64,000 nt of DNA from Chromatiales bacterium (GTDB lineage Bacteria; Pseudomonadota; Gammaproteobacteria; Thiohalomonadales; Thiohalomonadaceae). The position numbers were made by a program, and so were the translations under genes. This document shows, piece after piece, positions 1 to 64,000 of the stretch; within the stretch, counting starts at the first letter, position 1, and each line of letters begins with the position of its first letter. The stretch lies in assembly GCA_029879245.1 (NCBI GenBank), contig JAOUQQ010000001.1:1-64000 (forward strand), in the 5' to 3' direction. A model generated the notes under the pieces. The model saw nothing but the letters and a program-made list of their open reading frames with translations, was not told where the DNA came from and did no database searches.

Positions 1-956
1 CAGTCGCACCCCCGGGGCTCCTCTGCGGTTAACGGCGTCATGGCGAATCTTTTCTCTGCATCGAAGGCGGCATAGTCACTTCGGATCTGTAACGCGCTGT
101 TATTGATGAGCCCCAGACCGCGCCACGCAAACTCTTCACGCAAGGCAAAAACCTCATCCATCAGACTCTGCGCCTTCTGGTTGCCCGCCTCACTCACTGC
201 ACGGCAGTACTCGTTCTCCACCTCACTGCGCCCACCGTTGATCTGCTCAATCAGCATGAGCGTCGATTGCATCACATCGAGCGGCTCAAAGCCGGCGATC
301 ACCAGCGGCTTCTCATACGCAGCTGCAATCGGCTGATAGGCACGGCAGCCAATGATTGTGCTGACGTGTGACGGGCCGAGAAAACCGTCGATCGTCGTCT
401 CGCCCTGTTGCAGGATCGCCGCCATCGCCGGTGGCGTTAGCAGATGATTACAGAAGACGGAGAGGTTCTTCAGCCCCTCACGCTCCGCATGGGTGATCGC
501 CACCGCCGTGGCCGGTGTGGTGGTCTCAAAGCCGATGGCAAAGAAGACCACCTCTCGCTGCGGATTGTCGCGGGCAATGGTCAGCACATCCTGAGTAGAG
601 TAGACCATGCGCACGTCAAATCCCTCCGCCCTGGCCCGAAACAGACTATCCCGATCACGGGTCGGTACCCGCATCAGGTCGGCATAGCTGCAGAGTATGG
701 GGGCATGCTCACGCAGCAGTTGCAGCGCCATGGTGATACGCCCCGAGGGCAGGACACAGACCGGGCAGCCGGGGCCGTGAATATAATGGAGGTTCTCGGG
801 CATCAGCCCCTGCACCCCGTAACGGAAGATCGCATGGGTGTGACCGCCACAAAACTCCATCAGGCGATAGTCGCGCTGTGGTTTAACCGCGGCACGAATC
901 GCCACAGCGAGTCGCTGTGCCAGGGCGTGGTCACGAAACGGTGCGATATATTTCAC
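1..956 (-). CDS. hypD: HypD, hydrogenase maturation factor (C-terminus cut by window edge)
   Basis: HypD is the Fe-S scaffold that, with HypC, carries the Fe(CN)2CO unit inserted into [NiFe]-hydrogenases in the cytoplasm. Read on the minus strand from a GTG at 956, the frame is open to the window edge for 318 codons. Family hallmarks are visible: CGGHT near residues 36-40 and HGPGCPVC near 60-67, which supply the catalytic and cluster cysteines. Complete HypD proteins have about 370-380 residues, so roughly 55 residues and the C-terminal cluster cysteines lie outside. The GTG start overlaps the hypC stop by 4 bp, which indicates translational coupling and supports the start. It is the third gene of hypB-hypC-hypD. 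No hydrogenase structural gene is in the window. Confidence 0.93.
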   Translation of the reverse strand, partial: MKYIAPFRDHALAQRLAVAIRAAVKPQRDYRLMEFCGGHTHAIFRYGVQGLMPENLHYIHGPGCPVCVLPSGRITMALQLLREHAPILCSYADLMRVPTRDRDSLFRARAEGFDVRMVYSTQDVLTIARDNPQREVVFFAIGFETTTPATAVAITHAEREGLKNLSVFCNHLLTPPAMAAILQQGETTIDGFLGPSHVSTIIGCRAYQPIAAAYEKPLVIAGFEPLDVMQSTLMLIEQINGGRSEVENEYCRAVSEAGNQKAQSLMDEVFALREEFAWRGLGLINNSALQIRSDYAAFDAEKRFAMTPLTAEEPRGCD

Positions 957-1201
957 GGCCTCTCCTGCCCCTCCGGCTGCACCAGTGCCCCCGCCTCAGC
1001 AAAGAGCCTCAGGGTGCGCTCTGCCTCCTGCGGCTCGATACGGCTGATAGCATATCCCACATGCACCAGCACGTAGTCGTCCAGCACCACCCCATCGAGC
1101 AGCGCCAGGGAGATCACCTTGCGCACCCCGCCCACCTCGACCGTGGCGCTCTCACCCGTGACATCAAGCTGCACCACCCGGGCCGGGATCGCCAGACACA
1201 T
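953..1201 (-). CDS. hypC: HypC/HybG-family hydrogenase maturation chaperone
   Basis: This small chaperone hands the Fe(CN)2CO moiety from HypD to the hydrogenase large-subunit precursor. It has 82 residues, the normal family length, and begins with the diagnostic MCLAIP, whose Cys2 is the functional residue after methionine removal. It starts 1 bp beyond the hypB stop and overlaps hypD by 4 bp, so the three genes are surely one operon. HypC and HybG cannot be told apart without the cognate hydrogenase. Confidence 0.95.
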   Translation of the reverse strand: MCLAIPARVVQLDVTGESATVEVGGVRKVISLALLDGVVLDDYVLVHVGYAISRIEPQEAERTLRLFAEAGALVQPEGQERP

Positions 1202-1202
1202 A

Positions 1203-1955
1203 CTACTGTCCGATCTCCGCGAGCTGTCGCGTGGCGCTTAGCCACTGATACCAGCTATCCATCCCCTCACCGCTGGTAGCGGAGAGTTGCAGCACCTTAA
1301 TGCGTGGATTGACCCTGCGTGCATAGTCGATGCACTGCTCCACATCGAACTGCAGGTGGGGGAGGAGGTCGAGCTTATTGAGCAGCAGCAGATCGGCGGA
1401 GGCAAAGATATCGGGGTACTTGATCGGCTTATCCTCCCCCTCGGTAACCGAGAGGATCACCACCCGATACGCCTCACCCAGGTCAAAGGCGGCGGGGCAG
1501 ACCAGGTTGCCGACGTTCTCGATAAAGAGCAGGCTCCCGGATGGTGGTTGCAGCGACTCCAGTGCATGACCCACCATGTGGCCATCGAGGTGGCATCCCT
1601 TACCGGTGTTGATCTGCTGCACCGCTGCCCCGGTCTGTCGGATCTTCTGCGCATCGTTATCGGTCTGCTGGTCGCCCTCGATCACCGTGATCGGCAGCTT
1701 GCCCCTGAGCGCCTCAATGGTGCGGGTCAACAACGTTGTCTTGCCCGAGCCGGGGCTGGAGAGGAGATTGAGCGCCAGAATATTCCGTTCACTCAGCCAG
1801 CGACGATTAGCCGCCGCGTATTCATTATTTTTGCTAAGGATATCCTGCTCCAGCCGGATCAGGCGCTCCTCGCCATGGTGGTGATGGTGGTGGTCGCCAT
1901 GTCCCTCTGCCACTCTCCGACTATCCGTCTCACCACATCCGCATACGCTACACAT
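1203..1955 (-). CDS. hypB: HypB, nickel-inserting GTPase
   Basis: HypB is the SIMIBI-class GTPase that delivers nickel to the [NiFe]-hydrogenase precursor. The chosen ATG at 1955 gives 250 residues beginning MCSVCGCG, the high-affinity N-terminal nickel motif. A start 30 bp upstream is possible but would bury this motif, and a GGGGTGG purine run precedes the chosen ATG. A histidine run (about residues 22-27) can store nickel. The Walker A sequence SPGSGKTT lies at about 67-74, followed by the metal-site region around NLVCPAAFD. It is the first gene of the hypBCD operon and is divergent from rsmA, with about 130 bp between. Confidence 0.95.
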
Positions 1956-2041
1956 CTGCCCACCCCGCTCAGCAATCGTCTCCACAATCTATGCCAAATC
2001 GCTCTGCAAATACACCCTGCAGGCGCACGGGGATCCCATAC

Positions 2042-2050
2042 TGGTATACT
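2042..2050 (+). promoter_or_regulatory. Extended -10 promoter element for rsmA
   Basis: TGGTATACT matches the extended -10 form (TGn followed by a TATAAT-like hexamer, 5 of 6). It lies about 34 bp before the rsmA ATG. No convincing -35 hexamer is present, which fits an extended -10 promoter. Inferred from sequence only. Confidence 0.5.
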
Positions 2051-2083
2051 CTGCCCCACACACCATCACGACAGGGTAGCTCC

Positions 2084-2878
2084 ATGCACAGGGCCAGAAA
2101 ACGGTTCGGCCAGAACTTTCTCCACGACCAGGGGGTGATCAGCGGCATCGTTGCGGCGATCCGTCCGCGTGAGGGTGAGCATCTGGTGGAGATCGGCCCC
2201 GGCATGGGGGCGATGACCGAGCCGCTGCTTGAGGGGTGCAAGGCGATGGATGCGGTGGAGCTGGATCGCGACCTGATCCCCGGGCTACGTGCCCAGTTCG
2301 CGGTGCAGGGTGGGCTCACACTGCACAACGCCGATGCCCTGAAGTTCGACTTCTGCGCCCTCGCCACAGATGGCCGTCCGCTGCGGGTGGTCGGCAACCT
2401 CCCCTACAACATCTCCACCCCGCTCATCTTCCACCTGCTGGGGCAGTCACACTGCATTCAGGATATGCACTTTATGTTGCAGCAGGAGGTGGTGGACCGC
2501 CTCGCCGCCGGGCCCGGCAATGGTGACTATGGGAGACTCGGCATCATGGTGCAGTACCGTTGCCGGGTAGAGAAGCTCTTCACCGTTCCCCCTGGCGCCT
2601 TCAACCCGCCCCCCAAGGTCTACTCGGCGATCGTTCGCCTCACCCCCTACGCCGAGCCACCGGTTGCGGCAAAGGATGATAGACTGCTGGCTCAGGTGGT
2701 CACCACCGCCTTCCAGCAGCGGCGCAAGACCCTGCGCAACAACCTGAAAAAATTACTTCCAGTCGATACCATCGAGGCGCTCGGTATCGACCCGGCGCGT
2801 CGCCCCGAGACCCTGACGCTGGAGGAGTATGTACGCCTCGCCGATGCCCTTTACCAGACCAACCACTCGCCGCGCTAA
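2084..2878 (+). CDS. rsmA: 16S rRNA dimethyladenosine transferase RsmA (KsgA)
   Basis: RsmA uses S-adenosylmethionine to dimethylate two adjacent adenines near the 3' end of 16S rRNA (A1518 and A1519 in E. coli), a late 30S assembly step. The 264-residue protein starts with the family's KRFGQNFLHD element, has the SAM-binding EIGPGMGAMT at about residues 36-45 and the catalytic NLPYNIS near 110, and has normal length. The ATG at 2084 was preferred over an earlier in-frame start because it matches the conserved N-terminus and follows the promoter element. The gene stands alone between hypBCD and a signalling gene. Confidence 0.96.
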   Translation: MHRARKRFGQNFLHDQGVISGIVAAIRPREGEHLVEIGPGMGAMTEPLLEGCKAMDAVELDRDLIPGLRAQFAVQGGLTLHNADALKFDFCALATDGRPLRVVGNLPYNISTPLIFHLLGQSHCIQDMHFMLQQEVVDRLAAGPGNGDYGRLGIMVQYRCRVEKLFTVPPGAFNPPPKVYSAIVRLTPYAEPPVAAKDDRLLAQVVTTAFQQRRKTLRNNLKKLLPVDTIEALGIDPARRPETLTLEEYVRLADALYQTNHSPR

Positions 2879-2918
2879 AATTGTGAATGCAACCGTAACT
2901 GCTGCGATCGAAATCCTC

Positions 2919-2924
2919 TATAAT
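2919..2924 (+). promoter_or_regulatory. Possible -10 box upstream of the HD-GYP gene
   Basis: A perfect TATAAT lies 113 bp before the HD-GYP start, in the gap after rsmA. No good -35 hexamer is at 16-18 bp, so the assignment is tentative. Confidence 0.35.
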
Positions 2925-3037
2925 GGCCACTATAAGAGTGCGGTGAGTGTCCGGAAACCGACTGTTGTTCCTCTCATAAAACCGGGCACAGTTGCTCCAT
3001 CTCAACCGGTTATTCATGCATCAGGGGTAGAACCAGG

Positions 3038-4264
3038 ATGAAAAGTAAGGTCGATACAAAGGACTTACAGATTGGTATGTATGTATCCGAGCTGGATCGT
3101 CCCTGGCTTGAGACCCCCTTTCTATTTCAGGGCTTTCGTATCTCCAGCAAAGGGGACATCAACGAGCTGACCCACTACTGCAAATTTGTCTACATCGATG
3201 AAGAGAAGAGCGACTACGAAAAGGAGCTCATTCCACAATCGACACAAAATAATCATGCGTCGAGACAGCTACCGGAAATCAAGGTACGTTTTCCTGAACA
3301 CAAGGTGCCGATCGAAGAGGAGATGTCAGAGGCACGCAAGATTCGCGCTGTGGCCGAACAGCAGATCTCTGAGCTACTCAATCAGTCAAAGGGGGGTAAG
3401 GCACTCGATATTCAGCAGGCCAATGTCGTCGTCAAAAATATCACCCAGAGCCTGATGCGCAGCCCGGACGCGATGGTTCTGCTCAGCAGCATCAAGAGCC
3501 ATGAGCGTGAGGCCGAGGCACACGCCATGAACACCTGCATCCTCTCTATCACCCTGGGGCGTTTTATGCGTTTCTCGCCGAAGATGGTGGATGAGCTGGG
3601 TCTTGCCGCCCTGCTGCATGATGTGGGCGAGGTAAAGATCCCCACCGAACTGCTGCACAAGGAGAAAAAATCCCCTGAGGAGCTGGCACAGGTCAAGCGC
3701 CATACCGAATTTGGTGCCCACATCCTGATGGGGGCCAAGGGGATGCCGGAGAGTGTTATCGAGGTCGCCTACTCCCACCATGAACAGATCGATGGCAAGG
3801 GGTACCCGCGGGGACTCACCGCTGAGGGGATCAGCGCCTTTTCCCGTATCGTCACTATCGTTGAGACCTATGACCGACTGACACAGGGCTATAACGAGAA
3901 ACGGATCTCTGCCACCGAGGCGCTACGCTATCTCTACCTCTATCGTGACAAGATCTTCGATGCCCGCATCACTGAGGCCTTTATTAAATGTCTGGGGATA
4001 TATCCGGTGGGCAGTCTGGTGGAGCTGGAGACCGGTGAGGTAGGTATCGTCATCTCGGCCCAGCCCGGCGAATTCCTCCACCCCAGACTGATGCTGGTCA
4101 GGGATCGCAAAAAGAGCCCCTTCGACAAACCGCGCATCATGAACCTGGCCACCTTTGCCAAGAGTGATCCGGGTAAATATGTGGTGAAACAGGTATTGCC
4201 GCCCGATGCCTACGGGGTCGACATGCGCTCCTATCTACTGAGCGAAGATTTGATCAGCGCCTAA
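3038..4264 (+). CDS. HD-GYP domain cyclic-di-GMP phosphodiesterase with DUF3391-type N-terminus
   Basis: Predicted cytoplasmic phosphodiesterase hydrolysing c-di-GMP and so lowering second-messenger levels that control motility and attachment. The 408-residue protein has an N-terminal DUF3391-like region (about 1-130; it begins VDTKDLQIGMYV, typical of that family). The HD-GYP domain follows, with HDVGEVKIP near residue 194 and HHEQIDGKGYP near 245-257; both metal-binding HD/HH elements and the GYP triad are intact, so it should be active. No membrane segment is seen. The ATG is preceded by CCAGGAT. It converges on the adenylate cyclase at 4267, with only 2 bp between stops. Confidence 0.9.
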   Translation: MKSKVDTKDLQIGMYVSELDRPWLETPFLFQGFRISSKGDINELTHYCKFVYIDEEKSDYEKELIPQSTQNNHASRQLPEIKVRFPEHKVPIEEEMSEARKIRAVAEQQISELLNQSKGGKALDIQQANVVVKNITQSLMRSPDAMVLLSSIKSHEREAEAHAMNTCILSITLGRFMRFSPKMVDELGLAALLHDVGEVKIPTELLHKEKKSPEELAQVKRHTEFGAHILMGAKGMPESVIEVAYSHHEQIDGKGYPRGLTAEGISAFSRIVTIVETYDRLTQGYNEKRISATEALRYLYLYRDKIFDARITEAFIKCLGIYPVGSLVELETGEVGIVISAQPGEFLHPRLMLVRDRKKSPFDKPRIMNLATFAKSDPGKYVVKQVLPPDAYGVDMRSYLLSEDLISA

Positions 4265-4266
4265 TA

Positions 4267-5724
4267 TTAGACCGGTCCGCCATAGACATGGATCGGATCT
4301 GACTTGCCACGCACGTTGTGTTTACCCAGATCCGTCAGCTCTCCCTTTAGTGGGGCGGAGAGCATCTGATACGCATCGGAAGAGACGATGATGGTGTGCT
4401 GCAGTCGTTTGGAGAGCCCCTCCAGCCTGCTGGCGGTATTAACCGCATCGCCGAGGAAGGTATATTCGTAGCGGTGATCGGAACCGATGGTGCCCGCCAT
4501 CACCCGACCAAAGTGGATACCGATCCCTGCCTTGGCAGGCGAACCGTCGGGCAGCTCCAGTTCACTGACCCGTTTGGCGATGTCGAGCGCCGTCGCCATC
4601 GCATTGTCGATGGCCCACGCCGGGTGTTCAGTGCTATAGACTGCCAGAATCGCATCGCCCATAAATTTGTTAATGATGCCGTTGTAGCGGGAGACCATCT
4701 CGCTCAGCTCTGAGAAGAAGGTGTTGAGGAAGTGGATCACATCTTCGGCCGAGGCGGCCTCGGTCATCTCGGTAAATCCGCGTATATCGCAGAAGAGGAT
4801 CGCCACATCACGCTGCTCACCATGCTTGAGGGTCTCGGTATCGGTTGTCAGCAGCTTCTCCATAATATCGGGGCTAACCACCTTGCGCAGCATCTGCTCC
4901 ACCTTCTCGCGATCCTGAACGTAGTCGACCAGACGATTTAACTGAATTGCCAGTAAGCCCAGCTCATTCTGACTAACAACCGGAATCATCTGCTCGAACT
5001 CACCCGCCTGGGCATCACGCACCACCTTTAACTGCGGTTCGATAATAGAGTGGAGGGTGCGCGAATAGCCGCGAATCGACCAGACCATCAACAGCCCCAT
5101 CATAATGAGATAAAAGAGCAGATCTGTCGCAAACATCGCCACCACAGGCTTGTGATCCAGCGGGAACGCCTCCAGAGTCTCATTCAGCTTGAGAGTGGCA
5201 GTTAACCCAAACAGCAGGATCAGGGTAAGGATACTCAGGGTCGCCCGCTTCATGGTGACGGAGATCGGGATCAGGCGGAAGCTGTCAACACTCTGCTCCA
5301 CCCCGTTTTTAAACCACTCCCGACTCGCCGCCAGAGTGGTATCGACACCCGCGAAATAACCAAAGGTAATAATAATCAGAGTGCTGCAGAGTGCATCGAT
5401 AACACGCACCTCATACAGCAGTGTCGATATGAGCATCGATGCCGTGGCGATCACCGCATAAAGGCTCAGCTCACGCAGAAAATAGAGGCGCTGACGAAGA
5501 GAGAGGCAGTTAATGCGCTTTTCTGGCGAGTTGTAACGACCCCAGAAGAGTTTGCCGACCAGAAACATCAGCAGAAAATAGGCGATCGGCAACAGATAGA
5601 TGGTCTGGTTGTTGGCCTCAAGCGCGATAAGCTGATAGATAGCAAGCGTCACCATACTCGCCACATAGTGCCCATAGCGAATATGCCTGTCCTGAATGCC
5701 AATGAGTGAGAAGTTAAAACGCAT
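4267..5724 (-). CDS. Membrane-bound class III adenylate/guanylate cyclase
   Basis: Predicted inner-membrane cyclase making cAMP from ATP. Of 485 residues, the first ~220 hold about six hydrophobic segments. A HAMP-like linker follows (about 225-275), then a class III catalytic domain from about 295. Both metal-binding aspartates are visible, in LFCDIRGFT and FMGDAI. The substrate-selecting lysine in NKFMGDAI and the GDAVNTASR segment carrying the catalytic Asn/Arg point to adenylate rather than guanylate specificity. It is monocistronic, convergent with the HD-GYP gene and upstream in direction from the Dab cluster. The sensed signal is unknown. Confidence 0.85.
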   Translation of the reverse strand: MRFNFSLIGIQDRHIRYGHYVASMVTLAIYQLIALEANNQTIYLLPIAYFLLMFLVGKLFWGRYNSPEKRINCLSLRQRLYFLRELSLYAVIATASMLISTLLYEVRVIDALCSTLIIITFGYFAGVDTTLAASREWFKNGVEQSVDSFRLIPISVTMKRATLSILTLILLFGLTATLKLNETLEAFPLDHKPVVAMFATDLLFYLIMMGLLMVWSIRGYSRTLHSIIEPQLKVVRDAQAGEFEQMIPVVSQNELGLLAIQLNRLVDYVQDREKVEQMLRKVVSPDIMEKLLTTDTETLKHGEQRDVAILFCDIRGFTEMTEAASAEDVIHFLNTFFSELSEMVSRYNGIINKFMGDAILAVYSTEHPAWAIDNAMATALDIAKRVSELELPDGSPAKAGIGIHFGRVMAGTIGSDHRYEYTFLGDAVNTASRLEGLSKRLQHTIIVSSDAYQMLSAPLKGELTDLGKHNVRGKSDPIHVYGGPV

Positions 5725-5853
5725 TAAACCTTTTCTTTAACTTGTTATTCGCGCCATAACGACTGCACCAAGTCGGATCGCGCCACCATCTACCCGCAAT
5801 ATAGTAAGTGATACCGTATAGAGTTTCTACCAAAATTAAGAAAATACAAGGTT

Positions 5854-7329
5854 TTACGGCATATTTCTACCATTTAACCATAACTCTGCCGCACTACGGG
5901 TCGTATCGAGTATCACGGAGGGATAGAGACCGGTAACAAGAACGATCACCGCCAGCACCGCAATTAGCAGTAGTTCACGCCCACGAATATCCTGAGCAGC
6001 GAGGATCGCCTGGCTCCTCGCCACACCGTAAAAGACGCGTCGATAGTGAGCCAGAAGATAGCCTGCCCCCAGTATCAGGGCAAAGAGGGCGGCCAGTCCG
6101 GCACCGGTATGACTCTTAAGGGTAGCAATGATCAGCAGGAACTCCGCAATAAAACCGTTGGTACCGGGGATCCCCATACTCGCCAGGGCGAAAAGGAAGA
6201 AGAGGGCGGCCAGCAGCGGCATGGTAGTGGCAACCCCACCGAGGGTGATCACCTCATTGGTACCTATACGCTGGTGCAGCATGGCCGTTAGCAGCACCAG
6301 CCCCCCACTGATCACGGTGAAATTGAGCAGTGCGAAGAGCGCCCCCTGAATCCCCTCGATATTGAATGAGGCCAAACCTAACACCACTAGCCCCACGTGG
6401 CTCATGCTGGAGAAGGCGAGCATACGCCGCAGATTGGTCTGTACCAGGGCCATCAGTGCACCATAAAGGAGAGCGATCACCCCCAGCCCCGCCAGCAACC
6501 AGTGAAACTGCTGCGCCGCCTCCGGCGCGAGGGGGATGGCAAAGCGGATCAAACCGTAGACCCCCAGCTTGATCCCCAGCAGGATCGCCGTCAGCCCCAG
6601 CGGCCCCTCCATCGCCACCGTCGGCAGCCAGGTGTGTAGTGGGAAGAGCGCCGTCTTTACCGCAAATCCCAGCAGCAACAGCAGAAAGACGACCCCCTGC
6701 GGCTCCTGTCCCAGCGGTTCAGAAAGCAACCGCAGGTAGTCGAACACCAATCCGCCATCGGCGTGGTTGAAGGCGAGCAGGAGAAAACCGAACAGCAGGG
6801 GAACCCCACCGATCAGCATCTGCATAATGTATTTCGATGCGGCAAAGCGACGGTTGGGCCCGACCCCCCAGAGGCTGATGAGGAAGAAGCTCGGGATCAG
6901 TGAGAGCTCCCAGAAGAGGAAAAAGGCCATCGTGTCGAGGGCGGTGAAGATCCCCAGTGTCGCCGTCTCCAGCAGCAGTAACAGGATAAAATAGAGACGC
7001 GGCATGGTACGCACACTGTTCCACGAAATCACCACCACCCCGAGGAAGAGCAGCGTTGTCAGCGGCAGAAAGAGCAATGAGATACCATCAACACCCATCT
7101 GATAGTGGATATTTAGCGTCGGGATCCACACTGCGCTCTCCACAAACTGAAACTCTCCCACGCTGCTGTCGAAGGCCACAACCATGGCGACAGCGAGAGC
7201 CAGATCCAGCAGCGCCGCCCCCAGGGCCACCCAGCGTGCGAGGCGTACATCGAGCAACCAGATCAGAATCGCCGCCAGCGGCAGGCTGAGGAGCATCAGG
7301 CTGATATAGGGGAAAGTATGCTCAGTCAC
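5854..7329 (-). CDS. NuoM/NdhD-like proton-translocating subunit of the Dab cluster (distal)
   Basis: Polytopic membrane protein of the complex-I antiporter family (PF00361), 491 residues, about 14 hydrophobic segments. NuoM hallmarks are present: the TM5 glutamate in FWELSLIPSFF and the TM7 lysine in AVKTALFPLHTWLP. A third site usually occupied by lysine in NuoM reads NLRRMLAFSSMSH, with arginine. It starts with GTG at 7329, 7 bp after an AAGGGGG run and 12 bp after the preceding stop. It is the last gene of a five-gene cluster with dabA. Lack of nuoA, H, J or K nearby argues against a respiratory complex I operon; a role coupling ion flow to inorganic-carbon uptake is inferred. Confidence 0.85.
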   Translation of the reverse strand: MTEHTFPYISLMLLSLPLAAILIWLLDVRLARWVALGAALLDLALAVAMVVAFDSSVGEFQFVESAVWIPTLNIHYQMGVDGISLLFLPLTTLLFLGVVVISWNSVRTMPRLYFILLLLLETATLGIFTALDTMAFFLFWELSLIPSFFLISLWGVGPNRRFAASKYIMQMLIGGVPLLFGFLLLAFNHADGGLVFDYLRLLSEPLGQEPQGVVFLLLLLGFAVKTALFPLHTWLPTVAMEGPLGLTAILLGIKLGVYGLIRFAIPLAPEAAQQFHWLLAGLGVIALLYGALMALVQTNLRRMLAFSSMSHVGLVVLGLASFNIEGIQGALFALLNFTVISGGLVLLTAMLHQRIGTNEVITLGGVATTMPLLAALFFLFALASMGIPGTNGFIAEFLLIIATLKSHTGAGLAALFALILGAGYLLAHYRRVFYGVARSQAILAAQDIRGRELLLIAVLAVIVLVTGLYPSVILDTTRSAAELWLNGRNMP

Positions 7330-7341
7330 ACCACAGCCCCC

Positions 7342-8856
7342 TTAATGAACACGGGCATAGAACTCCCCCAGATTGACCAGTGACATATCGACCAGCTCCA
7401 GCAGTGGCTCAGAGTAGAAACCGGCACCCAGCAGGCAGAAGAGGATCGTCGACGCCAGCACCACCTCGGCACGATTAACACGCTCTATCTCCCGCATCCC
7501 CTCCGGTTTGGCGGCAAGAAAGGCGCGCTGGAAGGCCCACAACAGAAAACCGGCGGCTACCACGTTGCCCAGCGCCGCGGCGATGGTCACCAGCGCACCG
7601 TAGCGGTGCATCGACGCCTCCAGGATCAGGTGAGCGGCATCAAAACCGGGGGTACCCGGCATTCCAACAATGGAGAGACCGGCAACAAAGAAGGTGATGC
7701 CGATAAGTGGAATGGTTTCAAACAGACCACCCAGCTGATGCAGCAACGCAGTGCGGGTGCGGCGAAACACCATCCCGGTCATAAACAGCAGCCCCGCCCC
7801 GGCAAGGCCAAAATTTATCGACAGGATCAGCGCCCCCTGAAAGGCGAGTTTGCTAAGGCTGAACAAGCCGATTATCAGGATCCCCGAGTGGCTGATCACC
7901 GCAAAGGCGAGCAGGCGACGCAGATTGCTCTGGGTCAGCGCCAGCAGTGCCGCATAGAAGACCCCCGCCACGGCAAAGGCGATGATATAGATGTGCCACT
8001 GCATCACCGCCTCAGGGAGCAGCGGCAGCACGAAACGAAAGATACCGTAAATGCCGGTCTTGAGCCCGATGAGAAAGACCGGCGCCACCGCCACCGAGCC
8101 GTGCTCGGCGATCTTCGGTAACCAGCCGTGCAGCGGAAAGAGCGGCACACGCACCGCCATCCCGTAGAACAGCAGGAAAAAGATGATACTTTGGGTTGCT
8201 GCCGCCAGGGGTTGAGCCGCCAGGGCGTAGAGATTGAAACTCCACTCGCCATTGTTGGCATCGGCATAGTTCCAGCCCAGCATCAGGGTACCGGCGAAAA
8301 GTAGCAGCAGGCCGCTAGCCATGAACTGAACGAAGCGCATTACCGCCTCATCCTTGGCCGGTGAGGTCGACCACTTGTGCAGCAGATAACTGACAGGCAG
8401 AAGCTGTAGCGCGGTGACCACGACAAACCAGAGCAGATCCACCGTTACCACACTGGAGATAAGCGCCGCCTGTACGGCGAATACCGTTACCAGAAACAGT
8501 CCCTTGGGGGGGAAAGTGCGTACCTCGCCATAGAGCACCACCAGAAGGGTCAGCAGGGCGGTAAATATGACGAACAGTACACCAACGCCATCCACTGCCG
8601 CATGGTAGGCCAGCGGCCCCAGCAGTTGCAGTCTCTCCGCCAGCTGAAAGGCGGTGACACCATGATCCAGTGTCTGATAGAGCTCAAAGGCCAGCCACAG
8701 CTCAATCAGCGCCGCGATCATCGCAACGGGAAAGAGGAGACGATCCCGCTTGCGGATCAGCAGCAGTATTGCCATCGCCAGTAGCGGCAACAACTGAAGT
8801 AGCGCCAGGAGCGGAAGGTCGCTCTGTGTACTCCAGTGGATCTCCTGCATCAACAT
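7342..8856 (-). CDS. NuoN/NuoM-like membrane subunit with altered proton-channel residues
   Basis: 504-residue polytopic protein of the complex-I antiporter family. The scaffold motif PLFPLHGWLPK is clear, but two residues that carry protons in active relatives are replaced: the TM5 glutamate position reads VVTALQLLP (alanine) and the TM7 lysine position reads AVRVPLFPL (arginine). The start used is ATG 8856, 11 bp after the stop of the NuoL-like gene, preceded by GGCGGG; a second ATG at 8850 follows a TTG. It lies between the NuoL-like and the terminal NuoM-like genes. It may be a structural or regulatory subunit rather than a pump. Paralogue class (N versus M) is not certain. Confidence 0.8.
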   Translation of the reverse strand: MLMQEIHWSTQSDLPLLALLQLLPLLAMAILLLIRKRDRLLFPVAMIAALIELWLAFELYQTLDHGVTAFQLAERLQLLGPLAYHAAVDGVGVLFVIFTALLTLLVVLYGEVRTFPPKGLFLVTVFAVQAALISSVVTVDLLWFVVVTALQLLPVSYLLHKWSTSPAKDEAVMRFVQFMASGLLLLFAGTLMLGWNYADANNGEWSFNLYALAAQPLAAATQSIIFFLLFYGMAVRVPLFPLHGWLPKIAEHGSVAVAPVFLIGLKTGIYGIFRFVLPLLPEAVMQWHIYIIAFAVAGVFYAALLALTQSNLRRLLAFAVISHSGILIIGLFSLSKLAFQGALILSINFGLAGAGLLFMTGMVFRRTRTALLHQLGGLFETIPLIGITFFVAGLSIVGMPGTPGFDAAHLILEASMHRYGALVTIAAALGNVVAAGFLLWAFQRAFLAAKPEGMREIERVNRAEVVLASTILFCLLGAGFYSEPLLELVDMSLVNLGEFYARVH

Positions 8857-8867
8857 CTTCTGCCCGC

Positions 8868-10364
8868 CTAAATAATGACCACCAGGGTCGCCATGATCAT
8901 CAGCCACAGGTAGCGGGGTCGCTCCAGCAACTTCTCAATCGCCTGCGCCTGGCTGCCGATACGGCTGATAAGCCCAATTAGCCCCTCACCGCCGCTGCGC
9001 AGGATCAGATTCTCCTCCAGCCACTCCAGTCGTATCGCCAGCCACTCCATGGCGCGACCGGCAACACCACGACCGGTTCCGATCTCGCTGTGACTCTGCA
9101 CATGTCCGACCACACGATTGACCACCGCGCTATCGAAGTGCTCCACCTCTCGGGCCAGTGACTCGGTGGGGCGCAACAACAGCGCGTCACTCACATCATC
9201 AAGCCAGAAGCGTTGCAGGCTGGCGTGGTAGAGCCAGCGCTGCCTGCGCAACCAGGCCGCCACGGCCCTGGGCGGCTTTTCACTCTGCACCAGGATCGAG
9301 GGGGCGCTGAGAAACTGCAGGGCACGCCAGCTGGCATGGGCCATCAGGTGCAGCGCCGCCACCTCATACCAGCCAAGACCGATAGTGATAAACATCAGCC
9401 CCACCTGTGCAGTGGTGGCAAAGATCAGGCTCGACTTCACATCCGACTGCACCTGAGCCCCCAACCAGCCATAGAGGGTAGAGAGCAGACCGATAATGAT
9501 GATAAGCGGCGATAGCGCTGGCACCTGTTCCAGCAGTGGCGCCAGGCGGAGCAGCAGGTAGACCCCTGCATGCACCATTAACGAGCCGTAGAAGATCGCC
9601 GATGAGGGGGTCGGCCCCTCCAGTGCCCGTCCTATCCAGGGTGCAAAGGGGAACTGCGCCGATTTGGCCAGGGCCGCAATAAGAAAGGCACCCGCCAGCA
9701 GACCGGCACCCAGCCCATCAAGTCGGGTTACACCCTGCAACAGATCCGGCCACTCCACCCCGCCAAACCAGGTGATGGTAAGGAACAGGGCGAGGATAAA
9801 GGCGGCGTCACCAACGCGGTTGGTAATAAAGGCTCGAGTCGCACTGGCGGTGGCTGTGGGGCGATCAAAGAGGTAGGCGATAAGCAGATAGGAGCTTACC
9901 CCCGCCAGCTCCCAGCCGATAAACATCAGCGCCGCATTGCCGGCGCTGACGATCAACAGCATCGCCCCACTAAAGAGCGACATCACCATAAAGAAGCGCT
10001 GAAAGCCTGCCTCTCGATGCATATAGTTGACCGAGAATCGCAACGTAAGGAAGGCGATGAGTGCCACCAGGGTGGTCATCGCCAGCCCCAGAGTGTCGAG
10101 GGTGAAGCTGATGTTAAGTACAAAACTGCCCACTGCCAGCCACTCCCCCACCAGTAGCTGACCCGGTGCCGTGCCATCAACTAACGCCATCACATCGACA
10201 GCGAGAATGATCAACAGTGACATTCCCGAGGCAAACAGGGCCAGGTGGCTGGTCTGTCTCTCCCCCACCTCACCACGATTGCCACCAAAGGCGTAACCGA
10301 TGGCGATCCAGAGTGCCGCCAGCAGTGGCAACAGCGGGATCAGGGGAATTAGCTTAAGAGGCAC
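8868..10364 (-). CDS. dabB: DabB-like NuoL-family proton/sodium-translocating subunit
   Basis: NuoL/MrpA-type membrane protein (498 residues) matching the position and size of DabB, the ion-translocating partner of DabA in DAB bicarbonate-accumulation complexes. The TM5 glutamate is present in FIGWELAGVSSY, and lysines are present in ALAKSAQFPFAPW and in QSDVKSSLIFAT. The best start is GTG 10364: AGGGGG sits 6 bp upstream and the gene overlaps the dabA stop by 11 bp; a TTG at 10385 would lie before this Shine-Dalgarno. A hydrophilic region at about 370-470 precedes a final transmembrane helix. It is expected to use the ion gradient to make DabA-catalysed CO2 hydration unidirectional. Confidence 0.85.
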   Translation of the reverse strand: MPLKLIPLIPLLPLLAALWIAIGYAFGGNRGEVGERQTSHLALFASGMSLLIILAVDVMALVDGTAPGQLLVGEWLAVGSFVLNISFTLDTLGLAMTTLVALIAFLTLRFSVNYMHREAGFQRFFMVMSLFSGAMLLIVSAGNAALMFIGWELAGVSSYLLIAYLFDRPTATASATRAFITNRVGDAAFILALFLTITWFGGVEWPDLLQGVTRLDGLGAGLLAGAFLIAALAKSAQFPFAPWIGRALEGPTPSSAIFYGSLMVHAGVYLLLRLAPLLEQVPALSPLIIIIGLLSTLYGWLGAQVQSDVKSSLIFATTAQVGLMFITIGLGWYEVAALHLMAHASWRALQFLSAPSILVQSEKPPRAVAAWLRRQRWLYHASLQRFWLDDVSDALLLRPTESLAREVEHFDSAVVNRVVGHVQSHSEIGTGRGVAGRAMEWLAIRLEWLEENLILRSGGEGLIGLISRIGSQAQAIEKLLERPRYLWLMIMATLVVII

Positions 10365-13300
10365 ATTCCACCCCCTGCTGTGCAATCAGGCTCATCGGCA
10401 GCGGCTGACGATGGCCGGTGTACCAGTCGGCGGAACGCCTTACGACCGGTAACTCATTTAGCTCACCCTGCCACTCCACCCACCCCCTGTCGGGGATAAA
10501 TCGGTCGATACGTGACGTGTCAGGGTTCTTGGCGGCAACGATAAGCCAGCCATTGCCAATCAACTCCTGCAGCGCTGGCTGGCGCATGTAGATCTCGGTC
10601 AACAGCTCGCACTTCGCCTCCACCACTACCAGTAGGCGCATCGCCTCGTGGATCTCGATCATCTGTCGCGGCAGACCGGTACGCAGGTCGTCACTGGCCC
10701 CGTGCATCACACCGAACAGACCATTGACGTTATGGGTCACCTTGGAGCCGCAGCCGTAACCCTCGTTATTCACCGTAGAGAAGTAGTACTCCAGATTGAT
10801 CCCCGCCCCCACTGGGCCGTTGGCTAGCAACAGGCGTTCAATCACCTTGCCGTCGATGTCAGTAGTGGGGTCGTAGGAGATAAGAAAGGCGCGGCGGTCG
10901 AAGAAGGCACCACGTGTAGCGGCACGGCGGCCGATAAAGGCAAAGCCGTTGGTGGCGTGACCCAGCTCAGGTCGCGCCTGACTAAAGTCCATCGAGCGGC
11001 CGATGCTGTGGCGATAGGCACGCTCCAGCCCCAGCTTTTCGGTATCAGGTGCCGATGCAAAGCGGCGTGCCCGCTCGTGGGCCGAGTGGCGTACCGCCTG
11101 AGCTAACGTTGCCTGCAACCGTTCCAGATCCCCCTGGTGGCTCGCTGGCACCTTGTCCAGGTCGTACCAGTGGATCTGCTCATCGCAGGTATTGTGCTCG
11201 GCGCCGATAAACCAGACATCCTCTTCAATCGTGATCCCCCGATCGCGCAGTAGCGCACGCACGGCGGGGCGATTGGCAAAGGCGGCAAAGATACGGGCAT
11301 TGGCGCCGCTGTGACGCCCCGAACAGGCACCACAGTCGTAAGCGGCCAGATGGGGATTGTTCTGGCTCATAGAGCCGTGACCGGTGATCACCACCAGGCG
11401 CGAGAACGCCTGCAACATACCATTATTCTTCAAAAAGGCCTCACAGCGATCCGCCTGCTCCCCATCACTAAAACCAGACTGCGGGTCGCTCGGTGTTGCA
11501 TCACTGCGTTGCTGCTCGGCGCTAAAGATAACATCGGTCACCACACGCTCTTTGTCGAAACGACGGCGCAGCCCATCAAGCAATGTGCCCGTACGGTAGG
11601 GGGCAAACAGTTTACCCGCCAGCAGAAATAAACTGACCGGGGCGGCCAGCGCCATCAGCGGTAGTGAGATAACAGGGTTGAGGCGGGTCGACTGTAATAA
11701 TTTCTGCCGCCAGTTGAGACGTTGTCTGCGACGCCGCAGGTGCAGCTCAGAGAGCGCTTCCTGCCCCTGTGCGGGTACCTCACGGGTCTCGTGGGTTGGC
11801 ACTGCAACCACCGGGCAGAGGGTGATCGGTTTTTCACTATCGAGTGGTTTCCAGTACTGAAAGATATTGAAGTGGGCGGCGGCGCCCAGGGTCTCGATGG
11901 ACGGGTCCAACTCCTCCAGGTGGCGGCGAATCGACTCTTCACGGTCGTCCATGCAGAAGATCAGCTGCGCCGAGGGGTGTCCCGCCTCACCACCACGCGC
12001 CGCCCAGGGGCCACGGCCGTGGTTCTGGGTCAGGGCATTGTAGACCTGCTCATGGTAGTGTCGCTCGTAGGCCTGCAGCCAGAGGAACCCGCTGCTCTCA
12101 TCATCCATATCGAGGGCAGCAAAACAGACCTCCAGTTGCTCATCGCGCAACCAGCTCACCTCGTCGGCACAGAGTCCCAGATGCTGTGCCAGCAGAAAGA
12201 GGCGCCAGCCGCTCCTTAACACAGTGTGACCGCTAAGGGTGTCAGAGGCGGGACTGCGCTTCCAGATCCAGATCCGATCTGCCAGTTGCTGCCACGCCTC
12301 GTACTCATCACTCCCGGTATAACTTTCACACAGGCGCTGTGCCGCGTTGACCAGATACTCTGGCAGGTGCTGATTGAACAGCGTGTAACGTACATAGAGC
12401 TCGGAGCGTCGACGGCGAAAATACCAGCGCAGCATTTCAAGACTCGCCTCGATACGCCACAGCCGGCGACAGAGACGCTGGGCATAGATGCGCTCCAGCA
12501 CCAGTCTGACGGCGAGGTACTCCATCATCTCGACCCTGTCGGGTGTCACCCCCTCATAGCCGGGGTTGTTGTGACGCCACAGGAACATACCGGACCACCC
12601 CGGTAACTCCAGCGCCAGTCGTTCGATGTAGTGCGCCCAGCGCGCCTCAGGCAGACCGAGACGCTGTAGCTCATCTACCACTACATCAAGTGCCTCATCG
12701 GCCAGCAACTCCAGCTCGTCGTGCCACTCGGGCAGGTCGTCGAAGAGCCACCCCAGCTCATCCTTGGCGCTACCGCGCCAGAACGCGAGGAAGCCTCGTT
12801 GCCGCTCCTCGCCATGCCAGGAGGCGAGCCCCTGGTCAAGGTAGGCACCCATCAGACGGATCAGGGCGGGACGAAACTCCTGCAGAATATCGTGTCCGGT
12901 CAACTGCTGAAGTAGAGCACGCAGCGTCAGGGGATTTCCGACCTGTTCCAGCAACTCATCCAGCAATTTGCCCCCCGCCCTGCGCATCAGGGTATGGCGC
13001 AGTGGCAGATCGCCGGCGACCTGGTGTCCCTCCACCTCACCCTCATCGCCAAAAAGCTGCTCGTTCAGCTCGGGACTGAGATCGGTCAGCTCCTCCGGGT
13101 GGAGCAGAAAGTGGTGCAGACCGAGGCGCTCAAGGGTCGCCTCCCAAAGTCTGTTAATCGCCTCAGGCTCGGCGCAGCGGCTCTTTTCTAGAATGCGTCG
13201 CCGGCTCTCATATTCAATATCCGTATAGAAACGGCTCAGGACCCCCTGCTCCTCAACAAGCCAGGTGAGCTGGCAGTTGGTCACCGGGTTGATCGCCTGA

Positions 13301-13656
13301 CTCATCGCTGCGATGGTGATATCGATCCGGGTAAGAGTGAGTCCATCCACCTCGATACACGGGCTATCACTAGCAAAACGCCCGTCATCGGCCAGTACCG
13401 CCGTCAGGTCGTCACGACTGATGCGCCCCTCCCTGTAGTAACGGCGGTAGTCGTCACCACTCTGATAACCATAAGAGCCATTAACCTCCCGCGCCGCCTT
13501 CAGGGCATCGGGAAACTTGAGGTGCTGAAAACCGTGCAGGGTATTGTGGTGGACAAAATCGCGGATCGGCGCCTGCGCCGGCAGCACATGCTCAAAATGC
13601 TCGATCGCCTGGCGCAGGGCCTCACGTACATCCGGCGAGGCGTTCTGTTCATTCAT
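10354..13656 (-). CDS. dabA: DabA (DUF2309), carbonic-anhydrase-like subunit of the inorganic carbon pump
   Basis: DabA is a large cytoplasmic zinc protein that hydrates CO2 to bicarbonate while bound to a NuoL-like membrane partner. This copy has 1100 residues from ATG 13656 (GGGGGA lies upstream, inside the end of the preceding gene). The beta-carbonic-anhydrase-like zinc ligands can be read: C568 and D570 in FCMDDRE, H760 in TGHGS, and C775 in DCGAC. The C-to-D and H-to-C spacings (2 and 15) equal those published for the Halothiobacillus DabA site (C351, D353, H524, C539). It is longer than minimal DabA proteins (about 800-1050). It is the second gene of the cluster, overlapping dabB by 11 bp. 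Confidence 0.93.
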   Translation of the reverse strand: MNEQNASPDVREALRQAIEHFEHVLPAQAPIRDFVHHNTLHGFQHLKFPDALKAAREVNGSYGYQSGDDYRRYYREGRISRDDLTAVLADDGRFASDSPCIEVDGLTLTRIDITIAAMSQAINPVTNCQLTWLVEEQGVLSRFYTDIEYESRRRILEKSRCAEPEAINRLWEATLERLGLHHFLLHPEELTDLSPELNEQLFGDEGEVEGHQVAGDLPLRHTLMRRAGGKLLDELLEQVGNPLTLRALLQQLTGHDILQEFRPALIRLMGAYLDQGLASWHGEERQRGFLAFWRGSAKDELGWLFDDLPEWHDELELLADEALDVVVDELQRLGLPEARWAHYIERLALELPGWSGMFLWRHNNPGYEGVTPDRVEMMEYLAVRLVLERIYAQRLCRRLWRIEASLEMLRWYFRRRRSELYVRYTLFNQHLPEYLVNAAQRLCESYTGSDEYEAWQQLADRIWIWKRSPASDTLSGHTVLRSGWRLFLLAQHLGLCADEVSWLRDEQLEVCFAALDMDDESSGFLWLQAYERHYHEQVYNALTQNHGRGPWAARGGEAGHPSAQLIFCMDDREESIRRHLEELDPSIETLGAAAHFNIFQYWKPLDSEKPITLCPVVAVPTHETREVPAQGQEALSELHLRRRRQRLNWRQKLLQSTRLNPVISLPLMALAAPVSLFLLAGKLFAPYRTGTLLDGLRRRFDKERVVTDVIFSAEQQRSDATPSDPQSGFSDGEQADRCEAFLKNNGMLQAFSRLVVITGHGSMSQNNPHLAAYDCGACSGRHSGANARIFAAFANRPAVRALLRDRGITIEEDVWFIGAEHNTCDEQIHWYDLDKVPASHQGDLERLQATLAQAVRHSAHERARRFASAPDTEKLGLERAYRHSIGRSMDFSQARPELGHATNGFAFIGRRAATRGAFFDRRAFLISYDPTTDIDGKVIERLLLANGPVGAGINLEYYFSTVNNEGYGCGSKVTHNVNGLFGVMHGASDDLRTGLPRQMIEIHEAMRLLVVVEAKCELLTEIYMRQPALQELIGNGWLIVAAKNPDTSRIDRFIPDRGWVEWQGELNELPVVRRSADWYTGHRQPLPMSLIAQQGVECAS

Positions 13657-13660
13657 GCGA

Positions 13661-15130
13661 CTATCCCCCGATACCGGCAAAAAGGTGACCCAGCTGAGCC
13701 ACCGACGCACCCATCAGTTGCAGGGCCGGGGCCGGGGCAAAACCGAGCAGCAGGATCCCCAGGCTTAGCACCGAGGCGGCCATCAACTCCCCGCGTTCCA
13801 GATCGCGAATACCGCGCATCTCCTGGCGCACCGGTCCGGTAAAGAGACGGGTGAGGGTGCGTACCGCATAGGCGGCACTGATTAACACACCCAGGCTCAC
13901 CCCAATCACCAGCCAGCCCCAGCGCTCGAAACCACCGATCAGGGCGTGCAGTTCGGCAACAAAACCGGCGGTACCCGGCATACCGATAGCGGCAACGAAG
14001 GCGAGCGAGGTGAAAAAGGCAAAGCGTGGCGTTATACGCACCAGCGAGCTGTAGTCGTTGATATCGCGGGTATGGGTGCGCTCATAGAGCAGTCCGATCA
14101 ACAGGAACAGCGCCGCAGCTACCAGTCCGTGGGCCACCATCTGCATTACCGCCCCGGTGATGCCGTGAACATTGAGCGCGGCTATTCCCAGCAATACCAC
14201 CCCCATGTGGCTTACTGATGAGTAGGCGACCATCCGCTTCAGGTCACTCTGGCGCCACGCCAGCATCCCACCATAAATGATGGCGATCAGGGCAAGGGCC
14301 AGCAGTACCCCCTGCATCGCCATCGCCGCCTCGGGTAACATGGCGGTGGCACGCAATAACCCGTAAGAGCCCATCTTCAGCAGGACCCCGGAGAGCAGAA
14401 TAGAGACCGGTGACGGCGCCTCCACATGGGCCAGTGGCAACCAGCCGTGGAGCGGAAAGAGCGGCATCTTTACCCCAAAGCCGATCAGAAAACCGAGGAA
14501 TATCAAAAGCTGCGTCTCGGCCGGTAGCCCGTGTGCCCCGGCCAGAATATCGGCAAAGGCGAAGCTGTGGGAGCCCACCTCGTCAAACACCAGCAGCAAC
14601 GCCAGCAGCATAAAGACCGAACCGCCCATGGTGTAGAGGACAAAGTTGAGCGCCGCCCCCTGGCGGCCACTACCACCCCAGCCGTTGATCAGAAAGAAGA
14701 GCGGTATCAGGGTCAGCTCCCAGAAGACATAGAAGAGCACCCAGTCCTGCGCCATAAAGACCCCCAGCATTGCCGACTCGAGTGTCAGCAGCAGCGCATA
14801 GTAGCCTTTGGCATTCTCCGTGATGGAGGCGGAGGCGAGGACCGCGATAAGAGAGAGCAGGGTCGCCAGCAGCACCATCGGTAGTGAGATGCCATCGACT
14901 CCCAGGGCAAAGCTGGTACCCAGGCGTCTATTCCAGTCGACCCCCACATCCAGTTGAATCGCTGCACTACCGCTATCAAACGAGAGCAGCAGCATCCACG
15001 AGAGGAGTAGTGCGATCACCGATGCCGCAATCGCCACACCACGTAGCAACACGCGGTTGTCTCCGGGCAGCAGCGCGATCAGGATGGCACCCGCAAAGGG
15101 TGATAGCAGCAGTAGCGTCAGGGAGTCCAT
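13661..15130 (-). CDS. NuoM/NdhD-like proton-translocating subunit, first gene of the Dab cluster
   Basis: 489-residue polytopic membrane protein. All proton-path residues expected of NuoM are present: glutamate in FWELTLIPLFF, lysine in GVKMPLFPLHGWLP and lysine in SDLKRMVAYSSVSH. It is therefore probably an active ion translocator. The ATG at 15130 follows a weak purine run (CCAGAAG). Its stop is 4 bp before the dabA start, so the two are co-translated. Being the promoter-proximal gene ahead of dabA argues that it is a genuine part of the carbon pump rather than a stray nuo gene. Confidence 0.87.
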   Translation of the reverse strand: MDSLTLLLLSPFAGAILIALLPGDNRVLLRGVAIAASVIALLLSWMLLLSFDSGSAAIQLDVGVDWNRRLGTSFALGVDGISLPMVLLATLLSLIAVLASASITENAKGYYALLLTLESAMLGVFMAQDWVLFYVFWELTLIPLFFLINGWGGSGRQGAALNFVLYTMGGSVFMLLALLLVFDEVGSHSFAFADILAGAHGLPAETQLLIFLGFLIGFGVKMPLFPLHGWLPLAHVEAPSPVSILLSGVLLKMGSYGLLRATAMLPEAAMAMQGVLLALALIAIIYGGMLAWRQSDLKRMVAYSSVSHMGVVLLGIAALNVHGITGAVMQMVAHGLVAAALFLLIGLLYERTHTRDINDYSSLVRITPRFAFFTSLAFVAAIGMPGTAGFVAELHALIGGFERWGWLVIGVSLGVLISAAYAVRTLTRLFTGPVRQEMRGIRDLERGELMAASVLSLGILLLGFAPAPALQLMGASVAQLGHLFAGIGG

Positions 15131-15213
15131 AGCTTCTGGTGAATTCTTAATCTGTTTTTTATCGACCGCATAGTGTAGCCGAATCCACCCGTTGTCACCA
15201 TTTGATAGCTGTT

Positions 15214-15232
15214 ATAACCACATAAGGGTTAT
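15214..15232. promoter_or_regulatory. Inverted repeat in the dab / CoA-binding divergent control region
   Basis: ATAACC-N7-GGTTAT forms a perfect 6-bp dyad midway in the 134-bp gap between the first Dab-cluster gene and the divergent CoA-binding gene. Its size and placement fit a dimeric regulator operator. No regulator gene lies next to it. Functional role is inferred. Confidence 0.35.
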
Positions 15233-15264
15233 GCTAGAACCACCGGTGAGATGGAGGAGAACCT

Positions 15265-15690
15265 TTGCTAACAAATCAGTTCACCCACCCAGAGAGCGAA
15301 CTCCTGCGCAGGCTATTAAAGCAGACAAAACGGATAGCCGTAGTTGGCCTCTCGCCCAATCCCTCACGACCCAGCCACCAGGTGGCTGCCGCAATGCAGG
15401 GTTTCGGTTATCGCATCATCCCTGTTCGCCCGGCGGTCGATGAGGTACTGGGCGAGAAGGCCTACCCGGACCTCTATGCCCTGCCGGACATGCCCGATCT
15501 GGTCGATGTATTCCGCGCACCCGAGCATGTCATGCCGATCGTTGACGCCTGTATTGAACTGGGAATAAAGGCGATCTGGCTACAGGACGGTGTGATAGAT
15601 GAATCCGCGGCGAAATAGGCGGCAGAGGCGGGGCTAACGGTGGTGATGGACCGCTGTCTCTATCGCGATTATGTGCGATTGATGCAGTAG
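15265..15690 (+). pseudogene. CoA-binding (YccU-type Rossmann) protein gene interrupted by an in-frame TAG
   Basis: The reading frame starts at TTG 15265, six bases after a GGAGGAG run, and encodes a Rossmann-fold CoA-binding protein: KRIAVVGLSPNPSRPSH near residues 22-38 and a conserved FRAPEHV segment. Translation would stop at TAG 15616-15618 after 117 residues. The same frame continues for 23 codons as AAEAGLTVVMDRCLYRDYV and beyond to a second TAG at 15688. The segment AGLTVVMDRC is a conserved C-terminal part of this family, and the joined length (about 141) is the family's usual length. Other genes here use TAG as an ordinary stop, so readthrough is unlikely. A nonsense mutation or a base error are the main explanations. 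Confidence 0.85.
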
Positions 15691-15704
15691 CAAATCCCGA
15701 CACC

Positions 15705-17630
15705 TCATACAGCCCCCACCACCCCCACCTGTAACGGCGGGATCGGACAGTCAAGACACGCCCCTATCGCCCTTAACAGATCCAGCTCATGGAGTTTAAC
15801 CTCACCATCGGCCATGACCGCGGTAGTGGCCGCCTCAATCACCCGACCCTTAAATTTCACATTAAGATGGGCAAGACGTTGCAGTGATGTCTCAATCTCC
15901 TTTAGCGAGAGCTGATTGCGCGGGATAAACCCCATCTCATTACCCGCCTCAAGTTTCCCGCACGCCAGATTAAAGGCCTCTCGCGCCATCGCCTCATCCT
16001 GATGACCCGCATGGGCCATCAGCGCAAGGAGCTGTGCCATGTCCTCTTTGACCTGACGCATCCCGCCGCGTGGCTTCTCTCCCTTGCCACTTTCACGCTC
16101 ACGCAGGGTGTGGCGCAATAAAGTAGCGAGGGAGAATTCAAACAGGGTCACCCGTTTGTCGGCATTGATCAGGGCGTCTAGTTGATCCGGCAGTGACCCC
16201 AACAACTCCAGAGGCAGCTCCTCCACACTGGGGATGGCGAGCTCCAGCAGCGGCAACCACTCCCCCCTCGGCACCTCTCTCAGTAGTGCCGCCAGCGCCA
16301 GGGTCTGTACCAGCGTGGTCTCATCCACCTGCGGCAGTGCCCGGATTAATTGCTCCCTTTTCATCCCATCACGTGACACCACCATGGCAAAGATCAGCGC
16401 CCGTGCTCCATTCGGATCACGTAACGCGCTCCAGATCCCCTCGGGTAACCGTTCGAGCAGGGTATGGGCATAGTCAAGGTGGCGTTCATCATGGTTACCA
16501 ACACTCTGGCTTACCACCCTCGCCGTACTTCCCCCCCCTGCAGCAAAGGCGGCAAAACCTGTCGCGCTACCAGGTAACTCGCCCCCCCCTGTCTGCGGCT
16601 GCAGTCGTTGTTGCCACTCCTGTGAAAAGTAGGGGTCTAGCCGTGCGATACGCTCCTCTACCGGCGGGTGGGTGGCAAGCATCTGCATATAGCTGGATAT
16701 TCCGCTGCCAAAGAACATATGACTGGCCGACTCGGCATCGGGGTGTTCAATTTTCGTCGAGTCAAACCCGGCGATCTTCTTCAGCGCCCCGGCAATTCCA
16801 TCCGGGTTACGGGTAAACTGCACCGCCGAGGCATCCGCCAGAAACTCACGCTGGCGTGACACCGCCGCCTTGATCAGGCGCCCGAAGAAGACGCCGATAT
16901 ACCCGATGATGAACAGCGCTATCGCAAGTACGACGATACCTCCGCCACCCTTATTGTTAGACGAAGAGGAGGAGCGATAGCTGCCACGGTGCCCACGTGC
17001 ACCACCACGTAATATGACCCGCCCTATCAGGGCGAGCACCAGAATACCGTGCAACACCCCCATCAGTCGGATATTGAGACGCATATCGCCATTGAAGATA
17101 TGACTAAACTCGTGCCCCACCACCCCCTGTAACTCATCACGACTGAGCTGCTCCAGGGTGCCGCGAGTCACCGCCACCACCGCGTTGCTGGTGTTGGTAC
17201 CGGCCGCAAAGGCGTTAATGCCATGCTCATCATCAAGGATATAGACCTGTGGCACGGGAATACCGGATGCGATAGCCATCTCATCGACCACATTGAGCAG
17301 ACGCCGCTCCAGTTGATCATTGGTGGAGCGACTCACCAGACGACCTCCCAGTGACTCGGCCACGCCGGCACCGCCACCACTGGAGAGTTGCATTACCTTA
17401 TAGAGACTGGAGAGCAGGATCACCGATGAAATAGCCGCGGCGACAATCGCGAACAACTCCGGTTGCCACAACTCAATCTGAGTTTCATGTCGGCCGTTAG
17501 CGGAGTAGGCAATGACGCCCACTAAAACCAGGTAGAGCGTGACGATGATCACCACCACGGCCAACAGAAACAACATCACCAGCCGGCGACTGCTGCGCCG
17601 CGCCGCCTGCTGCTCGGTAAAAAAGTCCAT
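15705..17630 (-). CDS. Large M48-family membrane zinc peptidase with C-terminal helical extension
   Basis: Predicted inner-membrane metalloprotease. The 641-residue protein has two N-terminal transmembrane helices (about 19-42 and 57-80), the zinc motif HEFSH at 173-177, two further hydrophobic segments (about 190-255) and the third-ligand region QREFLADASAV near 280. These are HtpX/Ste24 features. HtpX is only about 290 residues; here a further ~300-residue mostly helical region follows, and its end (VMADGEVKLHELDLLRA) resembles a TerB-like acidic helical domain. It lies 11 bp downstream of lemA, a common pairing in which LemA and the M48 protease act in envelope quality control. ATG start at 17630. 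Confidence 0.87.
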   Translation of the reverse strand: MDFFTEQQAARRSSRRLVMLFLLAVVVIIVTLYLVLVGVIAYSANGRHETQIELWQPELFAIVAAAISSVILLSSLYKVMQLSSGGGAGVAESLGGRLVSRSTNDQLERRLLNVVDEMAIASGIPVPQVYILDDEHGINAFAAGTNTSNAVVAVTRGTLEQLSRDELQGVVGHEFSHIFNGDMRLNIRLMGVLHGILVLALIGRVILRGGARGHRGSYRSSSSSNNKGGGGIVVLAIALFIIGYIGVFFGRLIKAAVSRQREFLADASAVQFTRNPDGIAGALKKIAGFDSTKIEHPDAESASHMFFGSGISSYMQMLATHPPVEERIARLDPYFSQEWQQRLQPQTGGGELPGSATGFAAFAAGGGSTARVVSQSVGNHDERHLDYAHTLLERLPEGIWSALRDPNGARALIFAMVVSRDGMKREQLIRALPQVDETTLVQTLALAALLREVPRGEWLPLLELAIPSVEELPLELLGSLPDQLDALINADKRVTLFEFSLATLLRHTLRERESGKGEKPRGGMRQVKEDMAQLLALMAHAGHQDEAMAREAFNLACGKLEAGNEMGFIPRNQLSLKEIETSLQRLAHLNVKFKGRVIEAATTAVMADGEVKLHELDLLRAIGACLDCPIPPLQVGVVGAV

Positions 17631-17641
17631 ACGCGCGCTCT

Positions 17642-18229
17642 TTAGAAGCTAACCTTAACCGCCTTGCGTGCCTCTTTATCCTCAAGCTCCAGCATCTGCG
17701 CCTCTTTAAAACCGAAGTTATTGGCGACGAGCATATCGGGGAATGACTCACGCTTTGTGTTGTAGCTCATCACCGCATCGTTATAGGCCTGACGCGAAAA
17801 GGCGATACGATTCTCCGTGCTGGCCAGCTCCTCCTGCAACTGCATCATATTCTGATTGGCCTTAAGGTCAGGATAGGCCTCCGCCAGGGCAAAAAATTTA
17901 CCCATAGCAGAGCCAAGTACCGCCTCTGCACCGGCCAGGTCACGGATCGCAGCACCATCAATAGGATTTCCCTCTGCCTTACTGGCAGCACTTTGAGCGG
18001 CATTGCGTGCCGCGATCACGGCCTCCAGTGTCTCACGCTCGTGAGCCATATAGCCCTTGGCCGTCTCCACCAGGTTGGGAATGAGGTCATAGCGGCGTTG
18101 CAGCTGTACATCGATTTGCGAAAAGCCGTTTTCTACACGGTTACGCAGCGACACCAGCCCGTTGTAAATCACAATAAGATAAACCACCAGTACGGCGATC
18201 ACACCAAGAATAATCAAACCTTCAGACAT
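17642..18229 (-). CDS. lemA: LemA family membrane protein
   Basis: LemA proteins have one N-terminal membrane helix and an extended helical bundle outside; their molecular role is poorly defined. This 195-residue protein has the helix at about 4-23, then the family signature YNGLVSLRNRVENGFSQIDV and YNDAVMSYNTKRESFP near the C-terminus. The ATG at 18229 is chosen because GGAGAG lies 8 bp upstream and longer forms add a non-conserved tail before the membrane helix. It is followed at 11 bp by the M48 peptidase and is presumably co-transcribed with it. Confidence 0.9.
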   Translation of the reverse strand: MSEGLIILGVIAVLVVYLIVIYNGLVSLRNRVENGFSQIDVQLQRRYDLIPNLVETAKGYMAHERETLEAVIAARNAAQSAASKAEGNPIDGAAIRDLAGAEAVLGSAMGKFFALAEAYPDLKANQNMMQLQEELASTENRIAFSRQAYNDAVMSYNTKRESFPDMLVANNFGFKEAQMLELEDKEARKAVKVSF

Positions 18230-18434
18230 TATGGATACTCTCCCTGATTTGCTGACATTGCGGATAATCATCCTAACTGCAGATGGGTCAAAGAACAAAG
18301 GATTTACATGAAAGGTGGTGGGGTCCCTGATGTCTCTGGATGGGTTGAACGGAGATCTCTGTCTGTTTCTATTTGAATTATCCCGGAATCATTTAGGGCT
18401 AATTTTCCTGACATATCAAATCCGTGCTACTCCA

Positions 18435-18464
18435 GATAAAAAAGCCCCGCAATGCGGGGCTTTG
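18435..18464 (-). terminator. Rho-independent terminator of the qmoAB-hdrCB operon
   Basis: Read on the minus strand, AAAGCCCCGC-ATT-GCGGGGC is a perfect GC-rich hairpin followed by TTTTTTAT, about 40 bp after the hdrB stop. It can also act for the other strand. Confidence 0.85.
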
Positions 18465-18501
18465 AAGTTTTATTATTGGTGTGTTAACTACTTATTAGCG
18501 A

Positions 18502-19404
18502 TCACTTCGCCTTCTCTTCGAGCTTCTTGGCGCGGATGATCTGACCATCCAGTGCCGCCTCGGAGGCAGACTTGCCGTAGGCCAGGGCGATGAGCTGCGA
18601 GTAGTAGACTACCGGCATCTCGAACTTGGTCTTGAAGGTTTTGTTGATGTCGCGCTGGTAGGACTCAACGTTCATCTGGCAGAGCTGGCAGGGGGTGACG
18701 ATCATGTCGGCGCCGCCGTCGTAGGCGGCCTCGATGATATCCTTGACCAGGGCCTGGCCCTTCTGCGGCTCGGAGAACATCAGTGCGCCCGAGCAGCAGG
18801 AGACCTTCTTCTCGTAGCGATTGAGCGCCTCGGCGCCGCACGCCTCGATCATCTGATCCAGATACTGCGGATTCTCGAACGACTCACCGGCGATACCGAA
18901 AGGGCGGTTGGTCTGACAGCCGACGTAGCCGGCGATCTTTACACCCTCCAGCGGATTGGTGACCCCCTTGGCGATGGCATCGATACCGATGTCCTCCATC
19001 AGCACCTCAACCATGTGACGGGTCTTCGGCATCTGGTTCGGCTCGACCTTGAGGCCGATCTCACCGAGGGCGGCGTTGATCCCCTCACGTACGTGGGCGT
19101 TCTCGTTGACGCGGTCCTCCGCCTCGCGGGTGGCGATCCAGCAGGCGGCACAGGGGGCGACGATATCTTTATCGCCCTGCTGCTGTTTGGACAGCGCGAT
19201 ATTGCGTGCACTCAGTGAGAGGCGCGGGATCTCGCTACCGCCGGCATAACCGATAGAGGCGCCGCAGCAGTTCCAGTCGTCGATCTCGTTCAGTTGAATA
19301 TCCAGCGCATCGCACATGGCGTTGGCGGAACGCATAAAGTTATCCGCGGAGGCCTTGCTCTGTGAGGAGCAGCCGGGATAGAAGGAATACTCTTTCTTGG
19401 CCAT
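18502..19404 (-). CDS. hdrB: HdrB-like CCG-domain subunit of the Qmo complex
   Basis: HdrB-type proteins carry two cysteine-rich CCG domains that hold non-cubane [4Fe-4S] clusters. The 300-residue sequence shows both: YPGCSS near 10, WNCCGAS near 45 and CAAC near 84; then GYVGCQ near 158, SCCSGA near 198 and PCQLC in the last third. It is the last gene of qmoA-qmoB-hdrC-hdrB, 12 bp after hdrC. In bacteria whose Qmo lacks QmoC, HdrC and HdrB replace it, so the likely role is passing electrons between QmoAB/AprBA and another carrier. Cytoplasmic, no membrane segment. ATG with upstream GGAGAGAG. Confidence 0.88.
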   Translation of the reverse strand: MAKKEYSFYPGCSSQSKASADNFMRSANAMCDALDIQLNEIDDWNCCGASIGYAGGSEIPRLSLSARNIALSKQQQGDKDIVAPCAACWIATREAEDRVNENAHVREGINAALGEIGLKVEPNQMPKTRHMVEVLMEDIGIDAIAKGVTNPLEGVKIAGYVGCQTNRPFGIAGESFENPQYLDQMIEACGAEALNRYEKKVSCCSGALMFSEPQKGQALVKDIIEAAYDGGADMIVTPCQLCQMNVESYQRDINKTFKTKFEMPVVYYSQLIALAYGKSASEAALDGQIIRAKKLEEKAK

Positions 19405-19416
19405 TTAATCTCTCTC

Positions 19417-20043
19417 CTACTTGCCAAACTTGGCAACATGTTCAGCTTCGAACTCGGCAGCCTTCGCCAGCATCTTGGCGATGCCGGAACGGTCTTTACA
19501 CTTGTGACCACCGAAGTACTCCATCGGGTTCATGCGCTTGGTCTTCATCATCGCAAGACCGAGCTCCTTACCCGCCAGGGCATTCTTGATCCCCTGGACG
19601 AAACCGTTCATGAAGTAGAGACCGACGCCAATCTTCAACTCGTTAACACGGCCGTTCTCGACGATCGACTTCCAGAAGATGTCGCCGAACTTGACGGTGG
19701 GCTGCTCCTTGGGGGCCAGGCCCATGCGCTTACCGTAGCTGGCAAGGCCGTGCATGATATGGGTGATCGGCAGTCCGCGCGGGCAGCGGGCAATACAGTT
19801 ATAGCAGGAGGTACACATCCACATCGAGCTGCTGCTCAGGACTTCATCACGCTTGTTGGCGCGAATCATCATGAACAGCTCCTGCGGTGGGTGGTCCCAG
19901 TTGTTCTCCATCGGGCAGGAGCCGGAACAGACGCCACACTGCATACACATCTTGACCCAATGACCTTCCTCGACGTTGGCCTCGACCTCCTGGAGGAAGT
20001 TGCTGCGATATTTTTCGATCATCGCCTGATTCATCTCGCTCAT
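19417..20043 (-). CDS. hdrC: HdrC-like ferredoxin-type subunit of the Qmo complex
   Basis: 208-residue iron-sulfur protein with two complete [4Fe-4S] motifs, CMQCGVCSGSCP near residues 33-44 and CTSCYNCIARCP near 77-88, the pattern of HdrC. HdrC wires the flavoprotein subunits to the CCG-domain HdrB. It is soluble, unlike QmoC, which fuses an HdrC-like domain to a membrane cytochrome b; no such membrane anchor exists here. It lies 12 bp downstream of qmoB and is followed at 12 bp by hdrB. ATG at 20043, with GGAGAC upstream. Confidence 0.9.
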   Translation of the reverse strand: MSEMNQAMIEKYRSNFLQEVEANVEEGHWVKMCMQCGVCSGSCPMENNWDHPPQELFMMIRANKRDEVLSSSSMWMCTSCYNCIARCPRGLPITHIMHGLASYGKRMGLAPKEQPTVKFGDIFWKSIVENGRVNELKIGVGLYFMNGFVQGIKNALAGKELGLAMMKTKRMNPMEYFGGHKCKDRSGIAKMLAKAAEFEAEHVAKFGK

Positions 20044-20055
20044 GGTGATGTCTCC

Positions 20056-22287
20056 TTAGAACTTGAATGGGCTCATGCCGATTTCGCCGATGGTCTTCTC
20101 CATATCGTTGATGATCTGGGGAATCTTATCGACATCGGTGATGGCAACTTCGTAGGTCCCTACACGCTCTTTCTCGAGGTTGAGGGTCTTCAGGGTTTCG
20201 TCAACCTTGCTCATACGGATATGGGCCATCTCGGAACCTTTGACGAAGTGACACTGGTAGTTGTCACCCTTCTGACAGCCGAGCAGGATGATACCGTCGT
20301 AGCCGCTGTTGAGGGCATCGGTGATCCAGATGACGTTGACCGAGCCGAGGCAGCGTACCGGTACCACGCGGGCAAAGGCCGAGTACTCGGTGCGATTCAT
20401 ACCGGCCATGTCGAGCGCCGGGTAGGCATCGTTCTCGCAGGCCAGTACCAGGATACGCGGCTTCTCGTCGAACTCATCCGGGATGTCGACCGCCTTCAGC
20501 TGCTGTCCGACGGTGTCGATGGAGTAGTTCTCGAAGGAGATGACGCGCACCGGGCAGGCACCCATACAGGTACCGCAGCGGCGGCAGCGACCCTCGTTGT
20601 ACTGCGGGTAGCCCTGCTCGTCCTCGTTGATCGCGCCGAAGGGGCACTCCACGGTGCAACGCTTGCACTGGGTACAGCCATCCTTGCGGAAGCTGGGGAA
20701 GGAGAGGTCACCGGAGCGCGGGTGGGCGGCACGGCCGAGGGCCGAGTTCTCACACGCCTGGATCGCCTTGAGGACTGCACCGGTGGCATCCTCGACCGCC
20801 TGCTGGTCGTCCATTGGACGACGTACGGGGCCCGCGGCATAAATGCCGGTACGACGGGTCTCGTAGGGGAAGCAGATGAAGTGGCTGTCGTTAAAGCCGT
20901 GCTTCAGGTGCGGCAGGTCAGTGCCCTGGCGGTAGTTGAGGTTGAGGATCGGCTGGGGCTGAACCTCCAGCTCCGCCTCAATCTTGGCCACCAGCGCATC
21001 ATCCTTATCCTCTTTTGCCTGAGCCAGCTCAATGGGCAGGTAGGGGTTGGGACCGGAGTTGGGGATCTGTCCGGTGGCCAGTACCACGATGTCGGCCTTG
21101 ATGGTGCTCTCTTCGGCCAGGATCTTGTCGGTGTAGCCTACCTCAAGGGCGCCACCGGCGGCCTTGACGCTGGCCACCTCGCCCTTGGAGAAGGCTACAC
21201 CCGCCTCCTGACCGGAGCGGTAGAAATCCTCGCCGGTGGCACCGGGGGTGCGCAGGTCGTCGAAGATGACGGTGGCGTCGCCGCCGGCCGCCTTCACGTA
21301 GTGGGCCTGCTTGATCGAGGTCATGCAGCAGTGGCCGGAGCAGTAGGGCAGATGGCCGGGCTTCTCGCTGCGCTGACCGGCGCACTGGACGAAGACCACG
21401 TTCCTGGCATCGGAGCCGTCGGACTTCTTGATCGCGCCGTTGTTGGCCTTGACCATCGCCTCGAACTGGCCCTGGTCCATCACGTCCGGGTTCTCCGGGG
21501 AGAACTCGGGCAGGTTGGCCATGTCGTAGGGCTTGGAGCCGGTAGCCTGGACGATGGCACCGACGGTGAGGCTCTTGCCATCACTCAGCTCCACGCTGAA
21601 GCGGCCCGGGGCACCATCGGTCTTGGTAATGGTGGTATTGAGGTGGACGGTGATCCTGGCGTTGTCGTTGACCGCGGCGATCAGCTGATCGATGTCGTTA
21701 TCGACCGGGCCCTGCAGGCCGTTCTTGTGCGGAATACGCTTGTATTCGCGGGCGCTGCTGCCGCCCAGCTCGCCGCTGGCGTTGACCAGCTCGACACTGT
21801 ATCCGGTCTTGGCGCCCTCGATGGTGGCGGTAAGGCCCGCCAGGCCGCCACCGACCACCAGCAGCGAGCGGGTCAGCCCCTGTTCGCCGGAGGACGCCGG
21901 GACCTTGGAGAACTTCGCCTCGGCACAGCCCATCCGCACATAGTCGTCGGCCATCTCCTGGGTGGTCTCACGCGCCTCATCGGTGTCGGGACGGACCCAG
22001 ATGACACCCTCGCGGATGTTGGTGCGATTGATGTGCACGCCCTCGAAGCTGAAGGCCTCGGTCTTGGCACGACGCGAGCAGCCGACCACCACCACGTGGG
22101 TCACACCCTCGTTGGTAATGTCATCCTGGATCATCTTCACGCCCTCGGCGTTACAGAGCATCTCATGGTCTTTACCGATGGCCGCCTTGCCGTCGCGCTT
22201 GGCGGTGTTGACGAGCTGACCGACATCGAGGCGATCCTCGATACCGCAGCCCTTACAGATGTAAGCTCCGATCTTCATGTCAGCCAC
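20056..22287 (-). CDS. qmoB: QmoB, HdrA-like flavoprotein with MvhD-type C-terminus
   Basis: QmoB is the large flavin and Fe-S subunit of the quinone-interacting oxidoreductase that partners APS reductase. The 743-residue protein shows an N-terminal HdrA-like region (ICKGCGIEDRLDVGQL), a Rossmann FAD motif (VVGGGLAGLTATIEGA) near 140, and twin [4Fe-4S] motifs CTQCKRCTVECP and CRRCGTCMGACP at about 538-585. It ends in an MvhD/FrhD-like domain from about 610 that holds GCQKGDNYQCHF. It starts at GTG 22287, with GGAGG 8 bp upstream; an ATG three codons later is poorly spaced. In sulfur oxidisers it is thought to accept electrons from AprBA. Confidence 0.92.
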   Translation of the reverse strand: MADMKIGAYICKGCGIEDRLDVGQLVNTAKRDGKAAIGKDHEMLCNAEGVKMIQDDITNEGVTHVVVVGCSRRAKTEAFSFEGVHINRTNIREGVIWVRPDTDEARETTQEMADDYVRMGCAEAKFSKVPASSGEQGLTRSLLVVGGGLAGLTATIEGAKTGYSVELVNASGELGGSSAREYKRIPHKNGLQGPVDNDIDQLIAAVNDNARITVHLNTTITKTDGAPGRFSVELSDGKSLTVGAIVQATGSKPYDMANLPEFSPENPDVMDQGQFEAMVKANNGAIKKSDGSDARNVVFVQCAGQRSEKPGHLPYCSGHCCMTSIKQAHYVKAAGGDATVIFDDLRTPGATGEDFYRSGQEAGVAFSKGEVASVKAAGGALEVGYTDKILAEESTIKADIVVLATGQIPNSGPNPYLPIELAQAKEDKDDALVAKIEAELEVQPQPILNLNYRQGTDLPHLKHGFNDSHFICFPYETRRTGIYAAGPVRRPMDDQQAVEDATGAVLKAIQACENSALGRAAHPRSGDLSFPSFRKDGCTQCKRCTVECPFGAINEDEQGYPQYNEGRCRRCGTCMGACPVRVISFENYSIDTVGQQLKAVDIPDEFDEKPRILVLACENDAYPALDMAGMNRTEYSAFARVVPVRCLGSVNVIWITDALNSGYDGIILLGCQKGDNYQCHFVKGSEMAHIRMSKVDETLKTLNLEKERVGTYEVAITDVDKIPQIINDMEKTIGEIGMSPFKF

Positions 22288-22290
22288 GTC

Positions 22291-23571
22291 TTAACCCTCC
22301 GTTCCTGCAACCTGGTTGACCACCTGGATGGCACGCAGTGCCGCGGCGGTCGCATTCTGTGCCGCACGGTTTACGTCCAGCGCATCGGACGAGCAGCCGG
22401 CACCGAAGATACCGCCGTTGGACTCATCCAGATCGATGAAGCCGTGCTCGTTGATCACGGTACCCTCGGGGAAAATACCGGTGGGGACGGTGGATTGCAT
22501 ACCGGTGGCGAGGACCACCAGGTCGTGCTCGTTGGCGTAGCGGTTGTAACCCTCGGTGTCGACGCCGCGCAGTACCACGTTGCCGTCACTGCCGCCGACG
22601 ATGTTGGCCACCTTGGACTTGACGAAGGAGACGTTGGGGTCCTGCTTCACGCGCTGGTGGAAGTCGTCGATACGATCGATGGCGCGGATGTCGATGTAGT
22701 AGATGGTCGACTTGCACTCATCACCCAGTTGCTCGGCCACGTAGGTGGTCTGCTTCAGGGAGGCCATGCAGCAGATGCGCGAGCAGTGCTTGAGGTGGTT
22801 GCGGTCACGCGAACCGGCGCACTGGATAAAGGCGATGTTCTTCGGCGTGGTGCCGTCGGCGCGCTGGATCTTGCCACCGGTCGGCCCCTTGGGGTCCATC
22901 ATGCGCTCGAACTCGACGTTGGTGATGACGTTGTCGTAGCGGTCGTAACCGTAGGGCTGAATCTTCGCCGCATCGTAGGGCTTCCAGCCGGTGGCCCAGA
23001 TCACGGAGCCGACGGTGACGGAGAGGTTCTCCTCCTGCATCTCGAGGTCGACCGCGCCGACCTTGCACGCCGCCTTTGCCTTGTCGGCGTCGGCGGTGCC
23101 GATGATGCTGGGGTCGATCACATAGCGCTGCGGGTAGGCCATGTTGTGGGGCAGGTAGGCCGCCTTGGTCTTCTTCATATTGTAGTTGTGGGCGTCATCC
23201 ACCTCGGCCTCGACGGCGTTGGCGCAGTCGCCACAGGCGGTGCAGTTCTCGTTGACGTAGCGCGGGGCAACCTTCAGGTCGACGGAGTAGTTACCCGCCT
23301 CACCGCTGATCCCGGCCACCTCGGTCATGGTCATCAGGCGGATATTCTTGTTCGCCTTCAGACGACGGTACTGGATCTCCAGGCCACAGGTGGGGAAGCA
23401 GAGCTTCGGAAAGTATTTATACAGCTGGCCAACACGGCCGCCGACGGTGGGGGCTTTTTCGATCAGCAGGACCTGCTTACCGCACTCGGCTGCTTCCAGC
23501 GCTGCGGTGAGGCCGCTGATACCGCCACCTACGACCATAATGGTCTCGTTGGTTGCGACTACCTCAGACAT
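22291..23571 (-). CDS. qmoA: QmoA, HdrA-like FAD subunit of the quinone-interacting oxidoreductase
   Basis: First gene of the operon, 426 residues. The N-terminal dinucleotide fold VVGGGISGLTAALEAAECG (about 13-31) binds FAD. The CFPTCGLE segment and CTACGDC near 115 give Fe-S cysteines typical of QmoA/HdrA. A second flavin-associated motif, VVLATGMQSTVP, lies near 350. Start ATG 23571 has a strong GGAGGTAATCA leader. Its stop is 3 bp from the qmoB GTG. Together with AprBA the complex reversibly couples sulfite/APS chemistry to the electron-transport chain; in this sulfur-oxidising context the inferred direction is oxidative. Confidence 0.93.
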   Translation of the reverse strand: MSEVVATNETIMVVGGGISGLTAALEAAECGKQVLLIEKAPTVGGRVGQLYKYFPKLCFPTCGLEIQYRRLKANKNIRLMTMTEVAGISGEAGNYSVDLKVAPRYVNENCTACGDCANAVEAEVDDAHNYNMKKTKAAYLPHNMAYPQRYVIDPSIIGTADADKAKAACKVGAVDLEMQEENLSVTVGSVIWATGWKPYDAAKIQPYGYDRYDNVITNVEFERMMDPKGPTGGKIQRADGTTPKNIAFIQCAGSRDRNHLKHCSRICCMASLKQTTYVAEQLGDECKSTIYYIDIRAIDRIDDFHQRVKQDPNVSFVKSKVANIVGGSDGNVVLRGVDTEGYNRYANEHDLVVLATGMQSTVPTGIFPEGTVINEHGFIDLDESNGGIFGAGCSSDALDVNRAAQNATAAALRAIQVVNQVAGTEG

Positions 23572-23616
23572 TGATTACCTCCATCAAGGTCAATCTCTCT
23601 TTATAAAACCTTACTT

Positions 23617-23664
23617 GAAATCCGTGATAACGGCTTGATTTCGCACTGTTTTACTACGGATTTC
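23617..23664. promoter_or_regulatory. GATTTC repeat array in the qmo / cbbQ divergent control region
   Basis: GAAATCCGT at 23617-23625 and its exact complement ACGGATTTC at 23656-23664 form a 9-bp inverted repeat. Between them lies a further GATTTCGC at 23637-23644, repeated as GATTTCGC at 23659-23666. The three GATTTC cores are spaced about 20 and 22 bp apart, close to two helical turns each. The array sits 45-95 bp before the qmoA start and about 190-240 bp before cbbQ. A regulator-binding role is inferred. Confidence 0.45.
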
Positions 23665-23856
23665 GCGCTAATCTAAAATTTAGAGGGCACACGATACCCG
23701 CATCGGAGCAGAAAGCCCACCATAACCAGCATCGAATTTTCCAATGCGCAAATAGATTGTTTATATGTTTTTATTTTGATCCTCGATTTGCTATCCGAGA
23801 GGATAATAGTTAACTTTTTTACTAAGAAATCACCGTTACCGACGAGAGCCACCAAC

Positions 23857-24669
23857 GTGCAAGCGACTCCCCTGCAAACTGAAGAGAATTTCATCCTCAA
23901 TGAGCCCTACTATGAGCCGGTGGGCAATGAGGTCACTATCTTTGAGGCCGCCTACAATAACGGCCTTCCCGTATTGATTAAAGGCCCGACCGGCTGCGGC
24001 AAGAGCCGCTTCATGGAGTACATGGCATGGCGTCTGAAGCGCCCCCTGGTGACCGTCTCCTGCCACGACGACCTCACCGCCTCCGACCTGGTGGGACGCT
24101 TCCTCATCAAGGGGGGCGAGACCTCCTGGGTCGACGGCCCCCTGGCCGCCGCGGTACGGGCCGGGGCCATCTGCTACCTGGATGAGATCGTCGAGGCGCG
24201 CAAGGACACCATGGTGGTGATCCACCCGCTGGCCGACGATAGGCGCGTGCTGCCGATGGAGAAGCGCGGCGAGCTGCTGCGTGCCGGACCCGAGTTCTGC
24301 CTAGCCATCTCCTATAACCCCGGCTATCAAAGTGTTTTGAAGGACCTCAAGCAGAGCACCCGTCAACGCTTCGTCGCCCTGGAGTTCGACTACCCGGAGG
24401 CGGGGCTGGAGCAGCGCATCATCGAAAAGGAGAGCGGCGTCGATAGCGCAATGGCGGAAAAGCTGGTGAAGTTCGCCGCGATGACCCGCAACCTCAAGGG
24501 GAGCGGCCTTGAGGAGGGGGCCTCCACCCGCCTGCTGGTGCACGCCGCCAAATTGATCGCCTCAAACATCTCACCGGTCGAGGCGTGTGAAAGTGCCATC
24601 GCCCAGGCGCTGTGTGACGACCCTGAGATGCTTAGCGCCATCAATGAGCTCTCTGCCTCGCTGTTTTAA
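23857..24669 (+). CDS. cbbQ: CbbQ/NorQ-type AAA+ (MoxR) ATPase
   Basis: CbbQ is an AAA+ ATPase that, with the VWA protein CbbO, remodels RuBisCO to eject inhibitory sugar phosphates; NorQ is the nitric-oxide reductase counterpart. The 270-residue form from GTG 23857 matches CbbQ length; a TTG 81 bp upstream would add an unrelated tail. After the family N-terminus ([11 protein letters not shown]) come Walker A GPTGCGKS (about 43-50), Walker [13 protein letters not shown] (from about 105) and the sensor region AISYNPGYQ. It lies 6 bp before the cbbO-like gene and is divergent from qmoA. CbbQ versus NorQ cannot be settled from sequence alone; no RuBisCO or nor gene is in the window. Confidence 0.85.
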
Positions 24670-24675
24670 CCCGCA

Positions 24676-26616
24676 ATGTCTGACCGCAACGAGATCATCG
24701 CCAGACTCGATCAGTGGCTTGAGGTGGAGTACACCTTTCTCGACAGCGCAGCCCTGACCGATAAACTGCTCGCCCGACCGCCAGAGGAGCAGCGACTACT
24801 GCTCGACTGGACTCGGCGTATCGCCTCCACCCAGATCCCCCTCGCCTATGAGTTCACCACCAGCGTGATGACACAGATGGAGGTGGTTGATGGCGAACTG
24901 ATCGAATCGTGGGCGCTTAACGCGATGGACGCCTATGACCGCTCCGGTCTGCAGGCGGCGATGACGCTGGTACGCGATGTGGATCGCTTTCATCACTACC
25001 GTCGCGAGCGGGAATATGGTGTCTGGCTGGGGGAGAGGCAATCGGTGCTGCGCCACTTCGTTCACGGCCTGGCCGGGCGCAAACTGGATATCGAAGAGTG
25101 TGAAGGCGCCCCCTGGTGCGACGGCGAGACCATCTTCCTGCCCGCTGTGGTGATAGCCTTTGAGGACAGGGAGAAAAACTTCCAGCTCTATAAGGTGATG
25201 GTGGCGTTGCTGTGGGCGCAGGTGCGCTTTGGCGGCCTGCGATGTGATCTCGAATCGCTGAAGCTGGAAACATTCTGCACTCAGGAACGCATAAGGCTTG
25301 AGGCCCACATCGCCGAGGAACTGCCGGGGCTTTACCGCCACATGGTAGCGCTTAAAGGAGACGGCAGTACCCCGCCCTACCAGTTCACCATCCACCCCGA
25401 TGCCGTCGCGGAAAAAACGACGCGGCGACTCGAACGGGAGAAGGCACGCTTTAAGGTGGCGTTGAATGAGCTGTTACCGGGAAAAACGAATGAGGAGAAA
25501 CGGCGCAACGCCGCGCGCCTGTCGCACGAACAGTCGCAAGCCCTCAACCTCGAACTGCAACTGGACGGCAAACCGCTATCGCCGCCCGAGGGTATGAAAC
25601 AGCTCGCCAGCTCCATCCTCATCGACTTCGGCGAGATCCCCCCCGACTATCTGGTGCCCGCCGGGGCGGGTGACTATGACCCAAAGCTGCTGGGCGAACT
25701 GGAGCAGGACCCGGACGCGGTGTGGCAGGGAACCTACCACGAGGAGGGGGCCACCCTCTATGATGAGTGGGATCACGGCCGCCAACACTATCGCAAGGGG
25801 TGGTGCGCGGTGAGGGAAAAGCCGGTAGCCGAGGTTAAAGACGATTTTGTTGACCGGACGCGTGCAAAATATCACGCCCAGATCAAACAGCTGCGCAAGA
25901 GTTTTGAGGCGATGCGCGACGAGGACAGACTGCTCAAGCGCCAGTCCGACGGCGACGAGGTGGACCTCGACGCCCTGGTCGAGGCACTGGCCGACTCTCA
26001 GGATGGTAGCGAAATGTCATCCAGATTATTCACCCGCATGCACCGCTCAGATCGCAATATCGCCGTGCTCTTTATGGTCGACATGAGCGGCTCCACCAAA
26101 GGGTGGATCAACGAAGCGGAAAAGGAGTCGCTGGTACTGCTGTGCGAGGCGCTCGAATCGCTTGGTGATCGCTACGCCATCTACGGATTTTCCGGCATGA
26201 GTCGCAAGCGTTGCGAAATTTATACGGTAAAGACGTTTGATGAGGGATACAACGAAGCGGTAAGAAACCGCATCAGCGGTATCGAGGCGAAGGATTACAC
26301 CCGCATGGGTTTTGCCATTCGTCATCTAAGCAAGATATTGAATGAGACCGAGGCGAAGACTCGGCTGCTGGTCACCCTCTCGGATGGCAAACCCGACGAC
26401 TACTCCGACTACAAGGGGGAGTACGGCATTGAAGATACCCGCCGCGCCCTGATTGAGGCACGACGTAGCGGCATTCACCCTTACTGCATCACCATTGACG
26501 AGACGGCACGCGACTACCTGCCGCAGATGTATGGCCCGGCCGCCTATACCGTGGTGGAGAAGGTATATGAATTACCGCAGAGGGTGGCCGATATCTATCG
26601 CAAACTGACCCACTAG
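24676..26616 (+). CDS. cbbO: CbbO/NorD-type von Willebrand factor A protein
   Basis: Partner of the preceding MoxR ATPase. The 646-residue protein has a long helical N-terminal region and a C-terminal VWA domain (about 465-640) with a complete MIDAS: DMSGST near 470, the threonine of KDYTRMG and the aspartate of LVTLSDGKPDD. In CbbO the MIDAS docks the activase onto its substrate protein. It is shorter than many CbbO proteins (about 770). ATG at 24676 with no good Shine-Dalgarno, so translation is probably coupled to cbbQ. It converges with the hypothetical gene at 26613, overlapping by 4 bp. Confidence 0.85.
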   Translation: MSDRNEIIARLDQWLEVEYTFLDSAALTDKLLARPPEEQRLLLDWTRRIASTQIPLAYEFTTSVMTQMEVVDGELIESWALNAMDAYDRSGLQAAMTLVRDVDRFHHYRREREYGVWLGERQSVLRHFVHGLAGRKLDIEECEGAPWCDGETIFLPAVVIAFEDREKNFQLYKVMVALLWAQVRFGGLRCDLESLKLETFCTQERIRLEAHIAEELPGLYRHMVALKGDGSTPPYQFTIHPDAVAEKTTRRLEREKARFKVALNELLPGKTNEEKRRNAARLSHEQSQALNLELQLDGKPLSPPEGMKQLASSILIDFGEIPPDYLVPAGAGDYDPKLLGELEQDPDAVWQGTYHEEGATLYDEWDHGRQHYRKGWCAVREKPVAEVKDDFVDRTRAKYHAQIKQLRKSFEAMRDEDRLLKRQSDGDEVDLDALVEALADSQDGSEMSSRLFTRMHRSDRNIAVLFMVDMSGSTKGWINEAEKESLVLLCEALESLGDRYAIYGFSGMSRKRCEIYTVKTFDEGYNEAVRNRISGIEAKDYTRMGFAIRHLSKILNETEAKTRLLVTLSDGKPDDYSDYKGEYGIEDTRRALIEARRSGIHPYCITIDETARDYLPQMYGPAAYTVVEKVYELPQRVADIYRKLTH

Positions 26617-27062
26617 CTGCGCCATAACTGCCACCAGCGACGTGGGGCACGCTGGTGCCAGGCGCTGTACCGCGCCTCAATACGCTCTGCCATTTTCTCG
26701 TAATTCTCCCAGCTATCCTCCACGTGGTAGATGGAGGGCTTATCCCCTACCAGAATCTCGGCATAATCACGGAAGTAGATGTCGGAGTCGTAATAGGCAA
26801 GTGCAAAGGCGTTGCCGGTGTCACTTAGATCCTCTTCGGCCAACTGGCCGTCACGCCGATCTGCCAGAAACTGCCTACCGCTATACTCACGGTTAAACAC
26901 CTCCTCCAGCTCAAACGGAAATTGTGCCACCAGCCTCTCGTTTAACAGGTTTCGATTAAGCAGCCAGGTAAAAAAGATCCCGATGTGTGTTCCACCGTTT
27001 TGCGGTGGCAGATCACTCGGGTAGTCGCCGAGATAGTGTCCATCGGCCCGATCGTAGATCAT
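26613..27062 (-). CDS. Conserved hypothetical acidic protein
   Basis: 149 residues, ATG at 27062 with GGAGGAG immediately upstream, so translation looks real. No domain that I can name with confidence. Visible features are an aromatic- and aspartate-rich body (YYDSDIYFRDYAEI), a segment HIGIFFTWLLNRNL near 27-40 that is only moderately hydrophobic, and a tryptophan/arginine-rich basic tail. No signal peptide, no cysteine pairs. It overlaps the end of cbbO by 4 bp on the opposite strand. Likely a soluble cytoplasmic protein of unknown function. Confidence 0.7.
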   Translation of the reverse strand: MIYDRADGHYLGDYPSDLPPQNGGTHIGIFFTWLLNRNLLNERLVAQFPFELEEVFNREYSGRQFLADRRDGQLAEEDLSDTGNAFALAYYDSDIYFRDYAEILVGDKPSIYHVEDSWENYEKMAERIEARYSAWHQRAPRRWWQLWRS

Positions 27063-27231
27063 TGCTCCTCCATTGCGTCGCGATTACGCCCTGACCGCAA
27101 TGGAAAAACCCTAGTACGGACAACGCCTTAATTCATTACACTACGCGGTCACTATAGGGGATTTAACAGCGGCATGCCATCTTTGCTATGGTAGCCATGC
27201 GGATCGATAATGATCCCGGGTGGGGGGAACA

Positions 27232-28530
27232 ATGCCGGCTGATCTACAGGCCACACTGATTACCAGTTTAAAGAAAAAAATCCATCGCTCGCAGCGGGAG
27301 GTCACTATCCTGTTCAGCGATATGGTCGACTCAACACGTTACTGGCACAACCGGGGAAACGTCGAGGGACGACTACTGGTTGACCGTCACAACCGTCTCC
27401 TCTTTCCGGTTATTCGCCAGTTTCGCGGCCGTATTGTAAAGACCCTGGGCGATGCGATTATGGCCATGTTCAACTCCCCTCACGACGCCCTGAATGCGGC
27501 CATCGCTATTCAGCAGGTACTGCAACTTGAGCGTGAGCGTGATGACGGTTTTGACCTCCACCTGCGAGTGGGGCTACATGTGGGTGAGGCGATTGTCGAG
27601 CACAGTGACGTCTACGGTGATGTGGTCAACGTCGCCGCACGTATCGTCAGCGAGGCGGCGGGGGATGAGATCCTCATCTCCGGGAGACTGGCGCGACGCC
27701 TTAACCGGGGGCAGTTTAGATTCAGCAAACACGGGGGCTTTATCCCCAAGGGGAAACAGCGGCGCATGGCACTGCACCTCTGCCACTGGCAGGGACATGA
27801 GGACCTCGCCAGCAGACTCAAACTGACCCCCTTCGTCCCCCTCGCCCTGCGCCAGCGCCTTGAGCTCAGTGTCTACCTGTTTGGCATCATCGGTGGCCTC
27901 TACTACCTGCACCTCAACGTTCTGCGCTATCTGCTATCCGATCACGAGTCGCTGGCGCTACTGTTTCTCAACCCGGCAGAGCAATTGCTGCACTACTGGT
28001 ATCTCACTGCCCCTGTGCTCCTCGCCATCACCTATCTGCTGTGGTGCGGGCTGGGCCTCAATACGATTCCGACGCGAACACTTAAGGCGATCAAGGGGGG
28101 CGCCTGTGGTCTGTTGCTGCTGGTGCTACTGCACAGTCTCACTATGGCCATCTCCGCGGCCCTTCCCACCTCCATCGCACATCCACTCTATGAATCGAGT
28201 CACCTGTTTGTCGAGATCCGCAGCGAGGGCGCTGCACTCAGGGCCACCCCCCACCCGCAGGCGGAGATCCTGATGCAGCTCGATCGCGGCACCCTGCTAT
28301 TACAGTCCGACATCAAGAAGGAGGGCGCGACGATCTGGAACAAGGTACTGGTCGCCGAGGGCGAATATGGCTGGGTTGAGCGTATCCGACCGGCGGCGAT
28401 GGGGGTGGCAGAAGAGCGTATCAGCTGGGCCGAAAAGTTTACCCTGCGACGACTCGATCTCCTGCTCCTTCTACTCAGCCTGCCCGCCACACTGTGGGGC
28501 TATCGCAGTTTCCACGTCACACCGCACTAA
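27232..28530 (+). CDS. N-terminal class III cyclase fused to membrane helices and a C-terminal SH3-like domain
   Basis: 432 residues. The catalytic domain comes first (about 20-190): TILFSDMVDSTRYW and VKTLGDAIMAMF carry the metal aspartates, and DVYGDVVNVAAR carries the catalytic Asn/Arg. Three hydrophobic segments follow (about 208-228, 258-280, 288-312). Next is an SH3b-like region at about 320-395 (residues ALRATPHPQAEIL through EYGWVERI), then a last membrane helix near 405-425. With the cyclase in the cytoplasm the SH3b domain would be periplasmic. Start ATG 27232 follows a GGTGGGGGG run; the GTG four codons earlier overlaps that run. The usual order, sensor before cyclase, is reversed here. 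Confidence 0.82.
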   Translation: MPADLQATLITSLKKKIHRSQREVTILFSDMVDSTRYWHNRGNVEGRLLVDRHNRLLFPVIRQFRGRIVKTLGDAIMAMFNSPHDALNAAIAIQQVLQLERERDDGFDLHLRVGLHVGEAIVEHSDVYGDVVNVAARIVSEAAGDEILISGRLARRLNRGQFRFSKHGGFIPKGKQRRMALHLCHWQGHEDLASRLKLTPFVPLALRQRLELSVYLFGIIGGLYYLHLNVLRYLLSDHESLALLFLNPAEQLLHYWYLTAPVLLAITYLLWCGLGLNTIPTRTLKAIKGGACGLLLLVLLHSLTMAISAALPTSIAHPLYESSHLFVEIRSEGAALRATPHPQAEILMQLDRGTLLLQSDIKKEGATIWNKVLVAEGEYGWVERIRPAAMGVAEERISWAEKFTLRRLDLLLLLLSLPATLWGYRSFHVTPH

Positions 28531-29648
28531 CGGCCGGGTGGCAGCTCCTTGATGTAGAGGTCGTGCTTGCTATACGGGATCTCGATCCCCTCGGCGACAA
28601 AGCGCTTGTAGATAGTCGTCAGCAGGGCATCAACCACCCGCCCGCGCAGTGATGGCTCTTCGATCCAGCCAAGCAGCTCGAAGTCGAGACTTGATGGGCC
28701 AAAGGCGCGCAACCTTACACGCGGCTCCGGGTCGGCACATATTGCCTGCTCCTCCCCTGCCGCCGCCATTAGCAGTTCACGCACCCGGTCAACATCACTA
28801 CCGTAGGCCACCCCAACTTTCACCCGAATACGGTACTTGGTATATGGCCCACCGGACTCATTGATGATCTTGGTGTTCCCCATAATGCTGTTGGGGATGG
28901 TCACCTCCACATCATCGCGGGTAAGGATGCGGGTACTGCGGATCCCGATATGGGTCACCTCACCCCGCTCACCCGAGTCGAGAACAATGTAGTCGCCGAT
29001 CTTGTAGGGGGTATCGGCGAGGATGAAGACCCCGGAGAAGAGATTGGCCAGGGTATCCTTGGCGGCAAAACCGACAGCGATACCGATAATACCGGCCGAT
29101 GCTAGCCAGGCGGTCATATCGATATGCCACGCGGTAAAGATCAGATAGACCGCCAGACCGAGGATCAGCAGCAGCGCGATATTCTGGAACAGTGGCAGGG
29201 TCTGATTTCGCACCAGGGCAAAGCGCTGCCGACTCAACGCCATGTTGCGCAACAGAAGCCGCGAGGCACGGATCAGAAAGAGTGACCAGAGGAGGATCGC
29301 GTAGCTCTGCATTACAGCAAACGCGATCACTTTTATCTGATCATCAACCTTTAAAACCGTCATCGCCGCTGCAAAACCAAGCAGGATGATGGTCTGAAAC
29401 AGCGGTGTGCTACAGAAGTTGATCAGCTGGTCATCAAGCTTGCTCTGGGTGCGTTCACTAATGCGGCGCAACACCCGCAGCAGAATGCGGTCAACCACCA
29501 GTGCCAGTAGCAGGAAGAGCCCCACTACCGCAACCGCACGTACCGCCATGTGCTCACCAAAGAAGTCGAGCAGCGGAGAGAGCTCTACCGAAATTTGGTC
29601 GATCAGGCCATTCGACTCAACAGCCGCTTCTTTAACCGGTTTTGCCAC
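28527..29648 (-). CDS. MscS-family small-conductance mechanosensitive channel
   Basis: 373-residue inner-membrane protein. About four to five hydrophobic segments in the first 190 residues lead into the pore helix region IIGIAVGFAAKDTLANLFSG (about 187-206), the MscS signature. The beta domain IGDYIVLDSGERGEVTHIGIRST and a C-terminal alpha/beta domain follow. It would open on hypo-osmotic shock. The GTG start at 29648 has little Shine-Dalgarno but lies 6 bp after the stop of the cytochrome b561 gene, suggesting co-translation. It overlaps the cyclase gene by 4 bp tail to tail. Confidence 0.9.
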   Translation of the reverse strand: MAKPVKEAAVESNGLIDQISVELSPLLDFFGEHMAVRAVAVVGLFLLLALVVDRILLRVLRRISERTQSKLDDQLINFCSTPLFQTIILLGFAAAMTVLKVDDQIKVIAFAVMQSYAILLWSLFLIRASRLLLRNMALSRQRFALVRNQTLPLFQNIALLLILGLAVYLIFTAWHIDMTAWLASAGIIGIAVGFAAKDTLANLFSGVFILADTPYKIGDYIVLDSGERGEVTHIGIRSTRILTRDDVEVTIPNSIMGNTKIINESGGPYTKYRIRVKVGVAYGSDVDRVRELLMAAAGEEQAICADPEPRVRLRAFGPSSLDFELLGWIEEPSLRGRVVDALLTTIYKRFVAEGIEIPYSKHDLYIKELPPGR

Positions 29649-29654
29649 TGGCGT

Positions 29655-30215
29655 TTACAGCATCCGCTTAAGGATATCGCTCTCGCCACCCTTGTCCTTG
29701 AGACGATGCTTTATCGCACCGGCCATGTGCAAAACAATTAATGCCAGGATGGCAAAGCCCATGATCTCATGCGCCTCGTGTGCGATTCCGCCCAGTTTCT
29801 TACTCTCGCCCACCAGCGCCGGCAACTCACCCAGGCCGAAGAAATTGATGGGATACCCCCCGGCATTCGACATAATGTAGCCACTCAGTGGCAGTGCCAC
29901 CATCAGGAGATAGAGTAACGCCTGCAGGAGTTTAACTACCTTCTGCTCTTTGGCGTCAAATACCGCCGGCAGCGCAGGCGGTGGCGAGACGCGAATCCAC
30001 ACCAGACGTACGAAGATTAGTACCAGGATTACCACGCCAAAGGATTTGTGCAGGCCGTAGAACTGGAAGGCGTACTGCTTCTGCTCCATCGTCTCTTTGG
30101 GAAGCCCGGCCATGTAGATACCAACGGCGATCAGGGTAATGATAATGGCGGCCATTACCCAGTGTAGTAGTTTCGACAGGCTGCCGTAGCTGGTAGCATT
30201 GTTTTTGAGTGGCAT
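29655..30215 (-). CDS. Cytochrome b561 (CybB family)
   Basis: 186-residue di-haem b membrane protein with four transmembrane helices. Candidate haem-ligand histidines are in LHWVMA (near 18), YGLHKSFG (near 56) and HEAHEIMG plus VLHMAGA in the last third. CybB proteins pass electrons between quinol and oxygen or superoxide at the inner membrane. First gene of a two-gene unit with mscS; divergent from the lipoprotein gene at 30368. ATG start, AGGAGGAT leader upstream. Confidence 0.9.
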   Translation of the reverse strand: MPLKNNATSYGSLSKLLHWVMAAIIITLIAVGIYMAGLPKETMEQKQYAFQFYGLHKSFGVVILVLIFVRLVWIRVSPPPALPAVFDAKEQKVVKLLQALLYLLMVALPLSGYIMSNAGGYPINFFGLGELPALVGESKKLGGIAHEAHEIMGFAILALIVLHMAGAIKHRLKDKGGESDILKRML

Positions 30216-30367
30216 GTTCTATCCTCCTGCTCCTGTTATTTGTGCTAATCCTACCCGATTCCGGTGGCAACAGGCCATAGCCATATCAAATATCTATTTT
30301 TTATTGAAAACAACAGGTTGTACAATCTCCAAATTCCCTCTTATGACTCATCATTACCGGAGAAGAC

Positions 30368-30754
30368 ATGAAATATCTAATTGCCCTGTCGCTAGCACTA
30401 CTGCTTAGCGGTTGCACGACAAAACCCAATGACGAAATGATCGCCCAACAGGTAACGCAACAGCGCCTGCAACAGTATGGTGATCACATCTTCGAGGTGA
30501 TTAACTTCAGAAAGGTGAATGGTTTTCCCCGCAGCGATAACAATTACGAGGCAGAAGTGGAGTACGATCTGCGATTTCTTATCGATTTGAAGGATGTCAC
30601 TGCATCTAGCGACAACATAATTAGTGCCGGTATCGAAACCGCCGCACTGTCACTGGCCTACGGTAACTTCAAACAGGGTGACATCATCCACAAGAAGGAA
30701 CGGGTTAAATTTATTCTTTCAGAAAAGGGGTGGATGATCGACCCCCAGAAATAA
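30368..30754 (+). CDS. Small lipoprotein of unknown function
   Basis: 128 residues with a lipoprotein signal: MKYLIALSLALLLSGC, with the lipobox LLSGC and Cys16. Residue +2 is threonine, so outer-membrane sorting is expected. The mature part has alternating polar and hydrophobic residues consistent with a beta-rich fold (EVEYDLRFLIDL, KKERVKFILSEKGW). The ATG follows CGGAGAAGAC. Convergent with the DegP/Q-type protease gene. I do not recognise the family beyond its lipoprotein nature. Confidence 0.8.
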   Translation: MKYLIALSLALLLSGCTTKPNDEMIAQQVTQQRLQQYGDHIFEVINFRKVNGFPRSDNNYEAEVEYDLRFLIDLKDVTASSDNIISAGIETAALSLAYGNFKQGDIIHKKERVKFILSEKGWMIDPQK

Positions 30755-30761
30755 GCAACAC

Positions 30762-30786
30762 CTGCCGGGGCCATTGCCCCCGGCAG
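30762..30786. terminator. GC-rich hairpin between convergent genes
   Basis: CTGCCGGGG and CCCCGGCAG pair perfectly (9 bp) around a 7-base loop, between the lipoprotein stop and the protease stop at 30792. There is no clear T tract on either side, so it may act as a bidirectional hairpin or RNA end stabiliser. Confidence 0.5.
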
Positions 30787-30791
30787 TCACG

Positions 30792-32138
30792 TTACTTCAG
30801 GATCAGATAAAGCGCCCCGTTTCTGCGCTGAATATTGAGCAGTAGCGCCTCATCCGGATCGACAATCTCTTTCATCTGCTGCAGATTTTTCACCTCACGC
30901 CGATTGACCTGGGCGATCACATCTCCCTTGCGCAGGCCTGAACGCATAGCCGGGCTACCTGCTGCGACATCGGCCACCACCACACCCTCGACCAGTCCGC
31001 GCTCAGTCTGCTCGGCGACATTAACCAGCACCGCCCCGATGAGACGCTGATGGAGCTTCTCCCCATCGACGGAGACCACTTCAGGCTGTTCAATCACAGC
31101 GCGTATACGCTTCTCCTTACCGTTACGCAGGATTCGCATCTCTATTTTTTCACCGATCCGCAGCAGTCCGATGCGGTTGCGCACATCAGATGCGTCCTTA
31201 ATCGGACGCTCATTGATATGGGTGATCACATCTCCAATCTTTAAACCGGCCTTTTCTGCGGGCGAACCGCTACTGACCTGGGTCACCACGGCTCCCTTGT
31301 GCAATTTGATGTCGAAGGCGGCGGCCAGATCCGGGGTCAGATCCTGTGCCTGTGCCCCCATCGCGCCACGTTGTACCTCCCCGTGTTCGATCAACTGATC
31401 CATGATCTCGCGCGCCATATTGATCGGGATGGCAAAACCAATACCGACATTTCCTCCACTCTTGGAGAGGATCGCGGTATTGATCCCAACCAGCTCACCA
31501 CGCAGGTTGACCAGGGCACCGCCAGAGTTGCCCGGATTGATAGAGGCGTCGGTCTGGATAAAATCCTCATAGCCCTCAATCCCCAACCCTGAGCGCCCCA
31601 GGGCAGAGATGATTCCGGAGGTGACGGTCTGTCCCAGACCGAAGGGGTTGCCAATTGCCACCACGAAGTCGCCGACGCGCAGTTTGTCCGAATTGCTCAT
31701 CGGCAATGCCGCCAGACCACCGTTATCCACCTTAAGGATCGCGATGTCGGTCTCCGGGTCGGTACCGATAAGGGTCGCCTTAAGGGTTTGACCATCGTGC
31801 AGATTAACCTCGATTTCATCGGCACCATCGATCACGTGGTGGTTGGTAATGACATAACCGCGTTTACCATCCACTACGACGCCGGAACCCAGACTCTGTT
31901 CTACACGTTCACGCGGTTGCTCAGGGGCATTGAAAAAGTGGCGGAAAAAGGGATCGGCAAGTAACGGACTCTGACGAACCGCAACCCGGGTACGGGTGAA
32001 GATATTGACCACCGAGGGGATCGTCTGCTCAAGCATCGGCGCCAGAGTTGGCAGAGAGTTGCCCTGCGAGTCGTAGTTGGGAAGTGCCGCCTCAGCAGAG
32101 AGGGTAAACATTATCAGTAATGAAAGCAGGTAGCGCAT
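30792..32138 (-). CDS. degQ: Periplasmic DegP/DegQ-family serine protease-chaperone
   Basis: 448 residues starting at ATG 32138 (AGGAGAG upstream). Signal peptide of about 18 residues ending near AEA. The trypsin-like domain carries the triad His in VITNHHVIDG, Asp in DPETDIAILKV and Ser in NPGNSGGAL. Two PDZ domains follow (about 255-345 and 360-448), with GSPAEKAGLKIGDVI and GSPAMRSGLRKGDVI. This is the DegP/DegQ layout for degrading or holding misfolded periplasmic proteins. It starts 63 bp downstream of the OmpA-like gene on the same strand. DegP versus DegQ is not resolvable here. Confidence 0.93.
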   Translation of the reverse strand: MRYLLSLLIMFTLSAEAALPNYDSQGNSLPTLAPMLEQTIPSVVNIFTRTRVAVRQSPLLADPFFRHFFNAPEQPRERVEQSLGSGVVVDGKRGYVITNHHVIDGADEIEVNLHDGQTLKATLIGTDPETDIAILKVDNGGLAALPMSNSDKLRVGDFVVAIGNPFGLGQTVTSGIISALGRSGLGIEGYEDFIQTDASINPGNSGGALVNLRGELVGINTAILSKSGGNVGIGFAIPINMAREIMDQLIEHGEVQRGAMGAQAQDLTPDLAAAFDIKLHKGAVVTQVSSGSPAEKAGLKIGDVITHINERPIKDASDVRNRIGLLRIGEKIEMRILRNGKEKRIRAVIEQPEVVSVDGEKLHQRLIGAVLVNVAEQTERGLVEGVVVADVAAGSPAMRSGLRKGDVIAQVNRREVKNLQQMKEIVDPDEALLLNIQRRNGALYLILK

Positions 32139-32200
32139 GGTCTCTCCTGTTGTTATTAATTTGCCGGCTGGCACTAGAGACCATGCCCTGAGGTGAGAGT

Positions 32201-33238
32201 TCACTTCGCCTCGACGATTTCCAGCTCAATGCGACGATTTTTTGCCCTGCCCTCACGACTCTTATTACTGGCCCGTGGACGATGCGGGCCAAAGGCCTGG
32301 GACTCTAAACGCTCGCCAGGAAAACCGTTGCTAATCATCTCATGGATCACCGCAAGTGAACGGGCCGAAGAGAGTTCCCAGTTGGTAAGAAACTTTTTCT
32401 TCAGACCACTCTTGATGGGCGTGTCATCGGTATGACCGCTCACGATCACCGAGACACCCGGCCTCTTCATCAAACCGCGAGCAATACGCGCAATCAGTCT
32501 CTTACCACGTGGTGAGAGCTCACTGCTGCCAATCGGGAAGAGCACCGTCTCTGCCAGGGTGACGCGCACCCCCGACTGCCGCTGCTCCAGTTGCACCTCA
32601 CTCTCACCCTCCTCCCTCTGCTGCTGTAGTGACTCCTGCACTGCCGTAAAGGTGGCGTGGGAGCGTGGACGATAGGCGATCTCGAAGATAAGGTCGTTTA
32701 CCTTTTTTCCGTAAAAGGCGAGGGTATTGTGGCGCTGCACCCAGTCACCGGGGCGGTTCGCGGTGTAAGAGACAATCTCAAAATTGGCGGGAACGACCCA
32801 GACATAGACAAACTGATCAAAATCACCCGGTTTGGTCCAGTAGCCGAAGTGGCCATCGTCACGTCGCTCATCCGTGGCACTGCGAAAGCGATACACACCC
32901 TTTTTATCCTGCTCCACCTCACCGGCCCAGCTACCCGGCTGTATCAGTGCGTAGTCAGACTGCGAGAAACGCAGCAAATTGGCATTGGCATCACTCTGTG
33001 TGTCCCACTTGAAATCGTTCGGATAGATGTAGAGGTAGTCATCCAGCGTATGCTCTTTTTTCAGATAGAGGTCATAGCTGGGAAAATCGGTGCGGGCCGT
33101 GCTGTATGAAAAGTAGTGGCGCCCATCCTCCTGCAGAAATATCACCGTCTCCTTCACCACCTCAGCACTCGCTTTCCCAGCGGCAAGGAGTAGTAAAATG
33201 CTAACCACATAGAGGGGGGTGAATCTTCTCTTCAACAT
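32201..33238 (-). CDS. OmpA-family cell-envelope protein
   Basis: 345 residues: signal peptide (about 1-25, ending ASA), a unique N-terminal domain rich in aromatic residues (about 26-215), and a C-terminal OmpA-like peptidoglycan-binding domain from about 225. The OmpA domain holds FPIGSSELSPRGKR, VSGHTDDTPIKS and the conserved NWELSSARSLAV, and its end carries SREGRAKNRRIELEI. It should sit in the periplasm or outer membrane and grip peptidoglycan. The N-terminal domain is not one I recognise. ATG at 33238; followed by the DegQ-like gene on the same strand. Confidence 0.88.
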   Translation of the reverse strand: MLKRRFTPLYVVSILLLLAAGKASAEVVKETVIFLQEDGRHYFSYSTARTDFPSYDLYLKKEHTLDDYLYIYPNDFKWDTQSDANANLLRFSQSDYALIQPGSWAGEVEQDKKGVYRFRSATDERRDDGHFGYWTKPGDFDQFVYVWVVPANFEIVSYTANRPGDWVQRHNTLAFYGKKVNDLIFEIAYRPRSHATFTAVQESLQQQREEGESEVQLEQRQSGVRVTLAETVLFPIGSSELSPRGKRLIARIARGLMKRPGVSVIVSGHTDDTPIKSGLKKKFLTNWELSSARSLAVIHEMISNGFPGERLESQAFGPHRPRASNKSREGRAKNRRIELEIVEAK

Positions 33239-33275
33239 AACGCCACCTAATCTTTATTCTGCATCATATCGACAA

Positions 33276-33989
33276 TCAGGCTTCAGGAACAATCTCAGTT
33301 ACCCTTAATACATCCCTGATAATCTCAAAACGGACATCGAACTCATAGAAGTGGACACCGCCTCGAAAGCCCCCCTCATCATTAACCCGGTACGCCGGAC
33401 GGGGGTCATAAGCGAGGCTCTCCGATATTAGCCGCCGCAACTGAGGGCAACTCTCCTCATAACTCACAAGCGTCTCATCGGCCTGCTCACTGAAGATCAC
33501 CTCCAGTCGCCGCCCTGGTACAGAGGTGGCGAAACCGCCTATGGCATCGGGGAGACTGTCCACATAGGGGATATAGGGCTTGATATCGATCACAGGCGTT
33601 CCCTCAAGGAGATCGGCGCCAATCAGGTGAAGTATCACCCCCTTTTCATTCGCCTCTATCCCGGCAAGCTCTACCACCGAGAGGCCCAGAGGATTAGGGC
33701 GGTGGGTGGAGCGGCTGGCAAAGACACCGACCTTCTCGTTGCCCCCCAGGCGCGGCGGCCTGACCATAGGTGACCACTTGCCCGACTCGACTGCGTGAAA
33801 GATAAAACTGACCCAGATATGGGAGAAGCCCTCCAGCCCCTTTACTGCCTCGACACGATTATAGGGCGTCAATAGCTCCAGGGTAGCGGTGGCTGCTGAG
33901 ACCAATCCCGGCTGACGAGGTATACCGAACTTCTCCCGATAACAGGAGTGCACAACGCCAATTACATCAAAGGTGTAACGCTCTTCCAT
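33276..33989 (-). CDS. trmO: tRNA m6t6A37 methyltransferase TrmO (TsaA/YaeB, UPF0066)
   Basis: TrmO methylates t6A at position 37 of certain tRNAs using SAM. The 237-residue protein begins FDVIGVVHSCYREKFGIPRQ, has SHIWVSFIFHA and the diagnostic HRPNPLGLSVVEL, and has normal length. The C-terminal TsaA-associated segment ends near LRVTEIVPEA. ATG 33989 is used; the TTG four codons earlier is weaker. Convergent or co-directional neighbours are unrelated in function. Confidence 0.92.
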   Translation of the reverse strand: MEERYTFDVIGVVHSCYREKFGIPRQPGLVSAATATLELLTPYNRVEAVKGLEGFSHIWVSFIFHAVESGKWSPMVRPPRLGGNEKVGVFASRSTHRPNPLGLSVVELAGIEANEKGVILHLIGADLLEGTPVIDIKPYIPYVDSLPDAIGGFATSVPGRRLEVIFSEQADETLVSYEESCPQLRRLISESLAYDPRPAYRVNDEGGFRGGVHFYEFDVRFEIIRDVLRVTEIVPEA

Positions 33990-34045
33990 CCCCCGCCCCA
34001 AAAAAATGGCCCGCGAGGGGCCATTTTGTCACATTCACCGCAGTA

Positions 34046-34945
34046 TCAGGCAATATCCACCGGCTCAATGTCCGGGGCATCACCACCCTTTCTCTCCCGC
34101 TCTGCCTGCAACTCCTCCAGCGACTTATCGGTTCGACCGATGCGGGCATCAAGAGCCCCATCCCTCATCGCAATGGTCTCCTCAGCAAACAGCACCTGCT
34201 TGAGAAAGCGATAGCTAAACTCCAGCAACGCCACATCATCCTTCTCGAAGGTGGCGTACTCCTCTTCGCTCACATCGAAGCTGGACTTGAAGCCATCACT
34301 GTTGATGAAGAGGCGGAAACGATCGATGTCGTAGCAGGCCATGAAGAAGAGCTGCAGCGAGCGCTTGGAGGGCTTGCCCACCGCAGGTCCCGTCGACTTC
34401 TTCTTCAGAATGAGTTGACGCCAGCCGTGGCCGTATTTGTCGTACTCCTCCAGCCCCTGCTCCTGGCGGTACTCGTCGATGGTCAGTTTGCGATCCTCGA
34501 GGTGGCCCATGCAGTGCGGCTCCTTCACTACCGCAAAGGCGGTGCGATCCACGTATTCATCCTGCTTACGCTGTGAGACCAGACCGACCGGGTAGTAGCG
34601 ACAGGCGGTGGGGCGGTCCTCGTAGACGCTGCACCCCTCATCCACCATGAACTGGCAGGCGGTGCCATTCTCCACCGGCTTGAACTTCACCCCGGCCATA
34701 CCCTCCCTCTCCATCTCATAGGGGAAGCTATAGTTGAGCAGGAACTCATCAGAGTTCATCCCCAGACGGTTTTTCAGGCGGATGATGTCGTAGGGGGTCA
34801 GCGAGATGTCGATGTTGCTGCAGCAGGCATTGAAGCACTTGATATCCTTGTGGCAACGGAACGAGATCACCTTGCTGCCGTCGAACAGCTCCGGTACCAC
34901 CGGGCTGGCGGGAAAGGGGGATTGTGAAATATCGATATCGGACAT
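34046..34945 (-). CDS. YkgJ-family cysteine cluster protein
   Basis: 299 residues with the YkgJ/Fe-S or zinc cysteine signature: C31, C37, C41 and C42 in RCHKDIKCFNACC, followed by C-x-F-x-x-DEGCSVYEDRPTACRYYP near 98-120. These cysteines probably bind a metal or an Fe-S cluster. The rest is charged, with a C-terminal tail lacking predicted structure. Start ATG 34945 is preceded by GAGGAAG at good spacing. It lies about 100 bp beyond the aprBA terminator, on the same strand. The family's function is not established. Confidence 0.85.
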   Translation of the reverse strand: MSDIDISQSPFPASPVVPELFDGSKVISFRCHKDIKCFNACCSNIDISLTPYDIIRLKNRLGMNSDEFLLNYSFPYEMEREGMAGVKFKPVENGTACQFMVDEGCSVYEDRPTACRYYPVGLVSQRKQDEYVDRTAFAVVKEPHCMGHLEDRKLTIDEYRQEQGLEEYDKYGHGWRQLILKKKSTGPAVGKPSKRSLQLFFMACYDIDRFRLFINSDGFKSSFDVSEEEYATFEKDDVALLEFSYRFLKQVLFAEETIAMRDGALDARIGRTDKSLEELQAERERKGGDAPDIEPVDIA

Positions 34946-35085
34946 CGTGGGCACTTCCTCGAAAAACTCATCGGTTACGCGTAGACGGGCAAGGATATAG
35001 TGTCTCGCCCGATACGGCTACCCCAACAAGGAGGGGTCTCCGGCGGTCTGCCGCTCCGGCAGCAGATCGCCGCAAATCTCTCCAC

Positions 35086-35121
35086 TGGAAAAGAAACCGG
35101 GCGCACGAGGCGCCCGGCTCT
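35086..35121 (-). terminator. Rho-independent terminator of aprBA
   Basis: On the minus strand, CCGGGCGC-CTCGT-GCGCCCGG is followed by TTTCTTTTCC. It lies about 25 bp after the aprA stop, so aprBA ends before the YkgJ-type gene. Confidence 0.8.
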
Positions 35122-35145
35122 TTACTTCGCTGTGAAGCTTACTGC

Positions 35146-37137
35146 TTAGTGGGCAGCAGGCTTGAACAGCTTGGACTTGTCCACCAAATCTACGTGGGCG
35201 CGCTTGAACACGGTCCACTTCTTGGTGGTCTTGTCATAGATGGAGTTAACGAAGCAGTGCCAGTTCTCCTCATCGATGAAGTTCTTGTCCATGCGGTAGT
35301 AGAAGCCCGGGTAACGGGACTCCTCACGGAACTGGATGTGCTTCATGTGGGCTTCCGCGGTCAGGATGCGGTGGTAGTTCTCCCACGCGCGGAGCAGCTC
35401 GTGCAGGTCTTTTGCACGCATCTTCTCGGCGTCTTCCTTCAGCATCTCCAGCTTCTCTTCCGCAACCTTGAGCATGTGCTCGTTGGTCTTGTAGTAGGTG
35501 GCGACACCGGCTACGTACTCGTCCATGATCTTCTGCAGACGGAACTGCAGCATCTTGGGAGTAATGTAGTGCGGGTTAACGTCGATCGCGGTGGTGTAGT
35601 CCTTGTGCTCCAGGAAGGTACGAACCGGCTGGTAGATCGCATTCACCAGGTCCTCGACAGAGGTGTCGAGCTCCGGGGTGTAATCCTTGTTGTCCAGGCA
35701 GTACTTGACCATCGCCTTGGCAGCCATACGACCCTCGGCGTGTGAGCCTGAGGAGAACTTGTGACCGGATGCGCCCACGCCGTCACCGGCGGTGAACAGA
35801 CCCTTAACGGTGGTCATACCACGGTAGCCCCAGTTCCAGCCTGAGGGCAGGTGGGACGGTACGCCGGCCATGGTCTCCTCGGTGGGAGCGCCCACGTCGG
35901 TCGGGCCAGAGGTCCAGATACCGCAGCAACCGGAGTGTGAACCCAGCAGATAGGGCTCGGTGGGCATCAGCTCGGAGTTCTTCTTCTCGGGCTCGATGTT
36001 CTCACCAACCCAGATACCGCACTGGCCAACGCACATGTCGAGGAAGTCTTCCCAGGCCTCGGCTTCGAGGTGCTTGACTTCGCGCGGCGACAGGGTCTCA
36101 CGCAGCTTGCCAAGGGCGGTAACGGTGTCCATCCAGATCGGACCACGGCCTTCCTGCATCTCTTTGAGCATCAGGTGGTTACGCAGACAGGAGGCGGGAA
36201 CAGCGGCCTGGCCGTAGGGCGGGTAATCATCCAGCAGGGCCTTGTTCTTCACCATGTAGACTTCGCCAGTGGCGTTGGTGGCCTGGGATTTGAACAGCAG
36301 GAACCATGCACCTACCGGGCCGTAACCGTCCTTGAAGCGGGCGGGAACGAAGCGGTTTTCCATCAGGGTCAGCTCTGCACCGGCCTCGGCGGCCATGGTG
36401 TAGGTAGAGCCGGCGTTCCAAACGGGGTACCAGGCGCGGCCGGTGCCCTCACCAACGGAACGGGGACGGAAGATGTTTACACAACCACCGGCGGCCAGCA
36501 GGATAGCCTTTGCCTTGTAGACGAACAGCTTGTGGTCGCGGGTAGAGAAGCCCACGGCGCCGGCGATGCGGCTCGGGTCGTTCTTGTCGTTAACCAGCTT
36601 AACGATGAAGACGCGCTCTGCAATACGCTCGGTACCCAGGGCCTTCTTGGCGGCCTCGGCAACGATCCACTTGTAGGATTCACCGTTGATCATGATCTGC
36701 CACTTACCTGAACGTACCGGCTTGCCGCCGTCTTTCAGGGGGGTCAGGCCCTGTGAACCGTCGTGACGCTCACCGTTCTCGTCGGTCTTCCAGATCGGCA
36801 GGCCCCACTCCTCGAACAGGTGTACGGACTCGTCAACGTGGCGGCCGAGGTCGTAAGCAAGGTCATCACGGGTGATACCCATCAGGTCGTTGGAGACCAT
36901 GCGGGCGTAATCAGCCGGATCCTGCTCAGGACCGATGTAGGTGTTGATCGCAGAGAGACCCTGTGCAACCGCACCGGAGCGGTCCATAGCGGCCTTGTCG
37001 ACCAGCTTGATGCGCAGGTCGGTGCCCTTGGCCCACTGCATGATTTCATAGGCAGCACCACAGTTGGCCATACCACCACCGATCATAAGGATGTCTACTT
37101 CTTCTTCGATGACATCCGGATTTCCAAATTCAGCCAT
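35146..37137 (-). CDS. aprA: Adenylylsulfate (APS) reductase alpha subunit AprA
   Basis: AprA is the FAD subunit that interconverts sulfite plus AMP with APS in the cytoplasm. The 663-residue length is typical. The N-terminal FAD fold LMIGGGMANCGAAYE (about 17-31) is followed by DRSGAVAQGLSAINTYIG, characteristic of AprA, and the FAD site AAGGCVNIFRPRS near 235. It lies 39 bp downstream of aprB with leader GAGGAATTTACA. In this oxidative context (Soe, Sat and a sulfur-globule protein nearby) it should form APS from sulfite, passing electrons through AprB to QmoAB-HdrCB. No aprM gene is seen in the window. Confidence 0.97.
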   Translation of the reverse strand: MAEFGNPDVIEEEVDILMIGGGMANCGAAYEIMQWAKGTDLRIKLVDKAAMDRSGAVAQGLSAINTYIGPEQDPADYARMVSNDLMGITRDDLAYDLGRHVDESVHLFEEWGLPIWKTDENGERHDGSQGLTPLKDGGKPVRSGKWQIMINGESYKWIVAEAAKKALGTERIAERVFIVKLVNDKNDPSRIAGAVGFSTRDHKLFVYKAKAILLAAGGCVNIFRPRSVGEGTGRAWYPVWNAGSTYTMAAEAGAELTLMENRFVPARFKDGYGPVGAWFLLFKSQATNATGEVYMVKNKALLDDYPPYGQAAVPASCLRNHLMLKEMQEGRGPIWMDTVTALGKLRETLSPREVKHLEAEAWEDFLDMCVGQCGIWVGENIEPEKKNSELMPTEPYLLGSHSGCCGIWTSGPTDVGAPTEETMAGVPSHLPSGWNWGYRGMTTVKGLFTAGDGVGASGHKFSSGSHAEGRMAAKAMVKYCLDNKDYTPELDTSVEDLVNAIYQPVRTFLEHKDYTTAIDVNPHYITPKMLQFRLQKIMDEYVAGVATYYKTNEHMLKVAEEKLEMLKEDAEKMRAKDLHELLRAWENYHRILTAEAHMKHIQFREESRYPGFYYRMDKNFIDEENWHCFVNSIYDKTTKKWTVFKRAHVDLVDKSKLFKPAAH

Positions 37138-37176
37138 TGTAAATTCCTCAGTTAATTCTTCGTTAGCCCAGGGCGA

Positions 37177-37650
37177 TTACTTGCGGATCAGCTCGCTGGG
37201 GTCGCCAGCGCGATAGCCGTTCTGCTCCATATGGTTGAAGAAGCCAGGCTCTTCAATCTTGGACATGTCGGCCTCGGGCTTACCGCCGTAAGGATCGATA
37301 GAGCCTTCCGGGGTGGTGCGGATCGGGAACTTGAAGCGCTTCAGGGTGCCGTTACGGAACTTGATGGTCCACATGATGGAGTCGGTACCGCGCAGGGGCT
37401 GTACAGAACCGCCGAGGGGAACAACGTCAGCATAGTGACGGGCTTCGATCGCCTGCTGCGGGCAGATCTTGACGCAGGAGTAACACTCCCAGCACTGCTC
37501 AGGCTCCTGGTTGAAAGACTTCATGGCGTGGCCGGTCTCAGAACCGTCCTTGTCCAGCTTCATCAGGTCGTGGGGGCAGATGTACATGCAAGCGGTCCGA
37601 TCTTGACCCTTGCAGCCATCGCATTTGTCGGTACGTACAAATGTCGGCAT
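37177..37650 (-). CDS. aprB: Adenylylsulfate reductase beta subunit AprB
   Basis: 157-residue ferredoxin-like subunit with two [4Fe-4S] clusters: CDGCKGQDRTACMYICP near 10-26 and CWECYSCVKICP near 53-64. The longer loop in the first motif is the AprB signature. The tail after about 110 wraps around AprA in known structures. First gene of aprBA. ATG 37650 has AAAGGAG upstream. The 18-bp palindrome at 37670-37687 lies just ahead of this ribosome-binding site. Confidence 0.97.
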   Translation of the reverse strand: MPTFVRTDKCDGCKGQDRTACMYICPHDLMKLDKDGSETGHAMKSFNQEPEQCWECYSCVKICPQQAIEARHYADVVPLGGSVQPLRGTDSIMWTIKFRNGTLKRFKFPIRTTPEGSIDPYGGKPEADMSKIEEPGFFNHMEQNGYRAGDPSELIRK

Positions 37651-37669
37651 TGCTAATGCTCCTTTATGG

Positions 37670-37687
37670 TTTTAACTGCAGTTAAAA
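37670..37687. repeat. Perfect 18-bp palindrome in the aprB leader
   Basis: TTTTAACTG and CAGTTAAAA are exact complements with no spacer. The element lies 19-37 bp before the aprB ATG, just upstream of the AAAGGAG ribosome-binding site, where a bound repressor or an mRNA hairpin could control expression. Confidence 0.6.
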
Positions 37688-37869
37688 ACTCGAACTCCAC
37701 CACCGCGTGGCGGCAAAATCGGGTTATCTGGTTTTATACCCTGTGCCACGCCACCTCTTTTGTTTGAGGAAGGCGCTATTGGACAGGCCCTAAAAATTTT
37801 TCGAGCGCCTACCTTAGCCACTTACGGAATCAAGTCCAAACAGAACTATCTTTTGGCTCCATAGAAGTG

Positions 37870-37945
37870 CCTTATATTAGAATTTATAAGGTAATACCCC
37901 ATTCTTTCTCTAAACTACCACTCTCTCCATATATAAGGTATAAGG
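37870..37945. promoter_or_regulatory. Cluster of four TATAAGG heptamers (operator-like)
   Basis: CCTTATA at 37870-37876 and TATAAGG at 37885-37891 form a perfect dyad with an 8-bp spacer. Two more TATAAGG copies stand in direct tandem at 37932-37938 and 37939-37945. Four copies in 76 bp, midway between two highly related operons, suggest a shared regulator site. Inferred; no regulator gene adjoins. Confidence 0.5.
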
Positions 37946-38084
37946 CCATAAATGACTTATGCATGCACAGAAAACTTCTATAGTTTGGTACGGTAAATTC
38001 CCGACTGGAGTCGTCATTCAATCTGGAAACGATCTATCACTATTGATATATTAGGATATTCTTCAGTAGTGATACGCAACATCC

Positions 38085-38133
38085 GGGCCGAGGGGAGTGG
38101 CTAGCCAGTCTATGACTAGCCAGTCGTCTCGGC
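38085..38133 (+). repeat. Long imperfect hairpin in the soeA leader
   Basis: GGCCGAG...TGGCTAG pairs with CTAGCCA...CTCGGCC to give a 19-position stem with 17 pairs (one a G-T wobble) and two mismatches, around an 11-base loop. The decamer CTAGCCAGTC also occurs twice directly inside it. It ends 40 bp before the soeA ATG and is followed by TTTGTATT, so it could be an attenuator, a terminator for an upstream transcript, or a 5' stabilising structure. Confidence 0.5.
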
Positions 38134-38173
38134 CTTTGTATTACGCCAGAGCAACAACTCGAGAGCATTTACT

Positions 38174-41071
38174 ATGAGTGACACCGCCAAGGTCCTGGCC
38201 GAGGGTAGAACCGAGGTCAAACATACCACCTGCTATATGTGCGCCTGCCGCTGCGGCATCCGTGTCCACCTGCGCGACGGCGAGGTGCGCTACATTCAGG
38301 GCAACCCCGATCACCCCCTCAATAAAGGGGTGATCTGCGCCAAGGGCTCCTCGGGCATCATGAAGCAGTACTCCCCCGCCCGCCTCACCCAGCCTCTCAA
38401 ACGCAAGGAGGGGAGCGAGCGTGGCGATGCCCAGTACGAGGCGATCTCCTGGGACGAGGCCTTCGGCATCCTCGAGGAGCGCCTGGGACACATCCGCGCC
38501 ACCGACCCGAAGAAGTTCGCCCTCTTTACCGGCCGTGACCAGATGCAGGCTCTCACCGGTCTGTTTGCCAAGAACTTCGGTACCCCCAACTACGCCGCCC
38601 ACGGCGGCTTCTGTTCGGTCAACATGGCCGCCGGCATGATCTACACCATCGGCGGCTCCTTCTGGGAGTTCGGTGGCCCGGATCTGGAGCGCTCCAAGCT
38701 GTTCGTGATGATCGGCACCGCCGAGGACCACCACTCCAACCCGATGAAGATCGAGCTGGCCCGCTTCAAGCGCAACGGCGGCCGCTTTATCTCCATCAAC
38801 CCGGTGCGCACCGGCTACTCGGCCATCGCCGACGAGTGGGTACCGATCAAGCCCGGCACCGACGGTGCCCTGCTACTGGCGATAATCCACGAGATCATCA
38901 AGACCGGCCTCTACGACCGCGAGTTCCTGCTGCAGTACTCCAACTCTGCCGAGCTGGTGAACATGGATGAAAACTCCACCGAATATGGCATGTTCGTCCG
39001 TGCCGAGGTGCCGGAGGAGGAGGGGTGCTTCGACCCGCAGAACAAGCTGTGGTGGGACCGCAACGCCAACAAGCCGGTGGTCTGCCGCACCAGGGGGGCC
39101 GACCCACGCCTGCTGGGTGAGTTCACCCTCGCCGACGGTACCCCGGTCAAGCCCGCCTTCCAGCTGCTCTCCGAGCGTGTCGAGCAGTACACCCCCGAGT
39201 GGGCCTCTGATATCACCGGCATCCCCACCGAGACCATCAAGCGCCTCGCTCACGAGATGGGCATCGTCGCCCGTGACGAGAAGATCGAGCTGCCGATCGC
39301 CTGGACCGATGTGTGGGATGTGGAGCACCAAAGCGTTACCGGCAACCCGGTCTCGTTTCACGCGATGCGTGGTCTCGCCGCCCACTCCAACGGCTTCCAG
39401 ACGATCCGTGCCCTGTCGATCCTGATGTCGATCCTCGGCACCATCGACCGACCCGGCGGCTTCCGCCACAAGGCCCCCTTCCCCCGCCCCATCCCCCCCT
39501 GCCCCAAGACCGGCAAGGGGTGGGAGGACGTACAGCCCAACACCCCGCTCAACGGCATGCCGCTGGGCTGGCCGGCCGACCCGGACGACCTCTTCGTCGA
39601 CGACAAGGGCGAACCGATCCGTATCGACAAGGGCTTCTCCTGGGAACATCCGCTCTCCGTTCACGGCCTGATGCACAACGCCATCACCAACGCCTGGCGT
39701 CAGGACCCCTACGCCATCGACACCCTCTTCATCTTCATGGCCAACATGGCGTGGAACTCCAGCATGAACACCGACGAGGTGCGCAAGATGCTGAACGACA
39801 AGGACGAGAGTGGTGAGTACAAGATCCCGTTCCTCGTCGTCGCCGACGCCTTCCAGTCGGAGATGACCGCCTTTGCCGACCTGGTACTGCCCGACACCAC
39901 CTACCTGGAGCGTCACGACGTAATGTCGATGCTCGACCGCCCGATCTCCGAATTCGACGGCCCGGTCGACTCGGTACGTATCCCGGTGGTGCCGCCCAAG
40001 GGCGAGTGCAAGCCGTTCCAGGAGGTGCTAATCGAACTGGGTAGCCGCCTCAAGCTGCCGCCATTCGTCAACGCTGATGGCTCACGCAAGTACCGCGACT
40101 ACCCCGACTTTGTCACCAACTTCGAGACCGCCCCCGGTTCCGGCATCGGCTTCCTCGCCGGCTGGCGCGGCAAGTCCGGCGAGAAGGGGATGAAGGGCGA
40201 GCCCAACCCCAAGCAGTGGGAGATGTACGAGAAGAACAACTGCGTCTACCACTACCACCTGCCCAAGTCCTACCAGTACATGCGTAACTGGAACCAGGGC
40301 TACCTGCAGTGGGCGCAGGAGCACTCGCTGACCCGCTACGACGAGCCGATCAACATCCACATCTACTCCGAGGTGTTGCAGAAGTTCCGTCTCGCCGCCC
40401 AGGGCAAGAGCCAGGGCAAGCAGCCGCCGGCGCACCTGCGCAAGCGCGTCGAGACCCACTTCGATCCGCTGCCCTTCTACTCCGAGCCGCTCGAGGCGCA
40501 GCTGACCGACAAGCACAAGTATCCGCTCAATGCGATCACCCAGCGCCCGATGGCGATGTACCACAGCTGGGACAGCCAGAATGCGTGGCTGCGCCAGATC
40601 CACACCTACAACTTCCTCTACGCCCACCCGAGCACCGCCAAGGCGGCCGGGATCGAGGACGAGGGCTGGATGTGGGTCGAGTCGATGCACGGCAAGGTGC
40701 GTTGCCTCTGCCGCTACTCCGAGGCGGTCGAGCCCGGCACCGTCTGGACCTGGAACGCCGTGGGCAAGGCCTCCGGCGCCTGGAACCTGGACAACAGCGC
40801 CAACGAATCGAAGCAGGGCTTCCTGCTCAACCACGTGATCAGCGAGGAGCTGCCGCCCAACGAGGCCGGGGAGCACCTCTCCAACTCCGACCCGGTCACC
40901 GGTCAGGCCGGCTGGTACGACGTGCGCGTGCGCATCTACCCCGCTGGAGCCGATGAGCCCAAGGAGACCTTCCCGCAGTACAAGGCGATGCCTTCACTGC
41001 CCGGTACCCCCAAACGTCGCCCGTGGCAGAGCTACTTCGCCGGGCTGTTTACCCGCAAGGGAGAATTCTGA
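38174..41071 (+). CDS. soeA: SoeA, molybdopterin catalytic subunit of sulfite dehydrogenase (quinone)
   Basis: SoeABC oxidises sulfite directly to sulfate in the cytoplasm and reduces quinone. SoeA (965 residues) belongs to the DMSO-reductase family: an N-terminal [4Fe-4S] motif is built from C20, C23, C27 and C55, and molybdopterin-binding motifs are distributed along the protein. No twin-arginine signal is present, as expected for cytoplasmic Soe. Codon use is strongly biased to C-ending codons, suggesting high expression. ATG 38174 has GAGAG upstream. First gene of soeABC, overlapping soeB by one base. Related polysulfide or thiosulfate reductase subunits are normally exported, which argues against that alternative. 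Confidence 0.93.
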   Translation: MSDTAKVLAEGRTEVKHTTCYMCACRCGIRVHLRDGEVRYIQGNPDHPLNKGVICAKGSSGIMKQYSPARLTQPLKRKEGSERGDAQYEAISWDEAFGILEERLGHIRATDPKKFALFTGRDQMQALTGLFAKNFGTPNYAAHGGFCSVNMAAGMIYTIGGSFWEFGGPDLERSKLFVMIGTAEDHHSNPMKIELARFKRNGGRFISINPVRTGYSAIADEWVPIKPGTDGALLLAIIHEIIKTGLYDREFLLQYSNSAELVNMDENSTEYGMFVRAEVPEEEGCFDPQNKLWWDRNANKPVVCRTRGADPRLLGEFTLADGTPVKPAFQLLSERVEQYTPEWASDITGIPTETIKRLAHEMGIVARDEKIELPIAWTDVWDVEHQSVTGNPVSFHAMRGLAAHSNGFQTIRALSILMSILGTIDRPGGFRHKAPFPRPIPPCPKTGKGWEDVQPNTPLNGMPLGWPADPDDLFVDDKGEPIRIDKGFSWEHPLSVHGLMHNAITNAWRQDPYAIDTLFIFMANMAWNSSMNTDEVRKMLNDKDESGEYKIPFLVVADAFQSEMTAFADLVLPDTTYLERHDVMSMLDRPISEFDGPVDSVRIPVVPPKGECKPFQEVLIELGSRLKLPPFVNADGSRKYRDYPDFVTNFETAPGSGIGFLAGWRGKSGEKGMKGEPNPKQWEMYEKNNCVYHYHLPKSYQYMRNWNQGYLQWAQEHSLTRYDEPINIHIYSEVLQKFRLAAQGKSQGKQPPAHLRKRVETHFDPLPFYSEPLEAQLTDKHKYPLNAITQRPMAMYHSWDSQNAWLRQIHTYNFLYAHPSTAKAAGIEDEGWMWVESMHGKVRCLCRYSEAVEPGTVWTWNAVGKASGAWNLDNSANESKQGFLLNHVISEELPPNEAGEHLSNSDPVTGQAGWYDVRVRIYPAGADEPKETFPQYKAMPSLPGTPKRRPWQSYFAGLFTRKGEF

Positions 41072-41796
41072 TGACCCAGTTAGCACTCGTTATCGATCTC
41101 AATGTGTGCGTCGGCTGCCACGCCTGCGTCACCAGCTGTAAGCAGTGGAACACCTCCGGCTCCGCCGGCCCGCTGTTTGATGACAACCCGTTCACCAGGG
41201 ACCCGACCGGTACCTTCTTCAACCGGGTGCAGACCTACGAGATTGGGACCTTCCCCAATACCGAGACCCTGCACTTCCCGAAGAGCTGCCTGCACTGCGA
41301 GGACGCCCCGTGCGTCCCGGTCTGCCCTACCGGCGCCAGCTACAAGCGCGAGAATGACGGCATCGTGCTGGTGGACTACGACAAGTGCATCGGCTGCAAG
41401 TACTGCTCCTGGTCGTGCCCCTACGGCGCCCGCGAGTTCGACGAGCAGCAGAAGGTGATGAAGAAGTGCACCCTCTGCGTAGACCGCATCTACGACGAGA
41501 GCCTGCCCGAGTCGGACCGCAAGCCCGCCTGTGTGCTGGCCTGCCCCACCTCGGCGCGGATGTTCGGCGATGTGCACGACGACCAGTCCGAGGTCTCCCG
41601 CGCGATCCGCGAGGACGGTGGCTACCAGTTGATGCCCGAGTGGGGCACCAAGCCATCCAACCACTACCTGCCGCGTCGTAAGACCCGTCTCAACATCCAG
41701 GAAGACGAACTGGTGCGTGTCGATAATCCGCTGAAGAAAGAGGATATCCGCCACGAGACCAGCAAGAACGTCTCGCTGGACGACTGGTTGATGTAA
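41071..41796 (+). CDS. soeB: SoeB, four-cluster ferredoxin subunit of sulfite dehydrogenase
   Basis: 241-residue electron-transfer subunit with DmsB/NrfC-type cysteine motifs: CVGCHACVTSCKQWN near 12, CLHCEDAPCVPVCP near 75, CIGCKYCSWSCPYG near 107 and a CTLCVDR...CVLACP set near 130-165. It moves electrons from SoeA's molybdenum site to the membrane subunit. ATG 41071 shares its first base with the soeA stop (TGATG), with AAGGGAG upstream; a longer upstream reading is not supported. Cytoplasmic side of the membrane. Confidence 0.95.
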   Translation: MTQLALVIDLNVCVGCHACVTSCKQWNTSGSAGPLFDDNPFTRDPTGTFFNRVQTYEIGTFPNTETLHFPKSCLHCEDAPCVPVCPTGASYKRENDGIVLVDYDKCIGCKYCSWSCPYGAREFDEQQKVMKKCTLCVDRIYDESLPESDRKPACVLACPTSARMFGDVHDDQSEVSRAIREDGGYQLMPEWGTKPSNHYLPRRKTRLNIQEDELVRVDNPLKKEDIRHETSKNVSLDDWLM

Positions 41797-41857
41797 CTGG
41801 GCTGAAATTAGATAGGGAGAGGGTCTTCGCCCCTCCCAGAAATTTGGAGAACTTACG

Positions 41858-42838
41858 ATGCATCCTGCATTTTCCGTTATCTTCCTCACCACCCTCATCG
41901 GGGTGGGCCAGGGCTTTTTCCTGGCACTCTTCACCGAGCAGAGCTACTCGGCGGTCAACCTGTTGCCCGCTCAGGAGAGCGGCTTCTACGTCACCGGCAG
42001 CCTCATTGCCCTCGCCTTTCTGGTCGGCGGGCTGTTTGCCGCGGTGTTCCACCTCGGTAAGCCAAGCTATTTCATCACCCGTGCCTGGCGCGGCATGACC
42101 CAGTGGCGCACCTCGTGGCTGTCGCGTGAGCTCATCGCCATGCCGCTGACCATGGGGCTGGTGTTCCTCTACATGGCCTTCCACTACTTCGGCTGGGATG
42201 CGGATATCTTCGGCAGCCCGGATACCACCGGCCAGCTCACTCTGGTGCTCGGCGGCATCACCACCGTCACCGTGTTCGGCCTCTTCATCTGCACCGCGAT
42301 GATCTACGCCAGCGTCAAGTTCCTGCAGGAGTGGGCCTGTGTCCTCACCGTTAGCAACTACATCCTGCTCGGCGGCGCCTCCGGCTTTACACTGGCCGCC
42401 GCCTACGCCGCCTACGTGGCACCAGAGCTGGTCGGCTTCTACGCCGGTTGGGCGATGATCATCACCGCACTGGGGCTGGTCAGCCGCGGCGCCTCGCTGT
42501 TCCGCAACAGCCGCATTAAGTACAAGTCCACCATCCAGACCGCCATCGGCATTCGCCACAACAAGGTAAGGCAAGAGGCAATGGGGATGATGGGCGGCTC
42601 CTTCAACACCCGCGAATACTTCCACGGCAAGACCGCCTCCTTCTTGAAGTCCATTAAGTGGATCTTCCTGGTGCTGGTCTTCGCCCTGCCGCTGCTGCTG
42701 CTGTGGGGCGGCATGGACGGCGGCAAGGGCATGCTGGTAATGGCCTTCATCATCCAGTATGTAGGCCTGCTGTTCGAGCGCTGGTTCTTCTTTGCACAGG
42801 CAAATCATCCTCAGAACATCTACTACCAAACCGTTTAA
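41858..42838 (+). CDS. soeC: SoeC, membrane anchor of sulfite dehydrogenase (DmsC family)
   Basis: 326-residue integral membrane protein with about eight hydrophobic helices, beginning PAFSVIFLTTLIGVGQGFFLA. This is the DmsC-type quinone-interacting anchor that holds SoeAB on the inner face of the membrane. GGAGAACTTACG precedes the ATG. It lies 61 bp after soeB and ends 25 bp before a strong terminator, closing the soeABC operon. Confidence 0.92.
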   Translation: MHPAFSVIFLTTLIGVGQGFFLALFTEQSYSAVNLLPAQESGFYVTGSLIALAFLVGGLFAAVFHLGKPSYFITRAWRGMTQWRTSWLSRELIAMPLTMGLVFLYMAFHYFGWDADIFGSPDTTGQLTLVLGGITTVTVFGLFICTAMIYASVKFLQEWACVLTVSNYILLGGASGFTLAAAYAAYVAPELVGFYAGWAMIITALGLVSRGASLFRNSRIKYKSTIQTAIGIRHNKVRQEAMGMMGGSFNTREYFHGKTASFLKSIKWIFLVLVFALPLLLLWGGMDGGKGMLVMAFIIQYVGLLFERWFFFAQANHPQNIYYQTV

Positions 42839-42861
42839 CTCTTCCGTAGATCACTGCCATG

Positions 42862-42894
42862 AGAAAGGGCGCCCACAGGGCGCCCTTTTTCTTT
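42862..42894 (+). terminator. Rho-independent terminator of soeABC
   Basis: AAAGGGCGCCC-ACA-GGGCGCCCTTTTTCTTT: a 10- to 11-bp GC-rich stem, three-base loop and T tract about 25 bp after the soeC stop. Confidence 0.93.
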
Positions 42895-43031
42895 ATACCC
42901 CCATCCAACCCTCCTATTACCCCACCTAAAATGGGTGTTGTATAGTGACCCGTCCAAACATTTCAGCCCCGGTCAGCCAGTTCCGCCGGAATACAAGTAT
43001 CTAAATACGAAACAATGAAGGAGTCAGATCG

Positions 43032-44219
43032 ATGATCAAACCAGTCGGTTCCGATACGCTTAATCCGCTGTTTGTCTACGACAGCGAAGAGCACCACAAG
43101 CTGATGCACGAGGCGGAGTCCCTGCCTTCCATTATGATCAGCTCCCAGGCCGCCGGTAACGCGGTAATGATGGGTGCCGGTTACTTCAACCCGCTGAAGG
43201 GCTTCATGAACGTGGCCGACGCGATGGGTGCTGCCGAGAAGATGACTCTCACCGACGGCTCCTTCTTCCCGGTGCCGGTACTCTGCCTGGTAGAGAGCGC
43301 CGACAGCCTCGGTGGTGCCAAGCGCATCGCCCTGCGCGACCCCAACATGGAGGGCAACCCGGTCCTCGCCATCATGGATATCGAGAACATCGAGACCGTG
43401 ACCGACGAGCAGATGGCCGTGATGACCGACAAGGTCTACCGCACCGCCGACCCGGAGCACCCCGGTGTCGCCGCCTTCAATGGCCAGGGCCGTACCGCCA
43501 TCTCCGGTCCTATCCAGGTACTGCACTTCTCCTACTTCCAGGATGACTTCCCCGATACCTTCCGCACCGCCGTCGAGATCCGCAACGAGATCGCCGAGCG
43601 CGGCTGGAAGAAGGTTGTCGCCTTCCAGACCCGTAACCCGATGCACCTCGCCCACGAGGAGCTGTGCCACATGGCGATGGACCGCCTCGGTTGCGACGGC
43701 CTGGTGATCCACATGCTGCTCGGCAAACTGAAGAAGGGCGACATCCCCGCCCCGGTCCGTGACGCTGCCATCCGCAAGATGGTCGAGGTCTACTTCAAGC
43801 CCAATAGCGCGATGGTCACCGGTTACGGCTTCGACATGCTCTACGCCGGCCCCCGTGAGGCGGTACTGCACGCCTATTTCCGCCAGAACATGGGCGCCAC
43901 CCACTTCATCATCGGCCGCGACCACGCCGGTGTGGGCGACTACTACGGCGCCTTCGACGCGCAGACCATCTTCGACGACGAGGTACCGGCCGGTGCCCTG
44001 GAGATCGAGATCTTCCGCGCCGACCACACCGCCTGGTCGAAGAAGCTCAACAAGGTAGTGATGATGTGCGAGGCCGAGGACCACCAGAAAGAGGACTTCG
44101 TCCTCCTCTCCGGCACCAAGGTACGCGAGATGCTCGGCAACGGTATCGCGCCGCCGAAGGAGTTCTCACGCCCCGAGGTGGCACAGATCCTGATCAACTA
44201 CTATCAGAGCCTCAACTAA
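43032..44219 (+). CDS. sat: ATP sulfurylase Sat (dissimilatory, homo-oligomeric type)
   Basis: Sat converts APS and pyrophosphate to ATP and sulfate, the last step of the indirect sulfite oxidation route, giving substrate-level ATP. The 395-residue protein has the N-terminal PUA-like region followed by the nucleotide site QTRNPMHLAHE near 196-206 and the GRDHAGVGDYYG loop near 295, both intact. No APS-kinase domain is fused. ATG 43032 has GAAGGAG upstream. Strong C-ending codon bias, as in soeABC. Transcribed alone: a terminator precedes and follows it. Together with AprBA and Qmo it completes sulfite to sulfate. Confidence 0.97.
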   Translation: MIKPVGSDTLNPLFVYDSEEHHKLMHEAESLPSIMISSQAAGNAVMMGAGYFNPLKGFMNVADAMGAAEKMTLTDGSFFPVPVLCLVESADSLGGAKRIALRDPNMEGNPVLAIMDIENIETVTDEQMAVMTDKVYRTADPEHPGVAAFNGQGRTAISGPIQVLHFSYFQDDFPDTFRTAVEIRNEIAERGWKKVVAFQTRNPMHLAHEELCHMAMDRLGCDGLVIHMLLGKLKKGDIPAPVRDAAIRKMVEVYFKPNSAMVTGYGFDMLYAGPREAVLHAYFRQNMGATHFIIGRDHAGVGDYYGAFDAQTIFDDEVPAGALEIEIFRADHTAWSKKLNKVVMMCEAEDHQKEDFVLLSGTKVREMLGNGIAPPKEFSRPEVAQILINYYQSLN

Positions 44220-44237
44220 ACCCTCAGCGGTTTGGTA

Positions 44238-44267
44238 TAAAAGGGCAGCTTCGGCTGCCCTTTTTTG
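44238..44267 (+). terminator. Rho-independent terminator of sat with UUCG loop
   Basis: AAAGGGCAGC-TTCG-GCTGCCC followed by TTTTTTG, 20 bp after the sat stop. The stable UUCG tetraloop makes this a very strong terminator. Confidence 0.95.
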
Positions 44268-44289
44268 TTTTCTGCCATGTCCTGGCCGC

Positions 44290-44295
44290 TATAAT
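44290..44295 (+). promoter_or_regulatory. -10 box for cca
   Basis: Perfect TATAAT 34 bp before the proposed cca start, immediately after the sat terminator. The -35 region (TTGTTT at 19 bp) is weak. Confidence 0.45.
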
Positions 44296-44328
44296 CCTCA
44301 GTACTACAAAACGGTGGGGTATCGAACA

Positions 44329-45558
44329 TTGGAGATCTATCTGGTCGGCGGCGCGGTACGCGACAAGTTATTGGGCATCGAGCCCAGAGATCGCGATTGG
44401 GTAGTGGTCGGTACCACGCCAGAGGAGATGACCGAATTAGGCTACCAGGCGGTCGGCAAGGATTTCCCCGTCTTCCTTCACCCAGAGACAAAAGAGGAGT
44501 ATGCCCTCGCCCGCACCGAGCGCAAGACCGCCCCCGGCTATCACGGTTTTGCCTTTCACGCCTCACCAGATGTAACACTTGAAGAGGACCTGGTCCGTCG
44601 TGACCTCACTATCAATGCTATGGCGTTGGATGAAGCGGGCAACATCATCGACCCCTTCAACGGCCAGGAGGACCTGGAGAACGGCATGCTACGCCACGTC
44701 TCCAACGCCTTTGTTGAAGACCCGGTGAGGGTCCTGCGCATTGCCCGTTACGCCGCACGCTTCTCCAGGTGGGGATTTCGTGTCGCCCATGGTACCCATG
44801 CGTTAATGAAGCGGATGGTGGAGAATGGCGAAGTCGATGCCCTGGTGGCCGAGCGGGTGTGGCAGGAGATGGAGCGGGCCCTGGGTGAAGATGCCCCACA
44901 GCGCTTCTTTGAGGTGCTGCGCAACTGCGGCGCACTGGGGCGGATCCTCCCCGAACTGGAGGCACTGTTCGGAGTACCCCAGCCAGCCCACCACCACCCG
45001 GAGATCGACAGCGGTCTGCATACCCTGATGGTGCTGGAACAGGCGGCAAGACTAACACCCGATACCCGCATCCGCTTTGCCGCCCTGTTGCACGACCTCG
45101 GGAAAGGAACAACACCTGAAGTCGAATGGCCTAAACATATCGCCCATGAGGCACGTGGTGTTCCACTGGTGGAGGGGTTGTGCGAACGACTCCGGGTGCC
45201 AAAAGAGTACCGGGAGCTGGCGGTAATCGTGACCCGCGATCACCTGTTATTTCACACCGCTGCCGAGCTGCGACCAGTGACCATCCTGAAACTTCTGGAA
45301 CGCATAGACGCCTTCCGTCGCCCGGAGCGGCTGGAGCAGTTCCTGCTCGCCTGTGAGGCCGACTCGCGGGGGCGTACTGGTTACGAAGAACGCGAGCTAG
45401 AGCAACCGAGGATACTGAGAGGCGCCTACCATGCGGCGATGGCAATAGACGTGAGAGAGGTAGTTGCTGCGGGGTTTAGCGGCAAGGCGGTCGGTGAAGA
45501 GTTACACCGTCTGCGTAGTGCCGCTATCTCCCAGATAGTGAAAAATAGAGAACCTTAG
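44329..45558 (+). CDS. cca: Multifunctional CCA-adding tRNA nucleotidyltransferase with HD domain
   Basis: Adds or repairs the 3' CCA of tRNAs. The N-terminal class II nucleotidyltransferase has [13 protein letters not shown] and the catalytic DRD pair in [10 protein letters not shown]. The [13 protein letters not shown] and [14 protein letters not shown] motifs follow. The C-terminal HD domain (LLHDLGKG, residues near 245-252) provides the phosphatase/phosphodiesterase activity of the long gammaproteobacterial form. TTG 44329 is proposed as start because it aligns with the family N-terminus and has GGTGGGG 9 bp upstream; an in-frame GTG 15 bp earlier lacks one. 409 residues, normal length. 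Its stop overlaps ppnP by 4 bp, tail to tail. Confidence 0.93.
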
Positions 45559-45836
45559 CGGTAGATGCAGAGGTAGGAGCTATCCTCCTCCACCTTCACG
45601 CCGAACTTCTGGTTCGCCTCGACCACAAACTGCTCGCCGGGCCCAAAGCTCTTCCACTCGCTCTCACCCGGCAGCTGGATGGTAAGGCGACCGCTCACCA
45701 CCTGCATCGTCTCCTGCTGGCTGGTACCAAATTCATACTCACCGGCCGCCATAACGCCAATGGTTGCGGCGTCACTACCCGCCTTGAAGGCGATCGACTT
45801 CACCTTGCCATCAAAATATTCGTTGGTGCTGAACAC
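45555..45836 (-). CDS. ppnP: Pyrimidine/purine nucleoside phosphorylase PpnP (DUF1255)
   Basis: PpnP is a small cupin-fold enzyme that phosphorolyses several nucleosides to free base and ribose-1-phosphate. With GTG 45836 the protein has 93 residues and begins [16 protein letters not shown], matching family length and N-terminus; the codons before it encode an AGAGGAGAAG ribosome-binding site rather than protein, so the earlier ATG or TTG is less likely. Conserved elements [18 protein letters not shown] and SSYLCIYR are clear. Single gene convergent with cca. Confidence 0.88.
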
Positions 45837-45956
45837 GCTCTTCTCCTCTTTGTTCATCAAACTGACACATACCCTGAACAGGGTCCCACCCTGTAGCAGC
45901 TGTGGCGGCGTGAGTCTACCAGCTAAGATCCTCTCATGGAGAAAAATGTGATGTAG

Positions 45957-45985
45957 TTGACAAATTTAGAATATGCTAATAAACT
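45957..45985 (+). promoter_or_regulatory. Strong sigma-70 promoter of the sulfur-globule gene
   Basis: A perfect -35 TTGACA (45957-45962), a 17-bp spacer and TAAACT (45980-45985, 4 of 6) lie about 110 bp before the sulfur-globule start. This leaves a 5' leader of about 100 bases with no visible gene. Confidence 0.6.
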
Positions 45986-46094
45986 TTCAGCCACAGTATT
46001 TAAGGGGGAGTATCTGCGACACATCGTCACGCTCCTTACGACTGTTTCAGGTTCTGATGTAGAGAATTATTAATTAACCATGGAGTATCTAACG

Positions 46095-46577
46095 ATGAAA
46101 GCAAAAGTAATCCTCGCAGCCGCTGCGCTGTTCACCGCCACCGCCGCCAACGCCTGGTGGGGTCCCTTCAACAACAATGGCTGGGGCAACGGCAACGGCT
46201 ACAACAACGGCAATGGCTGGGGCAACGGTTTCGGCGATGGCGACGGTGCCTTCGATTTCAGCATGAGCGGCAAGGCTCGTGGTAACGGCAACGGTTACGG
46301 CTACGGCAACAACGGCTGGAACGGCAACAACGGCTGGAACGGTTACAATGGCTACAACGGTTACAATGGCTATGCACCTGCCTACGGTTACGCCCCTGCC
46401 GCTCCTTATGGCTACGGCGCACCTTCTGAAGAGCAGATGAAGGCCCAGATGGAGCAGCAGCAGAAAGCTCAGGCCGAGTGGCAGAAGCAGATGGAGGCCC
46501 AGCGCGCCGCCATGATGGAAGCTCAGAAGAAGGCGATGGAGCAGCAGCGTGCCATGATGGAGCAGCGTAACAAGTAA
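46095..46577 (+). CDS. Sulfur globule protein, secreted, with Gly/Asn/Trp/Tyr-rich and Gln/Met-rich halves
   Basis: Structural protein expected to form the coat around intracellular, periplasm-derived sulfur globules. 160 residues from ATG 46095 (GGAG upstream; an ATG five codons earlier overlaps that site). Signal peptide 1-20, cleavage after ANA before WWGPF. Residues 21-110 are glycine- and asparagine-rich with regularly spaced W or Y (NGWNG, NGYNGYNGY), typical of sulfur-globule proteins. Residues 111-160 are instead a polar Gln/Met/Glu/Ala helix that could form a coiled coil. No cysteine in the mature part. It has its own promoter and terminator, indicating strong independent expression. 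Confidence 0.87.
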   Translation: MKAKVILAAAALFTATAANAWWGPFNNNGWGNGNGYNNGNGWGNGFGDGDGAFDFSMSGKARGNGNGYGYGNNGWNGNNGWNGYNGYNGYNGYAPAYGYAPAAPYGYGAPSEEQMKAQMEQQQKAQAEWQKQMEAQRAAMMEAQKKAMEQQRAMMEQRNK

Positions 46578-46601
46578 GTTTATACTTACTTCGCTCTAGT
46601 A

Positions 46602-46636
46602 AAAGGCCCACACAGACAACTGCGTGGGCCTTTTTC
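46602..46636 (+). terminator. Rho-independent terminator of the sulfur-globule gene
   Basis: AAAGGCCCAC and GTGGGCCTTT form the stem around ACAGACAACTGC-type loop sequence, followed by TTCG; about 25 bp after the stop codon. Confidence 0.88.
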
Positions 46637-46703
46637 GTTTACCCCTCAACTTGTTCCCACTTTGGCATTTGCAGTAACCTAGCCATATCTACTGTGCGGA
46701 AAT

Positions 46704-47531
46704 ATGATGAGATACCTTACCCTTCCCACCTGGTCGTTATTGGCGCTACTCCTCTGCTTATCCATTAGCGTCAGCGCACAGCCACCCTATTGGCCACCCT
46801 ATCCATACTATCCAACATCTCGTACGGCGGCTGAACCCGCGGAGCATGTATCCACAAGCCCGGCCGAAACAGCAGAGCACAACGCAACAAGTCGTGACGA
46901 GTGGGAACTTGAACGAGAGATCCGCACCGCCATCCATCAGGGCAATTTCGCCGAAGCCTATTATCTGTGGCGCCCTCGTGCCGAAGGTGGCAATGCCGAT
47001 GCCCAGTATGGCATTGGCTGGATGTACCACAACGGATACGGCCTTGCGATCGATGATGCCACCGCGGTCAAATGGTGGGAGTTGGCAGCAAAACAGGGGC
47101 ATACCGACGCTATCTTTGCCCTGGGTATGCTCTATAGCCTGGGTGAAGGGGAGGTCCGACGCGACATGTCTCTTGCCGTTGCCTATTACTACCAGGCGAG
47201 CCTCAGCGGACATGAAGACGCTCGAATGCTGCTACGTACCCTGATGGCCGAAGGTGACACAGCCGCCCGAGACCTGATGCAACAACTACTTCAGGATGGA
47301 AAGGTTGCAGAAATTACCCCTCCTGCCGCCGTTGTTCGACCCAAGGCAAATGTACGCCGGGGGCCAGGAACCCAGCACAAGGTGCTCACCACACTAACCG
47401 AAGGGCACCTACTGATGCCCCTTAGACGGGAGGGACGCTGGTTACTGGTGGGTATAAAGGGAGAGGGTTTTACCGGTTGGATTCACGATAATCTGACAGG
47501 CCGCGATTTTCTCAGCGATCCCATGGACTAA
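46704..47531 (+). CDS. Secreted Sel1-repeat protein with C-terminal SH3-like domain
   Basis: 275 residues. A signal peptide (about 1-25, ending VSA) and a proline/tyrosine-rich linker (PPYWPPYPYYP) lead into two to three Sel1-like TPR repeats at about 75-185 (NADAQYGIGWMYHNGYG, HTDAIFALGMLYSLGEG). A bacterial SH3 domain follows at about 205-270 (KANVRRGPGTQHKVLTTLTEG, GFTGWIHDNL). SH3b domains often bind peptidoglycan, and Sel1 repeats mediate protein contacts, so a periplasmic scaffold role is inferred. Starts at tandem ATG codons. It follows the sulfur-globule gene and converges on the lytic transglycosylase. Confidence 0.83.
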   Translation: MMRYLTLPTWSLLALLLCLSISVSAQPPYWPPYPYYPTSRTAAEPAEHVSTSPAETAEHNATSRDEWELEREIRTAIHQGNFAEAYYLWRPRAEGGNADAQYGIGWMYHNGYGLAIDDATAVKWWELAAKQGHTDAIFALGMLYSLGEGEVRRDMSLAVAYYYQASLSGHEDARMLLRTLMAEGDTAARDLMQQLLQDGKVAEITPPAAVVRPKANVRRGPGTQHKVLTTLTEGHLLMPLRREGRWLLVGIKGEGFTGWIHDNLTGRDFLSDPMD

Positions 47532-48143
47532 TCAGGAAGAGTCGTCCTCGGTAGCGAGCAATTTACTTATCCCGCGCAGCCGACTGCGCGGCTTGGGGTC
47601 GGCGGAGTCCATCAGACCCCGAATCCGCTTCACATAACCCCGCGTCTCTTCCGGGGCCTGAGGGGCTACCTGCTCCCACGACTCCACCGGCTCCGGGGTG
47701 CGCTGATAGGCACGCCGCATCCGTACATACCCGGCATTATAGCTGGCAAAGGCAAGATAAAGTCTGTCCTGATCCGAGGGCAATTCCCACTTACGGTAGA
47801 TGGTGCGGTCGTAGTAGATACCCGCCGCAATGTTCCAGCGCGGCTCTCTCAGATCGGCAAAGTTGGGATTCAACTCCTGTATCTCCGCAAAGGTACGGGG
47901 GAGGATCTGCATCAAACCCACCGCCCCACGGTGACTCTTCACATCGGGATTCAGGTTAGACTCTGCTATTGCCTGCGCCTTAAACCAGTGCCAATCATAA
48001 TAGGGGCCAAAGTATCGTTTGGTGTATTTGCGAAAATGACCGTCATAATCGCTACTCCAGCGACTGTGCTGCACCGGCAGCTCCTCATCCGCCCACGCGG
48101 GTAGAGAGAGAGAGAACAGAAGCAGTGCTAACAGAGAACGCAT
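47532..48143 (-). CDS. Lytic transglycosylase (SLT domain), periplasmic
   Basis: Cleaves the glycan strand of peptidoglycan. 203 residues: signal peptide (about 1-18), then an SLT domain with catalytic Glu in AIAESNLNPDV (about 57-67), GAVGLMQILP near 74-83 and FASYNAGYVRM near 131. This is the MltF-like or Slt-like goose-lysozyme fold. No additional substrate-binding domain, so it is a minimal form. Its ATG shares one base with the stop of the DUF350 gene (TGATG arrangement on the minus strand), so the two are co-translated. Confidence 0.88.
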   Translation of the reverse strand: MRSLLALLLFSLSLPAWADEELPVQHSRWSSDYDGHFRKYTKRYFGPYYDWHWFKAQAIAESNLNPDVKSHRGAVGLMQILPRTFAEIQELNPNFADLREPRWNIAAGIYYDRTIYRKWELPSDQDRLYLAFASYNAGYVRMRRAYQRTPEPVESWEQVAPQAPEETRGYVKRIRGLMDSADPKPRSRLRGISKLLATEDDSS

Positions 48144-48373
48144 CAGTTCAGACCGAGTCCTATCACCAGCCCCTGAGCCACACCGATACCGATAAAGATC
48201 CCCATTATCATCAGCCCCACTGCAATATTGCCGTTACGCAACTCCTCGCTAATGTTAAAACAGACAATATGATTGAAGATCTTGCACCCCAGCCACATAA
48301 AGAAGAGGGTCATAAACCCACCCATAGCGGCATAGAGAAAATTAAGAATAATTGGGTCAACGGTCTGTAACAT
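48143..48373 (-). CDS. DUF350 small membrane protein
   Basis: 76 residues with two hydrophobic helices (about 9-29 and 49-72), the second glycine-rich (GIFIGIGVAQGLVIGLG), separated by a short polar loop: the DUF350 pattern. The ATG at 48373 has GGGGGAG upstream. Translationally coupled to the downstream transglycosylase. Function of this inner-membrane family is not established. Confidence 0.75.
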   Translation of the reverse strand: MLQTVDPIILNFLYAAMGGFMTLFFMWLGCKIFNHIVCFNISEELRNGNIAVGLMIMGIFIGIGVAQGLVIGLGLN

Positions 48374-48439
48374 GGCTCCCCCCGGTTCGTTATCGTTATC
48401 TGCCGAACCTCCGACTATAGCGCGAATTCTCCCTCGCTG

Positions 48440-49471
48440 TTAACCACTGGCCACCTCGACATGGCTACGTTCAAAAGCTCGCCGACGTGGGTAGAAGAGC
48501 CGTTCACCATCAGCCCCCGCTTCCATCAAGGCCCGCTCCAGAGTCACATTGAAGCTATCACTGCCGGCCCAGTAGACGTCCCAGTTGAGCAGATCTTCAA
48601 TCTCATTACAGATCGCCACCACCGCAACACCCGCCTGTGCCACATCATTCTCATCAGCTCGGGCTGTGAGGGGAAGAAATTTGTAGTCATCCAGCGCTTC
48701 GCCCCAGGACCGACAGAAATTCTCCATATAGTGCTCTCCCTCATGCGCCAACCAGATAAAACGGATCGGCTGCCCGAGATCGAGGTTGATAGCATGCTCA
48801 ATAATACTCTTCATCGGTGCCAGTTCGTGCCCCTGAGCTACCACCAGCAGCGGACGTGGCGAGTCATCATCCAGGGTCATCTCGCCGAACGGGCCATCTA
48901 ATTCGATCTCAGCTCCACGGCGCAGGCCATCGAAGATCTGTCTCACCATCGGATTTTCGCCGTCGTAGGGAATATGAAACTGCAACAGTGAACCGTTGCA
49001 GGGACAGCTGCCGATACTGGCATCCAGCGCCCCCACACCCGGGAGGGTCAACTGTACATGCTGCCCCGCAAGAAAGCGTAGCGGTTGGGTGCGCGGGGTC
49101 TTGAGATGAACGATGCGTAGACACTCACTCGCTCCCTCAATCTTGTGTATCCGTGTTATGACCCGCTGGCGCGGGATATCGCGAGGGGATTTAGCCTCAC
49201 CCGCCTCGATCACCAGGTCACCTGCGGCGTGGGCGCTACAGAGCAGGAACATCCCCTGTGCCTTTTCGCTCACTGTAAAGCTAAAATCGTGGTGCTCCTC
49301 ATGTCCCAACTGCCCCTCAAGCAGACGGGCATGGCACTCCCCGCAGTTACCGCTGGCACAGCTAAAGTCGATATTGAGACCGGAGCGCAGCGCCGCCTCG
49401 AGCAGAGTCTCCTCCTCAACGGCATGAAATTGATGGCCACTGGGTAAAACGGTAATGCGGTACTCACTCAC
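48440..49471 (-). CDS. [2Fe-2S] ferredoxin-reductase-like protein with altered flavin and NAD motifs
   Basis: 343 residues. The N-terminal plant-type ferredoxin domain has CASGNCGEC near 38-46 and a fourth cysteine in LLCSAH near 78, so a [2Fe-2S] cluster is expected. The remainder follows the ferredoxin-NADP reductase fold (LAGQHVQLTLPG, DGPFGEM). The usual flavin motif RxYS is replaced by ALDASIGSCPC, and the NAD-binding GGTG-type loop reads AQGHELAPMKS, so cofactor use may differ. GTG start at 49471, weak Shine-Dalgarno; 8 bp after the HTH-domain gene. Nearest named relatives are phenol or CDP-deoxyglucoseen reductases. Substrate unknown. Confidence 0.8.
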   Translation of the reverse strand: MSEYRITVLPSGHQFHAVEEETLLEAALRSGLNIDFSCASGNCGECHARLLEGQLGHEEHHDFSFTVSEKAQGMFLLCSAHAAGDLVIEAGEAKSPRDIPRQRVITRIHKIEGASECLRIVHLKTPRTQPLRFLAGQHVQLTLPGVGALDASIGSCPCNGSLLQFHIPYDGENPMVRQIFDGLRRGAEIELDGPFGEMTLDDDSPRPLLVVAQGHELAPMKSIIEHAINLDLGQPIRFIWLAHEGEHYMENFCRSWGEALDDYKFLPLTARADENDVAQAGVAVVAICNEIEDLLNWDVYWAGSDSFNVTLERALMEAGADGERLFYPRRRAFERSHVEVASG

Positions 49472-49479
49472 GGGGAAAC

Positions 49480-49911
49480 CTACGACTCCAGCTTGTCGAG
49501 CAGCCAGCTGTTAATCACCATAATCATCTGCTTCTGCTCATCGGTCGCCCCGCGGTTGAGATCCCCCATCAACTGTGCCAGTTCCTCAATACAACCGCGA
49601 TACTTCTTCAACTGTGCCTCGGCCACACCAAGGGCGACATCGCGTTTATGTAGTCGAATCTCCAGCTCCTCACTCTCCGGCATCACCCGCTCACGCACCC
49701 GACGAGCAAAGGCAGCACCACGAATCAATTTGACCCGCTCGACCATCATATCCTCGTCCAGCGCCATCGTCGGATAGTGCTGGCGCAACTCATCAAGGTC
49801 GACCTCACCCTCAAAGGTATGGAGTTCGCCACTGCGGATCATCTGTTGCAGGTCGTGGCGATCAATGCCAAGAATATGTGCCGCCCTGGCGATACCAACA
49901 CGATGTCCCAT
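49480..49911 (-). CDS. Small protein with N-terminal helix-turn-helix (excisionase/MerR-like)
   Basis: 143 residues. The first 45 (VGIARAAHILGIDRHDLQQMIRSGEL) look like the single-domain winged helix of excisionase or HTH_17 proteins. Residues 50-143 are charged and helical, possibly coiled coil. Strong leader GGAGGAGAAGTAG before ATG 49911. It lies 8 bp upstream of the ferredoxin-reductase-like gene, so the pair is probably one operon and could be a redox sensor with its regulator; that link is inference. Confidence 0.68.
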   Translation of the reverse strand: MGHRVGIARAAHILGIDRHDLQQMIRSGELHTFEGEVDLDELRQHYPTMALDEDMMVERVKLIRGAAFARRVRERVMPESEELEIRLHKRDVALGVAEAQLKKYRGCIEELAQLMGDLNRGATDEQKQMIMVINSWLLDKLES

Positions 49912-50003
49912 CTACTTCTCCTCCCGTCTACCAAGCGAGAACCATCTGCTCATACCAATAACATAGTGCAAATATCAGTTATTTGAAGGGGGGCTAGAAA
50001 AGA

Positions 50004-50026
50004 AAACGCCCCGTGGAGGGGCGTTG
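50004..50026 (-). terminator. Terminator downstream of the GNAT-deacetylase gene
   Basis: On the minus strand AACGCCCC-TCCAC-GGGGCGTT is followed by TTCTTTTC, about 95 bp past the stop of the deacetylase gene at 50122. The ~95 bases between hold no visible gene. Confidence 0.75.
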
Positions 50027-50121
50027 AATAAATCCCAAAAACATAGTGAATACTTACTTACCAATTCGGGGCAGTAAACCCCAAGCTATTACAGTACATA
50101 CAGTGCTCACTCTTGTAGCCT

Positions 50122-51858
50122 CTACTGATTACGCCCCTCCCATAGTCCGGTTAAAAAGGCGAGGGCATTCTTGCCGAGCACCGAGCAGTCGTAGCCACCC
50201 TCCTGGACCACCAGCGTCGGATAGCGCAGCGCGCCCAGGCGCCGGCCGTTTGCATAAAAGTCCTCACCGAGCAGATTCCAGCTACCGGAAGGGTCGTTTT
50301 GTGCGGTATCGAGGCCGAGGGCAATGACCAGCACATCGGGCCGGTATTTACGTATCCTGCTGACTGCCCTGTCGAGCGTCCTGGCATAGGCCACCCCATC
50401 GATACCCCTCGGCATCGGGAGATTGAGATTGAACCCACTCCCCTCCCCTTCGCCGTGCTCCTCGCGGTAGCCGCTGAAGTAGGGGTACTCGTAGGCGGGG
50501 TCCGCATGAATCGAGACCGTTAGCACATCGCTGCGCCGGTAGAAGATCTCCTGCTGGCCATTGCCGTGGTGGTAATCGAGATCCAGTATTGCGATCCGCC
50601 CGTAGCGGGAGAGGTAATTGGCGGCGATGGCGGTAGAGTTGAAATAGCAGTAGCCGCCGAACGAGTCGTGCCCGGCATGATGACCGGGAGGGCGGACCAG
50701 CGCATAGGCGAACTGTCTGCCGTTTTCAATCGCCTGGGCGCAACTCATGGCCGCATCGACGGCGTCACGGGCGGCGAGATAGGCATTGCGATTGATCGGG
50801 CTGTAGACATCGATGCAGTAGTAGCCGGCGTGCGATGGGACATTGCGCGGCTTGCCGATATTTTTCCGGATCGGGAATACATCGGGAAAGAGCGACTTTT
50901 CCGGGTCGATCTGCTGGGCGACCTCGCGAAAGTAGTTGACGAAGCGCCGGTCGTGCACCGCAAGGATATGGCGCTCACTGAAGTGACGCAGCGGGATCCT
51001 CGCAAACAACTCCGTCTTGTCCAGCTCGCTCTTGATGACACTGACCCGCACCGGCAACTCCGCATACCCGTGGTCCTTGATGTGATGGATATCGTGACGA
51101 TCGGTGACACAGAGCGCGATCTTCTCGTCATCCGGTACCGCCGGAAAGTGGCGTGGCTTGCGTTTCTTCACATAGACATAGGGTCTGATCGCAACCGGAT
51201 CGTCGGCAAAGGAGTTAACAACCTCGTCGATCAGCGCCGACGACATGGTCTTTTTGTATTTGCGCTGCAAAACCGCGCTGGCGATCTGCTGTGCCCGCTC
51301 CTGCTCCAGACTTGCACCACGTTCCAGGTCATCCACCATCATAAAATAGGCGTTGCCGGCATTGGCCTTACGCGGCCGTTCATAGAGCGTACCGGACACG
51401 GGACGCGCACCCATCCTCTCGTAAAAACGCAGACGCGAGCGGTTCGCCTTGAGAGTCTGGGGCTCCGGATTGTACTGGGGCAGGTCGGTAAGACACTCGA
51501 ATATCAGCCATTCAAAACCGAGGCTGACACACTCCTCCTGCACCCGTCGATAGAGCGCCGCCCCGACACCGCCCCCCTTACTGGTATTTGAGAGGGCAAT
51601 GAGGTCCAGAAAACCAAAGCGCAGATTGGGCTCGGCAGAGAAGAGGGCGAAGCCCTTGACCCGTCCCTTGCTGTCGTCACAGACGAACAGCACGGTGCGG
51701 AATTTGAACTTCATCGGATTGAGCAGTTTCTCCGGGATTTCGCGGATTTTATAATCGGCGACATCCTTAAACTGCTCGCGAATAATCACCTGCGACTGCT
51801 CAATGGCCTGCCGGTTGATCGGCAGCAACGCATCATGGACCCGGCGGATACGGAACAT
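50122..51858 (-). CDS. GNAT acetyltransferase fused to a histone-deacetylase-family domain
   Basis: 578 residues. The N-terminal ~165 residues form a GNAT fold with the acetyl-CoA loop LSNTSKGGGVGAALYRRVQE near 88-107. Residues ~240-578 are an arginase/deacetylase-fold domain: RPPGHHAGH near 386 (active-site histidines), DLDYHHGNGQQ near 425 (zinc ligands) and VSIHADPAYEYPYFSGY near 445. The second zinc aspartate region is LVIALGLDTAQNDPSG. One polypeptide could thus both add and remove acyl groups, from protein or polyamine. ATG 51858. It stands alone, flanked by hairpins. Residues linking the domains show no known motif. Confidence 0.87.
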   Translation of the reverse strand: MFRIRRVHDALLPINRQAIEQSQVIIREQFKDVADYKIREIPEKLLNPMKFKFRTVLFVCDDSKGRVKGFALFSAEPNLRFGFLDLIALSNTSKGGGVGAALYRRVQEECVSLGFEWLIFECLTDLPQYNPEPQTLKANRSRLRFYERMGARPVSGTLYERPRKANAGNAYFMMVDDLERGASLEQERAQQIASAVLQRKYKKTMSSALIDEVVNSFADDPVAIRPYVYVKKRKPRHFPAVPDDEKIALCVTDRHDIHHIKDHGYAELPVRVSVIKSELDKTELFARIPLRHFSERHILAVHDRRFVNYFREVAQQIDPEKSLFPDVFPIRKNIGKPRNVPSHAGYYCIDVYSPINRNAYLAARDAVDAAMSCAQAIENGRQFAYALVRPPGHHAGHDSFGGYCYFNSTAIAANYLSRYGRIAILDLDYHHGNGQQEIFYRRSDVLTVSIHADPAYEYPYFSGYREEHGEGEGSGFNLNLPMPRGIDGVAYARTLDRAVSRIRKYRPDVLVIALGLDTAQNDPSGSWNLLGEDFYANGRRLGALRYPTLVVQEGGYDCSVLGKNALAFLTGLWEGRNQ

Positions 51859-52024
51859 TATGGGAGTCTCTGATTCATCTCTGTTTTGTTATGAGACATT
51901 TTCATACACTAAAATTGCCATCCCTCACTAGATTGAAAAACCCATCGACGCAACAGAGGAAAATCATTTCATATCACTCTCTTATCCCCGCCTGGATAGT
52001 AAACCGCGAGGAGAGAATATCAAA

Positions 52025-52055
52025 TGAGACATGCCCCTTTACGGGGCATGTCTCA
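52025..52055 (-). terminator. Perfect 13-bp hairpin downstream of the 94-residue gene
   Basis: TGAGACATGCCCC and GGGGCATGTCTCA pair fully around a five-base loop. On the minus strand it is 26 bp after the stop of the gene at 52081, but is followed only by TTTGATATT, so termination is probable rather than certain. Confidence 0.65.
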
Positions 52056-52080
52056 CAGTGCGATGCTGCTCCACCGAATT

Positions 52081-52365
52081 TTACTCATCGACCCAGCCCT
52101 GCAGCGCTTCAATAAGCTGCTTTGCCTGATCGGCACTGGAGATGTTGAACTTCGACTTCTGCTGATACTCGCCGTTGCGCTTCTGGTAGCGACGGATGGT
52201 GTACTTGTCCTTGCCGTACTCCTCTTTGGCTCGATCCCAATCCTGATAGCGATAGATAATAGTCGACCACGCCCCCTTGGAGAGCACCTTCTTATCCAGC
52301 TCCTTGGTGGTCTCAATGCCATCCTCGGTATAAGAGATGGTCAACTCATCAATTGTCTCGGCCAC
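52081..52365 (-). CDS. Small conserved hypothetical protein
   Basis: 94 residues, rich in lysine, glutamate, tyrosine and glutamine, with no cysteine, no signal peptide and no membrane helix. GTG start at 52365 with AGGAG 7 bp upstream. Alternating pattern in the middle (WSTIIYRYQDWDRAKEEYGKD, then YTIRRYQKRN) suggests beta strands. The C-terminus ends WVDE and lacks the Gly-Gly of ubiquitin-like proteins. It lies about 80 bp downstream of the JAMM/E1 pair on the same strand, but no functional link is shown. Family not recognised. Confidence 0.72.
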   Translation of the reverse strand: MAETIDELTISYTEDGIETTKELDKKVLSKGAWSTIIYRYQDWDRAKEEYGKDKYTIRRYQKRNGEYQQKSKFNISSADQAKQLIEALQGWVDE

Positions 52366-52443
52366 GGTGTTACTCCTGCATAGTTGTTCGTAGATAGTGG
52401 GGCGATTCTAACCCGCTCTGACTCTGGTGCAAGTGAATTCACT

Positions 52444-52851
52444 CTATGCGACCTCCAGATCCACCCTCTCCACCACTCCATCGTGCAGACGAAAGCCACG
52501 CATCTCCAGCACCCCCTCAATATTAAGCGAGATAATAAGATAGAGCGCCTCGGGATAGGCCGCCTCGGCCAGGTCACGTGCAGAAGGTTCTGCCGGGGCG
52601 TGGGGGTGGGAGTGGTAGATGGCGAAGAGCTCCTCGCCTGACTCGCGCATCCGCCTCATCGCCTCAATCTGCGCCGCCGGATCCATGGTGAAGAGCTTCT
52701 CAGGCACATCGGCCACATTGGCGATGGGGTAGAGTGCTCCGGGTACTCCCCCCTTTGCCGAGATGAGCCCACACACCTCCTCCTCAGGGGAGTGCTGGGC
52801 GTGGGTGAGGACCTTGTTGACCAGGGTGATGGGGAGGGTGACTTGTGACAT
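52444..52851 (-). CDS. JAMM/MPN (Mov34) zinc metalloprotease domain protein
   Basis: 135 residues forming a single JAB1/MPN domain. The catalytic zinc motif HSHPHAP...SARD and the upstream glutamate in EEEVCGLI are intact, so peptidase or isopeptidase activity is expected. In bacteria such enzymes trim ubiquitin-like sulfur carriers (for example Mec+ acting on CysO). ATG 52851 chosen; longer reading would overlap the moeB end. The moeB-like gene ends 12 bp before its start on the same strand, so both are in one operon and may share a sulfur-carrier substrate located elsewhere. Confidence 0.85.
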   Translation of the reverse strand: MSQVTLPITLVNKVLTHAQHSPEEEVCGLISAKGGVPGALYPIANVADVPEKLFTMDPAAQIEAMRRMRESGEELFAIYHSHPHAPAEPSARDLAEAAYPEALYLIISLNIEGVLEMRGFRLHDGVVERVDLEVA

Positions 52852-52862
52852 CGTTTTTCTCT

Positions 52863-53612
52863 TTAACTGTTCTGACTGTGGCAACTACAGCCCGGGTCCT
52901 TCTTTAACCGCATACTCCGCCACTCCATTGTCAGCGCATCCAGTAACAGCAGACGTCCATCAAGTGTATCGCCAATACCGAGCAACACCTTAAGCACCTC
53001 AGTCGCCTGAATGGTGCCGATGATGCCGACCACGGGGGCGAGCACGCCATTTTCGCTGCAGGTCTGTGACAGCTCGCCCTCATCTTTATAGAGGCAGCGG
53101 TAGCAGGGACTGTCGGGACGCTCATTGTGGAATACCGAAACCTGCCCCTCCATGCGGATCGCCGCGCCGGAGACCAGCGGCTTTTTTGCCATCACGCAGG
53201 CGTCGTTGACGGCAAAGCGGGTGGCAAAATTGTCGCTGGCATCGACCACCACGTCGGCCTGTTCCACCTCCGCCAGCAATGCCTCACCCTCTAATTTCTG
53301 GTTGATGGCGATAACCCCAACTTCGGGGTTGAGAACCGCCAGGGTATCGCGCGCCGACTCCACCTTGGGACGCCCCAGGTCGTGGCTGCCGTGGAGAAGT
53401 TGGCGTTGCAGGTTGGAGAGGTCGACCGTATCAAAATCGACCAGCACCAGTTGCCCCACCCCGGCTGCGGCCAGGTACATCGCCACCGGCGAGCCGAGGC
53501 CGCCCGCACCGATAATCAGCACGCGACTGTTGAGCAGCTTCTGCTGCCCCGTCACATCGACACCGGGCAGCATGATCTGGCGGCTGTAGCGCAGCAGTTG
53601 TTCGTCTTCCAA
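52863..53612 (-). CDS. moeB: MoeB/ThiF-type E1-like adenylyltransferase
   Basis: Activates the C-terminal glycine of MoaD- or ThiS-like sulfur carriers as an acyl-adenylate. 249 residues: RYSRQIMLPG, nucleotide-binding GAGGLGSPVAMYLAAAGVG near 36-54, VDFDTVDLSNLQRQLLH, SGAAIRMEGQVSVF, and structural zinc pairs CYRC and CSCH. Length equals MoeB. Start TTG at 53612 fits the family N-terminus. No moaD or thiS is adjacent, so whether it serves molybdenum cofactor (needed by SoeA), thiamine or another pathway is open. Confidence 0.9.
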   Translation of the reverse strand: MEDEQLLRYSRQIMLPGVDVTGQQKLLNSRVLIIGAGGLGSPVAMYLAAAGVGQLVLVDFDTVDLSNLQRQLLHGSHDLGRPKVESARDTLAVLNPEVGVIAINQKLEGEALLAEVEQADVVVDASDNFATRFAVNDACVMAKKPLVSGAAIRMEGQVSVFHNERPDSPCYRCLYKDEGELSQTCSENGVLAPVVGIIGTIQATEVLKVLLGIGDTLDGRLLLLDALTMEWRSMRLKKDPGCSCHSQNS

Positions 53613-53663
53613 AGGTAATTTCCCGCCTGTCGATATTAGGCAGAGTGTACCCCAGTAACGGGA

Positions 53664-54071
53664 TTACAGGTAATTGCGCCAGTGCTCGGGGCGCTGGTCG
53701 CGACAGCCGTGGGGTAGTTTGCAGTAGCGGTTGATAAAGACCTGGCGATCGGCATATCCGCACTCGTCGATCCCCAGGTTGGCCCGCTCCACCTCTTCGG
53801 TGTAGTAGTAGAGGGCACGTTTGAGTTTAACGATAAGGCTGTTATCGAGGTGAAAGCCGAGGTCGATCAGCACATCTTCGATAAGGTTCAGGTTGAGCTG
53901 GGTAATGTCGTAACTGATCTGTAACAGGTAGGCGTTATCGGGGCGCAACTGATGGATCCCCTCCACGTCAGCCAGCAGCAGACTCGCCGACTGGGCCTGC
54001 TGCTGATCGGGGTGGAGGCGACAGAAATGGATCTCCCGGTGTTTGAGCAGTTCGCTGCTTTCTCTCTCCAT
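53664..54071 (-). CDS. Conserved hypothetical protein
   Basis: 135 residues, ATG 54071 with GGAGG just upstream. A mid-region of LxxD and LNLNLIEDVLIDLGFHLDNSL suggests a helical core. Three cysteines (near 17, 103 and 117) and several histidines are scattered. No signal peptide or membrane segment. It lies between prmC and moeB, all on the minus strand, with gaps of about 45-50 bp, so an operon is possible. Family not recognised. Confidence 0.7.
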   Translation of the reverse strand: MERESSELLKHREIHFCRLHPDQQQAQSASLLLADVEGIHQLRPDNAYLLQISYDITQLNLNLIEDVLIDLGFHLDNSLIVKLKRALYYYTEEVERANLGIDECGYADRQVFINRYCKLPHGCRDQRPEHWRNYL

Positions 54072-54115
54072 GCCTCCATCCTAGCCCCCAGGGGGAATAT
54101 TTCAAGCCGAACGGT

Positions 54116-54958
54116 TCACAATCTCCCATCAGGGAGTCGTCCCAGTGAGACTCTGCCGTGGCCCTGCAGATCGGGCAACAATTCGACCGCCTCATATCCG
54201 GCCTCCCGCAGTAGAGCACAAACCGCCTCCCCCTGATCAAAGCCGTGCTCCAGCAACAACCACCCGCCGAGTATAAGGTGTTTCGGTGCCCCATCGATAA
54301 TGGTGCGAATATCGTCTAGCCCATCTGCCCCTGAGGCGAGGGCGCTGCGCGGCTCAAATCGTACATCGCCCTGATTTAAGTGGGGGTCTGCCGATGCAAT
54401 ATAGGGGGGATTTGAGAGGATCAGATCGAACCGCTCTCCCGCCAGAGGCTCGAACCAGTCACCGAGCAGAAACTGCACATTGCCGATGCCGTTATCTTTA
54501 CCGTTCTGCCGCGCCACCGCCAGCGCGGCCTCACTACGCTCCACCGCCACCACTTCACAACTGGGGCACTCCGCGGCAATGGCAAGGGCGATGGCGCCGC
54601 TACCTGTTCCAAGGTCGACCACACGGCCACCACCCGCGGGCAGGCGGGCCAGCGCCGCCTCCACCAGAAGTTCGGTCTCGGGGCGCGGGATAAGGGTATC
54701 AGGGGTTACCTTGAGAGAGAGCGTCCAGAAGCCGCGCTCACCCAGAAGATGGGCCACCGGTTCGCCCCTCTCTCGACGGGACAACAGCGTCTCAAACTGC
54801 TGCTCAGCCTCGCCACTCAGCTCCCTCTCCGGCCAGGTGTAGAGATAACTGCGCGACTCGCCTGTCGCTCTGCAAAGCAGCAGTTCTGCATCCACCCGCG
54901 GGGTATCGGTATGGCGTAGCCGCCTTACCGCTGCAACCAGTGCCTCATCAATGGTCAC
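54116..54958 (-). CDS. prmC: Release factor glutamine methyltransferase PrmC (HemK)
   Basis: Methylates the glutamine of the GGQ motif in release factors RF1 and RF2, using SAM. 280 residues, normal length. The helical N-terminal domain includes VAHLLGERGFWTL and PDTLIPRPETELLVE. The Rossmann domain has DLGTGSGAIALAIA near 115 and the catalytic NPPYIAS near 180. GTG start at 54958, 16 bp after the ilvA stop. A prfA gene, its common neighbour, is not present here. Confidence 0.93.
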   Translation of the reverse strand: MTIDEALVAAVRRLRHTDTPRVDAELLLCRATGESRSYLYTWPERELSGEAEQQFETLLSRRERGEPVAHLLGERGFWTLSLKVTPDTLIPRPETELLVEAALARLPAGGGRVVDLGTGSGAIALAIAAECPSCEVVAVERSEAALAVARQNGKDNGIGNVQFLLGDWFEPLAGERFDLILSNPPYIASADPHLNQGDVRFEPRSALASGADGLDDIRTIIDGAPKHLILGGWLLLEHGFDQGEAVCALLREAGYEAVELLPDLQGHGRVSLGRLPDGRL

Positions 54959-54974
54959 CGCTGTAACCAGTCAC

Positions 54975-56501
54975 CTAGTTGCGCAGGAATTTCGCGTAGG
55001 CGGGATTGCTATCCTCCTCCCACCAGCGGTAACCAAGTTGATCGAGGAAGGTGTGAAACTCATCGAGATCCCCCTGCGGTACCTGAATACCACAGAGCAC
55101 ACGCCCATAGGCGGCGCCGTGATTGCGGTAGTGGAACAGGCTGATGTTCCAGCGCCCACCCAGGCGATTGAGGAAACGCAACAGGGCACCGGGGCGCTCT
55201 GGAAACTCAAAACGCAGCAACCGTTCATCCTCAGCGTCGGCACGCCCACCCACCATATAACGTACGTGGAGTTTGGCCATCTCATTATCGCTCAAATCCT
55301 CTACCGGCAACGCTTTCTCTGCCAGTTCGGCAAGCAGCCTGTCTTTCTCCGGCTTGCCGCCAGCCAGCTGCACACCAACAAAGATATGGGCATCGGCCTT
55401 ATCGGCATAGCGGTAGTTAAATTCGGTGATGTTGCGCGACCCCAGGGTCTCGCAAAAACTGAGAAAGCTGCCCGGCCTCTCGGGGATAGTGACGGCAAAC
55501 AGCCCCTCGCGCAGCTCGCCCAGCTCCGCCCGCTCCGCCACGTGGCGCAGGCGATCAAAATTCATGTTAGCACCCGAGTCGATGGCAACAAAGAAGTGGT
55601 CTTCACACCCCTCACGCTCCACATACTTCTTCAACCCTGCAATACCGAGGGCCCCGGCGGGCTCGGCAATGGAGCGGGTATCCTCAAAGATATCCTTAAT
55701 CGCGGCACAAATCTCGTCGGTAGAGACCAGCACTACCTCATCCACCAGCTCCCTGACCACGCGCCACGGCTCCTCGCCCACCTGTTTCACCGCCACCCCA
55801 TCGGCAAAGATACCGACCTGCGGCAACACCACGCGCTCCCCTGCCTGCAACGCGGCGTGCAGACAGGGGGCATCATCGGGTTCGACACCAATCACCTTCA
55901 CGTGCGGGTAGAGCGCCTTGATATAGGCCACTACGCCGGCAATGAGACCACCACCACCTACCGGGACGAAGACGGCATTGAGGCGTTCCGGATCGGGGTG
56001 CTGGCGCATCAGCTCCATCGCCACAGTACCCTGCCCGGCGATCACGATCGGGTCATCATACGGGTGGACGAAAGTCAGCCCCCTCTCCTCGGCCAGCTTG
56101 CGGGCATGGGTATAGGCGTCGTCATAGCTGTTGCCTGCCAGCTCTACCCTGGCACCACGGGCGGCCACGGCATTGACCTTGATCGCCGGTGTGGTCTTGG
56201 GCATCACAATAGTGGAGTCGATCCCCAGGCGCCGTGCCGAGAGCGCCACTCCCTGAGCGTGGTTGCCCGCCGAGGCGGCACAGATACCACGGCGGCGCTC
56301 TGCCGGGGTAAGGCTAGCCATCTTGTTGTAGGCACCACGCAACTTAAAGGAGAAGACCGGCTGCAGGTCCTCGCGCTTGAGCCACACCTTGTTGCGCAGG
56401 CGCGTTGAGAGGGCCGGGGCCACCTCCAGCGGCGTCTCGATCGCCACCTCATAAACGCGGGCAGTGAGAATTCGTTTTAGATAGTCATTTAGCATCGCCA
56501 T
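54975..56501 (-). CDS. ilvA: Threonine ammonia-lyase (biosynthetic threonine deaminase) IlvA
   Basis: First step of isoleucine synthesis: threonine to 2-oxobutanoate. 508 residues. The PLP domain has the Schiff-base lysine in SFKLRGAYNKM near 53, SAGNHAQGVA near 78 and the phosphate loop GGGGLIAG near 187. Two C-terminal ACT-like regulatory domains (about 330-415 and 425-508; each with ERPGSFLSF or ERPGALLRF) mark the feedback-regulated biosynthetic form. ATG 56501. Divergent from rpiA, about 137 bp apart. Confidence 0.95.
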   Translation of the reverse strand: MAMLNDYLKRILTARVYEVAIETPLEVAPALSTRLRNKVWLKREDLQPVFSFKLRGAYNKMASLTPAERRRGICAASAGNHAQGVALSARRLGIDSTIVMPKTTPAIKVNAVAARGARVELAGNSYDDAYTHARKLAEERGLTFVHPYDDPIVIAGQGTVAMELMRQHPDPERLNAVFVPVGGGGLIAGVVAYIKALYPHVKVIGVEPDDAPCLHAALQAGERVVLPQVGIFADGVAVKQVGEEPWRVVRELVDEVVLVSTDEICAAIKDIFEDTRSIAEPAGALGIAGLKKYVEREGCEDHFFVAIDSGANMNFDRLRHVAERAELGELREGLFAVTIPERPGSFLSFCETLGSRNITEFNYRYADKADAHIFVGVQLAGGKPEKDRLLAELAEKALPVEDLSDNEMAKLHVRYMVGGRADAEDERLLRFEFPERPGALLRFLNRLGGRWNISLFHYRNHGAAYGRVLCGIQVPQGDLDEFHTFLDQLGYRWWEEDSNPAYAKFLRN

Positions 56502-56638
56502 ACATTAAGCAGGTCAATAGAAAGTTACAAGCATCAACCGGGGCTTTGCACAAATTTCTTGCCACAGTCGCACCGTGACACCGCAAACTGGTAGAATCAG
56601 CCCATCAGATCAGAAGATAGATAGAGGAATTAACTCCC

Positions 56639-57298
56639 ATGGGCATGACTCAGGACGAAATGAAGCAGGCGGTCGCCCGCGCTGCGCTGGAACACGTAGT
56701 ACCCGATACCATCATCGGTATCGGCACCGGTTCAACCGCCAACTTCTTTATCGACGCACTGGCGGAGATCAAGGGCAGGATCAACGGCACCGTCGCCAGC
56801 TCCGAGGCTAGCGCCGACCGCCTGCGTGGCCATGGTATTCCGGTGTTTGATCTCAACTCGGTCGATCAGATCTCGGTCTATATTGATGGCGCCGACGAGA
56901 CCAACAAGCACGCCCATCTGGTAAAGGGTGGTGGCGGTGCCCTGACCCGCGAGAAAATCGTCGCCGCGGTCGCAAAAAAATTCGTCTGTATCGTCGACTC
57001 CACCAAGGTAGTCGGTGTACTGGGAAAATTCCCGTTGCCGGTAGAGGTGATCCCGATGGCCCGCAGCTATGTCGCCCGCGAGCTGGTGAAGCTGGGTGGT
57101 GAGCCTGTCTACCGCGAGGGCTTTGTCACCGACAACGGCAACGTGATTCTAGATGTTCACAACATGGAGATCATGAATCCGGTGGAGCTGGAGCAGAAGC
57201 TTAACAACATCACCGGCGTGGTCACCAACGGCCTCTTTGCCATGCGCCCGGCCGATGTGGTGCTGGTGGGCAGCGCATCGGGTGTTACCACCCTTTAA
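56639..57298 (+). CDS. rpiA: Ribose-5-phosphate isomerase A
   Basis: Interconverts ribose-5-phosphate and ribulose-5-phosphate, needed in the Calvin cycle and pentose pathway. 219 residues: [15 protein letters not shown] near 24-38, [15 protein letters not shown], the catalytic DGADE near 83-87, and [11 protein letters not shown] near 96-106. ATG 56639 with AGAGGA upstream; a second ATG two codons later is also possible. Followed by the PilZ-like gene at 25 bp. Confidence 0.96.
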
Positions 57299-57323
57299 CG
57301 GTAACGCCGCCACGTGAGGGGCC

Positions 57324-57890
57324 ATGCAGCCGCAAGACGAACATAGGACCGCTGGCCCCTTTCACATCGAGGATGATGTCTACCTCGACTTCCAACTATC
57401 GGGTGAGCCGGACAGACAGCAGAGCAGTATCTGTCATGAGCTGCTTCAGTTGCACGAGCTATCACGTCAGTCAGGGCACCTGCTCACCAATATTCGCAAG
57501 CAGCACCACGATGTTGCAGCCTATCTCTCACTGCTCGACCACAAAATCGATCTTGTTGCCCGTTTAACCGCCGCCATCGCGCTGGGGGGGGATATTCAAC
57601 AGAATCACAAGGTGAGGCTGAGCGCGGATGAGCTGAGTTTTCTCAACCCTCAGGCGCTACCACTACAGAGTCCACTTCAGCTCAGGCTGGTGATCTTCCC
57701 CAGCCACCTCTGTCTGCAACTACAATCCAGCGTGATCCGTTGCGAAAAGGAGTCCTATGGCTTTCGTATCGGGGTGAAATTTAATAACAAAAGCGAGGCT
57801 GAGCACGAGGCGCTGATACGTCATCTGCTGGAGCGGCAGGCGGCCCAGCTGCGCCACCACAGGTCTGAGCCAGCACCTGAACAGCAATAA
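57324..57890 (+). CDS. Atypical PilZ-domain protein
   Basis: 188 residues. The N-terminal half is helical (HELLQLHELSRQSGHLLTNI). The C-terminal half resembles a PilZ barrel: KVRLSADELSFLNPQ, LRLVIFPSHLCLQL and FRIGVKFNNKSEAEHEALIRHLLERQ. The canonical c-di-GMP-binding RxxxR and D/NxSxxG motifs are not visible, so it may not bind the nucleotide. ATG with GAGGGG upstream, directly after rpiA. Placement beside motility stator genes (opposite strand) is compatible with a c-di-GMP-linked role, but that is inference. Confidence 0.68.
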   Translation: MQPQDEHRTAGPFHIEDDVYLDFQLSGEPDRQQSSICHELLQLHELSRQSGHLLTNIRKQHHDVAAYLSLLDHKIDLVARLTAAIALGGDIQQNHKVRLSADELSFLNPQALPLQSPLQLRLVIFPSHLCLQLQSSVIRCEKESYGFRIGVKFNNKSEAEHEALIRHLLERQAAQLRHHRSEPAPEQQ

Positions 57891-57932
57891 TATCGGCATT
57901 TAAGCGTCCGCTTTTTTCCTCACGCCACCCAT

Positions 57933-58910
57933 TTACTGATCACTCCCCTGATTGCGGAAGAGTGCCTCGATCTCCCCGGTCAGTTCTGGTTGCAGCACGG
58001 GTGACTCACTGTCATCCTGAATCACAACCGGTTCCGCGGATGTCGTGGGCACGGCACTCATCAGCTCCGGCACCTCCTGCGGCAGCACGGCCCCCTTATC
58101 GTCACTGACCGGCTCCATCGTCGGTGAGATAATGATCTCCACACGACGATTGGCGGCCCGATTCTCCCAACTGTCATTCGGCAGCAGAGGCCGAGTATCG
58201 GCCAGCCCCTTCACCTCCGTATCCTCAGGCTTGATTGTCCCATCGGCCAGAAGCTGTTCCAGTACCGATACGGCACGTGATGAGGAGAGCTCCCAGTTGG
58301 AGCGGAAACGGAAGGTATTAATGGGAATATCGTCGGTATGACCCGCCACAGTGATCGTCCCCGGGGTCTCAGCCACCTGTTGGCGGATCACCTCAAGGGT
58401 AGGGAGGAACTCATCGTGCAGGTCGGCCGACCCCGAAGGGAACGAGCCCTTCTCCTTTATGCGGATCACTATCTTATCCTGCTGACTCTCAACCTCGACC
58501 AGACCCTGATCGATCTGCTCAGCCATCTTCACCTGTAGATCGGAGGCCATCTCCTTCGCCGCCTGTTCCAGTACCTCTTTGGCGGTCTCAAGGCTGACAT
58601 CCTCCTTGCTGGTGATCTGCCGGACATCATCCACCGGGGTCGGCTCTGTCTTACCTGGGCTAAACTCCTGAGCGATGATACTGGTTCCTAATGGAATATC
58701 GGGGGCCTCCACCTGACGCTGCACCCCGAATGCCATCTTGAACGAACCGGCAATCTGTTTAAATTTAATAACATCCATCTCCGAGAAGGAGAGCAGCAGT
58801 ACAAAAAAGCACATAAGCAGTGACATCAGATCGGCAAAGGTCATTACCCACGCCGGCGCCCCCGCCTCGCACTCCTGCTCTTCGCATTCGCACTCGTACA
58901 CTTCACTCAT
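57933..58910 (-). CDS. motB: MotB/PomB-type flagellar stator protein with OmpA domain
   Basis: Peptidoglycan-anchored part of the ion-driven stator. 325 residues: a short acidic, cysteine-rich start (YECECEEQECEAG), then one membrane helix PAWVMTFADLMSLLMCFFVLL, with the conserved ion-carrying aspartate near 27. A periplasmic linker leads to the OmpA-like domain (about 160-275; HTDDIPINTFRFRSNWELSSSRAV). A proline- and acid-rich tail extends beyond. ATG 58910; a TTG just ahead is unlikely. It follows the pomA/motA gene by 34 bp. The A-subunit type suggests sodium-driven PomB, but ion choice is unproven. Confidence 0.88.
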   Translation of the reverse strand: MSEVYECECEEQECEAGAPAWVMTFADLMSLLMCFFVLLLSFSEMDVIKFKQIAGSFKMAFGVQRQVEAPDIPLGTSIIAQEFSPGKTEPTPVDDVRQITSKEDVSLETAKEVLEQAAKEMASDLQVKMAEQIDQGLVEVESQQDKIVIRIKEKGSFPSGSADLHDEFLPTLEVIRQQVAETPGTITVAGHTDDIPINTFRFRSNWELSSSRAVSVLEQLLADGTIKPEDTEVKGLADTRPLLPNDSWENRAANRRVEIIISPTMEPVSDDKGAVLPQEVPELMSAVPTTSAEPVVIQDDSESPVLQPELTGEIEALFRNQGSDQ

Positions 58911-58943
58911 CAAACAATTCCATACGTGCGCTAATCGACTCGG

Positions 58944-59703
58944 CTACGCCTCGTCATCGCTCTTACGTTTTGACTGTGGCAGATAGGTAGAGAGCACCTC
59001 CTGAATCATGCGTGGATTGTGACCCGCCTGAATACCGGAGATGCCGTCAAGGATCATCGATTTCATGCGCCGCTCCTCTTCACTGCGCAGCGCCAGTTTG
59101 TCGGCGATGGGTAGTGCGACCAGGTTGGCAATCATCGCCCCATAGAGGGTGGTGAGCAGCGCCACCGCCATCGCCGGGCCTATCGACTTGGGGTCAGACA
59201 TATTGGCCAGCATCTGTACCAGTCCGATAAGGGTTCCAATCATCCCCATCGCCGGGGCGTAATCACCAAATCCCTTAAAGATCTTTTTTCCCATCGTGGC
59301 GTTGGATGGTGTTATCCATATCCTTTTTCAGCACGCTGCGAACCATCTCCGGGGAGTGGCCGTCGACCATCATCTGGATCCCCTTTTTGAGGAAGGTGTT
59401 ATTTACCTCCACCCCCTCCAGTGCCAGCAACCCCTCCTTGCGTGCGGTATTGGCCATGCTCTCCAGGTCCTCAATTAATTGCTCGACCTTCTCCTCCTTG
59501 TGCAGAAAGGTCTTCATCGCCACCTTCACGGCGCCGACAAACTGCCCCATGCTGAACTTCATCATCACCGCGGCAAAGGTACCGCCAAGCACCACTACCA
59601 AAGAGGGGGCATTGATGAACATGCTGCCGCTGCCGCCGAGTACGATCGCACCGATCATCGTACCGATGCCCGCAACCAGACCAATAAGTGTTGCCAGATC
59701 CAT
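58944..59703 (-). pseudogene. pomA: MotA/PomA-type stator gene with a single-base frameshift
   Basis: Two adjacent frames together cover a PomA-like four-helix protein. The first (59703 to 59275) begins MDLATLIGLVAGIGTMIGAI and includes MKFSMGQFVGAVKVAMKTF; the second (59294 to 58944) includes FGDYAPAMGMIGTLIGLVQML and the PAMAVALLTTLYGA segment. They meet at GGGAAAAAAG (near 59286-59295 on the minus strand). Removing one A from the six joins HDGKK to IFKGFGDYAPAMG and gives 252 residues, the usual PomA length. A homopolymer indel from sequencing, a true frameshift, or transcriptional slippage could explain it. MotB follows at 34 bp and is intact. Confidence 0.87.
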
Positions 59704-59800
59704 CCACTACTCCAAATCAACCGGACTGTAATGCCCCCTGCATCCATTGCCGACATCACCATGTAACCCCGTGCGAGCCGCAAACGATACAAAAAGGATA

Positions 59801-59847
59801 TGGGTGAAAGGTCACCCGCATGAGTGACCCCGCTGCTGTCGGGGTCA
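59801..59847. repeat. Two neighbouring hairpins in the gap upstream of pomA
   Basis: GGGTG-AAAGGT-CACCC (about 59802-59817) is followed by TGACCCCG-CTGCTGT-CGGGGTCA (59825-59847), both perfect stems. More short palindromes (GCCCGCCGGGC near 59884) follow. The 255-bp gap between pomA and the FAD/Fe-S gene has no convincing gene. The role is unknown; a leader RNA, processed RNA or terminator set are possible. Confidence 0.45.
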
Positions 59848-59958
59848 GTATTGGAGTTGGAGTCAGGAGGTGTGGAAATCAAGCCCGCCGGGCGGCAGGC
59901 AGTGCCCTGCTAACGCTGCCGTTGAAAAAATAGAGAAGTGAAAACCCGCAGGGTAGCG

Positions 59959-62900
59959 TTAAAGCAGTATCCGCTCGATACCGCCCGCTCTCACCTCATC
60001 AATGAACTGCTGTTGCCACGCGTCTCCATGCATCTGCTTCATCATCTCCACCACGATATAGTCGGTATCAATGCCAGTGCTCTTGCGATAACGGGAGAGT
60101 CCCTGCTGGCAGGCGGGGCAGGAGGTGAGCACCTTCACAGAGGTGCCACCCGCCCCGTCGATGCCCTTGCGCAGCTCCTCCTCCTTGCGGAATCGAACCT
60201 GAGTGGCGATATCGGGGCGGGAGACGGCAAAGGTACCCGCCTCGCCACAACAGCGATCGGAGAGGGCGACCTCCTGCCCCATCAGGGTCGAGGCGACCCT
60301 GACCGGATTGTGACGCTTCATCGGGCTGTGGCACGGGTCATGATAGAGGTAGTGCTGTCCCGCTACCCCCTCCATCTTTACCCCCTTCTCCAGCAGATAC
60401 TCATGGATATCGAGCAGACGACAGCCGGGGAAGATCGCCTCAAACTGATACTTCAACAACTGGTCCATGCAGGTACCACAGGAGACCACTACCGTCTTGA
60501 TATCCATATAGTTAAGGGTATTGGCAACGCGGTGGAACAGCACCTGATTGTCGGTCGAGATCCGCTTGCCGGTCACATCATCACCACCGGCGCTCTGCGG
60601 GTAGCCGCAGCAGAGGTAGCCGGGTGGCAGCACCGTTTGTGCGCCGGTGTTGTAGAGCATCGCCAGGGTGGCGAGACCCACCTGACTGAAGAGACGCTCG
60701 GAGCCGCAGCCGGGGAAGTAGAAGACCGCCTCCTGCTCATCGGCATTGAGTCGCGGTTCTCGCAGGATCGGGATCACCTTGTCATCCTCCAGCCCCAGCA
60801 TCGCGCGGGTGGTCTGGCTCGGCAGCCCCTTTGGCAGTGGACGTTTTACAAAGTTGATCACCTGCTCTTTAATCTGCATCTTCCCCGTGGTACCGCGGGG
60901 GCGGCGCTTGTCGCGCAGCAGTCCGAAACGTTTGGCCAGTTTGTGGGCCAGACGCTGTCCGCGATATCCCCATTCGATCATCCCCTTGCGCATCAATTTG
61001 ATGGTGGAGGGATCGCTGACATTGAGGAAGGTCATCGCCAGGCGGGTCGCAAAACGGCTACGCCTCTGCCCATGGCTGCGCAGGGCATTACGCATCCGCA
61101 CCGTGACATCGCCAAAGTCGATATTGACCGGACAGGGCTTTACGCAACGGTGGCATACCGTGCAGTGATCCGCCACATCATTCATCTCATCAAAGTGGCG
61201 CACCGAGATACCGCGTCGGGTCTGCTCCTCATAGAGAAAGGCCTCGACGATCAGACCGGTGGCGAGGATCTTGTTGCGCGGTGAGTAGAGCAGGTTGGCA
61301 CGCGGCACATGAGTGGTACAGACACTCTTGCACTTGCCGCAACGCAGACAGTCCTTGACCATGTTGTTCAGCTCGCCCAGTTCACTCGCCTCCAGGATCA
61401 GCGCCTCCTGCTGCAGCAGACGTAGCGAAGGGGTATAGGCGTTGTTAAGACCGGAGCCTGCCAGCAGCTTGCCACGGTTAAAGCGCTGCTGCGGGTCAAC
61501 CTTCTGTTTGTATCCGCTAAAGGCAACCACACTCTCTTCGGCGAGGAACTGCATCTTGGTAATGCCGATGCCGTGTTCACCCGAGATCACCCCACCGAGT
61601 GATTCGGCCAGCGCCATGATGCGCTCGACCACCCTCTCCGCCCCGTGCAGCATCTCATAGTCGTTGGAGTGGACCGGGATATTGGTATGCACGTTGCCAT
61701 CGCCGGCATGCATGTGGGTGGCAACAAAGATCCGCTGCGGGCGGATCTCCGCATGTATCGCATCGATGCGGTTACGTACCCCCTCCAGTTCCCGCCCTGA
61801 GAAGATCTCCTTTAACGGCTTTTCCACCTCATCACGCCAGGAGATCCTCAGGTCGCGCCGCAGAATGAGGTTGAACAGTGTGTCACCGCTCTGCAGCTTC
61901 TCACCCAGCTCTGCTGAATAGAGCGACCCCTGCCCCGCGGCAGCCAGGTCCAGCCCATCAACAATGGCACGCCAGCGCCCTGCCGTCTGCGCCAGATGGC
62001 TCTGCGCCGCTTTACGCTTGGCATCGAGGATAGAGGTGTTCTCATCACTCTCCTCATAGTCGGTATCCACCAGGCGCTCGGGGAGGTCTCCCTGCAGATA
62101 GGAGGAGAGGCGCTCTACCATGCGCAACTTATTGCCGATCGACTGCTCGATATTGATCCGCTCGATCCCCTCGCTGTAGTCGGCCAGACGCTCCAGCGGG
62201 ATCACCACATCCTCGTTGATCTTGAAGGCGTTGGTGTGTGCCGCGATGGCGGCAGTACGGGCACGATCGGCCCAGAATTTGTGACGCGCCTCCGGGCTGG
62301 TAGCGATAAATCCTTCAGCGCCACGGGCGTTTGCCATGCGCACCACCATCGATGCCGCCTCGGCCACCTGCTCCTCATTGTCACCGGCAATATCGGCCAG
62401 CAGCACCATCTTCGGCAGGTCAGGCCGCGGCGCCTTGGTGCTGTAATTCACGGCCTTAATATAGCGATCATCCAGGTGCTCCAGTCCCGAGAGCATCACC
62501 CCGTCGAGGGCATCGATATAGTCCTTGGTTTCAATAATGGCAGGTACCGAGCGGCGCAACTCTGACCCGAAGAACTCCATACAGACGGTGCGCGTAAAGT
62601 TCGGCATGTGATGGAGGATAAAGATCGCCGAGGTGATGATGCCGTCACACCCCTCCTTCTGGATGCCGGGCAGGCCGCCTAGGAACTTGTTGGTCACATC
62701 CTTGCCAAGGCCGCGCTTGCGCAGGTGATCACCCGGGATCTGCAGCAGCTCCGGAACACCCTTGAGGGTTCTGCCATCCATGCCATAACGGCTGATACGA
62801 AACTCCGCTTCCGGCACCTCATGGATCTTGCCCAGATTGTGGTTGAGGCGCTCCACCTCCAGCCACTCGCCATCGGGCATCACCATCCGCCAGGAGACCA

Positions 62901-63795
62901 GATTATCGAGCGTGGTGCCCCACATCACCGCCTTCTTGCCACCGGCATTCATCGCGATATTGCCGCCGATACAGGAGGCATCCTGCGAGGTGGGGTCGAC
63001 GGCAAAGACATACCCGGCCGCCTCTGCCTGCTCCGAGACGCGGCGCGTGACCACCCCCACACCCACCTTGATGGTGGCAACCTCGTCACTCACGCCCGGC
63101 AGGCGACGGGGGGTAACGGCATCCATCTGCAGCAGCTTTTCGGTATTAATCACCACGCTATCGGCGTGCAGTGGCACCGCACCGCCGGTATAGCCGGTGC
63201 CGCCGCCACGGGGGATGATAGTGAGGTCAAGGTCGATACAGGCCCGTACCACCTCGGCGCACTCCGCCTCTGACTCCGGGGTGACGACAACAAACGGGTA
63301 CTCCACCCGCCAGTCTGAGGCGTCGGTGACGTGGCTTACTCGGGCCAGACCATCAAACTGGATGTTGTCACGGCGGGTGATCCTGCCAAGTCGATGGGCC
63401 ACCTCGGCGCGCTTCTCCTTCACACAGGGGAGCCAGCGCTCAAATTTCTTGACCGCCTCACGTGCCGCCGCGGCCAGTTGCAGCGCCTGTTCGTTCTGCT
63501 CGGCGCGCGCCTCTATCTGATCGAGACGGTGGTGCAACGCATGCACCAGTGACTCCCAGCGCTTGCGGTTCTCCAGCAGGTCATCCTGAATAAAGGGGTT
63601 GCGGCTGATCACCCACATATCCCCCAGCACCTCAAACAGCATCCGCGCAGAACGACCGGTCACCCGCTCACCGCGCAGGGTATTCAAGATCTCCCACTGT
63701 GCCTCACCGAGGAAGCGGATCACGATCTCGCGGTCAGAGAAGGAGGTATAGTTGTAGGGGATCTCGCGAATGCGAGCGGGGCTGTCACTACTCAT
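59959..63795 (-). CDS. Fused FAD-linked oxidase / Fe-S / CCG-domain oxidoreductase (D-lactate dehydrogenase-like)
   Basis: 1278 residues in one chain. A DUF3683-like N-terminus (about 1-150) precedes an FAD-binding PCMH domain ([17 protein letters not shown] near 195-210; [18 protein letters not shown]). Next is an FAD-oxidase C-terminal domain ending near [12 protein letters not shown]. Two [4Fe-4S] motifs, [11 protein letters not shown] near 817 and [12 protein letters not shown] near 877, follow, then a CCG/HdrB-like region with two cysteine sets ([27 protein letters not shown]). Such fusions oxidise 2-hydroxy acids (lactate or glycolate class) and deliver electrons to the quinone pool or a carrier. 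ATG 63795. Substrate not assignable from sequence. Confidence 0.88.
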
Positions 63796-63905
63796 CGATG
63801 GCGTGTATCGTCAAACGAAAAGGGGGCTAAGTTTATCAAGGTTCAAGTCGGAAGTCTCAACTCATCGTTTTGCACGGTGGTTTGAGATTTACTACTTTTT
63901 CAGCG

Positions 63906-63940
63906 GAAATGAAAACGGGACCCGAAGGTCCCGTTCTCAA
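63906..63940 (-). terminator. Rho-independent terminator (UUCG loop) of the truncated porin-like gene
   Basis: On the minus strand AACGGGACC-TTCG-GGTCCCGTT is a perfect stem followed by TTCATTTCC. It lies 30 bp after the stop of the gene entering from the right edge. Confidence 0.88.
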
Positions 63941-63964
63941 CAGACTAAACGATTCGAGAATCGA

Positions 63965-64000
63965 TTAGAATGCTACGCGCAGACCAGCAGCGATAGCTGA
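63965..64000 (-). CDS. C-terminus of a probable outer-membrane porin (cut by window edge)
   Basis: Only the last 11 codons are inside the window: SAIAAGLRVAF then TAA. Alternating small and hydrophobic residues with a terminal phenylalanine are the signature of the last beta-strand of outer-membrane beta-barrels, recognised by the Bam machinery. The strong terminator immediately downstream supports a real, highly expressed gene on the minus strand. The gene body lies beyond the right edge, so the exact porin type is unknown. Confidence 0.6.
   Translation of the reverse strand, partial: SAIAAGLRVAF

Follow-up and report, generated by a model that had tools for sequence, protein, structure and literature searches.

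Long DabA encoded with four complex I-like membrane subunits in a Chromatiales bacterium and in other Pseudomonadota

Introduction

Structure and mechanism of DabA-containing complexes are known only for the two-gene DAB form. DAB2 (DabA2-DabB2, PDB 9rd0) and the other short DabAB systems, including MpsAB, share a PF10070 zinc site and a NuoL-like partner with the five-gene unit described here. They differ from it in having a short DabA, a usually B-then-A gene order and one PF00361 gene, and also in the presence of the finger residue Glu444 and in a DabB that has lost the Glu of TM5 and kept TM12-15 (PMC13144422). The loss of Glu444 abolishes the activity of DAB2, and the loss of the TM5 Glu in DabB was linked by the DAB2 authors to a permanently 'open' state (PMC13144422). 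DAB1 of Halothiobacillus neapolitanus is composed of DabA1, the product of an interstitial PF00361 gene (hneap_0908) and DabB1, and was reported to rescue carbonic anhydrase-free Escherichia coli (PMC7714395). Its DabA is long, with the active site at C462/D464 as compared with C351 in DabA2 (PMC7714395, PMC13144422). NuoM genes were described in 2017 by the authors of COGNAT in dabA (ybcC) operons belonging to a single clade (Biol Direct, PMC5700660). The ybcC-nuoL-nuoM operons of their 'clade C' have the gene association in common with the present unit, and the number of subunits was tied there to the ions moved (PMC5700660). Outward pumping is supposed in that paper, which, as we read it, gives neither a carbon function nor a residue analysis of the pump subunits (PMC5700660). 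The presence of NuoM genes in dabA operons and of two PF00361 subunits in DAB1 is therefore already known, and the view of a preliminary description of this DNA that DAB complexes consist of DabA and one DabB is not fully right.

The membrane arm of complex I, including its 2M type, has in common with the unit NuoM-type pumps with intact E/K/K/E residues and a NuoL-type subunit with a lateral helix. The cyanobacterial NDH-1MS complex is redox-driven and contains CupA/B (PMC13144422). In idea the unit resembles NDH-1MS/MS', with a carbonic anhydrase-like subunit on a complex I-like pump array and vectorial CO2 hydration; unlike NDH-1MS/MS', it has no redox part and its subunit belongs to PF10070.

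Gene organization in the source genome

The window is a stretch of 64,000 nucleotides of contig JAOUQQ010000001.1 (assembly GCA_029879245.1) from a Chromatiales bacterium. Five tightly packed minus-strand genes occupy positions 5854-15130 in the order M1-DabA-L-MN-M2 (Table 1). All four non-DabA genes match PF00361 (2e-39 to 2e-70, Pfam), and DabA matches PF10070 with 754.7 bits against a curated cut-off of 25. Coordinates and Pfam matches agree with the preliminary description in that this is a tight dabA unit with four PF00361 proteins; the claimed spacings (4 bp, an 11-bp overlap, 11 bp and 12 bp) are borne out, with matching start codons present. Gene and domain checks around the unit also found, as claimed, no nuoA, nuoH, nuoJ or nuoK and no peripheral-arm gene adjoining it, and none of these components of complex I or NDH-1 is encoded within it. 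The four PF00361 genes, with L downstream of dabA, set the unit apart from the single partner of DAB2-type systems.

Table 1. Coordinates of the five genes and of selected protein segments in the window
Feature	Position	Strand	Description	Evidence
M1	13661..15130	(-)	NuoM-like antiporter subunit, 489 aa	PF00361 1.8e-70
DabA, long	10354..13656	(-)	1100 aa, start ATG, beta-carbonic anhydrase-like	PF10070 1.6e-226
DabA finger tip	11605..11679	(-)	residues 660-684; A669 at the place of DAB2 Glu444, surroundings uncharged	
DabA H900	10957..10959	(-)	at the place of DAB2 Leu658 (position of the beta-CA transition-state Gln)	
L	8868..10364	(-)	NuoL-like (DabB-like), start GTG, ORF open to 10385	PF00361/PF00662
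L lateral-helix (HL) segment and terminal TM	8871..9233	(-)	121 residues	HHalign to NuoL HL
MN	7342..8856	(-)	degenerate NuoM-like, start ATG, ORF open to 8907	PF00361
M2	5854..7329	(-)	NuoM-like subunit	PF00361 2e-60

The source genome assembly comprises 197 contigs with a total of 2.7 Mb, is 98% complete and carries a single dabA. It contains four further PF00361 genes, three of which form a nuoL/M/N-type set on another contig, as well as RuBisCO genes and one beta-carbonic anhydrase. A carboxysome as partner is rejected for this genome, in which zero BMC shell genes were found. The flanking genes in the window (M48 peptidase, LemA, cyclase, HD-GYP and Hdr) are not counted as members of the unit, since their conservation does not extend to other loci. 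A plasmid search with M1 gave matches of less than 60% identity only; among the matches listed, all were rhizobial plasmids.

Occurrence and association with long DabA

A genome scan with DabA yielded 80 loci, picked by similarity and all proteobacterial. Carriers are sulfur oxidizers and their symbionts, Thiobacillus, Nitrosospira, Nitrosomonas, methanotrophs and Magnetococcales, and the order M1-DabA-L-MN-M2 is found in essentially all sufficiently long loci of this set. Neighbourhoods of dabA with at least three PF00361 genes, the search for which had been proposed in the preliminary description, are thus recurrent, and 75 loci have all five genes intact, which rules out a chance arrangement. 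Across these 75 complete loci, pairwise distances are correlated among the five proteins (Spearman 0.60-0.85), a weak signal in which vertical inheritance is uncontrolled.

Because the 80 loci were selected by similarity, 398 evenly sampled Pseudomonadota genomes were added, in which 67 dabA neighbourhoods were examined. These split into two classes, 32 with a short and 35 with a long DabA. The short DabA (~800-860 aa) has one PF00361 partner in 32/32 cases, encoded upstream (in one case as a fused ORF). The full five-gene set is present at 31 of the 35 long-DabA loci, once with MN split into two frames; the other four are a locus cut by the contig end, a divergent three-gene locus (L185, see below) and two loci with dabA alone. 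Both lone-dabA genomes are of one genus, in which dabA is located on a different contig and M1-M2-L-MN are still together. The four antiporter genes are thus co-retained although dabA is unlinked, which argues for a functional set. Many long-class genomes of the even sample are Magnetococcia-like, yet the class spans about a dozen families.

Among the subunits MN has diverged furthest, and its orthologues therefore separate cleanly (> 270 bits, compared with ~230 for M2 and < 200 for NuoM). MN was found in 36 of the 398 genomes, and all 36 also have a long DabA; long DabA occurs in 37 genomes, the sole one without MN being divergent. The idea that the unit adjoins a respiratory or Mrp operon by chance is rejected by this association and by the retention of the unlinked set.

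Genes recurring near other units encode SulP/STAS transporters, LCIB- and CsoSCA-like and beta-carbonic anhydrases and an SbtA homologue. The recurrence of carbonic anhydrases and bicarbonate-type transporters supports a role connected with inorganic carbon. A function as a RuBisCO-linked accessory is rejected, since a RuBisCO match was obtained in only two of the sampled long-DabA genomes. As most long-DabA genomes in this Magnetococcia-rich sample have no RuBisCO, the need for CO2 accumulation differs from the textbook case.

Phylogeny of the PF00361 subunits

M1, MN, M2, L, short DabB, NuoL, NuoM and NuoN form one group each in trees calculated with FastTree and IQ-TREE. MN is sister to M2 (SH-aLRT 97) and M1 is sister to NuoM (SH-aLRT 85), while the branch of L is long and lies close to NuoL and DabB. 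The four paralogues, for which trees had been suggested earlier, therefore fall in clades of their own apart from NuoL/M/N; together with the 36/36 association of MN with long DabA, this upholds the earlier assignment of the three extra subunits to the DabA unit. Of the earlier label 'NuoN/M-like' for MN, the NuoM-type part is retained and the NuoN part is rejected, as MN is sister to M2. The best NCBIfam model for M1, MN and M2 is NDH_I_M (TIGR01972), and the Mrp models score far under their own cut-offs. Neither a MrpA-G set nor MrpA/MrpD-type subunits are present in the unit, and the phylogeny places M1, MN and M2 on the NuoM side.

DabA

DabA matches DabA2 of DAB2 (PDB 9rd0_A) at 3.8e-60. 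A Foldseek search with the DabA model against a copy of the PDB apparently lacking 9rd0 gave no significant match. The zinc ligands C568, D570, H760 and C775 are at the positions reported earlier and align with C351, D353, H524 and C539 of DabA2. The complete Cys-Asp-Arg/His/Cys site (C568/D570/R572/H760/C775) is kept in 87-88 of 88 long DabAs, whose surplus length is found chiefly on the N-terminal side of the zinc site and at the C-terminal end. In the AF2 model the finger is a helical hairpin (H633-659/H661-684). At the position of Glu444 a Glu is present in all 32 short DabAs and in none of the 88 long ones, and the tip is uncharged in the long class; in the source genome the position is taken by Ala. 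The coupling path of DAB2 is therefore not transferable to the long DabAs, the last coupling step must differ, and a model of proton coupling built on this Glu is not general. Two further positions are class-specific. That of DAB2 Leu658 is His in 87/88 long (one gap) and Leu in 32/32 short DabAs, and that of Ser356 is Glu in 88/88 long DabAs (E573 in the source genome). The two exchanges could indicate a different chemistry.

The altered active site (Leu658 to His900, Ser356 to Glu573) would also be in line with a reverse direction, in which the reaction of DabA drives ions outward and the complex is a primary pump running on some exergonic cytoplasmic reaction, as was suggested for ybcC/nuoM operons before the function of DabA was known (PMC5700660). 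We regard this as very improbable, given that E. coli is provided with inorganic carbon by DAB1 and, in dependence on the proton motive force (PMF), by DAB2 (PMC7714395, PMC13144422), and that the neighbouring genes are carbon-related.

Proton-path residues

Residues were compared with E144, K234, K265, H322 and E407 of E. coli NuoM. M1 has the full complex I proton-path set (E138, K221, K252, H308 and E393; 106/106 in the class), as does M2 (E141, K225, K254, H311 and E396; 81/81). In MN of the source genome (ORF numbering from 8907) the TM5 Glu is replaced by A166, the TM7 Lys by R253 and the charge of TM12 by A425, and K283 of TM8 is retained. Across the MN class, TM7 Arg and TM8 Lys are each found in 92/92 proteins, and the TM5 (E144) and TM12 (E407) positions are small or hydrophobic. 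L retains the TM5 Glu (E159; 102/103 in the class) and the TM7 Lys and has no TM12. The R/D/K ion-pair residues are present in 40/40 L proteins; a Tyr replaces one proton-path His of DAB2 and an Arg replaces a Lys, again in 40/40. Short DabBs are without the TM5 Glu. With M1 and M2 intact, MN degenerate and L short of TM12, two of the four PF00361 subunits look like complete pumps. The earlier proposal of four ion channels per DabA is rejected on these residues.

PF00361 proteins are also found in Mrp Na+/H+ antiporters, use of Na+ has been argued for MpsAB (discussed in PMC13144422), and some of the genes neighbouring the unit elsewhere encode Na+/H+ antiporters or SulP. A complex run by sodium, or one moving HCO3- together with Na+ in an MpsAB-like symport instead of proton-driven CO2 hydration, is nevertheless considered improbable: M1 and M2 carry the residue set of NuoM and group with it, the zinc hydratase site is conserved, and DAB2 is sodium-independent (PMC13144422).

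Architecture of L

The AF2 model of L (pLDDT 88.8) and Foldseek show TM1-11 of NuoL followed by a lateral helix and a single terminal TM; TM12-15 are absent. L is thus the opposite of a DAB2-type DabB on both counts, lacking TM12-15 and keeping the TM5 Glu. The model aligns with E. coli NuoL (7p7e_L) at a Foldseek value of 6.3e-22 over ~360 columns with an rmsd of 1.8-2.2 Å. The C-terminus aligns with the lateral helix of NuoL (HHalign P 8e-6, run without realignment). In complex I, the lateral helix is a brace along the neighbouring pumps. From the start of this helix to the C-terminus there are 87-91 residues in NuoL of complex I and 121 in L of the source genome, with a class median of 142; the excess (~32 residues in the source genome, median ~53) includes a variable loop and therefore does not translate into an exact subunit count. 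The added pump of 2M-type complexes goes along with an insertion of 26 residues in the lateral helix, and the unit is similar to 2M complex I in that its lateral helix is lengthened along with added subunits (PMC9040806). The length of the helix fits a brace that spans more subunits than the one in complex I does.

Relation to DAB1

The unit shares with DAB1 the long DabA, the A-first gene order and more than one PF00361 protein, and its DabA-L-MN segment corresponds to the DAB1-type succession of a long DabA and two PF00361 genes. DAB1 differs in having no M1 or M2, and so no complete NuoM-type pump. At the L185 locus, the gene for a long DabA is accompanied by one for an L-like protein of 440 aa, in which the lateral helix is truncated and the terminal TM is missing. 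The last subunit encoded there, a PF00361 protein of 433 aa, is degenerate, with losses resembling those of MN. The DabA of L185 has the long-class residues, with Glu in place of S356, His in place of L658 and no Glu in the finger. By gene order and active-site position, L185 is probably of the DAB1 type. Since L185 and DAB1 are without M1 and M2, DabA-L-MN would be the core of the unit and M1 and M2 added pumps.

The same observation can be read differently. DabA-L, with or without MN, may be an ordinary DAB pump, and M1 and M2 a separate NuoM-derived antiporter or leftover complex I genes sharing the operon, which could serve, for instance, to balance H+ or Na+ while CO2 is taken up. The sister position of M1 to NuoM (SH-aLRT 85) and the function of DAB1 in E. 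coli without M1 and M2 (PMC7714395) are consistent with such an arrangement. It is considered unlikely, as MN without a long DabA was found in 0/398 genomes, the four antiporter genes are co-retained even where dabA has relocated, and the lateral helix of L is longer rather than lost, with the inter-subunit ion pairs kept.

Proposed function

The unit probably encodes one PMF-driven vectorial carbonic anhydrase complex, a redox-free complex I-like arm in which two pumps are added to a DAB1-like core. We infer the single complex, the array order, the direction, the ion and the stoichiometry from the features described above. Unlike complex I, the unit is without NuoA/H/J/K/N, the redox arm and the C-terminal half of NuoL, and has a carbonic anhydrase-like subunit instead. 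The proposed reaction is the one-way hydration of CO2 to HCO3- in the cytoplasm (CO2 + H2O -> HCO3-). Purified DAB2 shows no carbonic anhydrase activity when there is no membrane potential. DabA would bind CO2 at the zinc site and be seated on L, where its hydrophobic finger may stand in for the missing C-terminal half-channel (TM12-15). The retained ion pairs of L would face the neighbouring pump, its elongated lateral helix would brace the M subunits, and MN, a degraded pump, may act as spacer or coupling element. To this DAB1-like core M1 and M2 would add two complete proton pumps. Protons would enter via M1 and M2 and possibly L, with ~2 protons moving inward per turnover (up to three if L conducts) and driving or gating hydration. 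Electrostatic coupling would run along the array to L and from there to the finger in the TM12-15 gap, by which the buried zinc site would be opened or activated for CO2 hydration. M1 and M2 might also pump independently. Whether the unit represents a separate class of CO2-hydrating machine, with two pumps, a degenerate third, a half-NuoL and a DabA whose active site and coupling are not those of DAB2, is in our estimate evenly balanced; if so, energy would be relayed through the array of pumps in the manner of complex I, and CO2 could be taken up even when the PMF is low, or HCO3- brought to higher levels.

Significance

As far as the open-access literature shows, the split into two classes, the obligate association including genomes in which the genes are unlinked, the count of two pumps among four subunits, the reduction of L to a half-NuoL whose lateral helix is long, and the absence of the Glu of the finger together with class-specific active-site residues are new. 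The five-gene unit is widespread and little studied; it is present in many chemolithoautotrophs, magnetotactic bacteria, nitrifiers and methanotrophs, where it replaces the two-gene DAB pump or occurs beside it. The copy number of PF00361 was reported to be raised in Calvin-cycle genomes (PMC7895386), and the unit may account for part of this increase. It offers a test case for the coupling of a complex I-type pump array to non-redox chemistry and for whether added pumps alter the H+/CO2 ratio.

Variants of the five-gene unit

The five-gene unit (M1-DabA-L-MN-M2) is partly duplicated internally in a Thiothrix MAG (locus L048), in which two copies each of the long DabA, the class that usually has four PF00361 partners, and of the NuoL-like L subunit are present. 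In Nitrosomonas mobilis (L079) a second DabA, of the short type, lies together with a NuoL-like gene directly 3' of the unit. Locus L185 consists of three genes, and its genome additionally carries a short DabAB pair (L127). In one genus (g151), dabA (L144, L160) is located apart from the antiporter genes (L221, L222; contigs C139/C207), which are rearranged to the order M1-M2-L-MN; the separated dabA adjoins cheW-response regulator, cyclophilin and DNA ligase genes.

Coordinates of the window genes and of unit variants in other genomes
Sequence	Positions	Strand	Feature
Window	18502-23571	minus	HdrB-like and HdrC-like, then QmoB-like and QmoA-like genes
Window	35146-44219		aprA/aprB-like genes, molybdopterin oxidoreductase (965 aa), ATP sulfurylase
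Window	50122-51858		578-aa protein, histone-deacetylase-family domain
Window	59959-63795		1278-aa fusion protein (FAD-oxidase/Fe-S/CCG; DUF3683, DUF3400)
L048	8439-23111		M1-DabA-L-DabA-L-MN-M2
L079	18790-23259		Short-type DabA and NuoL-like gene
L185	110-5716		Long DabA, truncated L, degenerate PF00361 protein

Other genes of the window

The N-terminal acetyltransferase match of the histone-deacetylase-family protein is weak. The Hdr/Qmo cluster is a Qmo complex having Hdr-type subunits; its QmoB-like protein (743 aa) contains FAD and FlpD/MvhD domains, and the QmoA-like protein is 426 aa in length. The aprA/aprB-like, molybdopterin oxidoreductase and ATP sulfurylase genes point to dissimilatory sulfur oxidation as the probable metabolism of the host.
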